Origin: Thermoanaerobaculia bacterium
Lineage (GTDB): Bacteria; Acidobacteriota; Thermoanaerobaculia; UBA5066; DATFVB01
Direction: 5' to 3'
Assembly: GCA_035717485.1 (NCBI GenBank)
Contig: DASTIQ010000303.1
Coordinates: 1 to 38,764, forward strand
DNA: 38,764 nt
The notes under the pieces are model-generated. The model saw only the letters and a list, made by a program, of their open reading frames with translations. It searched no databases and had not been told where the DNA came from. Positions 1-38,764 of the stretch are shown in pieces (position 1 is the stretch's first letter; the number at the start of each line of letters is the position of its first letter). Made by a program: the position numbers and the translations under genes.

Positions 1-1470
1 CGCGACGACCTTCGGAATCGCGGCGATCCGCGACTCGAGCTCCCGGGCGAACGCGGTGCGCGCCGCGGGCTGGCGATACCGCTGTCCGGGCAGCGCGACC
101 TGGAACGCGACCGCATGGCCCGGAGCGAAGCCGGGATCGACCGCCGTGAGGCGGACGAGACTGCGCAGGAGGAGACCGGCTCCGGCGAGGAGGACGAGAG
201 CGAGCGCGGTCTCGGCGGCGACGAGGAGCGATCCCGCCGTTCGCACGGACCGCGTGGCGGTCGCGCTTCCTCCCTCGTGCAGGGCGGCGGCCGCCCCCGG
301 CGCCGTCCGTGCCGCGAAGACGCCGAGTCCGAGCCCGACGGCGAGCGCGACGGCGGTGTTGAACGCGAGAACGGCCGCGTCGATCGAGACGCGCGCGTGG
401 ACGGGGAGCGGGAGCGGGCTCAGGGAGAGGAGAAACGGCAGGGCGGCGTAAGCCACGAGCGCGCCGGCGGCGGCCCCTCCGCCCGCCAGCAGCAGGCACT
501 CCGCGACGATCAGGCGGAAGCGGTCCCATGCCCCGGCGCCGAGCGCCGCCCGGATCGCGAGCTCGCGCCGCCGTGCGGCCGAGCGGGCGAGCACCAGGCT
601 CGAGACGTTCGCGGAGGCGATCAGGAGGACGAGCGCCACGGCGCCGAGCAGCGTCAGGAGCGCGGGGCGGATCTTCCCCAGGAGATGCTCGCGCAGCGGG
701 ACGACCCGGACCGCCGTCCGCGGGTCGCCGGCGGGACGGCCGTCGAGCCGGGTGGCGAGCGCCGCGAGTTCCTGGCTTGCCGCTTCGGGCGAGACGCCGC
801 GCCGCAGGCGCCCCGCGACGGAGAGCATGCGGACGTATCCGCGGCTGTGCGAGAAGGGATTTCGTTCGAGGGGCGTCCAGAGGTCGGCGGCTTCCAGGAA
901 CTCGAACCCGGGGGCGGCGACACCGACGATCGTCGCCGCCTCGCCGTCGACCGAGAGCGTGCGGCCGACGATTCGCGGTTCGGCGCCGAAGCGCCTCCGC
1001 CAGAGGCCGTCGCTGATCACCACGACCGGGGCCGCCGTGCGGTGCTCGGCAGCCGTGAAGCCGCGGCCGGCCGCGGGCGGGATGCCGAGCACGTCGAAGA
1101 ACCCCTCCGAGACGAAGTGACCCTTGATCTGCTCGGGATCGGACCCGCCGGTCAGGACGAAATTCCAGAGCGGCGAGACGGCGATGAGGCTCTCGAAGCT
1201 CCGGCTCTGCGCCCGCCACTGGCGGAACTCGTCGAAGGAGGCCGGGCGCTCGGCGGGCTCGCGTCGGGCATCGACTCCGGCGACGAACGCGAGCCGGTCC
1301 GGCTCCCGGTACGGGAGCGAACGCAGCAGCAGCGCGCGGACGACGCTGAAGACCGCCGTGTTGGCGCCGATTCCCACGGCGAGCGTCGCGATCGCGATCG
1401 CCGCGAACTTCGGGCGCCGGCGGACCATGCGCGCGGCGACCGCGATGTCCCGGACGAGATCTCGAACCAT
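1..1470 (-). CDS. ADOP-type double MacB/FtsX permease, permease 1 (partial, C-terminus beyond window)
   Basis: Inner-membrane permease of the MacB/FtsX superfamily, last visible member of the array. The 490 codons present cover the first transmembrane helix with the family signature GIGANTAVFSVV, the first large periplasmic domain, and three helices of the first FtsX half. The cytoplasmic loop RELAIRAALGA is near residue 302. The start of the second half follows, with the AVDPGFAP-type turn after its first helix. The frame stays open to base 1. Two ATGs are possible. The one at 1476 would overlap the upstream stop as ATGA but sits directly against the GGAGGA Shine-Dalgarno; the one at 1470 has 6 bases of spacing and is chosen. 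Substrate unknown. Membership of the family is sure; a MacB-like export role is inferred. Confidence 0.93.
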   Translation of the reverse strand, partial: MVRDLVRDIAVAARMVRRRPKFAAIAIATLAVGIGANTAVFSVVRALLLRSLPYREPDRLAFVAGVDARREPAERPASFDEFRQWRAQSRSFESLIAVSPLWNFVLTGGSDPEQIKGHFVSEGFFDVLGIPPAAGRGFTAAEHRTAAPVVVISDGLWRRRFGAEPRIVGRTLSVDGEAATIVGVAAPGFEFLEAADLWTPLERNPFSHSRGYVRMLSVAGRLRRGVSPEAASQELAALATRLDGRPAGDPRTAVRVVPLREHLLGKIRPALLTLLGAVALVLLIASANVSSLVLARSAARRRELAIRAALGAGAWDRFRLIVAECLLLAGGGAAAGALVAYAALPFLLSLSPLPLPVHARVSIDAAVLAFNTAVALAVGLGLGVFAARTAPGAAAALHEGGSATATRSVRTAGSLLVAAETALALVLLAGAGLLLRSLVRLTAVDPGFAPGHAVAFQVALPGQRYRQPAARTAFARELESRIAAIPKVVA

Positions 1471-1472
1471 CG

Positions 1473-3893
1473 TCATTCCTCCCGGAGGGCCTTCATGGGA
1501 TCGGTTTTCGCGGCGCGGCGCGCGGGGATCCAGCTCGCGGCGGCGGCCGCCAGGAGCAGGAAGAGGCACGTCGCCGCGACGGTGGCGGGGTCGGCGCGGC
1601 GGGTGTCGTAGAGCAGGCTCGCGATCGACCGGGTGAGCGCCATGGCGGCTGCCATGCCCGCGACCAGCCCGAAGGCGGCCAGCCGCACTCCCTCGCCGAC
1701 CGTCTGCGCCAGGATCCGCCGGGGCGGGGCGCCGAGCGCGATCCGGACGCCGATCTCGGCGGAGCGCTGCCGCACGGAGTACGACAGAACGCCGAACAGC
1801 CCGATCGCCGCGAGCGACAGGGCGATTCCGGCGAAGACTCCCAGCAGCTGGCCGATCAGGCGGCGCGACCCGATCGACTCCCCGACGATGTCGTCCATCG
1901 AGCGAAGCTCCGAAAGGGGGAGGCCGGGGTCGATCGCACGGAGGCGCTGCCGGATGAGAGGACCGAGGAACGCGGGCGGACGAGACGACCGCAGCGCGAA
2001 CAGCATCGAGGGGACCGTGTGCTGGAGCGCGGAGAGGTAGAACGCTTCGCGCGGCGCGGCATCGAGTCCGTCGCTTCGGACGTCCCCGACGACGCCGACG
2101 ATCTCCGCGGGAGAAGTCGATCGGCCGATGAAAACGTGGCGCCCGACCGCGTCGCGGCCCGGAAAGAACCGGCGCGCGAGGCGGCGATTGACGACCACCC
2201 GGATGGGGGCCGACGGGCCGTCCGAATCGTCGAAGAGCCGGCCGGCCTCTCGCGGGATCGCGAGCGCCCGGAAATAGTCGAACGCGACCGTGTCGAACGA
2301 GACGATCGGGCGCTCTGCGAGGGGGAGGACCGGGCCTCCTTCGGCGGCGAGCAGGGTCTGCTGGCTTCCCGCCGACAGCGGCATCGCCTGGGCGGCGCCG
2401 ACCGCGGTCACTCCGGGAAGGGACCCGAGTCCCTGCCGGAGTCTCGCGAAAAACGTCCGCATTTCGTCGGGCTTCCCGTACCGCGAGGATGGGAGATCGA
2501 CCCGGGCGACGACGACGTGATCGGGACGGAATCCGGGGTCCACCGCTTCGAGGTGGAGGATCGTGCGGAACAGGAGGCCGGCCCCCATCAGGAGGGCGAC
2601 GGCGAGCGCGACTTCCGAGACGACGAGAATGTCGCGGATCCGCCTCCGGCGCGCCCCGCCGACGGCCCGGCCGGCGTTTTCGGCGAGCGCCGTCCGGATG
2701 TCGGTCCTCGCTCCCTGCAGCGCGGGGGCGAGACCGAAGATCAGCCCGGTCGCGACCGCGACGCCGGTCGTGGCGGCGAGCACGCGGAGATCGAGATGGA
2801 TCTCCGATGCCCGGGGAACGTGCCGGGACGCGAGGGCCACGAGCGGCGGCAGCGCGATTCTCGCGAGGACCACGCCGAGAATGCCGGCGGCGACGCTCAT
2901 CACGACGCTTTCGGCGAGGAACTGCCGGACCAGGCGTCCTCGGCTCGCTCCGAGGGCCTTCCGCACGGCCACCTCGCGCCCCCGCTCGATCGCGCGGACG
3001 AGCAGCAGGTTCGTCACGTTCCCGCAGGCGATGACGAGCACGAGCGCCACGGCGCCGAGAAGGATCAGCAGCATGGGCTTCGCCTCTCGGGCGAGGTCCT
3101 CGGCGAGGGGGACGAGACGGTAACGAAGGCCCTCGTCGAGGAACCCGGTCCGGCGGTCGATCGCGGCCATCCGGTCCAGATCGGCTTTCGCCTGCGCCGG
3201 AGAGACGCCGGGCTTCACGCGCGCCACGAGGTCGAGGTACGTCGAGCCGCGCTCGACGTTCCCGCGGTTGAGGAAGCTGGGTGAATCGATGCGCGGAATC
3301 CAGACGTCGACGTCGTCGTCCGGGAAATGGAAGCCGGCCGGAAGGATGCCGACGACGGCGTGGGGCGATCCGTCGATGTCGATCGACCGGCCGAGGATCC
3401 CCGGATCGGCGCCGAAGCGCTCGCGCCAGATGCGGTTGCCGAGGAGGACGGCGTCGGGACCCCCGGGAGATTCCTCGGCGGGCACGAAGTTTCGTCCGAT
3501 CGACGGCCGGACGCGGAGCGTCCGCAGGACCTCCGGAGAGACGCGCGCGGCGTGGAGCCGGGCCGGTTCGCCTCCTCCGGTCAGGTTCACCGAGTCGAGG
3601 ACGAACGCTCCCACCGATTCGAAGGTCCGATTCTGCGCGGAGATGTCGAGGTACCTCTGACGGGAGACCTCCGCCAGATCGAGGCCCCGCTCCGGCGCCG
3701 TGGCCCAGATCCGGACGATCCGCGCCGGGTCCTCGTACGGCAGCGGGCGGAGGAGGACGGCGTCGACCACGCTGAAGACGGCGGTGTTGGCGCCGATGCC
3801 GACCGCGAGCATGCCCGCGGCGACGAGCACGAAGCCGGGAGAGCGGCGAAGCGAGCGGACGGCCCGGGATAATTCGCCGAGGATTCCGTTCAT
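1473..3893 (-). CDS. ADOP-type double MacB/FtsX permease, permease 2
   Basis: Complete 806-residue inner-membrane permease. Predicted layout: TM1 about 19-43 ending in GIGANTAVFSVVDAVLLRP; periplasmic domain about 45-270; TM2 273-298; cytoplasmic loop REVAVRKALGA at 306; TM3 and TM4 to about 395; TM5 about 420-445; second periplasmic domain to about 690; last three helices with loop AEIGVRIALGA at 712; C-terminal [15 protein letters not shown]. Both halves of an FtsX/MacB permease are fused in one chain, so one polypeptide could pair with an ATPase dimer. The ATG lies one base after the TAG of permease 3 and has no clear Shine-Dalgarno, so it probably depends on re-initiation by ribosomes finishing permease 3. 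Substrate unknown. Confidence 0.95.
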   Translation of the reverse strand: MNGILGELSRAVRSLRRSPGFVLVAAGMLAVGIGANTAVFSVVDAVLLRPLPYEDPARIVRIWATAPERGLDLAEVSRQRYLDISAQNRTFESVGAFVLDSVNLTGGGEPARLHAARVSPEVLRTLRVRPSIGRNFVPAEESPGGPDAVLLGNRIWRERFGADPGILGRSIDIDGSPHAVVGILPAGFHFPDDDVDVWIPRIDSPSFLNRGNVERGSTYLDLVARVKPGVSPAQAKADLDRMAAIDRRTGFLDEGLRYRLVPLAEDLAREAKPMLLILLGAVALVLVIACGNVTNLLLVRAIERGREVAVRKALGASRGRLVRQFLAESVVMSVAAGILGVVLARIALPPLVALASRHVPRASEIHLDLRVLAATTGVAVATGLIFGLAPALQGARTDIRTALAENAGRAVGGARRRRIRDILVVSEVALAVALLMGAGLLFRTILHLEAVDPGFRPDHVVVARVDLPSSRYGKPDEMRTFFARLRQGLGSLPGVTAVGAAQAMPLSAGSQQTLLAAEGGPVLPLAERPIVSFDTVAFDYFRALAIPREAGRLFDDSDGPSAPIRVVVNRRLARRFFPGRDAVGRHVFIGRSTSPAEIVGVVGDVRSDGLDAAPREAFYLSALQHTVPSMLFALRSSRPPAFLGPLIRQRLRAIDPGLPLSELRSMDDIVGESIGSRRLIGQLLGVFAGIALSLAAIGLFGVLSYSVRQRSAEIGVRIALGAPPRRILAQTVGEGVRLAAFGLVAGMAAAMALTRSIASLLYDTRRADPATVAATCLFLLLAAAAASWIPARRAAKTDPMKALREE
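1477..1482 (-). promoter_or_regulatory. Shine-Dalgarno that decides the start of permease 1
   Basis: GGAGGA on the minus strand lies inside the last codons of permease 2. The first ATG (1476) touches it and the second (1470) is 6 bases away. The spacing favours 1470, so the first two codons of the longer reading are probably untranslated. Confidence 0.6.
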
Positions 3894-3894
3894 C

Positions 3895-6411
3895 CTATTC
3901 GGCCCGCAGGGCGGTCATCGGGTCGACGGAAGACGCGCGCCGCGCCGGAAGCCAGGCGGCGACGGCCGCGGTCGCGAGCAGGATGGCGGCGGAGGAGGCG
4001 AGCACGACGGGGTCGAGGACGCCGAGCCCGAAGAGCTGGCTGCGCAGGACGCGCGTCGAGGCGACCGCGCCGGCCGCGCCGACGGCGAGTCCGGCGAGCG
4101 TTTGCGCGAGCGCGTCGCGCATCACGGACGTCCGGATGCGCGAGGCCGTCGCCCCGAGCGCGATGCGCACGCCGATTTCGCGGGTCCGGCGGGCGACCGA
4201 GAACGCGAGCGCCGCGTAGAGGCCGATCGCGGCCAAAAGGAGCGCGAGCGCCGCGAACGAGCCCGTCAGGATCGCGAAGACCCGTTCGACCGAGAGCGCG
4301 CCGTCGATCGCGTCGTCCTGCGTCTGCAGGTCGACGACCGGCAGGTTCGGGTCGAGCGAGGCGACGGTTTCCCGGATCGCGGCCATGGTCGCGCCGGGCT
4401 CGCCGACGCTCCGAACATGGAAAAGCATCTCGTCGGGGGCGACGGGTCTCTCCCGATAGGTCATGTAGAAGGTCGGCGGAGCGGCGTCGCGGAGCCGGTT
4501 GTAGCGGACGTTTCCCGCGATCCCGACGACGGTGACCGGGGGCCGGGCGGGCCCGAGCCGGATCGATTTGCCGAGCGGATCCTCGCCGGGGAAGACGATT
4601 CGGGCGAACTCGCGGTTGACGACCGCCGAGGGCGCCTGCGGCGACCGATCGCGCTCGTCGAGGGGACGGCCGGCAACGACCGGGATGCGGAGGGTGTCGA
4701 AGTAGCCCGCGCCGACCAGATTGACGTGCACGTCCGTCTCGCGGGGGTCGCCCGGCGTCGAGATCGTCGTCGTCGATTCTCCTCCGCCGACGGTTCCGTG
4801 GAGAGCGAGGGTCGCGGAGGCGACGCCCGGGATCGCCTCGAGCCGTCGTCGAAGTTCGTCGTAGAAGCCGGCGAGCCGCTCCCCGGCATAGCCGTTCAAT
4901 CCGGGACGGACCGAAAAAAGAACGAGGTGGTCCGGGCGGAACCCGAGATCCACCCGGCGCAAGTTCGCGAGCGTCCGCGCGAACAGGCCCGCGGCCGTGA
5001 CGAGCACGAGTCCGAGGGCGACCTGGGCCGCGACGAGCGCTCCCGCGCCGCGGGTCCCGGCGCGTCGTGCGCCGCCGATCGGCATCGCTTCTTTCAACGA
5101 CGGGGTGAGCTCCGCGTGCGACACGCGCCACGCCGGAAGGAGACCGGCGAGGACCCCGGTGGCCGCCGCGGCGGCGAGACCGAAGAGGAGCACGCGCCCG
5201 TTCATCGGGGATGCGAGGAGAAGCGGATGCCGGCTCCGCGCCATGACGGAGAGCACCGCGGCCGTCAGCGTCTGGGCGACGATGACGGCGGCGGCGCTGG
5301 CCCCGATGCCGAGGACGATGCTTTCGGTGAGGAGTTGGCGGACCAGGCGGCCGGTGTTCGCGCCGAGACTCCGCCGGATGGCGATCTCGCGGGTGCGGGA
5401 GGTCGCCCGGGCGAGGAGCAGGCCGGCCACGTTCGTGCACGCCACCGCGAGAACGAGGATCGAAAGGCCGAAGAGGATGAGCAGAGGCGTCGCGAGCCGA
5501 TGCCGCGTCCAGTCTTCTCCCCGGGCGAGAGGACGCAGCGCGAGGACCGGCCGGCCCGGCTCGTCGCCGGCCGAGCGGGGGGGAAGGAATCGGTCGAAGA
5601 TCGCGCGCGATTCCTGGAGCGCGACGGGGGAACGCACGCCGGGCCGGAGGAGGCCGCCGATCTCGATCCACCACGTGCCCGGGTCGCGGTACGGATCGAG
5701 GCCCTGTCCCATCCAGTCCGGAAGCACGGCGGGGAACGATCGGAGCGGCATCCAGAGATCCGGCGCCGACCCCGGCTCGAGCCCGAAGAACGCGCCGGGA
5801 AGGACGCCGACGAGCAGAACGCTCCGGCCGTTGATCAGGATCGGCCTTCCGACGGCCCCGCGATCACCTCCGAGGAGGCTCTCCCAAAAGCGGTGCGAGA
5901 TCACGGCCACGGGCGGGGCTCCGGTCCGGTCGTCGGAGGGGAGGAGCGTGCGTCCGATCGAGGGAGGAACGCCGAGGACGTCGAAGAACGACCCGGACAC
6001 GAACCGTGTCACCGCGGAGGAACCGCGGCCGGCGATCTGGATGTTCACGGAAGGGTCGTTCGCCATGATCGCAAAGGTCCGCGAGAACGCGCGGCTCTGC
6101 GACTGGAATGCTTCGAAGACGGGATACGGGAAGGAAGTGGTCCACGTCGCCCCGGTCCGCTCGTCCTTCCGCGAGCTCCCCTCGAGGTCCTGCACGATTT
6201 TGGGCCAGGCGCGCGCGGACCACGTGAGCAGAGCGAGGGAAGAAGGCTCGCGGACCGGCAAACGGCGCATCAGGAGCGCGTCGACGACCGAGAAGACCGC
6301 GAGGTTCGCGCCGACGCCGAGCGCGAGAGTCGCGATCGCGGCCGCGGCGAGTCCGGGTCGCCGCGCGAGCGACCGGAAGGCATACCGAAGGTCGTTTCCG
6401 AATCCGGTCAT
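3895..6411 (-). CDS. ADOP-type double MacB/FtsX permease, permease 3 (variant subclass)
   Basis: Complete 838-residue permease, the longest of the array. The extra length is in the first periplasmic domain, which differs from most neighbours. It has the FPYPVFEAFQSQSRAFS segment, VSGSFFDVLGVPPSIGR, and FFGLEPGSAPDLWMPL in place of the usual W-R-x-Q-x-R-S-F-E type. TM1 carries GVGANLAVFSVVDALLMRRL. Coupling loops are REIAIRRSLGA near 341 and REIGVRIALGA near 744. The C-terminus is ARRASSVDPMTALRAE. GGGAG precedes the ATG by 4 bases, right after the TGA of permease 4 (9-base gap). It is probably a distinct substrate class within the array; the substrate itself cannot be read from sequence. Confidence 0.95.
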   Translation of the reverse strand: MTGFGNDLRYAFRSLARRPGLAAAAIATLALGVGANLAVFSVVDALLMRRLPVREPSSLALLTWSARAWPKIVQDLEGSSRKDERTGATWTTSFPYPVFEAFQSQSRAFSRTFAIMANDPSVNIQIAGRGSSAVTRFVSGSFFDVLGVPPSIGRTLLPSDDRTGAPPVAVISHRFWESLLGGDRGAVGRPILINGRSVLLVGVLPGAFFGLEPGSAPDLWMPLRSFPAVLPDWMGQGLDPYRDPGTWWIEIGGLLRPGVRSPVALQESRAIFDRFLPPRSAGDEPGRPVLALRPLARGEDWTRHRLATPLLILFGLSILVLAVACTNVAGLLLARATSRTREIAIRRSLGANTGRLVRQLLTESIVLGIGASAAAVIVAQTLTAAVLSVMARSRHPLLLASPMNGRVLLFGLAAAAATGVLAGLLPAWRVSHAELTPSLKEAMPIGGARRAGTRGAGALVAAQVALGLVLVTAAGLFARTLANLRRVDLGFRPDHLVLFSVRPGLNGYAGERLAGFYDELRRRLEAIPGVASATLALHGTVGGGESTTTISTPGDPRETDVHVNLVGAGYFDTLRIPVVAGRPLDERDRSPQAPSAVVNREFARIVFPGEDPLGKSIRLGPARPPVTVVGIAGNVRYNRLRDAAPPTFYMTYRERPVAPDEMLFHVRSVGEPGATMAAIRETVASLDPNLPVVDLQTQDDAIDGALSVERVFAILTGSFAALALLLAAIGLYAALAFSVARRTREIGVRIALGATASRIRTSVMRDALAQTLAGLAVGAAGAVASTRVLRSQLFGLGVLDPVVLASSAAILLATAAVAAWLPARRASSVDPMTALRAE

Positions 6412-6420
6412 GTTTCTCCC

Positions 6421-8835
6421 TCACTCCTGTCGAAGGGCGGCCATCGGGTCGATCGACGAGGCGCGGCGCGCGGGAAGGAGCGCCGCGATCAGCGCGACGG
6501 CGAAGAGGATCCCGGAGACCGCCGCGTAGGTCGCCGGGTCGAACGGCTTCACGCCGAAGAGGATCCCGGAGAGGAGACGCGTCAGCAGGAGCGCTCCCGC
6601 CAGCCCGGCGGCGAGCCCGATCCCCGCGAGCCGGGCCGCTCCGCCGAGGACCATCGCGACCACGTCGCGCCGCCGGGCGCCGATCGCGATCCGGACGCCG
6701 ATCTCGCGCGTGCGCGCCGCGACGGCGTAGGAGAGGACGCCGTAGATCCCGATCGCGGCGAGGGCGAGCGCCGCGGCGGAGAAGACCGCGAGCAGGAACG
6801 CGTAGAAGCGCGGCGCCGAAACCGACCGGGAGACGACCTCTTCCATGGACGTCATCCCCACCACCGGTAGGTCCGCGTCCATGCGGCCGACGGCGTCCCG
6901 GACCGCCCGTCCCGCCGTTTCGGGCCGCTGCACGGTCCGGACGACGACGGTCAGGCCGGAGACCCCGACCTGGTCGAGCGGAAAGTAGGCGGCGGGCGCG
7001 GGCTCCTCGGAGAGGGACTCGTCGCGCGTGTCGCCGACGATGCCGACGATCGTTCCTTCGACGTTCTCCTTCACCGGTCGCGCCCCCATTCGGAGGTATT
7101 TCCCGATCGCGTCCCCGTTCGGCCAGAACCGGCGGGCGGCGGATCGGGTGATCAGGAGCACGCGCTGTCCGCCCCGGCGGTCGTGATCCGTGAACAGCCG
7201 CCCGGCGACGAGGGGGATCCGCATCGTCGAGAAGTAATCGGGGGAGACGACGCGGAGGTTCATCGACGGCTCGTCGGATTTCGCGACCGGAGCGCCCTCG
7301 ACCGTGAACGAACTGCTGAAGCTCGAGGTCGAGAGCGGCGCGCAGAAGACGGCGCCCGACGCCCGCACCCCGGGGATGCGGTCGAGCCGGGCGAGGAGGT
7401 CCCGGTAGAACGCCGAACGCGAGGCGGGATCCTTGTACTTCGCGTCGAGCGAAAGGTCGAAGGTGAGGACGTGGTCCGGCCGGAAGCCGGGATCGACGCG
7501 CACGAGGTTCGCGAAGCTCTTGACGAGGAGCCCGGCCCCGGCGAGGAGCAGGAGCGCGAGCGCCATCTCGGCGGCGACGAGGAAATCGCGCGTCCGCCGG
7601 CGGGCAGGACGGTCGCCGGGCGCGGTTTCCCGGAGAGAAGCCGGAAGGCTCGACGCGGTCGCGCGGAGCGCCGGCGCGAGCCCGAAGAGGATCGCGGTCG
7701 CGGCGGCGATCGCCGCCGTCGCGGCGAGCACCGCGCCGTCGATCCCCGCTTCCGCGAGCCGCGGGATGTCCGTCGGGCCGAAGCGGGCGATCCATCGGTC
7801 GGCCAGGACCGCGAGGCCCACGCCGGCCGCGGTCCCGGCCGCCGCGAGCAGCATCGATTCCGTGAGCAGCTGGCGGACGATCCGGGCGCGTCCCGCGCCG
7901 AGCGCCCGTCGCACGGCGATCTCGCGCTCGCGCCGGGCCCCCCGGGCGAGCAGCAGGTTCGCGACGTTCCCGCATGCGATCAGCAGCACGAGGGTGACCG
8001 CGCCGGTCAGGACGAGGAGCGCGGGCTTCACCTTCCCGACGATCTGTTCCTTGAGGATGCGGAGGGAGACGGTATGTCCCTTGTCCTGGTCGGGATACGC
8101 CGCCGCCAGACGCGCCGCGATCCCCTTCATCTCGGCCTCCGCGGTGGCGAGCGACACCCCGTCGCGGAGACGGCCGACGACCGAAATGTAATGGGCTCCC
8201 CGCTGGCGCCCGACGTCCGGACCGAAGTCGAGCGGCGTCCACAGGTCGTGGCTTCCGAGCGGAAAAACGAGGTCCGCCGTGGCCACGCCGATCACGGTGT
8301 ACGGTTCGCCCCCGAGGCGGATCGTCGAGCCGACCGCGTCGGGCCGCCCGCCGAACCGGCGCAGCCACAACGCGTGGCTCAGGACGGCGACGTGGTCCTT
8401 GCCGGCCGCGCACTCCGCCGGGGAGTACACGCGGCCGAGCGCCGGCCGCACCCCGAGAACGGAGAAGAACGAGCCCGTCGTCGAGGCGTAGTCCACCTGC
8501 TCGGGTTCTCCCGATCCGGTCAGCGGATCCGAGCTCCGCGCGTAGGCGGCGAGGTCCGAGAACGACCGGTTCTGCGCGCGCCAGTCGAGGAAGTTCGGGG
8601 GGGATGCGGTCATCCCGAGCATGTTCTTCTCCGGCATGTCCTCGCGGATCATCACGAGGCGGTCGGGACGCGGGAACGGGAACGGCCGGAGGAGGACGCC
8701 GTTGACGACTCCCAGGACCGCCGTGTTGATGCCGATCCCGAGGGCGACGGTCGCGATCGCGACCGCGGTGAACGAGGGAGTCCGCCGGAGGCCGCGCCAG
8801 GCGTAACGAAGGTCCGAGACCAGGTCCGTCATCAT
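6421..8835 (-). CDS. ADOP-type double MacB/FtsX permease, permease 4
   Basis: Complete permease of 804 residues from the chosen start. The frame is open further upstream, but that stretch is a low-complexity Arg/Ser-rich translation of the permease 5 C-terminus and is rejected. GGAGAAGACG-ATGATG follows the permease 5 stop directly, so translation starts at 8835 or the adjacent ATG at 8832, giving MMTDLVSDLRYAWRG. Family marks: GIGINTAVLGVVNGVLLRPF in TM1; WRAQNRSFSDLAAYARSS; loop REIAVRRALGA near 304; second-half loop REIGVRIAIGA near 710; C-terminal ARRASSIDPMAALRQE. Two periplasmic and two FtsX domains are present and intact. Role inferred as an export permease energised by the operon's ATPase. 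Confidence 0.95.
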   Translation of the reverse strand: MMTDLVSDLRYAWRGLRRTPSFTAVAIATVALGIGINTAVLGVVNGVLLRPFPFPRPDRLVMIREDMPEKNMLGMTASPPNFLDWRAQNRSFSDLAAYARSSDPLTGSGEPEQVDYASTTGSFFSVLGVRPALGRVYSPAECAAGKDHVAVLSHALWLRRFGGRPDAVGSTIRLGGEPYTVIGVATADLVFPLGSHDLWTPLDFGPDVGRQRGAHYISVVGRLRDGVSLATAEAEMKGIAARLAAAYPDQDKGHTVSLRILKEQIVGKVKPALLVLTGAVTLVLLIACGNVANLLLARGARREREIAVRRALGAGRARIVRQLLTESMLLAAAGTAAGVGLAVLADRWIARFGPTDIPRLAEAGIDGAVLAATAAIAAATAILFGLAPALRATASSLPASLRETAPGDRPARRRTRDFLVAAEMALALLLLAGAGLLVKSFANLVRVDPGFRPDHVLTFDLSLDAKYKDPASRSAFYRDLLARLDRIPGVRASGAVFCAPLSTSSFSSSFTVEGAPVAKSDEPSMNLRVVSPDYFSTMRIPLVAGRLFTDHDRRGGQRVLLITRSAARRFWPNGDAIGKYLRMGARPVKENVEGTIVGIVGDTRDESLSEEPAPAAYFPLDQVGVSGLTVVVRTVQRPETAGRAVRDAVGRMDADLPVVGMTSMEEVVSRSVSAPRFYAFLLAVFSAAALALAAIGIYGVLSYAVAARTREIGVRIAIGARRRDVVAMVLGGAARLAGIGLAAGLAGALLLTRLLSGILFGVKPFDPATYAAVSGILFAVALIAALLPARRASSIDPMAALRQE

Positions 8836-8845
8836 CGTCTTCTCC

Positions 8846-11272
8846 TCACGATTCCCGCAGGGCCGCCGCCGGGTCGAGCCGCGTCGCGCGGCGCGCCGGG
8901 ACGAGGGAGGACGCCAGTGCGAGGCCCGCCGCGAGCACCGCGACGACGCCGAACGTCCCGGGGTCGCGGGGGCCGACCCCGTAGAGCTGACCGGCGAGGA
9001 GCCGCGTGGCGGCGAGCGAGCCCGCGAGCCCGAGCGCGACCCCCGCCGCGATACGGCCGGCGCTCCCGCCCGCGACGAGGCCGAGGATGTTTCCGCGGGT
9101 CGCGCCGAGCGCGATGCGGATGCCGAACTCGCGGCTCCGCTGGAGGACCGACTTCGAGGCGACGCCGTAGATGCCGATCGCGGAGAGGAGGAGAGCGATT
9201 CCCGCAAAGACGTTCAGGAGCACCGCCGCGAACCGGCGCTGTCCGGCCGACGCCGCCCGCGTCTGCTCCATCGTGGCGACGCCGTCGACGACCTGGTCGC
9301 GGTCGAGCTCGCGAACGGCGCGGCTCGCCGCGGCGGCCACCGCGGCGGGAGCGCGCTCCGCCCGGATCACCAGCGTCATGTCGTTGTCGGCCCGGAACTG
9401 TTCCTCGGGGAGGTAGATCTGGGGCGAGGGGGGAACGTCCAGGCCCCGGTGCCGCACGTCGCCGACGATGCCGACGATCGTTCGCCACGGCCCGTCCGTT
9501 CCGCCGACCTTCACGCGGCGGCCGAGGGCGTCGGCGGTTCCCCAGAAGCGGCGCGCGAGCGTCTCGTTCACGACGACGACCGGGTTCGCCCCCGCCCGGT
9601 CGGCCGCGGTCAGCCCGCGTCCCTTCCGAAGCGGGATCCCCATCGCCGCCAGATACTCCGGGCTCACCGAAAAACGATCCGCCGAGGGGTCGTTTTCCGG
9701 ATTCGCGTTGGGCCGGTCCTCCGCGTGGACGCCGTAGGCGTCGAAGTCGTTGCCGAGAGGAAGCTGGCTGACGACCGCCGCCGATCGGACTCCCGGGAGC
9801 GCGCGGACGCGGTCGAGGGCCCGCCGGTAGAACGCGACGATCGCGGCGTCCTCCCGGAACCGCGGTCCGGAGAGATGGACCTTCATCGAGACGAGGTTCT
9901 TCGGCTCGAAACCGGGGTCGACGTCGAAGAGGCGCGCGAGGCTCCGGATGAGAAGGCCGGCGCCGCAGAGCAGGACGACCGCGAGGGCGACGTCGAGGAC
10001 GACGAGACTGCCGAGGAAGCGGCGACGCCCGGGTCCCGCCGTTCCTCCCGAAACGTCGGCGATCGCCGCGGCGGGGTCGATCCGGTTCGCCGCGAGCGCG
10101 GGGGCGAGGCCGAACGCGATCCCCGTGGCGATCGAGACGGCCGCGCAGGCGAGGAGAACGCGGACGTCGATTCCCACGCCGGAGGTCCGCGGAAGGTCGA
10201 TCGGGGCCGCGAGGAGCAGGGCGCGCGCGGCGGCGCCGGAAAGGACCAGACCCAGCGCGCCTCCCGTCAGCGAGAGGAGCAGGCTTTCGGTCAGGAGCTG
10301 GCGGACGAGCCGCGCGCGTCCGGCGCCGAGAGAAATGCGAACGGCGATCTCCCTCCGGCGCTCCGCCATCCGCGCGACGAGGAGGCTCGCGACGTTCGCA
10401 CAGGCGAGGAGGAGAACGAGCGCGACGGCGCCGAGCAGGATCAGAAGAGGCGTGCGCACCGGTCCGAAGATCGTCTTCGCGAGCGGCTCGACGGCGACCC
10501 GGGTCGAGTCGTACTCGGTCGGAAACGCCCGGGCGAGCGCCGCCTGGATGGCCGAGAGATCGGCCGATGCCCGCGCCATGGTGACTCCCGGCTTCAGACG
10601 CCCGAATGCCCGCAGGTGATGGCAGGTGCGGCAGGCCCAGGCGAGCGTGGCGTCGTAGCCGAGGGGGGCCCAGATCTCCGTTTCGCCGCGCCGGCTGATC
10701 GCGAAGACGGATTCGAATCCCTCGGGAAGGACGCCGACGAGCGTGTAGGTCGTCCCGCCGAGCGAGATCGTCCGGCCGACGACCGACGGATCGCCGCCGA
10801 ACCCGCGGACGAACAGCCCGTGCCCGATGATCGCGACGTGATTGCGTCCCGGGCGGTCCTCTTCGGGGAGGAAGTCCCGCCCGAGGGCGGGACGGACCCC
10901 GATCATCCGGAAGAATCCCTGGCTCACGCGCAGCCCCTCGAGCGGCACGGCCGAAGCGCCTCCGAGGAGCGTCGGGCTCCAGTAGGACGCGACGGCGATG
11001 TCCTCGAAGCTCTTCGTCTGCCGCCTCCAGTCGGCGTAGGTGGCCCAGCCGACGTTGTCGCGGTTCCCGGCCGGGTCGAGCTCGGCGAGCGAGGCGATCG
11101 CCTCCGAGTGCGGGAACCGGAGCGGACGCAGGAGCACCCCGTCCACGACGGAGAAGATCGCGGTGTTCGCACCGATCCCGATCGCGAGCGTCGCGATCGC
11201 GACCGCCGTGAAGCCCGGCGACTTTCGGAAGCCGCGCAGCGCGAATCGGACGTCCTGGAGCAGACCGCTCAT
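8846..11272 (-). CDS. ADOP-type double MacB/FtsX permease, permease 5
   Basis: Complete 808-residue permease. The N-terminus [17 protein letters not shown] is almost the same as that of permease 6, because the first 15 codons lie in the 111-bp direct repeat. TM1 has [20 protein letters not shown]. The first periplasmic domain contains a local ACRTCHHL segment with two cysteines, near residue 210, unlike its neighbours. Coupling loops are [11 protein letters not shown] near 307 and [11 protein letters not shown] near 714. The C-terminus is [29 protein letters not shown] follows the TGA of permease 6 with a 10-base gap. The two cysteines might bind a ligand or form a disulfide; that is speculation. 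Family assignment is secure. Confidence 0.95.
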
Positions 11273-11336
11273 GGCTTCTCCTTCACTCTTCTCTCAAGGC
11301 CTTCATCGGATCGATGCGCGCCGCGCGGCGGGCGGG
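11226..11336. repeat. 111-bp direct repeat, copy A (permease 6/5 junction)
   Basis: Matches 13651-13761 at 110 of 111 positions by eye; the only difference is G at 11249 against C at 13674. It covers the last 17 codons plus stop of permease 6, the 10-base gap with the Shine-Dalgarno, and about 15 codons of permease 5. Identity stops abruptly at both ends. Same orientation as copy B, 2425 bases apart. Confidence 0.95.
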
Positions 11337-13697
11337 AAAGTAGGCGGCGGCCATCGCCACCGCGACGAGGATTGCGGGCACGGCGGCGAAGACCGCGGGG
11401 TCTCCCGCCGAAACGCCGAAGAGCACGGAACGCAGCACGCCCCGGGCGGCGTAAGCCGCCGCGAGCCCGGCCGCGATTCCGATCGCGACCGCGGGAACGA
11501 TCCTTCGCACGACGCCGGCCACGACCTCCCTTCGCGTGGCGCCGAGCGCCATCCGGATTCCGATCTCCCGGGTGCGGCCGGCCACGATCCGGCCGACGAC
11601 GCCCCAGAGGCCGCCTGCCGAGAGCGCCAATCCGACCGCGGTGAAACCGCCGAGGAGCACGAGGAGGAAACGTCGTCCGGCGAGAGAGCGGTCCGCCACC
11701 TCTTCCAGGGACGCGACTCGATAGAGCGGCTGCCTCGGATCGACGCGCCGAACCGCCGCGGCGAGGGTCTCGGCGATCCTGCGCGGCGGGACGCTCGTCC
11801 GAATGACGAGGGTCATGGCGCTCATGGGCCGCTGCGCCGCGGCGTAGTAGATCTCGCTCGTCGGCGCCGTGTCGACGGCGAGGCGCACGTCTCCGGCGAC
11901 TCCCACGACGGTGAACCAGGGACGCGGCTTGCCCGTTCCCTCCCGGGCGTTCGTGAAGCGCCGCCCCAGCGGGTCCTCGCCGGGCCAGAATCGCCGGGCC
12001 GCCGCGGCGCTCACGACGGCGACGAGAGGTTTCCCGGCGTCGTCGGTCGGGAGCAGGGAGCGGCCGCGGAGCACCGGAATCCGCATCGTCGAGAAATAGT
12101 CGGGCGCGACAATCGCGACGTCGGTCGAGGGAACGTTCGCCGCGGGTGGTTCCGGACGGCCTTCGACGACGATTCCATCCTGACGGTCTCCGGAGCCGAG
12201 CGGGAGCGGATTGACGGCGGATGCCCGGGTGACGCCCGGCAGGCGGCGAGATTCGGCCAGCACCGCGTCGAAGAAGCCGGGCCCCCGGGCCGGGTTCGAC
12301 GCCTCTTCCGGAGCGTCGAGCCGCGCGGTGAGGAGGTGGGACGGCACGAATCCCGGGTCGACCCGAAGGAGCGCCCAGAAGCTCCGCCCGAGCAGCCCCG
12401 TCCCGCAAAGGAGGACGAGGCACAGCGCGATCTCGCCGGCGATGAGCGTCGCCGCGACGCGCCCGCGGCGGGGGCCGTCTCCCTCGCGGCGGGCGAGGAG
12501 GTTCGGGCTCCTGGCGGAACGGAGCGCGGGGACGAGCCCGAAGAGGATTCCAATCGCCAGCGTGACGGCGGCGAGGACCGCGAGAACGCCTCCGTCGAGC
12601 TTCACCTCGTCCAGGCGCGCGATCTCGATCGTCCGCGACGACACGACGACGCGAAGGAGAGCCTGCGCCAGAACGAGCCCGGCGAGGGCGCCGGCGGCCG
12701 CGAGCACCACGCTCTCCGTCAGGAGCTGCCGGACGAGCTGCCGTCGCGCCGCGCCGATCGCGAGGCGGATCCCGATCTCACGTCGTCGCTCCGACCAGCG
12801 CGCCATCAGCAGGTTCGAGATGTTCGCGCACGCCATGAGGAGGAGCAGCAGGGCGGAGCCCGAAACGATGAGGAGGGCGGGACGGACGTCTCCGACCACG
12901 CTCTCCTGGAGCGACTCGAGTTCGATGCCGTTCTTTCCGTTTTCGGCGGGGTACGCCGCCGCCAGCCGCCGGCGCACGAGCTCCATGTCGGAGCGGGCCG
13001 CCGCCAGCGACACGCCGGGCCGGAGGCGGCCGATGGCATAGAGGCCGGGATGGCTCTGGCGCATCATCACGTCGGAACCGGGGTCACGGGCCCACGGTCC
13101 GAGGGGCGTCCACAGGTCGGCGTCGCCGTAGTCGTAGAACCGGACGTTCGGCGGGGCAATGCCGACGACCGTCCGGGCCGACCCGCCGATCACCAGCGGA
13201 CGCCCGACGATCGAGCGGTCCGCGCCGAAGCGCCGTTCCCAGAGCGCGTGGGAAACGAAGACGACCGGCGGCGCTCCGGGAAGATCGTCGGCCGGTTCGA
13301 GCGTGCGTCCGAGAAACGCCGGCAGACGCAGGGTCGCGAAGAAATTGCCGGAGACGACATGCGCGTTGAGCCTTTCCGGCGGAGCGCCGGGGAGGGTCGT
13401 GCTCGTTCCCGTGAACGCCGCGAGCGACTCGAAGGAGCGGTTTCGGTCTCGCCAGTCGAGATAATTCGGATACGAAACCGAGATTTCCGAGCCGTCCCGG
13501 CGCGTCTCGGCCAGTCGGACGAGCCTCCGCGCCTCGGGGTAGGGGAGGGGGTCGAGCAGGACGCTCTTCGCGACCGAGAAGATCGCGGTGTTCGCGCCCG
13601 TTCCGAGCGCCAGGATCAGAACGGCGAGCGCGGTGAATCCCGGCCGCCTGCGGAAGCCGCGCAGCGCGAATCGCACGTCCTGGAGCAGACCGCTCAT
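11283..13697 (-). CDS. ADOP-type double MacB/FtsX permease, permease 6 (bracketed by direct repeats)
   Basis: Complete 804-residue permease whose two ends lie in the two copies of a 111-bp near-identical direct repeat. TM1 has [20 protein letters not shown]. The first periplasmic domain begins with [17 protein letters not shown]. Coupling loops are [11 protein letters not shown] near 306 and [11 protein letters not shown] near 710. The C-terminus [16 protein letters not shown] is identical to that of permease 7. The Shine-Dalgarno and junction (AGGAGAAGCC-ATG after TGA) are identical to those of permease 5. The body of the protein is clearly diverged from 5 and 7, so this is not a recent whole-gene copy. 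Only the junctions look recent or homogenised. Confidence 0.95.
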
Positions 13698-13761
13698 GGC
13701 TTCTCCTTCACTCTTCTCTCAAGGCCTTCATCGGATCGATGCGCGCCGCGCGGCGGGCGGG
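13651..13761. repeat. 111-bp direct repeat, copy B (permease 7/6 junction)
   Basis: Second copy of the repeat at 11226-11336. It covers the C-terminal codons and stop of permease 7, the junction, and the first 15 codons of permease 6. Exchange between the copies would remove or duplicate exactly one complete permease gene and leave a normal junction. Confidence 0.95.
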
Positions 13762-16116
13762 GAACCACGCCGCCGCGATTCCCGTCGTGAAGAGAAGGGC
13801 CGAGACGGCGGCGAAGGTGGCGAGGTCGGCCGGCCTCACGCCGAACAGGAGGCTCGTCAGGAGCCGGCTCGCGACGGCGGCCGCGGCGATTCCGGCGAGG
13901 AGACCCGCCGCGACGACCCGCGCGCCCTCGCCGACGATCAGGCTCACGACTCGGCCGCTCCGCGCGCCGAGCGCGATGCGGATCCCGATCTCGCGCGTCC
14001 GCTCCGTGACGCGGTACGAAATGACTCCGTAGATCCCGATCGCGGCGAGGAGGAATGCCGCTCCGGCGAATCCCGCCACGGCCTGGGCGAGATGGCGCCG
14101 GGAAGCGAGCGACTGCGAAACGAGATGCGGATAGACGTCGAGATCGTCGGTCGGGAGCTCGGGATCCGCCGCGCGGAGGCGCCCGCGGATGGCGGCGAGC
14201 AGAGCGGCGGGCGAGCGCCGGGCGCGCACCACGAACACCGCCCGCCGGACCGGCCACTGCCCGAGGGGGACGTCCACTTCGGGGACCGCCGGAAGGTCCA
14301 GGCTCTCCTGCCGGACGTCGTCGGAGACGCCGACGACCGTGCGCCAGGGATTGGCGGGATCGCGGCGGCCGATCTTCAGCCGGCGCCCGATCGGATCCTT
14401 GCCGCTCCAGAACCGGCGGGCGAAGGCGCCGTTGACGATCGCGACGGGCTCGGAGCCGGCGCGGTCGCGGACGTCGAAGGAGCGGCCGCGCTCGATCGCG
14501 ATCCCGAGCGCGCGGAACGCGGACCCGCCCGCCACGCGGTACTGGACGTGCGGCGGATCGATCGCGGGATCGTCGTCGCCGTCGAGGAGCAGCCCCGAAC
14601 CCGAGTCGTTTCCCGAGAGCGGAATGATGTTGACGACCCCCGCCGAGTCCGCGCCCGGAATCGATGCGAGATCGACCGCCGTCCGTTCCAGGAAATCGGC
14701 GGCCGCCGGAAGCGACGGATATCGAGCCTCCGGCGGATCGACGGAGACCGCCGCCACCTTCGCGGGCTCGAATCCGGGATTCACGCGCTCGAGGTTCCAG
14801 AACGTGCGAAGAAGGAGCCCGCCCGAGAGGAGGAGCACCAGGGAGAGGGCGACTTCGCCGGCGACGAGCGCCTGGCGCAGACGCGTTCCGGAACGCGGAG
14901 CGGAAGGGAGCGATCCGGCGAGTCCCGCTCGGGTCCGGGCGTTCTCGCCGACGGCCTGGAGCGCGGGCGCGAGACCGAACGCGACGCCGGTTGCCGCCGC
15001 GAGTCCCGCCGCGAAGAGGAGCGAGGCCGGGTGGAGGCCGATCTCCGGGCCGCGAGGCATCCCGAAAAGGAACGCCGCGGCGCTGGCCACGCCGATCGCG
15101 GCGAGGCCGATTCCGGCCGCGGCTCCGGCGGCGGCGAGGACGACGCTCTCGGTCAGGAGTTGCCGGACGAGGCGAAGCCGGCTCGCCCCGACCGCGAGAC
15201 GGATCGCGATCTCGCGCCGGCGGCGGGACGCGCGCGCCAGCAGCAGGTTCGCGAGGTTCGCGCACGCGACGAGCAGGACGAAGAGGATCGCCCCGAGCGC
15301 GACGCGGAGGGAGCCCGCGGCCGGCCCGGCCATGTCCTCGCGCAGCGGAGCGATTCCGATCCCGTCTCCGCGCGAGACCGGGTGATCTCGCGCGACTGCT
15401 TCGGCGATCGCGCTCATCTCGGCCCGGGCTCGGGAGAGCGGCACGCCCGCCTTGAGCCGTCCGAAGACGTCGAGATGGTGACTGTGGAAATTCGCGGAGG
15501 CGACGGCGTCGAAGACGAGGGGAGCGATCGCGTCGACCTTTCCATACCAGTTGAAGCCCTCGGGGAGGACCCCGACGACCGTCGTCGGCCGGCCGTCGAG
15601 GAGGATCGATCCACCGACGATCCTCGGGTCGCCCTGGAGCCGGGTCTTCCAGAGCGCCGAGCTGATGACCGCGGTCGCCGGCGCTCCGGGACGCCCCTCG
15701 GCCGGCGTGAAGAACCGGCCCGCGAGGGGTCGCACGCCCAGGAGCTCGAGGAAGTTCGCGCTCGTCCGGATTCCCTCGATCTGGTGGGATTCGCCGCCCG
15801 ACGTGAGCGTGAAGCCGGGATAGAGGACCGCCGCCAGCCCGTCGAAGGACCTCGCCCTCGCCTGCCAGGCGACGAATTCGCCATCGGCGACGACCGTCTT
15901 GTCGATTCCCTTCGCGGGGCGGGTCTCGAAGAGGCGGACGAGCCGACCGGGCCCGGGGAAGGGGAGAGGCTTCCAGAGCACCGAATAGATGACCGAAAAG
16001 ACCGTCGTCGTCGACCCGATCCCGAGCGCGAGCATGAGGACCGCGACCGAGGTGAAACCGGGGCTCTTGCGCAGTCCCCGCAGCGCGTACCGGACGTCCT
16101 GGAGAAGGGTGTTCAT
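13708..16116 (-). CDS. ADOP-type double MacB/FtsX permease, permease 7
   Basis: Complete 802-residue permease. TM1 carries a variant signature, GIGSTTTVFSVIYSVLWKPL, with S-T-T in place of A-N-T. The first periplasmic domain has FVAWQARARSFDGLAAVLYP. Coupling loops are REIAIRLAVGA near 301 and [11 protein letters not shown] near 708. The C-terminus [16 protein letters not shown] lies in repeat copy B. GAGGTGA lies four bases upstream of the ATG and the gap to permease 8 is 9 bases. Two FtsX halves and two periplasmic domains are present. Energised by a separate ATPase by analogy with MacB/LolCDE; substrate unknown. Confidence 0.95.
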   Translation of the reverse strand: MNTLLQDVRYALRGLRKSPGFTSVAVLMLALGIGSTTTVFSVIYSVLWKPLPFPGPGRLVRLFETRPAKGIDKTVVADGEFVAWQARARSFDGLAAVLYPGFTLTSGGESHQIEGIRTSANFLELLGVRPLAGRFFTPAEGRPGAPATAVISSALWKTRLQGDPRIVGGSILLDGRPTTVVGVLPEGFNWYGKVDAIAPLVFDAVASANFHSHHLDVFGRLKAGVPLSRARAEMSAIAEAVARDHPVSRGDGIGIAPLREDMAGPAAGSLRVALGAILFVLLVACANLANLLLARASRRRREIAIRLAVGASRLRLVRQLLTESVVLAAAGAAAGIGLAAIGVASAAAFLFGMPRGPEIGLHPASLLFAAGLAAATGVAFGLAPALQAVGENARTRAGLAGSLPSAPRSGTRLRQALVAGEVALSLVLLLSGGLLLRTFWNLERVNPGFEPAKVAAVSVDPPEARYPSLPAAADFLERTAVDLASIPGADSAGVVNIIPLSGNDSGSGLLLDGDDDPAIDPPHVQYRVAGGSAFRALGIAIERGRSFDVRDRAGSEPVAIVNGAFARRFWSGKDPIGRRLKIGRRDPANPWRTVVGVSDDVRQESLDLPAVPEVDVPLGQWPVRRAVFVVRARRSPAALLAAIRGRLRAADPELPTDDLDVYPHLVSQSLASRRHLAQAVAGFAGAAFLLAAIGIYGVISYRVTERTREIGIRIALGARSGRVVSLIVGEGARVVAAGLLAGIAAAAVASRLLTSLLFGVRPADLATFAAVSALLFTTGIAAAWFPARRAARIDPMKALREE

Positions 16117-16125
16117 CGGGTCACC

Positions 16126-18588
16126 TCATTCCTCCCGCAGGGCCGTCATCGGATCCACCCGGGAAGCGCGAAGAGCGGGAACGAGCGCCGAGGCGAGGGC
16201 GATGCCTCCCAAGGCCGCGCCGACGGCGACGATCGTCGCCGGATCGGGCTGCGCGACGCCGTAGAGGATCGACCCGAGGAGCCGGCCCAGCCCGAAAGTC
16301 AGCGGAGCTCCGAACGCCAGGCCGAGCGCGCCGAGCGTCACGCCCTGTTGGAGGACGAGCCGGACGATTTCCGACGGGCGCGCTCCCAGCGCCATCCGGA
16401 TGCCGATCTCCTTCGTCCTCTGCGCGACGCCGTAGGCGATCAACCCGCCGACCCCGATCGCCGCGAGGAGGAGCGCGAGGACGGCGGTGGTCCCGAGGAG
16501 TCCCGCCGCGATCCGGACCATGGCGGTGGATTCGAGAACGACCCCGTTCATCGTCCGGATCTCGTCGACGGGCTGCGCCGGATCGACGGCGGCGACGGCC
16601 CGGCGGGCGGGCGCGAGGAGCGCGCCGGGGTCCCCGGCGGATCGCAGGATCGCGAACATTCCCGGATTCGGCGCCTGCCGGAAGGGACGGTAGACGGTCA
16701 GCCGCGGAACCCGGTCGGACCAGTACTGGCGGACGTCGCTCGCGACGCCGACGATCGTGATCCACGGTCCGGGATCGTTGCCGGCGAAGAGACGAATGCG
16801 GCGTCCCGCCGCGCCGCCTTTCCCGTCGAGCCGCCGCGCGAGCTCTTCCGAGACGATCGCGACCTCCGGCGAACCGGGAGCGTCTCCCTCGCGAAAGTCG
16901 CGGCCGCTCCGGAGCGGAATCCGAAGCGAACGGAAATAGTCGGAGCTGATCGCCTGAACGTCGACGAGCGGGCGCTCGGACGGCGACGCGGCCGCGCGTC
17001 CTTCCGCTTCCATTCCGGCGGCGGGGAACGGGCCGAGATCGGCCGGCACCTGCTTCGAGAGGCTCGCCGCGCGGACGCCCGGGATCGCGCGAAGACCCGC
17101 GAGCACCCGGTCGAAGAACGCCGCCTGCCGGGAAGCGTCGCCCCGGGTCTCCTCCGAAAGGTGGATGCGCATCGTGATCACGCCGTCCGGATCGAAATCG
17201 CGATACGCGCCGATGAGTCCGCGGAAGCCGCGAAGGAGGAAGGCGGCGCCGGAGAGGAGAACGAGGGCGAGCGCCACCTGGGCGATGACGAGCGCGGTCT
17301 GCGTGCGCGCCCGCCGGGGATCCGCGCTCGCCCTTCCCGATCCGCCGAGAGAGTGAACGAGCGAAGTCCGCCTCAGGCGGAGCGCCGGCATCGCCGAGAA
17401 GAGGAGACCCACTCCGGCGGCGACGGCGGCGGTGAAGAGCAGAGCGGGAGTTTCGAGACGAATCGCGGTCCACCCCGGCAGCCATTTCGCGATCGACGAG
17501 GGAAGAGCGACGCGGATCAGCTTGAGGGCGGCGTCGGCGATCCAGAGGGCCAGGGCCGCCGCGGCGCCGGCGAGGAGCGTCCACTCGGCGGCGATGAGGG
17601 CGATCAGGCGCCCCCTCCCCGCGCCGAGGGCGCTCCGGATCGCCAGCTCGCGCCGGCGGCGGGCTCCCCGTGCGAGCAGGAGGCTCGCCACGTTGACGCA
17701 GGCGATGACGAGGACGAAGAGCGCGGCCGCTTCGAAGACGACCACGAAGGGCGCCATCGGACCGGAATGGGCGTCGCGAAGCGGAACGGTGAGGAAGCTT
17801 TTCCCGCCGAACGTTTCCGGGTAGTCGCGGCGAAGACGCGCTTCGACGGCGCCGACCCGGGCGCGCGCGGCCGGGAGGGACGTACCCGGACGGCGGCGCG
17901 CCACCATGAGAAAAGTCGGTATTCGGCGGTCGGCGCGTTCGGCCGGCGTCGGCGCCCACGGCACCCACACGTCGACGCCTCCCGGGGGATACGCGAAACT
18001 GCGGGGCATCACGCCGACGATCGTGTAGGCGCGGCCGTCGAGATTCATCGCCGAGCCGACCGCCGCCGGCGAGGCGGCGAGCCGGCGCCTCCAGAAGCCG
18101 TCGCTGACGACCGCCACCCGGTCGCGTCCCGGAACGTGCTCGTCGGGCGAGAAGAGGCGGCCGAGCTCCGGCGCGGCGCCGAGAGCGGCGAAGAACCCTT
18201 CGGTCACCGGGGAGCCGGCGACGTGCTCCGGATCGCCGATCCCGCCCAGGCGAAAGTCCCCGAACCCGCAGGCGCCGATCGACTGCCACGGACCCCGCTC
18301 CCGAATCAGGTCGTCGGCGTCGCCCGGAGGGACGAGGGATCGATGCCCTTCTCCTCCTTCATGCGAGGCAGGGCTGCCGGCTTTCGCGGGGAGGGATTCG
18401 AGGATGCTCACGACGCGCTCGAGGTGCGGAAACGGAAACGGCCGGAGGAGCAGGGCGTGGGCGACGGAGAAGACCGCGGCGTTCGCGCCGATGCCGAGCG
18501 CGAGCGTCCCGATCGCGAGAAGAGAGAACCCGGGATTCTTGGCGAGGCTCCGAAAGGCATGGCGGAAGGTGCGGGCGGCTTCGATCAC
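16126..18588 (-). CDS. ADOP-type double MacB/FtsX permease, permease 8 (GTG start)
   Basis: Complete 820-residue permease and the only array member with a GTG start. AGGAACTC-GTG follows seven bases after the TGA of permease 9. The N-terminus is MIEAARTFRHAFRSLAKNPG and TM1 has GIGANAAVFSVAHALLLRPF. The first periplasmic domain differs from its neighbours: it has an inserted Gly/His-rich stretch around 75-95 and lacks the W-R-x-Q-x-R-S-F-E segment. It keeps VTEGFFAALGAAPELGRLF and VAVVSDGFWRRRL. Coupling loops are RELAIRSALGA near 313 and [11 protein letters not shown] near 726. The C-terminus is LRASRVDPMTALREE. The weak start codon could set a lower translation rate; that is an inference. 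Confidence 0.94.
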   Translation of the reverse strand: MIEAARTFRHAFRSLAKNPGFSLLAIGTLALGIGANAAVFSVAHALLLRPFPFPHLERVVSILESLPAKAGSPASHEGGEGHRSLVPPGDADDLIRERGPWQSIGACGFGDFRLGGIGDPEHVAGSPVTEGFFAALGAAPELGRLFSPDEHVPGRDRVAVVSDGFWRRRLAASPAAVGSAMNLDGRAYTIVGVMPRSFAYPPGGVDVWVPWAPTPAERADRRIPTFLMVARRRPGTSLPAARARVGAVEARLRRDYPETFGGKSFLTVPLRDAHSGPMAPFVVVFEAAALFVLVIACVNVASLLLARGARRRRELAIRSALGAGRGRLIALIAAEWTLLAGAAAALALWIADAALKLIRVALPSSIAKWLPGWTAIRLETPALLFTAAVAAGVGLLFSAMPALRLRRTSLVHSLGGSGRASADPRRARTQTALVIAQVALALVLLSGAAFLLRGFRGLIGAYRDFDPDGVITMRIHLSEETRGDASRQAAFFDRVLAGLRAIPGVRAASLSKQVPADLGPFPAAGMEAEGRAAASPSERPLVDVQAISSDYFRSLRIPLRSGRDFREGDAPGSPEVAIVSEELARRLDGKGGAAGRRIRLFAGNDPGPWITIVGVASDVRQYWSDRVPRLTVYRPFRQAPNPGMFAILRSAGDPGALLAPARRAVAAVDPAQPVDEIRTMNGVVLESTAMVRIAAGLLGTTAVLALLLAAIGVGGLIAYGVAQRTKEIGIRMALGARPSEIVRLVLQQGVTLGALGLAFGAPLTFGLGRLLGSILYGVAQPDPATIVAVGAALGGIALASALVPALRASRVDPMTALREE

Positions 18589-18595
18589 GAGTTCC

Positions 18596-21052
18596 TCACT
18601 CTTCCCGCAGCGCCGTCAGAGGATCGATGCGGACGGCGCGGCGAGCCGGCACGGCGCACGCGAGGAACGCGATCGCGCCGAGCACGGCCGCGACCCCGAT
18701 CAACGTCGCCGGGTCCGATCGCCCGACGCCGAAAAGGAATCCTTCGAAGAGACGTCCGAGGAGGAGCGCGCCGGCGAGCCCGGCGGCTCCGCCGAGAGCG
18801 ACGAGGCGCATTCCCGACCCGACGACCATCCGGAAGACCGTGTCCGGCCGAGCGCCGATCGCGACGCGGACCCCGATCTCATGGGTCCGCTGGGCCACCG
18901 TGTACGAGATGACGCCGAAGATACCGATCGCGGTGAGCGCGAGGGCGAGCCCGGCGAAGAGGGCGACGAGGAGCGAATTGAACTTTTCGCCGGCGACCGA
19001 ATCGGAGACGTAACGGGAGAGCGGCTGCGGCGCATACACGGGGAGGTCGGGATCGACGCGGCCGACGATTCGCCGGATCGACGCGAGAGCCGCCGCCGGA
19101 CCGCCGGCGCTTCGGACGACGAGCCACATCGAGCTGAAACCGGCCTGCGCCTCGGGGACGTACACCATCGGGCCGGGTTCCTCGCGCAGTCCGTCGAGCT
19201 TGACGTCTCCGACGACCCCCACGATCTCCCGGAAGGCGGGTTGCTCGCTGCCCGACGAGACGCTCGGCCGGATCCGCCGTCCGAGCGCGTTTCCGTCGGG
19301 AAAGAACTTCCGGGCGAGGGCCTCGTTGACGACGGCGACTCCGGGGCCGTCGAGATCGTCGCGCCGATCGAACTCCCGCCCCGCCCGGACGGCGATCCCG
19401 AGCGTCCGGAAATACCCGGGCTCCGCCACCGCGAAGGCCGCTTCCCACGGAAAACGCCGGCTCGACGAGGAGACCGTCGGAGCGATGCCGGCGCCCGGCT
19501 CGAGGGCGAACCCGATCCTGTTTTCGAAACCGGAGAGGGGAAGCGGCATCACCGCGCCGGCCGAGACGATTCCGGGGGCGCTTCGAAGATCGTCGACGAC
19601 CGATGCATAGGCCGCGGACGCCCGTTTCGCGTCCGGATACCGGAGCCCCGGCAGGTCGAGCCGCGCCGTGAGCACGCCTCGGGCGTCGAAACCCGGGTCG
19701 ACGCGCACGAGCCGGGCGAGGCTGCGGAGCAGGAGTCCCGCGCCGGCGAGCAGGACGAACGCCACGGCGACCTCGCCGATCAGGAGTCCCGCCCGGAGCC
19801 GGTGCCGCCCGCCGCCCGCGGTCGAACCCCGCTCCCGGAGAGCGTCCGCGAGGTTCGGGGTCGCGGAGGCGATCGCCGGGGCGAGGCCGAAGAGGATGCC
19901 CGTCGCGAGCGAGAGCGCGAGGGCGAAGACGAGGACGCCCAGGTCGAGGGTGACGTCTCCCGAGCGCGGGACGCGTCCGCCGGAGGCCGCGAGGAGAGCG
20001 GGAACCCCCCAGGCCGCGAGAAGGGTGCCGGCGACGCCGCCGACGACCGCCAGGACGACGCTCTCGGTCACGAGCTGTCCGACGATCCGGATCCGGCTCG
20101 CGCCGATCGCGGCGCGAATGGTGATCTCCGCCCGCCGGGCGGCCGAGCGGGCGAGAACGAGGTTGGCCGCGTTCGCGCAGGCGATCAGGAGCACGAGCCC
20201 GACGGCCGCGATGAGCATCGTGAGGGCGGGCCGCGCGTTTCGCACGAGGGGCTCGGCCGCGGGAACGACGCGGACGCTGAAGTTCCCGTCCGTGTCGGGA
20301 TATTCCTTCTGGAGGCGGGCCCCGATCGCCGTCATCTCGTTCTGCGCACGCGCGAGAGTGACGCCGGGCTTGAGCTTTCCGAACACGTCGATGAAGTGCG
20401 CGCCGCGCGTTTCCGCCGGTGACGGCCCGTCGCTCGACTCGTGGGCGAACGCGGCGGACAGCCACAGCTGTGCCGCGGAGCCGGCGACGGGAAGCCGGAA
20501 TCCGGGGCGCAGGATTCCGATCACGGTGAACGCGCGACCGTTCAACCGCAGCGACGATCCGACGGCGTCCCGCCGCCCGCCGAGAATCGTTCTCCAGAAA
20601 CCGTCGCTCACGACGATCACCCGCGCGCCGGCGCGGTCGTCTTCATCCGCGAAGATCCGGCCGGCCGCGGGACGCACGCCGAGAGCGCGCATCAGGCCGG
20701 CGGTGACCGCCGCGGCGTCGACGTGCTCCGGCTGCGTGGCGCCGCTGACGGAGAGGTCCATCGGATAGGTTCCACCGACCTCCTCGAAAACCGTGCTTCG
20801 CGATCGCCAGTCGGTCATGTCGGGGAAGCTCGCGGCACCCATCTCGGGTCCGTGGCTCGTCGCCGTCCGGAGCGCGACGATCCGGTCCGCATCCGGATAC
20901 GGGAGAGGTTTCAGCAGCACTCCGCGCACGACCGAGAAGATCGCCGTGTTGGCGCCGATGCCGAGCGCGAGCGTCGCGATCGCGGCGGCGGCGAAGCCGG
21001 GCGACTTGCGGAGGGACCGGAGCGCGTAGCGGAGATCGTGGACGATGCTCAT
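18596..21052 (-). CDS. ADOP-type double MacB/FtsX permease, permease 9
   Basis: Complete 818-residue permease. The N-terminal SPGFAAAAIATLALGIGANT block continues into TAIFSVVRGVLLKPLPYP. The first coupling loop is AEITIRAAIGA near 308, with Ala where most members have Arg. The second is HEIGVRVAIGA near 724, with His at the same position, a feature shared with permease 10. The C-terminus is ARRAVRIDPLTALREE. AGGAG overlaps the end of permease 10 and is followed by TGATCC-ATG, so its stop lies between the Shine-Dalgarno and the start, a tight translational coupling with a 3-base gap. Confidence 0.95.
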   Translation of the reverse strand: MSIVHDLRYALRSLRKSPGFAAAAIATLALGIGANTAIFSVVRGVLLKPLPYPDADRIVALRTATSHGPEMGAASFPDMTDWRSRSTVFEEVGGTYPMDLSVSGATQPEHVDAAAVTAGLMRALGVRPAAGRIFADEDDRAGARVIVVSDGFWRTILGGRRDAVGSSLRLNGRAFTVIGILRPGFRLPVAGSAAQLWLSAAFAHESSDGPSPAETRGAHFIDVFGKLKPGVTLARAQNEMTAIGARLQKEYPDTDGNFSVRVVPAAEPLVRNARPALTMLIAAVGLVLLIACANAANLVLARSAARRAEITIRAAIGASRIRIVGQLVTESVVLAVVGGVAGTLLAAWGVPALLAASGGRVPRSGDVTLDLGVLVFALALSLATGILFGLAPAIASATPNLADALRERGSTAGGGRHRLRAGLLIGEVAVAFVLLAGAGLLLRSLARLVRVDPGFDARGVLTARLDLPGLRYPDAKRASAAYASVVDDLRSAPGIVSAGAVMPLPLSGFENRIGFALEPGAGIAPTVSSSSRRFPWEAAFAVAEPGYFRTLGIAVRAGREFDRRDDLDGPGVAVVNEALARKFFPDGNALGRRIRPSVSSGSEQPAFREIVGVVGDVKLDGLREEPGPMVYVPEAQAGFSSMWLVVRSAGGPAAALASIRRIVGRVDPDLPVYAPQPLSRYVSDSVAGEKFNSLLVALFAGLALALTAIGIFGVISYTVAQRTHEIGVRVAIGARPDTVFRMVVGSGMRLVALGGAAGLAGALLLGRLFEGFLFGVGRSDPATLIGVAAVLGAIAFLACAVPARRAVRIDPLTALREE

Positions 21053-21055
21053 GGA

Positions 21056-23473
21056 TCACTCCTCTCGCAGGGCGACGATGGGGTCGACGCGAAGGGCGCG
21101 CCGCCCCGGCACGACCGACGCCGCGAAAGCGACGGCCAGGAGGATCATCGCGACGGCCGCGTAGGTCAGCCCGTCGGTGGCGGCGACGTCGAAGAGGAGG
21201 GCCGAAAGCGCGCGCGACACGAGCGCCGCGCCGATCAGTCCGATCGCGACGCCGATCGACGCGAGGAGCATTCCGCGCCCGACGACGCTCCGCAGGATGT
21301 CGCGCCGGGCCGCGCCGAGCGCCATGCGGACCCCGATCTCATGGGTGCGCCGCGCGACGGAGTACGAGAGCACGCCGTAGATCCCGATCGCGGCGAGCGC
21401 CAGCGCGAGCCCCGCGAAGATGGCCGTCAGGAAGGCGCGAAAGCGCGGTTGTTCGGTCGACTCCGCGACGACGTCGGCGAGCGGACGAATGTCGTGGACG
21501 GGCTCGTCGGGGTCGATCTCCGACACGGCCGTTCGGAGGGCCGCCGCCACGACGTCGGGGCGGCGCGCCCGGACGACGATCGCCATGCCGTCGGCCGCGT
21601 CCTGGGCATAGGGCTGGTACAGCTGGTTCGGCGCCGCGGACTCGAGCGACTCGCTGCGGGCGTCGCCGATGATCCCGACGATCGTGACCCAGTCGTTCGG
21701 CCCCGGCTCGTCCGCGAGGGAAATCCGTCGGCCGATCGGATCCTGTCCCGGAAATATCCTGTCGGCGAGCGTGCGATTGACGATCGCGACCTTCGGCGCT
21801 TCACGAGTATCGGCGGCCGAAAAACGTCGTCCGCGCAGGAGCGGAAGCCCGATCGTCTCGAAGTAGCCGGGCATGACCGACTGCTGGAAGGCGAACAGGG
21901 GATTGGCGCGATCGCGGACGCGTCCCTCGACGACGAACGACAGGTGCCACAGGCGGTCCTCCTCGAGCGGGAGATTGGACACGGCGCCCGCACTCTCGAC
22001 GCCCGGAAGAGCGCGCAGGCGATCGAGCAGACGCGCGCCGAAAGCCGCGATGTCGCGCCCCCGAGGGTATTTCGATTCCGGGAAGTCGAGCTGCGCGGTG
22101 ACGACGCCTTCGGTCCGAAAGCCCGGATCGACGCGTTCGAGACGCCAGAAGCTCTTCAGCATCAAGCCCGCCGTGATCAGGAGCACGACCGAAAGCGCGA
22201 GCTCGGACGCGACGAGAACCCTCCCCGCCCGGCCTTCGCCTCCAGCCAGCCGCCGGTCGCCGTTCTTCAGCGAATCGGCGAGGCGCTTGATCGAGGCGTG
22301 CGTCGCGGGTGCGAGGCCGAAGAGAACGCCGGTCGCGACGGAGATCGCGAGCGCGTACGCCAGCACGACCAGGTCCAGCCGGGCCTGGTCGAGGCGAGGA
22401 ATGTCGGCGGGACCGAAGCGCCGGATGAGCGCGACGCCCCCCGCCGCCGCGACGACCCCCAGCGCGCCGCCGATCAGGGAGAGCGCGACGCTTTCGACCA
22501 TCAGCTGACCGATCAGGCGCCCGCGTCCGGCGCCGAGCGCCGCGCGGACGGCGATTTCGCGCGAGCGCGCCGTCGCGCGCGAAAGGAGCATGTTCGCGAC
22601 GTTGACCGAGGCGATCGCGAGCAGGAGAAAGACCGACCCGAGGAGGGCGAGGAGCGCCGGCCGTGTGGGACCGGAGATTTCCCGGGAGAGCGGAAACGCG
22701 TCGATCTCGTGGTTGGTGTTCGATTTGGGGTACGTGCGCTGCAGAAAACGGGCGACGCCCGCGAGGTCCGCGCGGGCGGCGGCGAGCGTCACCCCGCGCT
22801 TCAAGCGGGCGACGACGCTCAGGTAGTGCCCGCTCCGGTTGTCCGGGCGGTATCCGTGGGTGATCGGGACGAAGAGATTCCCGGCCGTGGCCGCGGCAAT
22901 GTTCGGAAGCCGGATTCCCTCCGGCGCGACGCCGATCACGGTAAAGGGCTTCCCGTCGAGCAGGATCTTTCTCCCGAGGATGTGCGGATCCGCGAGAAAA
23001 CGCCGCACGAAGAAGCGGTGTCCGAGGACGACGACGTCGTCGCGGCCCTTCGTTTCCTCCTCCCGCCGGAAGCCGCGGCCGGGCTGTGGGGTGACGCCGA
23101 GGACGTCGAAGAAGCTCGCCGAAACGACGGCGCTGTCGACGCGTTCCGGCGGACCGTCGCCGGTCAAATTGAACGTCCAGCCGGAGTAGGCCGCCGCCCC
23201 GTCGAACGACCGGCTCCGGTCGCGCCAGTCGAGAAAATCCGGATAGCTCGCGACGACGTGGTCGCTCTTCGGCCGCCGTTCCCAGAGCATCACGAGGCGC
23301 TGCGGATCGCGGTAGGGAAGAGGCCGGAGGACGACGGCATCGACGACCGAAAAGATGGCCGTGTTGGCGCCGATTCCGAGGGCGATCGTCGCGATCGCGA
23401 CCGCGGCGAAGCCGGGCGACTTGCGAAGCGAGCGCACGGCGTAGCGGATGTCGGAGAGGAGGTGGGAGATCAT
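21056..23473 (-). CDS. ADOP-type double MacB/FtsX permease, permease 10
   Basis: Complete 805-residue permease, the closest relative in feel to permease 9. It has SPGFAAVAIATIALGIGANT and then VFSVVDAVVLRPLPYRDPQR-type context, and the second loop is HEIGVRMALGA near 711 as in permease 9. The first loop is REIAVRAALGA near 305. The first periplasmic domain has FLDWRDRSRSFDGAAAYSG. The C-terminus is GRRALRVDPIVALREE. Only a weak AGGG precedes the ATG, in the widest permease-permease gap of the array (15 bases). Both periplasmic domains are complete. Confidence 0.95.
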   Translation of the reverse strand: MISHLLSDIRYAVRSLRKSPGFAAVAIATIALGIGANTAIFSVVDAVVLRPLPYRDPQRLVMLWERRPKSDHVVASYPDFLDWRDRSRSFDGAAAYSGWTFNLTGDGPPERVDSAVVSASFFDVLGVTPQPGRGFRREEETKGRDDVVVLGHRFFVRRFLADPHILGRKILLDGKPFTVIGVAPEGIRLPNIAAATAGNLFVPITHGYRPDNRSGHYLSVVARLKRGVTLAAARADLAGVARFLQRTYPKSNTNHEIDAFPLSREISGPTRPALLALLGSVFLLLAIASVNVANMLLSRATARSREIAVRAALGAGRGRLIGQLMVESVALSLIGGALGVVAAAGGVALIRRFGPADIPRLDQARLDLVVLAYALAISVATGVLFGLAPATHASIKRLADSLKNGDRRLAGGEGRAGRVLVASELALSVVLLITAGLMLKSFWRLERVDPGFRTEGVVTAQLDFPESKYPRGRDIAAFGARLLDRLRALPGVESAGAVSNLPLEEDRLWHLSFVVEGRVRDRANPLFAFQQSVMPGYFETIGLPLLRGRRFSAADTREAPKVAIVNRTLADRIFPGQDPIGRRISLADEPGPNDWVTIVGIIGDARSESLESAAPNQLYQPYAQDAADGMAIVVRARRPDVVAAALRTAVSEIDPDEPVHDIRPLADVVAESTEQPRFRAFLTAIFAGLALALAAIGIYGVLSYSVARRTHEIGVRMALGAARRDILRSVVGRGMLLASIGVAIGLIGAALVSRALSALLFDVAATDGLTYAAVAMILLAVAFAASVVPGRRALRVDPIVALREE

Positions 23474-23488
23474 CGGTGAACCCTCATT

Positions 23489-25918
23489 TCATTCCGCACG
23501 AAGCACGGCCGCGGGGTCGACGCGCGCGGCGCGCCGCGCCGGCGGCCAGCAGGCGAAAACGGCGGCCGCGCCGAGGACCGCCGCGGCCGACGCGAGCGCC
23601 CGGGTGTCCAGCGCCGCCGTGGCGAAGAGGAACGCGGGCATGGCGCGGGCCATGGCGAAAGCGACGGCGGCCCCCGCGGCCATCCCTCCCGCGAGGAGCC
23701 GGGACGCGTCGCGAACGACGATTCCGCGGATGTCGGATCCCTCCGCGCCGAGCGCCATCCGAAGCGCGAACTCCTTGCGTCGGCGGAGGAGCACCGCGGA
23801 GAAGAGTCCGTGGATGCCGAGCGCCGCCAGGAGCACCGCGACGAGTCCGGCCCCCGACGCGACCCGGGCGGCGAGGAAGACGTCCGCCATCGACGACGAG
23901 ACCTGGTCCCGCATCGTCATGACCTCGGTCACCGGAATCGCCGGATCGGCATCGCTCGCGGCCTGGCGGAGCCGCTCGAGCATCGTTCGGGGGTCGTGGG
24001 CGGTGCGGATCACGAGCCGCGAGTCGATCGGATGGCCGAACGGGAACTGCCAGTACGCGAGATACACGAACGGGACGGAGGACCGGGATGCCGGGCGGAG
24101 CTGCGCGTCCCGGAAAACGCCCACGACCGTGAACGGAACGCCGTCGACCAGGATCGCGCGACCGAGAGCGTCGGCGCCGGGCCAGATCCCATCCGCCAGA
24201 GAGGCGTTGACGAGCGCGACGGCGGGAGAGCCGGTCCGGTCGCCCGCGTCGAACTCGCGTCCGTGCAGGAGCGGGATGCCGAGCGTGGCGAGGAACCGGG
24301 GGCCGATTTCGTGGTATCCGACCCGGCGTCCCGGCGCGGCGGCGGCCGCCGCCGTCGTGACCGTCGCTTCGCCCGTTTCCCGCCACGCGAAGCCGGCGCC
24401 GCGGGCCAGGCTGACGGATTCGACTCCCGGCATCGCTTCGAGGCGGCGAACCACCTCCCGGGTGTACCGTTCGGCGCGATCGGCGGAGGCGCCGACGAGC
24501 CGCGGGCGCAGACGCATCAGGGCGACCCGCGACGGATCGAAGCGCTTTCCGGAGCGGATGCTCGAGGCGCTGCGGGAGAGGAGGCCGGCGGCCGCGACGA
24601 GGGCGAACGAGAGGGCGATCTGGCCGGCCACGAGGAATGCGCGGTGACGGCTCTTTCCCGGGTCGCGGTCGTCCTTCAGCGCGGCGACGACGTTCGATCG
24701 GACCGCGTGAAGGGCGGGAAACAACCCGCAGAGCAGCCCGCCGAGGAGAGCGAGCGTGAGCGACGACAACCAGACGCGGACGGAGAGGGCAACCGGGAAA
24801 GCCCGGACGTAACCTTCCGAATCGGCCGTGTAGAAGGGGAGGACCCCCCCGCGCGCGGGAACCGAGAGGAGGACGCCGAGCGCGCCGGCGGCGCCGGCGG
24901 CGAGCAGGCTCTCGACGACGAGCTTCCGGACGAGCCGCGAGGGGGCGCATCCCAGGCTGCGCCGGATGGCGAGCTCCCTGCGCCGCGCCGCCGCCCGGAC
25001 GCCCTGCACGCCGGCGACGTTGGCGCACGACACGAGGAGCAGGAGGAGAGCCATCGCGGCGAGGAGGCGCATCGACGGAAGCATCGACCGCCGGACCCCG
25101 TCTTCGACTCCGCGCGCCCGATCGGCCACGAGGACGGCCCGCCGTTTCTCTGCCCCGCCGCGTCCATCGAGCGCGGGCCCGAGCGCCGCGAGGGCGGCCC
25201 GAACCCTTCCGATCGTCCATCCCGGGGCCACGCGGCCGATGATCTCGAGGGGCCGCGCGTGACCCGCGAGGGCGTCTCCCCATCGGTATCCGACCCGGAG
25301 CATCATCGTCGGGATCCAGAGGTCGTTCGCCGTTTCCGCGCGGGCTCCTCCGAAACCGCGCGGGGCGATCCCGACGACGGTGAAGGCGACGTCGTTGATC
25401 TTCACGACGCGTCCGAGGATCGCCGGGTCGCCGCCGAACCGGTCGCGCCAGAAACCTTCGCCGAGGACGACGACCGGGTCGCGGTCCGGAACCGCGTCTT
25501 CCTCCTCGCGGAAGAAGCGGCCCAGGGCGGGACGGACGCCGAGTGTTGCGAAGTAGTTCGCGCTCACGACGGCTCCCTGCGCCTCCCGGGCTCCGTCCGG
25601 GCCGTCGACGACGAGCGGAGCGGAGGAATAGTGCGCCGCGAGCGACTGCCAGCCGCGAGCCCGCGAGCGCAGGTCCCGATACTCGGGATACGAGAACGAA
25701 CCGTTCGCGCGGCCGTTCTCGACCCGGACGACGCGCGCGAGCCCGTCGGGAGAAGGAACCGGAAGCGGCCGAAAGAAGATGGTCTCCGCCACGGTCAGGA
25801 TGACGGCATTGGCGGCGATCGCGAGCCCGAGGATCGCGACCGACGCCGCGGTCGCCCCCGGGAACCGGCGCATCGCGCGGAGGCCGTCCCTGAGGTCGTG
25901 GAGGAGTCCCGGCATCAT
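23489..25918 (-). CDS. ADOP-type double MacB/FtsX permease, permease 11 (divergent)
   Basis: About 809 residues and the most divergent member. Tandem ATGs lie at 25918 and 25915. The first overlaps the TGA of permease 12 as ATGA, and AGGA lies just upstream. The frame is open for another 2.1 kb upstream, but that is Arg-rich shadow of permease 12. The TM1 signature has drifted to AIAANAVILTVAETIFFRPL. The first periplasmic domain is of the permease 3 type ([48 protein letters not shown]). Coupling loops are RELAIRRSLGC near 314, with Cys replacing Ala, and KEFALRMALGA near 715. The C-terminus is ARRAARVDPAAVLRAE. It is still intact, so probably functional with a different specificity. Confidence 0.93.
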   Translation of the reverse strand: MMPGLLHDLRDGLRAMRRFPGATAASVAILGLAIAANAVILTVAETIFFRPLPVPSPDGLARVVRVENGRANGSFSYPEYRDLRSRARGWQSLAAHYSSAPLVVDGPDGAREAQGAVVSANYFATLGVRPALGRFFREEEDAVPDRDPVVVLGEGFWRDRFGGDPAILGRVVKINDVAFTVVGIAPRGFGGARAETANDLWIPTMMLRVGYRWGDALAGHARPLEIIGRVAPGWTIGRVRAALAALGPALDGRGGAEKRRAVLVADRARGVEDGVRRSMLPSMRLLAAMALLLLLVSCANVAGVQGVRAAARRRELAIRRSLGCAPSRLVRKLVVESLLAAGAAGALGVLLSVPARGGVLPFYTADSEGYVRAFPVALSVRVWLSSLTLALLGGLLCGLFPALHAVRSNVVAALKDDRDPGKSRHRAFLVAGQIALSFALVAAAGLLSRSASSIRSGKRFDPSRVALMRLRPRLVGASADRAERYTREVVRRLEAMPGVESVSLARGAGFAWRETGEATVTTAAAAAAPGRRVGYHEIGPRFLATLGIPLLHGREFDAGDRTGSPAVALVNASLADGIWPGADALGRAILVDGVPFTVVGVFRDAQLRPASRSSVPFVYLAYWQFPFGHPIDSRLVIRTAHDPRTMLERLRQAASDADPAIPVTEVMTMRDQVSSSMADVFLAARVASGAGLVAVLLAALGIHGLFSAVLLRRRKEFALRMALGAEGSDIRGIVVRDASRLLAGGMAAGAAVAFAMARAMPAFLFATAALDTRALASAAAVLGAAAVFACWPPARRAARVDPAAVLRAE

Positions 25919-28380
25919 TCCTGCCGGAGCGCTTCCGCGGCCGGAAGGCGCAGCAGCCGCAGGGACGGCAGGACGATCGCGATGGCCGCGCACGCCGCGA
26001 GGACCGCCGCCGAAGAAGCGAGGGAGACCGGATCGGCCGCCTCGACGCCGAACAGGATCGCCCGGGCGAACCCGGCGAAGACGACCGCGAGGACGGTGCC
26101 CGCCGCGATTCCCGCCGCGACGAGACGAGCCTGCTCCGAGAGGAGGAGCGTGAGAAGGCTCACCGGCCGGGCGCCGAGCGCCGTTCGGATCCCCATCTCC
26201 CGCTGGCGCTGGGCGATCGCGTACGCGGTGATGCCCGCCAGTCCCGTGCACGCGAGAACGAGGGCGGCGCCGGAGAAGAGAGAGAGGAGGACGAGGCCGA
26301 GCCGCCGCGACGCGACGGCCGCAGCGATCACCTCGTCCATCGATCGGATTGTCACGGGGACCGTGGGATCGAGCTCCCGGGCGGCCTTTCGGGCGGCGTC
26401 GGCGAACCGGAGGGGATCGCCGGAAGACCGGAGGACGACCGTGACGGCCGGTCCCTTCTGGCGCTGGGCGACGTTCCCGTAAATGACCGGTTCCGGCGGA
26501 TCTTCGAGCCGCTGCGGGTGCACGTCGCCGACGACGCCGACGACGGTCATCGTCCGGAGGTCGCCGTCCATGTTGCCGAACTCGATGGTCTGACCGATCG
26601 GGTCGCGCCCGCGGAACCGGCTCCGCGCGAGCGTCTCGCTGATCACCGCGACGTGGGGAGCGTCGGCGGAATCCCGCGCGTCGAACAGGCGCCCGCGAAG
26701 GAGCGGGATGCCCATGGCGGGGAAGTAGCCGCCCGTCGCGAGGGCATAGTCCGCCGATCCGGTCCGGGCCGGATCCCGGAAGAGGCGCTCGAAATCGGAA
26801 AGCGAGGAGAGCGCCTGTCCGGGAGCCATGAGGAGGAAGGTCCCGTCCGGGAAACCGTCCCCCAGGGGAAGGGAATCCGTCGCGCCGACGCGCTCGACCC
26901 CCGGGAGCCGGCCGAGGCGTTCGAGGAGAGCGGCGATCTGCGCCTTGCGCCGGGCGCGAAACGCCCCGGCATCCGTGCCCGGGAGGTAGAGCGTGTCCGC
27001 GTCCGGAAGGTACAGGGTCATCGTCAGCACCGGTTTCGGATCGAATCCGAGCGGCACGTCGAGGAGCTTCGTGAGGCTGCGGCCGAGGAGCGCGACGCCG
27101 GCGAGGAGCGCCGCAGTCATCGCGAGCTGGCCGACCGAGAGAACCCGCTGCGCCCGCCGCGTGCGCCGGTCTCCGGTCGACTGGTTTCCGCGGAGCACGT
27201 CCGCGAGCCGGCTCCCGAATTCGGACCAGGCGGTCGCCACGGCGAGGAGGGCGGCCGCGAACACGGCGAGCAGCACGGCCGCGGCGACGACCGGCGCGTC
27301 GACCGCGATCTCGCCGGCCCGGGGGAGATCGGGAGGAGCCAGGCGCGCGAGCGCGCCCACGAGCGCGGCCGAGAGGAGGATTCCGAGCCCCCCGCCCGGC
27401 ACGGCGATGCCGAGCGCTTCCGCGAGGAACGTCCGTACCAGGTCGAGGCGCCCGGCGCCGAGAGCGCGTCGGATGGCGATCTCGCGACGCCGCGACGCGG
27501 CGCGGGCGAGCAGCAGCGCGACCACGTCCACGCAGCCGACGAGGAAGAGAGCGCCGGCGGCGCCGAGGAGGAGGAGAAGCGCCGGCCGGATCCGCCCGAC
27601 GAGGGTTTCGCGGAGCGGCGTGACCGCGGCATTCTGCATGTCGGTCCGCTTGCCGTTCTCGGCGGCGAGCCTCCGCGCGATCGCGGAAACGTCCGCCTGG
27701 GCGCGCGCGACGGGGACGCCGGCGCGGAGCAGGCCGACGACGCGGTCGTTGTGCGCCGTGCGGCCCGGGAGCCAGGGAAAGCGCTCGCGCGCCCGCCACA
27801 CCTGCGCTCCGTCGGGGAACGGGAATCCGGGAGGCATGACGCCCACGACGGCGTGGGGCACGCCATCGATGCGGATCGTCGCTCCCGAAAGGTCGCGCGC
27901 GGCGCCGAGATGCGTCCGCCAGAAGCGGTCGCCGACGATCGCGGCCGCCGGCCCCCCCGGGGAACGCTCTTCCGCGGTGAACGAACGGCCGACCGACGGC
28001 TGCGCTCCGAATGCCTCGAAGAATCCGCGGGAGACCATCGCGCACTTGGCGCGAAAAGCCTCGGCGGGTGTCGCGATCGCGGCATCCCACGCGGAGTACT
28101 CGCCGAGCTCGTCGAACGCCCGGCTCTGGTCCCGCAGATCGAGATAGTTCGCGTCGGAGACCCGCATGGAGCGCCCGCGCGCGTCGACCTCCGCGACATC
28201 GACGAGCCGATCGGCGTGCGGGTAGGGGAGCGGCCGGAGGAGCACTCCGTAGACCACGGAAAAGATCGCGGTGTCGGCACCGATGCCGATCGCGAGCGAG
28301 ACGATCGCCGCGGCCGCGAATCCCGGCCGAGCCGCGAGGTTTCGGGCGGCATGGCGGAGATCGACGAGGAATCCCTTCAT
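25915..28380 (-). CDS. ADOP-type double MacB/FtsX permease, permease 12 (first permease of the operon)
   Basis: Complete 821-residue permease, the first after the ATPase gene. TM1 has GIGADTAIFSVVYGVLLRPL, with Asp for the usual Asn. The first periplasmic domain has YLDLRDQSRAFDELGEYS. Coupling loops are REIAIRRALGA near 299 and REMGIRTALGA near 727. The C-terminal tail has lost the family's R-R-A-x-x-x-D-P core and reads LRLLRLPAAEALRQE. The start is well supported by AGGAGG with 5-base spacing, the strongest site in the permease series, which may set the entry rate for the translationally coupled array. The end overlaps permease 11 by 4 bases. Confidence 0.95.
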   Translation of the reverse strand: MKGFLVDLRHAARNLAARPGFAAAAIVSLAIGIGADTAIFSVVYGVLLRPLPYPHADRLVDVAEVDARGRSMRVSDANYLDLRDQSRAFDELGEYSAWDAAIATPAEAFRAKCAMVSRGFFEAFGAQPSVGRSFTAEERSPGGPAAAIVGDRFWRTHLGAARDLSGATIRIDGVPHAVVGVMPPGFPFPDGAQVWRARERFPWLPGRTAHNDRVVGLLRAGVPVARAQADVSAIARRLAAENGKRTDMQNAAVTPLRETLVGRIRPALLLLLGAAGALFLVGCVDVVALLLARAASRRREIAIRRALGAGRLDLVRTFLAEALGIAVPGGGLGILLSAALVGALARLAPPDLPRAGEIAVDAPVVAAAVLLAVFAAALLAVATAWSEFGSRLADVLRGNQSTGDRRTRRAQRVLSVGQLAMTAALLAGVALLGRSLTKLLDVPLGFDPKPVLTMTLYLPDADTLYLPGTDAGAFRARRKAQIAALLERLGRLPGVERVGATDSLPLGDGFPDGTFLLMAPGQALSSLSDFERLFRDPARTGSADYALATGGYFPAMGIPLLRGRLFDARDSADAPHVAVISETLARSRFRGRDPIGQTIEFGNMDGDLRTMTVVGVVGDVHPQRLEDPPEPVIYGNVAQRQKGPAVTVVLRSSGDPLRFADAARKAARELDPTVPVTIRSMDEVIAAAVASRRLGLVLLSLFSGAALVLACTGLAGITAYAIAQRQREMGIRTALGARPVSLLTLLLSEQARLVAAGIAAGTVLAVVFAGFARAILFGVEAADPVSLASSAAVLAACAAIAIVLPSLRLLRLPAAEALRQE

Positions 28381-28385
28381 CGATG

Positions 28386-28391
28386 CCTCCT
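28386..28391 (-). promoter_or_regulatory. Strong Shine-Dalgarno of permease 12
   Basis: AGGAGG-CATCG-ATG on the minus strand. Its first A is the last base of the stop codon of the upstream 26-codon ORF, so translation of the small ORF would end on this site. Confidence 0.75.
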
Positions 28392-28471
28392 CATCGCTTT
28401 CCGAAATTCCACGGCCGAAATCGGGGCGTGTCGGTCCGGCTCGAACGGGAGGGCGAAAGGCCGTGCGTCAT
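28391..28471 (-). CDS. Possible 26-residue leader peptide or small protein between ATPase and permease 12
   Basis: A small open frame in the 114-base gap between the ATPase and the first permease. It encodes MTHGLSPSRSSRTDTPRFRP plus WNFGKR, strongly basic, with no hydrophobic segment. It is preceded by AGGAGG with 5-base spacing, the same arrangement as permease 12 and the SLH gene, and it begins 23 bases after the ATPase stop. Its stop overlaps the Shine-Dalgarno of permease 12. No family is recognised. It may be a translational coupling leader, a small protein, or chance; the excellent ribosome site is the only positive evidence. Confidence 0.4.
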   Translation of the reverse strand: MTHGLSPSRSSRTDTPRFRPWNFGKR

Positions 28472-28494
28472 CGGATCCTCCTGCCGGCCCGGAC

Positions 28495-29199
28495 TCAGGC
28501 CTCGGCGGCGAGCGTCTCTTCCACGATCCGTCCGTCGAAGACGTGGATCGTGCGTTCCGCATGGCGGGCGAACCGCGGATCGTGCGTGACCGTGCAGATC
28601 GTCGCGCCCTCCCGATGGAGCTCGCGGAGGAGCTCCATCACCGATTCGGCGTTCCGGGAGTCGAGGTTTCCGGTCGGCTCGTCCGCCAGGAGGATCGAGG
28701 GGGATCCGGCGAGCGCGCGGGCGACGGCCACGCGCTGCTGCTGGCCGCCGGAGAGCTGGGCGGGGTAGTGCTTCGTGCGGTGGCTCATGCCGACCCGCTC
28801 GAGCGACTCGTGGACGCGCTGCTTCCGCTCGGCCGACGACATGCCCCGGTACGTCAGCGGGAGCTCGACGTTCTCGTACACCGTGAGGTCGCCGATCAGG
28901 TTGAAGCTCTGGAAGATGAATCCGATCTCCCGGTTCCGGATGCGCGCCCGCTCCGACGGACCGATGTCCTCGACCGCCTTGCCGTTCAGGATGTACTGGC
29001 CGTGGGTCGGCGTGTCCAGAAGACCCATGATCGCGAGGAGCGTCGACTTCCCCGAGCCGGAAGGTCCCGCGATCGCCACGTACTCGCCCTTGCGGATGTC
29101 GAGGTGGATCTCCGACAGCGCGTGGGTCTCCACCTCGTCGGTGTAGAAGACCTTGCGGATGCCTTCCATGTGAATCAGGGAGTCCGGATGTGCCGTCAT
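28495..29199 (-). CDS. ABC transporter ATP-binding protein, MacB/LolD type
   Basis: Cytoplasmic ATPase of the MacB/LolD/FtsE class, 234 residues, the usual length for the family. Visible motifs: Walker A GPSGSGKST at 45-53, Q-loop Gln97 in FIFQSFNLI, signature LSGGQQQR at 149-156, Walker B ILLADEPTGNLD at 169-180, and the switch histidine of VTHD at 206. It should hydrolyse ATP and drive permeases through their cytoplasmic loops. An ATG at 29214 would overlap the adaptor stop as ATGA, but AAGGAAGG fits best with the ATG at 29199, which is chosen. It is the only ATPase gene seen beside twelve permeases and lies between adaptor and permeases, so it is probably shared by all of them. Confidence 0.96.
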   Translation of the reverse strand: MTAHPDSLIHMEGIRKVFYTDEVETHALSEIHLDIRKGEYVAIAGPSGSGKSTLLAIMGLLDTPTHGQYILNGKAVEDIGPSERARIRNREIGFIFQSFNLIGDLTVYENVELPLTYRGMSSAERKQRVHESLERVGMSHRTKHYPAQLSGGQQQRVAVARALAGSPSILLADEPTGNLDSRNAESVMELLRELHREGATICTVTHDPRFARHAERTIHVFDGRIVEETLAAEA

Positions 29200-29210
29200 C
29201 GCCCTTCCTT

Positions 29211-30458
29211 TCATTCGAGGCGGACGCGGTTGAACCCGTCCCATCTCGACATGTCCGACAGAATCGCCTGGTCGCCGGCCTTCAGGCCGTCGAGAACTTC
29301 GACCGCGTTGACCGAACCGCGTCCGAGCTTGACCGGCACGCGCGACGCGAACTTTCCGCCGGGCTCGAGGACGAACATTCCGACCGTGCTCTGCTCCTGG
29401 CCGAAGGCGGGGCGGCCGATCGAGAGCACGTTCTCGAGCTTCTCGAGCTGGATCGTCCCGTCGACCGAGAGGTCCGGGCGCGCGCCCTTGGGAAGGGGCC
29501 CGCGGATCGCCACGTCGACCGTGACGGTGCCGTTCTGGACGGCCGGATCGATGCGCGAGACGGTTCCCGCGACGATGCCGTTCCTCGTGTCGATCTCCGC
29601 CGGCTGCCCGGCGAGGATGTCCTTCGCCTGCGTTTCGGCGATCTTCAGTTCCGCTTTCAATTTGTCGGGCTGGGCGACCTTGGCGAGGGTGGCGCCGGGG
29701 GCCACGCGCTGGCCGACCTCGACCGGCACCTGCTGGAGGATGCCGTCGATGCCCGCCCGGACTTTCAGCTGGCCCGCCTGGTCGCGCCGCACCGCCGAGA
29801 GCGCCTGAACCTTCTCGACGGCCGTCTTCTGGCTCGCGAGCTGGGCGGTCACCGACTCGTCGGCCATCGCCACCCGTTTCTTCTCGATCTCGAGCCGCTT
29901 GGCGAGCTCCTTGACCTTGCCGCGCGAGTTCTCGAGCACGAGACTGGAGACGAGCCCGTCGGCGAAAAGTTTCTCGTTCATGTCGCGCTCGCGGGCCGCC
30001 TGGTTGTAGTCGGCTTCGGTCGTCGCGAGGCTCGCCTCCTCGTCGAGGCGCTGCCCTTCGATCTTCACCTTCTGGCTGATGAAGTCCGCCTCGGCGGACT
30101 TGAGCTGCAGCGCGGCGTCCTGCGAGGCGAGGGTCACGTCCGGGTTCGACAGCTCGAGGATCACGGTGTCGGCCTTCACCGCCGTCCCGGGGAGCACGAG
30201 GATCTTTTCCACCCTTCCATCCGTCGCCGCCGGGATCCAGCGGATCACTTCGGGGACGAGGGTCCCGGTACCGCGCACCTGGCGGAGCATCTCGCCCCGT
30301 TTGGCCACGTCGATCCAGAGCGTGGCCCGGTCGACGGTGGGCGCGGCGGGCTTCAGACGTCGAAGCCCGAGGGTGACGAGGAGAAGCGCCAGCGCTCCCG
30401 CCCCCGCCATCAGGATCCGGCGGCGACGCGGTTTGCGGGTGTCTCTCGGAATGTCCAT
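29211..30458 (-). CDS. HlyD/MacA-type periplasmic adaptor (membrane fusion protein)
   Basis: A 415-residue adaptor that would bridge the inner-membrane permease and an outer-membrane channel. A basic N-terminus (RKPRRRR) and one membrane anchor at about 14-33 are followed by the first lipoyl half at about 55-110. A long charged alpha-helical hairpin spans about 110-225, and the second lipoyl half (GILQQVPVEVGQRVAPGATL) 239-258. A beta-barrel region covers about 265-340 and a membrane-proximal region runs to the end. It has no lipobox, so it is anchored by its helix. GGAAGG lies just upstream of the ATG. It is the first gene of the minus-strand operon, followed 11 bases later by the ATPase. 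No TolC-type channel gene is in the window. Confidence 0.94.
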   Translation of the reverse strand: MDIPRDTRKPRRRRILMAGAGALALLLVTLGLRRLKPAAPTVDRATLWIDVAKRGEMLRQVRGTGTLVPEVIRWIPAATDGRVEKILVLPGTAVKADTVILELSNPDVTLASQDAALQLKSAEADFISQKVKIEGQRLDEEASLATTEADYNQAARERDMNEKLFADGLVSSLVLENSRGKVKELAKRLEIEKKRVAMADESVTAQLASQKTAVEKVQALSAVRRDQAGQLKVRAGIDGILQQVPVEVGQRVAPGATLAKVAQPDKLKAELKIAETQAKDILAGQPAEIDTRNGIVAGTVSRIDPAVQNGTVTVDVAIRGPLPKGARPDLSVDGTIQLEKLENVLSIGRPAFGQEQSTVGMFVLEPGGKFASRVPVKLGRGSVNAVEVLDGLKAGDQAILSDMSRWDGFNRVRLE

Positions 30459-30483
30459 CGATTTCCTTCCCGAAGGCCCGTTA

Positions 30484-30498
30484 ACAATCTCGGTGCCA
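30484..30498 (-). promoter_or_regulatory. Candidate sigma-54 promoter of the transporter operon
   Basis: The minus strand reads TGGCAC-CGAGA-TTGT, against the sigma-54 pattern TGGCAC-N5-TTGC. The -24 GG is present and the -12 GC is GT, with the normal 10-base separation. A start about 12 bases downstream would leave a leader of about 15 bases containing the adaptor's Shine-Dalgarno. No enhancer-binding protein gene is in the window. Single-site matches of this sort also occur by chance. Confidence 0.3.
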
Positions 30499-30561
30499 CA
30501 TCGAACGCCTTGGTTCTGCAGACATTTACGCTGACGCGCCCGAAGAGGAATGGCCGGGCAC

Positions 30562-30609
30562 GGGATTTGATAATCCCACGAACGGACACTTAACCGTACA
30601 TGAGTGTCC
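30562..30609. promoter_or_regulatory. Two inverted repeats in the divergent adaptor/lon region (possible operators)
   Basis: GGGATT-TGAT-AATCCC lies at 30562-30577 and GGACACT-N12-AGTGTCC at 30584-30609, both with perfect arms. They sit near the middle of the 268-base region separating the two divergent start codons. The second has the spacing typical of a dimeric repressor site. A further short hairpin, CAATG-TTTT-CATTG, is at 30652-30665, nearer lon. No heat-shock CIRCE element or clear -35/-10 pair was found for lon. The remainder of 30459-30726 shows no gene. Confidence 0.4.
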
Positions 30610-30726
30610 CGCGGTCAGGTCTTTCCGAAAAAGAAATAATACGCGCGGGCTCAATGTTTTCATTGTCGAACGCCCAAGCCATCGGTCGGACTCGCGAAAA
30701 GCGGGCTGTTCAGAGGAGTGAATCTG

Positions 30727-33225
30727 ATGTCTGAAACCCTGTCTCTCCCCGTCGTCCCGATGCGGTCGGCGGTTCTGTTTCCCGGGGTGGCCGTACCGAT
30801 CACGGCCGGGCGAAAGCCGACGCTGCGGGCGATCGAAGCGGCCCTGGCGCGGCCGGAGCCCCTCGTTTTCGCGGTCACGCAGCGGCAGGACGTCGACGAC
30901 GTGACCCCCGAAGGGCTCTACACGATCGGGACGATCGCATCGATCGGTGCGGTCCAGCGCGGCCTCGGCGGGACGCGTCTGCTCCTGAACGGAAAACAGC
31001 GCGGGATCGCGATGCGGATCGCCGAGAAGGACGGCCATCTCGAGGCCACCGTGCTCGAGGCGAAGGAGATGCTTCCGCTCGATCCGAAGGACCCCGCCTT
31101 CGTCGCTCTCCACAAGGAAGCCCGGGAACGCGCGTCCGAGCTCGGGAAGCGCTCCGGCGTTCCCGAGGAAGTGATCGAGCAGATCCTCGGCGAAGTCGGA
31201 GAGCCGGGCCGCCTCGCGGACCTCGTCGCGGGATACGTCGAGATTCCGACGGCGGAGCGGCAGGGGCTGCTCGAAACCCTTTCGGTCGAGGATCGTCTGC
31301 GCCGCGTGCTGGTCTTCGTGCAGCGCCAGATCGGGATGATCGAGGCGCAGGAGGACATCAAGACGAAGGTGCAGGAGGAGCTGGGCGACCGCCAGCGCGA
31401 GATGTACCTCCGCGAGCAGATGAAGGCGATCCAGAAAGAGCTCGGCGAGGGCGAGGGGAGCGAGGAGGGGGTCAAGGAGCTCAAGGAGAAGCTCGACGCC
31501 CTGACGCTTCCCGAGGAGGTTCGCAAGGAAATCGACCGGGAGTGGAGTCGCCTCACGCGGATCCAGAGAGAGTCCCTGGAGGCCCAGATCCTGCGGAGCT
31601 ATCTCGAGTACGTCTCGGAACTCCCCTGGTCGACGCGGAGCGCGGATCATCTGGACGTGGGCGAGGCCTCGCGGATTCTCGACGAAGACCACTACGGACT
31701 GAAGGACGTCAAGGACCGGATCGTCGAGTTCCTCGCGGTCCGGCAGCTGCGCGACGCCGAGGCGCGGCGCGCGGCCGAGTCGAAGGAATCCGAATCGCCG
31801 GCCGGCGGCGCTCCCAAAGAACCCGCCCGCGCTCAAGCGTCGGGGAAGGGCCGGATCCTCCTGTTCGTCGGTCCCCCCGGCGTCGGCAAGACGTCGATCG
31901 CGAAGTCCATCGCGCGTGCCATGGGACGCAAGTACGTCCGCATCTCGCTCGGGGGCGCCCGCGACGAAGCGGACATCCGCGGACACCGGCGGACGTACGT
32001 CGGCGCGCTTCCGGGACGGATCCTGCAGGGAATGAAGCAGGCCGGAACGAAGAACCCCGTCTTCCTGCTCGACGAGGTCGACAAGCTCGGCGTCTCGTAC
32101 CAGGGCGACCCGGCGAGCGCCCTCCTCGAGGTTCTCGATCCGGCGCAGAACGACAGTTTCACCGACCACTATCTCGCCGTGCCGTTCGACCTCTCGGAGG
32201 TCTTCTTCATCGCGACGGCGAACTTCCTGCAGAACATCCCGGGGCCGCTCCTCGATCGGATGGAAGTCGTCGACTTCGCCGGCTACACCGAACGGGAGAA
32301 GCTCGAGATCGCGAAGAGCTATCTCGTGCCCCGGCAGCTCGTCGACAACGGCCTGCGCGCCGATCAGCTCTCGATCGACGACGGCGCGATCGCGGAAGTC
32401 GTCACCGGCTACACGCGAGAAGCGGGGGTCCGGCAGCTCGAGCGAGAGCTCGGGAAGCTCGCCCGCAAGATCGCCCGCCGCATCGCGGGGGGCGAGGCGG
32501 GACCGTTCGCCGTCCGCGCCGGCGACGTCGCCGGCATCCTCGGGCGCCCGAAGGTCCATGCCGAACAGAAGGCGGCCCAGGACCAGGTCGGGATCGCGAC
32601 CGGCATGTATTACACGCCGGCGGGCGGCGACATCATGTTCGTCGAAGCGTCGCTCATGCGGGGGAAGGGAGAGGTGGTCCTGACCGGCCAGCTCGGCGAC
32701 GTGATGAAGGAATCCGCGCGGGCCGCGTGGACCTACGCCCGCTCGCACGCCGCGGCGCTCCAGATCGACGGGGAGGCGTTCGACCGCGATGTGCACATCC
32801 ACGTCCCCGCGGGCGCGATCCCGAAGGACGGACCGTCGGCCGGCATCACGATGGCGACCGCCCTCGTCTCCGCGCTTTCGAACCGTCCGGCGCGAAGCGA
32901 CGTCGCGATGACCGGCGAGATCACGATTTCCGGACGCGTGCTCCCGATCGGCGGGCTCAAGGAGAAGATCCTCGGCGCGGTCCGCGCGGGAATCACGACG
33001 ATCGTCATCCCGAAGGCCAACGAGCCCGATCTCGACGATCTCACCGACGAGGTGCGCGCGATGCTGACCGTGTACCCCGTTTCGGAGCTCGGCGAAGCGC
33101 TCTCGTTCACGCTCCGGGGAGCGACGTTCGCCGGCGGGCGCCTCCGTTTCGTCTCGGAGGAGATCCCGGCCGCGGCCGCCCCGCTCCCGGAGCCCGCTCC
33201 TCTCCAGAGCGAAACGCCGCACTGA
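30727..33225 (+). CDS. lon: ATP-dependent Lon protease
   Basis: Cytoplasmic AAA+ serine protease that degrades misfolded and regulatory proteins. It has 832 residues, somewhat longer than E. coli Lon (784). Domains: N-terminal substrate-recognition domain starting at LSLPVVPMRSAVLFPG; helical region to about 335; AAA+ with Walker A GPPGVGKT at 382-389 and Walker B FLLDEVDKL with Asp449-Glu450; C-terminal protease with Ser704 in PKDGPSAG and Lys747 in GGLKEK. The 43-residue Ser-Lys spacing is the same as in E. coli. A 29-residue or so Ala/Glu/Pro-rich insert lies just before Walker A. AGAGGAG 9 bases upstream supports ATG at 30727 over GTG at 30718, which touches the site. Divergent from the transporter operon; ends at a strong terminator. 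Confidence 0.98.
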   Translation: MSETLSLPVVPMRSAVLFPGVAVPITAGRKPTLRAIEAALARPEPLVFAVTQRQDVDDVTPEGLYTIGTIASIGAVQRGLGGTRLLLNGKQRGIAMRIAEKDGHLEATVLEAKEMLPLDPKDPAFVALHKEARERASELGKRSGVPEEVIEQILGEVGEPGRLADLVAGYVEIPTAERQGLLETLSVEDRLRRVLVFVQRQIGMIEAQEDIKTKVQEELGDRQREMYLREQMKAIQKELGEGEGSEEGVKELKEKLDALTLPEEVRKEIDREWSRLTRIQRESLEAQILRSYLEYVSELPWSTRSADHLDVGEASRILDEDHYGLKDVKDRIVEFLAVRQLRDAEARRAAESKESESPAGGAPKEPARAQASGKGRILLFVGPPGVGKTSIAKSIARAMGRKYVRISLGGARDEADIRGHRRTYVGALPGRILQGMKQAGTKNPVFLLDEVDKLGVSYQGDPASALLEVLDPAQNDSFTDHYLAVPFDLSEVFFIATANFLQNIPGPLLDRMEVVDFAGYTEREKLEIAKSYLVPRQLVDNGLRADQLSIDDGAIAEVVTGYTREAGVRQLERELGKLARKIARRIAGGEAGPFAVRAGDVAGILGRPKVHAEQKAAQDQVGIATGMYYTPAGGDIMFVEASLMRGKGEVVLTGQLGDVMKESARAAWTYARSHAAALQIDGEAFDRDVHIHVPAGAIPKDGPSAGITMATALVSALSNRPARSDVAMTGEITISGRVLPIGGLKEKILGAVRAGITTIVIPKANEPDLDDLTDEVRAMLTVYPVSELGEALSFTLRGATFAGGRLRFVSEEIPAAAAPLPEPAPLQSETPH

Positions 33226-33251
33226 GTCCCTCTCGAAATCCGGTTTCCACG

Positions 33252-33283
33252 GCGGCCCCTCCGGGGGCCGCTTTTCTTTTCTT
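33252..33283 (+). terminator. Rho-independent terminator after lon
   Basis: 8-bp perfect stem GCGGCCCC / GGGGCCGC with loop TCCG, followed by TTTTCTTTTCTT. It separates lon from the exported-protein gene 33355-34599. The rest of 33226-33354 shows no other clear element; GAGAAT at 33298-33303 could be a weak -10. Confidence 0.85.
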
Positions 33284-33354
33284 CCCGGATCCCGTGGGAG
33301 AATGTCCCGCGTTTCTTCGTCGCCATGAACCGTCCGATTGGAAAGGAGACCGTC

Positions 33355-34599
33355 ATGAGGATCCGGGCGCGCGCCATCGGAATCGCGATTTCGTTCCTGC
33401 TGTCCGCCGCGGTGTGTCCCGCGGTGGATCTCGCCGCGGGGAACCCGTCTTTCGGCCAGAGCGATGTCGGAGGAGGGGTCGCGGGCACCGTCATCGACCT
33501 CAACAATCCGGCCTCGGCGACGGGCACGCTCACCGACGTCCGGTTCGGATGGGGGTCGAGCCCCTGTCCGGCGAAGATCAAGATCTTCCACCGGGCGGGG
33601 GATACGCTCACGCTCGCCGCGGAGCAGGTCGTTTCGGCGGGCACGCTCTCGGGTGACGCTTACACGGCCGTGCTTTCCCCGCCTCTGCCGATCCACCAGG
33701 GCGACCTGATCGGCATCGCCAGTGTTCCCCCGTGCGGGTACGTCGTGTTCTCGACGAACATCTTCGCCGGGCGGCTCGTCGAATTTCCCGGCGTCGACGT
33801 GACCGGGTCGGTCTCGCTCGCGAGCGGGACTCTCCACAACTGGGGGCTCATTCTTTCCGGAACCGGCATCGCGACCGAGTACCGGGTCGGGGTTATTCCG
33901 GCGGTCGGCTCGGGTCCCGGCCTGAACGGAGCGAATTTCAAGACCTCTCTCCAGATGATCGCCCCGGTCGTGGGAGGGGACGTGACGGGGCGTCTCGTGT
34001 TCCACCCGGTCGGGGTCGGCGGCTCCGTCGACGATCCTTCGATCGACCTCTTCATCGCGCACAACCACGCGATCTCTTTCGCCGACGTGGTCGAGGCGAT
34101 GGGGCAGACGGGGTTCGGAACGCTCGACGTCGTCCTGTCGGTCGACTCCGCCGTTCCGGTCACGCTCGCCCGGGTCTTCAACGACCAGGGCGCCGGCGGC
34201 ACGTCGGGATTCGGAGAAGAACTCGTTCCGGTGACGGGCTCGTTCTCGTCCAGCGGCGCGATCGTCCCCAACGGGTTCACGGGGTATCTGAGCGCGCCGG
34301 TCGATCCCGACGCGGTCCGGCTGAATCTGGGCGTCCGGACTCTCGACTCCGACTCCTTCGTCTCGTTCGAGCTGAAGGACAAGCAGGGGAACCTCAAGGC
34401 CACCGCTCAATCGTCGTTTCCACCGAACTACTTCAATCAGTTTCATGCGCAGGATCTGTTCCACATGGCGCTCGCCGGGGACGACATCGTCGAGGTGAGC
34501 GTATCGACCGGGAGCGCGATCGTGTCCGGCGCCGCGACCGACAACGTGACGAACGATCCGAGCGTCCAGTTCGTCCACCCCGTCTTCGGCATCCTCTGA
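33355..34599 (+). CDS. Exported beta-rich protein of unknown function
   Basis: A 414-residue protein with a signal peptide (MRIRARAIGIAISFLLSAAV, probable cleavage after CPA at 23) and no later membrane segment. The mature part is rich in Gly, Val, Ser and Thr. The first part (about 30-180) includes FGQSDVGGGVAGTVIDLNNP and two cysteine-containing stretches. The second (about 185-320) begins VIPAVGSGPGLNGANFKTSL and includes a DPSIDLFIAHNHAISFADVV segment. The end resembles a bacterial beta-sandwich. I do not recognise a named family. GGAAAGGAG with 6-base spacing fixes the ATG at 33355; an ATG at 33325 lacks such a site. The neighbouring SLH protein suggests a surface location, but no anchor is visible here. 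Confidence 0.85.
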   Translation: MRIRARAIGIAISFLLSAAVCPAVDLAAGNPSFGQSDVGGGVAGTVIDLNNPASATGTLTDVRFGWGSSPCPAKIKIFHRAGDTLTLAAEQVVSAGTLSGDAYTAVLSPPLPIHQGDLIGIASVPPCGYVVFSTNIFAGRLVEFPGVDVTGSVSLASGTLHNWGLILSGTGIATEYRVGVIPAVGSGPGLNGANFKTSLQMIAPVVGGDVTGRLVFHPVGVGGSVDDPSIDLFIAHNHAISFADVVEAMGQTGFGTLDVVLSVDSAVPVTLARVFNDQGAGGTSGFGEELVPVTGSFSSSGAIVPNGFTGYLSAPVDPDAVRLNLGVRTLDSDSFVSFELKDKQGNLKATAQSSFPPNYFNQFHAQDLFHMALAGDDIVEVSVSTGSAIVSGAATDNVTNDPSVQFVHPVFGIL

Positions 34600-34610
34600 T
34601 CCGCTGATTC

Positions 34611-34647
34611 GGGGCGTCGGGCGCGACACTGCCGCGCGCGACGCCCC
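34611..34647 (+). terminator. Large hairpin after the exported protein, possible terminator
   Basis: 15-bp arms (GGGGCGTCGGGCGCG and its partner) with one mismatch and a 7-base loop. The T-run after it is weak. It probably ends the 33355-34599 transcript, perhaps with help from Rho. The rest of 34600-34865 (266 bases) shows no gene; I could not define a promoter for the SLH gene there. Confidence 0.5.
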
Positions 34648-34865
34648 CTTCGATCGTTTCGCTTCCTTCCGACGCGCAACGTCACGCCGCGAGCTCGCGA
34701 CGCGTCCTGACGGATCGACAGATTCGTTCTCTTCGCACACCGACAATGGAGCGTTCACATCAGGCGAAACGAGGGCGTTTGCTCTACCGTGAGCTTGTCG
34801 GAAAAAAAGGGAAGCGCCGCCCCGGCGCGAGGCCACCGCGGAGCTCCCCACCTCAGGAGGACGTC

Positions 34866-36308
34866 ATGAAAAAGGCATCATGCATTCGGCGCCGGGCGCC
34901 GATCGGATTATTCGCCCTCGTGTTTCTGCTCGGGACGGCGTTCGCGGCGCGAGCGTCGGTTTTGGCGAGCCCCCACCAGACCCTCGACGGGATCGCGGGC
35001 CAGTCGACCCACGGAATCGTCGCGGCCTGGATGTCCAATCACCAGTCCAACCACTTCACCGCCGAGATCACCTGGGGCGACGCATTGGCGGCCACCGCGG
35101 GACAGGTCTCCGCGAACGGGCAGAAGTCGTTCGACGCGCAGGGAACCCATGTGTACGCCGCTCCCGGTACCTATTACGGGATGGTGCACGTGGTCGACCT
35201 CGTGGATCAGACGGCCTCCGACATCGCGTTCACCGCGGAGATCCGCGGGACCGGGCTCGTCCCGATCGCGCTCTCGGCCGACGACCTGAGCAATGCGGAC
35301 ACCGATTCGGACGTCGACGGTATCTTCGAGTTCGGGGAGACGATCGTTCTCAATCCGAGCTGGTCGACGGCGACCGAGAACCTCAACAGCGTGACCGCGG
35401 CGCTCTCGAACTTCCATCGCATCGGTCAGACCGCCGCCGAGTCGTATTCGATCGTCAAGGAGACGGCGGACTACGGCTCGATCGCGAAGAACGACACGCA
35501 CGACTGCCTGAGCGGCAACGACAAGCCGAACTGCTATGCGCTGGCCGCGACGCTCTCCGGGCCCCGGCCCGCGGCGCACATGGACGCCCGCGTCACGGAG
35601 ACGCTGATCGGCAACGTGACGAAAACGTGGACTCTCCACATGGGAGGCAGCTTCATCGACGTTCCGGCGAACACCCCCTATTACCCGTTCGTCGAGTCGA
35701 TCTTCCACAATGGGGTGACGGTCGGCTGCGCGGCCCGGTATTTCTGCCCGAACCAGGGCGTCCTGCGCGACCAGATGGCCGCGTTTCTCGCCCGCGGGTT
35801 TGCCGGGAGCGACGCCGCGGTCCCCGCGACCGGCACCGTGAATCTCGCCTCCTACGACTGCTCGACGGGCGGGAATTCGCTCTTCACCGACGTCGCCGCA
35901 GACTCTCCGTTCTGCCGTCACATTCACTACATCGCGAGCCAGTCGATCACGCTCGGATGCGGCCCGTCTCAGTATTGCCCGAACGCCCTGCTGCCCCGCA
36001 GCCAGGCGGCCATCTTCATCGCGCGTTCCCAGCCTCCGAACAATCCGGGGCTCGAGGGAGACGTGCCGATGGCGTACTCGGATCCGAACACCGGCCGCGC
36101 GTACGACTGCAACGTGGCGTCGGCGAACGTTCCGTTCTCCGACGTTCCGGCGACCGACCCGTCCTGCCGATACGTCTCGTTCGTCTGGGCGAGGGGGATC
36201 ATCGACGGGTTCGCCGACGGGACCTTCCGCCCCGCGCAGATCGTCACCCGCGAGCAGGCGGCGAAGTTCCTCGACAACGGACTGGCCCTGAACCTCTATC
36301 AACCGTGA
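34866..36308 (+). CDS. Exported PKD-like protein with three C-terminal SLH domains
   Basis: 480 residues. A signal peptide (KKASCIRRRAPIGLFALVFL..., cleavage near AARA) is followed by a PKD-like beta domain at about 30-135 with GTHVYAAPGTYYGMVHVVDL. A middle region of about 140-260 follows, then three SLH repeats starting near 263, 340 and 424. SLH modules usually tether proteins to the cell envelope or S-layer. Repeats 1 and 2 carry a C-x5-C pair (CAARYFC, CGPSQYC) where repeat 3 has GFADGTF. Repeats 2 and 3 carry a further pair, Y-D-C before the repeat and S-C-R or F-C-R within it. AGGAGG with 5-base spacing supports ATG 34866; the frame is open upstream but lacks a signal peptide there. 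Own terminator downstream. Confidence 0.92.
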   Translation: MKKASCIRRRAPIGLFALVFLLGTAFAARASVLASPHQTLDGIAGQSTHGIVAAWMSNHQSNHFTAEITWGDALAATAGQVSANGQKSFDAQGTHVYAAPGTYYGMVHVVDLVDQTASDIAFTAEIRGTGLVPIALSADDLSNADTDSDVDGIFEFGETIVLNPSWSTATENLNSVTAALSNFHRIGQTAAESYSIVKETADYGSIAKNDTHDCLSGNDKPNCYALAATLSGPRPAAHMDARVTETLIGNVTKTWTLHMGGSFIDVPANTPYYPFVESIFHNGVTVGCAARYFCPNQGVLRDQMAAFLARGFAGSDAAVPATGTVNLASYDCSTGGNSLFTDVAADSPFCRHIHYIASQSITLGCGPSQYCPNALLPRSQAAIFIARSQPPNNPGLEGDVPMAYSDPNTGRAYDCNVASANVPFSDVPATDPSCRYVSFVWARGIIDGFADGTFRPAQIVTREQAAKFLDNGLALNLYQP

Positions 36309-36346
36309 CGCGATGACTCGGCGGCCCTCCGAGGGGCCGTTCCTCC

Positions 36347-36379
36347 GGCGCCGGGAGCCCGTCTCCCGGCGCCTTTTTT
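36347..36379 (+). terminator. Rho-independent terminator after the SLH gene
   Basis: Perfect 11-bp stem GGCGCCGGGAG / CTCCCGGCGCC, loop CCCGT, then six T. A weaker hairpin, CGGCCC / GGGCCG at 36322-36339, lies just before it. It isolates the SLH gene from the polysaccharide genes. Confidence 0.92.
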
Positions 36380-36472
36380 CATGAGGACGGGCGATTCGAT
36401 TTTCCCTTCGCGCGACGGAGATCGATGCGTCCCGCCCGAATCCCCCCGCCTCTCTCCGAAACGCGGCGGGAT

Positions 36473-36501
36473 TTGGCGTTCCCCGGACCATCCCCCATAA
36501 T
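36473..36501 (+). promoter_or_regulatory. Sigma-70-type promoter for the polysaccharide operon
   Basis: TTGGCG (36473-36478), 17-base spacer, CATAAT (36496-36501): 4 of 6 and 5 of 6 matches to consensus. Seven bases after the -10 comes the in-frame GTG at 36509, exactly where transcription should begin. This suggests a leaderless message for the ligase-like gene. Confidence 0.6.
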
Positions 36502-36508
36502 CCGCGCC

Positions 36509-37840
36509 GTGTCGCACCGCCGCTCCCGGCGCCCGAAGCCGCCACCCCCTCCTTCTCCTCCTCCGCCGGCGCCCGGCGAACGGGCGGCGGCGTTCGTGCT
36601 CACCGCGGCGATCGTCGCTTCGACCCTGATCGTGGACGTCCGCGCGGAGGCTCCGTTCGAGGCGCCCCAACGCTTCGCGGCGACCCTCGGCTGCGCGGCG
36701 GCCGCCGCGCTGGCGTTCACGCGCGCCGCGCGGCCGGGGGCCGCTCTCCGTCCCGCCGGAAGGATCGCCGCGCTCCTGTTCGCGGCGGCGCTGGCCGCCG
36801 CCGGAGTCTCGGCACTTCTCTCCCCCCGCTCCGGCGCCGCCCTCGATTCGTGGAGGGCGATGCTGCTCGCCGCGCTCGCGGTCCCGCTCGGCTCGGCGCT
36901 CACGGACGCGGGCTTCCGCGTCGCGGCGATCGGCTTCCTCGGGGCAGCCGTGGTGAGCTCCCTGCTCGCGCTCGCGGAGGCCGCCGGGTGGCGGGGCCCC
37001 CTCCCGATCGAGAGCGTCTCCGGACGTTCCGCCACCGGCGCGATGCTCGGCAACGAGGGACTCCTGTCGATCGTCCTGGCGGTCGCCGCGATCGCCGCCC
37101 TCGCCGCCGCGCTCTCCGCCCGGCGCCCGCTCGAACGGCGGCTCGCCGGAGCCGCCCTGCTTCCGATCGCGGCGGCGCTCGTCGTGAACCGCAATCTCAC
37201 CTCGGCGGTCGCCGCGGCGTCCGGTGCCGCGATCGTCGGTTTCCGGCTCGCCGGAAGGCGGGCGATCCGCGTCGTCGCGGCGGCCGCGCTCGCGGCGGCG
37301 GCGGGAGTGGCGGCGTACGGGCCTGCCCGCGCGCGCGTCCGCGAAGCCGCCGGGTATCTCCGGGCCGCGGACTGGAACCGCCTGTTGAGCTATCGGGAGG
37401 GCCCGTGGGTGGCCGCGATCGAGATGATTCGCGACCGGCCGCTCCTCGGATACGGCCCCGGAACGTTCGGCGCGGAATTCGTTCCGCACCGTCTCGCGGC
37501 GGAAATCCGCCGGCGGGCCCGGTTCGTGAACCCGCGCTCCGACAGCGCCTACGTCGAAGCGCATTGCGATTACCTCCAGGCGGCCGCCGAGGCCGGGCTT
37601 CCCGCGGCGGCGGCCGCCGCCGGCGGACTCGGGGTTCTGCTCGCGGCGCTGTGGCGGCGGACCTCGGCCGGGCCGGCGCCGCTCCGGGCCTCCGCTCTCG
37701 GCCTTTTCGCGGTGCTCTGCGCCGGGGCGGTCTCCGCGCTCACCTGGTTCCCGCTCCAGCGTCCGGCGTCCGCGCTGCCGCTCCTCCTCGCCACCGGGCG
37801 GGCGTGGAAGGTGGCCGGGACCGGCGAGGACCCCGCGTGA
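36509..37840 (+). CDS. O-antigen ligase-like (Wzy_C / WaaL-type) polytopic membrane protein
   Basis: Inner-membrane protein of the O-antigen ligase/polymerase superfamily, which transfers or polymerises lipid-linked glycans on the periplasmic face. From the GTG start it has 443 residues with about ten or more hydrophobic helices. A typical large loop follows the middle helices, with the family-type segments AIEMIRDRPLLGYGPGTFGA and EAHCDYLQAAAEAGLP, and NRNLTSAVAA earlier. A start at ATG 36425 with GGAG upstream is also possible, but it would place a good promoter inside the gene and add a non-conserved stretch. The cytoplasmic N-terminus is proline-rich (KPPPPPSPPPPAPGE). It overlaps the next gene by 4 bases. 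The family is inferred from topology and loop motifs; the acceptor is unknown. Confidence 0.82.
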   Translation: MSHRRSRRPKPPPPPSPPPPAPGERAAAFVLTAAIVASTLIVDVRAEAPFEAPQRFAATLGCAAAAALAFTRAARPGAALRPAGRIAALLFAAALAAAGVSALLSPRSGAALDSWRAMLLAALAVPLGSALTDAGFRVAAIGFLGAAVVSSLLALAEAAGWRGPLPIESVSGRSATGAMLGNEGLLSIVLAVAAIAALAAALSARRPLERRLAGAALLPIAAALVVNRNLTSAVAAASGAAIVGFRLAGRRAIRVVAAAALAAAAGVAAYGPARARVREAAGYLRAADWNRLLSYREGPWVAAIEMIRDRPLLGYGPGTFGAEFVPHRLAAEIRRRARFVNPRSDSAYVEAHCDYLQAAAEAGLPAAAAAAGGLGVLLAALWRRTSAGPAPLRASALGLFAVLCAGAVSALTWFPLQRPASALPLLLATGRAWKVAGTGEDPA

Positions 37841-38361
37841 AATTCGTGCGGGCGGCCGTCGTTCTCGGGTTGCTCGCCGCGGCCGTTCTCCCCGAGTGGC
37901 GACGCTACCAGGGAGACCGCCTCCTCTGGCGGATGCACGCCGTGTCGGACGCGCTCCTCGCCGACGCGGACCCGCCGGCCGCCGCGCGGCGGGCGCTCGC
38001 CGGAATGTCCCGTTCCGCCGCGGAGGCGGCGGCGGCGCTCCCCGGCGACCCGCGTCCCTGGATGATCGCGAGCGAGGCGCGGTTCGAGGCGCGCGATTTT
38101 CCGGGGGCGCTGGCGGATCTCCGCCGGGCTTCCGCGTCGGGAGAGCGCGCCGACGTGGACTTCGAAATGGGACGGGCCTTCGTGCTGGAGAAGGAATTCG
38201 CCGCGGCGCAGCAGGCGCTCGTCCGCGCGGCGTGGATCAGTCCGGCGGTCCTGGCGCCGCTTCCCGAATCGGCGCGCGCCTCGCTGGAAGACGAAGTCGC
38301 CCGGCTCGAAGGGGAGCTTCGCCGGGGCCGCCTCAACGCGCCGCCTCCACGCCCTCGCTGA
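37837..38361 (+). CDS. Small membrane-anchored TPR-like protein
   Basis: 174 residues. The start GTG overlaps the ligase stop as GTGA, so it is translationally coupled. An N-terminal hydrophobic helix (about 4-18) follows FVRA. The rest is alanine-rich and helical with TPR-like spacing (PRPWMIASEARFEARDFPGA, MGRAFVLEKEFAAAQQALVR), probably in the periplasm. O-antigen-ligase-like proteins often carry or sit next to TPR domains, so it may be a partner of the ligase. No catalytic motif is visible. Family assignment is by pattern only. Confidence 0.75.
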   Translation: MKFVRAAVVLGLLAAAVLPEWRRYQGDRLLWRMHAVSDALLADADPPAAARRALAGMSRSAAEAAAALPGDPRPWMIASEARFEARDFPGALADLRRASASGERADVDFEMGRAFVLEKEFAAAQQALVRAAWISPAVLAPLPESARASLEDEVARLEGELRRGRLNAPPPRPR

Positions 38362-38363
38362 CG

Positions 38364-38764
38364 TTGCGAATTCTCTTCGTCGCGCCGCGGTTCCCGTACC
38401 CGCTTCGTCGGGGGCATCAGGTTCGGGCGTATCACCAGATCCGGCTCCTGAGCGCGAGGAATCGGATCGTCCTTTTCGCGGTATCCCGCGGAGAGCCTTC
38501 CGCCGGCTCGGTCGCCGCTCTCGAACCGTTCTGCGAGGAGATCGTCACCGCGCCGCTGTCCCCGGCCGGCGCCGCGGCGCACGCCCTGGGCGGCGTGCTC
38601 TCGGGGCGACCCGTGCAGGCGGCCGCGTATGCGGGCGCGCGCCTCCGCCGACGCCTGCGGGAGACGATCCTCCGCACGCACCCGGACGTCCTTCACGTTC
38701 AGCTCGCGCGGATGGCCCCGATCGCCGAGTCCGGGGCGGGACTGCCGCGCGTGATGGATCTCGT
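38364..38764 (+). CDS. GT4-like glycosyltransferase (partial, runs off the window)
   Basis: The first 133 codons of a cytoplasmic glycosyltransferase of the GT-B fold. The N-terminus LRILFVAPRFPYPLRRGHQV, then RAYHQIRLLSARNRIVLFAV, is typical of GT4-family enzymes of exopolysaccharide systems, including those grouped with exosortase/PEP-CTERM loci. A Rossmann-type strand with PDVLHVQLARMAP follows. A TTG three bases after the upstream stop is the most likely start, as no in-frame ATG or GTG precedes it nearby. It continues the polysaccharide operon. The donor-binding C-terminal half is outside the window. Confidence 0.8.
   Translation, partial: MRILFVAPRFPYPLRRGHQVRAYHQIRLLSARNRIVLFAVSRGEPSAGSVAALEPFCEEIVTAPLSPAGAAAHALGGVLSGRPVQAAAYAGARLRRRLRETILRTHPDVLHVQLARMAPIAESGAGLPRVMDL

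Follow-up and report, generated by a model that had tools for sequence, protein, structure and literature searches.

A fundamental question raised by this locus is how two almost identical 111-bp sequences come to lie at neighboring gene junctions of an array whose genes are themselves strongly diverged. The window, meaning the whole stretch of 38,764 nucleotides analyzed here, is the entire contig 303 of a metagenome-derived draft genome assembled in 339 contigs. The permease family and the nearest database matches suggest that its source is an acidobacterium or a close relative of that group. Its minus strand encodes an operon-like series consisting of a HlyD/MacA-type membrane fusion protein (29211–30458; PF13437 6e-16, PF16576 6e-15), an ABC ATPase (28495–29244; PF00005 5e-35) and then twelve ADOP permeases, P12 down to P1. 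ADOP family duplicated permeases (TIGR03434) are tandem orphan permeases of Acidobacteria and relatives, and each comprises two MacB periplasmic core domains and two FtsX domains without an ATPase domain of its own. A profile search finds this architecture in P6, with two stretches of PF12704, two stretches of PF02687 and no ABC_tran. The permeases run from P12, the first of the array (25915–28380), through P11 (23489–25906, start uncertain), P10 (21056–23473), P9 (18596–21052), P8 (16126–18588), P7 (13708–16116; 861 bits), P6 (11283–13697; 804 aa, 890.6 bits), P5 (8846–11272; 930 bits), P4 (6421–8835), P3 (3895–6411) and P2 (1473–3893) to P1 (1–1463), truncated where the contig ends and matching profile positions 1–492. 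All match TIGR03434, and every complete member scores above the curated cut-off of 622 bits (709–930 bits for P2, P5, P6, P7 and P12); across this genome the ADOP profile has 41 matches, of which 22 exceed the cut-off. The tandem arrangement of complete, strongly diverged permeases is typical of the family, whereas the position of the array downstream of an ABC ATPase and a HlyD protein, and the apparently recent tract shared by two neighboring junctions, are unlike the usual ADOP case. Adjoining the array on the plus strand are genes for a Lon protease (30718–33225), an SLH-domain protein (34746–36308) and a Wzy-type O-antigen ligase (36425–37840).

The direct repeat occupies positions 11226–11336 and 13651–13761 and reads on the minus strand, like the genes that it joins. 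The copies agree at 110 of 111 positions, and the sole mismatch (G at 11249, C at 13674) is a synonymous third position in a valine codon, GTC or GTG on the coding strand. Each copy is composed of a 54-nt permease tail including the stop codon, a 10-nt gap, AGGAGAAGCC, that carries the ribosome-binding site (RBS), and the 47-nt head of the next permease. In the first copy these are the P6 tail (11283–11336), the gap (11273–11282) and the P5 head (11226–11272), and in the second the P7 tail (13708–13761), the gap (13698–13707) and the P6 head (13651–13697). Just beyond the repeat on either side, identity drops immediately to the paralog level, which for whole genes is ~56% at the nucleotide level for both P5/P6 and P6/P7. 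The initial annotation had reported these coordinates, the one-base difference, the abrupt ends and the divergence of the joined genes, and had described each copy as spanning a gene end, a ribosome site and the next gene start; all of this proved exact. No exact direct repeat in the window reaches 30 bp apart from the 87-bp exact core, which starts at 11250 and 13675, whereas the longest exact repeats in 20 Markov-1 simulations were 16–21 bp. The locus thus presents a near-identical tract with diverged flanks and sharp edges, as paralog gene conversion would leave.

Could the copies simply be alike because something at gene ends is conserved? Third codon positions agree at 32 of 33 sites in the repeat, compared with a mean of 0.45 and a maximum of 0.69–0.72 among the remaining gene heads and tails in the array, and for this reason the repeat is not accounted for by protein motifs conserved at these ends. 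A related hypothesis is that the tail–RBS–head sequence is retained because it couples translation or acts as an RNA element, which would fit the clustering of stop, RBS and start around the 10-nt gap, the status of the tail and head motifs as conserved parts of the family, and the ability of the repeat strand to fold end to end. However, that folding is unexceptional (z = -1.19, with 24 of 200 shuffles as good), the third-position agreement far exceeds the array mean, the other junctions of the operon are only 48–68% alike and have different gaps, and no locus beyond the window contig contains the exact 20-mer core. On junction comparison, third positions and folding, a conserved functional junction element was rejected, its sequence recurring neither at other junctions nor in relatives, and we consider functional constraint very improbable. 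The initial annotation had proposed that strong conservation of these 111 bp at every other junction in relatives would indicate such a functional cause, a test that does not apply to junctions so unlike one another.

Among 101 related genomes, good matches to the repeat occur only in the window's own genome and in its one congener, the sister species G001 (86% and 83%). Scanning the contigs of GTDB r220 yielded no relative closer than 46% amino acid identity, so that G001 is the only usable outgroup; no synteny of the array was seen beyond the genus, where best matches are scattered and mostly 35–46% identical at the amino acid level. Contig 183 of G001 carries P9 (C-terminal part), Qb, Qc, P6, P5, P4 and P3 (N-terminal part) in the window's order, and the genes common to both are 73–83% identical at the protein level. 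Over contigs 183, 233, 19 and 300, the G001 array reads P12, P11, P10, P9, Qb, Qc, P6, P5, P4, P3, R, P1, X2 and X3, with P12 (71%), P11 (72%), P10 (68%), P9 (80%), P6 (74% aa to Qd), P5 (83% aa to Qe), P4 (82.5%), P3 and P1 (89% to C19) all conserved. In the genes that flank the tract, the two species diverge by about 18–26%.

For this comparison the array of the window genome is taken as P12 to P1 followed by X1, X2 and X3, since contig 71 probably carries the array onward with the remainder of a P1-type gene and these three permeases. The start of that contig (L019:1–172) overlaps window positions 1–172 in the P1 gene at only 84%, and in G001 the P9 overlap that links contigs 233 and 183 is 87% identical. 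Such non-identical overlaps would reflect either strain mixing or near-duplicate genes at the array breaks; because they occur at array contig ends in both drafts, strain mixing is possible and the link between contigs 303 and 71 is tentative. The gap between X1 and X2 (L019:3606–3683) contains an additional ~70 bases, among them a hairpin-like inverted repeat (CGTTCGAAGGGCGTTTTCGCCCGAACG), that are absent from G001, which has no X1. The state of the drafts also bears on whether the repeat is an artefact of assembly, one junction having been merged with or copied over another. Contig breaks fall inside ADOP genes of this 339-contig draft, the contig-end overlaps are imperfect, and an exact repeat of 87 bp can mislead a short-read assembly. 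Against this, the P6-P5-P4-P3 order recurs in G001 together with a diverged junction pair of the same type, the two repeat copies differ at one site, and the gene bodies are unique sequence, and we regard an assembly artefact as improbable.

Comparison with G001 suggests which of the two junctions has changed. The head of the window P6 matches the P5 head at 46 of 47 positions but that of its own G001 ortholog, Qd, at only 34, and Qd also has a different gap. Directly past the tract the relationship reverts: P6 agrees with P5 at 31 of 47 positions and with Qd at 37 of 47, rising to 81% across the next 300 nt. The P6 tail and P5 head, by comparison, match the orthologous G001 junction Qd–Qe at 49/54 and 39/47, as ordinary orthologs do, so that in this single outgroup the P6–P5 junction retains its ortholog similarity while the tract is missing at the place of the other copy, where the P6 head and gap differ and the P7 tail is without a G001 ortholog for comparison. 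The initial annotation had suggested a recent recombination scar or junction-specific gene conversion, and this is borne out by the different P6 head in G001 and by the ending of the extra identity at the tract edge. Because the P6 head is so much closer to P5 than to its ortholog, the P6–P5 junction was probably copied onto P7–P6. This direction would depend on one outgroup and on a short, 47-nt head in which the contrast between 34/47 and the adjacent 37/47 is small.

On these grounds, we propose that the two copies are the product of a recent, gene-conversion-like, non-reciprocal recombination between neighboring junctions of the tandem ADOP permease operon, a reading to which we assign a probability of about 0.68. 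In this mechanism the conserved tail motif, the RBS gap and the conserved head motif would form one contiguous stretch able to pair, joining paralogs whose bodies have diverged too far to recombine. The P6–P5 junction (11226–11336) would most likely be the donor and P7–P6 (13651–13761) the recipient, such that P6 lost its original head and acquired that of P5, while the P7 tail was made identical to the P6 tail. The exchange presumably proceeded by RecA-type homologous recombination, and the single change in 111 bp would suggest that it was recent.

The arrangement in G001 would also fit a different history, in which a Qc-like gene with a P5-type head once lay between P7/Qb and P6, recombination between the Qc and P6 heads deleted Qc and gave P6 a Qc-type head, and the junction pair predates the species and has been homogenized since. 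Indeed, G001 now has Qc at this place, its Qb–Qc junction is of the same type, the Qc start resembles that of the window P6, and the heads of P7 and Qb are mutual best matches (0.81). However, the window P6 head is 46/47 identical to P5 and only about 0.81 identical to Qc, and the deletion would consequently need later homogenization anyway; we consider this history rather unlikely. The G001 junctions themselves, Qd–Qe and Qb–Qc, are 86% alike over 172 bp with two genes between them. At 20 informative sites, 9 join both G001 copies against the window, 7 join the window with Qd–Qe and 4 join it with Qb–Qc, a pattern that hints at junction homogenization in G001 too without proving it.

That exactly one gene is bracketed by direct repeats might also be expected if P6 arose by recent tandem duplication with a scar at its ends. 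The P5, P6 and P7 bodies, however, are only about 56% alike at the nucleotide level, and since P6 is orthologous to the G001 gene at the same place (74% aa), it is older than the species split. With paralog identity no higher than about 48% at the amino acid level and a P6 ortholog in G001, whole-gene duplication was rejected, and its probability is negligible. It had also been suggested that a crossover between the copies would cleanly delete or duplicate P6 as a 2425-bp unit; the geometry is right, but the event itself was not seen.

If conversion between junctions accounts for the repeat, how do the arrays themselves change? Three slots differ between the species, namely P8-P7 versus Qb-Qc (slot A), P2 versus R (slot B) and X1 versus nothing, and each sits within single contigs in both genomes. 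Neither P7, whose best G001 match is 42%, nor P8 has an ortholog there. The body of Qb (L059:1374–3866) is nearest to an ADOP of another family (G003 contig 63, L146) at 53% amino acid identity, and yet its last 20 codons are 43% identical to that gene at the nucleotide level and 86% identical to P7; judged by these matches, Qb is a chimera of a foreign-type body and a local array tail. In addition, R and P1 of G001 are separated by 61 nt (L063 reverse complement, about 4095–4156) that contain a tail, KTDPMKASREE*, matching P2 at 30 of 39 nucleotides. No other gene's tail matches it as well, the runner-up reaching 27 and the paralogs averaging 24.5, and it is apparently a remnant of a replaced P2. 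The best paralog pair within either genome's array is about 48% identical at the amino acid level, so the arrays do not differ by recent whole-gene duplication, and near-identical gene bodies were found nowhere in the array. As read from these alignments, the species differ in that diverged genes have taken the place of others, or been inserted, at fixed slots. The initial annotation had taken the repeat to show array growth directly, and this turnover of slots, with no recent gene duplicate, leaves that interpretation unsupported.

The best reading of these observations is that the junction event is one instance of a wider, end-anchored recombination in the array, in which the gene ends would be the recombining parts and entire permease bodies between them would be swapped over time. 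More speculatively, ADOP arrays might be integrase-free cassette platforms in which conserved tail–RBS–head junctions serve as recombination sites, bodies of other lineages swap in fixed slots and take resident gene ends, and one ATPase and one membrane fusion protein serve the operon; this model is possible but doubtful at present.

Intrachromosomal gene conversion between paralogs is described for the PE/PPE genes of Mycobacterium tuberculosis (PMC12046097), and the present case is similar in having a short mosaic tract that is identical in donor and recipient and absent from an unconverted relative. It differs in that the PE/PPE genes are close paralogs with tracts inside genes, whereas here the partners are ~56% identical at the nucleotide level and the tract runs across stop, RBS and start. 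An ancient paralog expansion is described for Candidatus Solibacter usitatus Ellin6076 (PMC3174227), an acidobacterium that likewise has many diverged paralogs and no sign of recent whole-gene duplication; that paper does not discuss junction repeats or gene conversion, and the latter term is absent from its text. In the open literature searched, no study of conversion or slot turnover in ADOP arrays was found, and the ADOP name appears in a single paper, as a RAST annotation in Dyadobacter. Gene conversion of paralogs is a known process, and its junction-spanning form in an ADOP array appears to be new.

Some soil bacteria are rich in ADOP permeases, and we know of no account of how their arrays arise. 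The locus would provide a roughly dated case (one change per 111 bp versus about 18–26% between species) in which paralogs recombined although their divergence keeps them from pairing elsewhere. Taken with the slots, the leftover tail and the chimeric gene, it suggests that ADOP arrays change via replacement at gene ends and not by recent duplication, a question that can then be put to the test in long-read data from populations.

When every conserved paralog pair was scanned for segments in which a paralog beats both orthologs, only the neighbors P6/P5 and P10/P9 and one weak case, P10/P4, emerged, and these segments cluster mostly close to the gene start. The starts of P10 and P9 (window 23343–23425 and 20928–21010; L060:4754–4860 and 7157–7263) are 92% alike in both species, and in G001 the similarity reaches 98%, exceeding that between orthologs. 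A comparison covering 52 arrays and their 124 junctions identified 16 near-identical patches, mostly at gene ends, among which only the tract in the window spans a junction. The closest parallel is found in a Pyrinomonadaceae draft genome (L144, 1492–1787 and 3975–4270), where adjacent ADOP genes have their last 285 bp in common at 92.6%.
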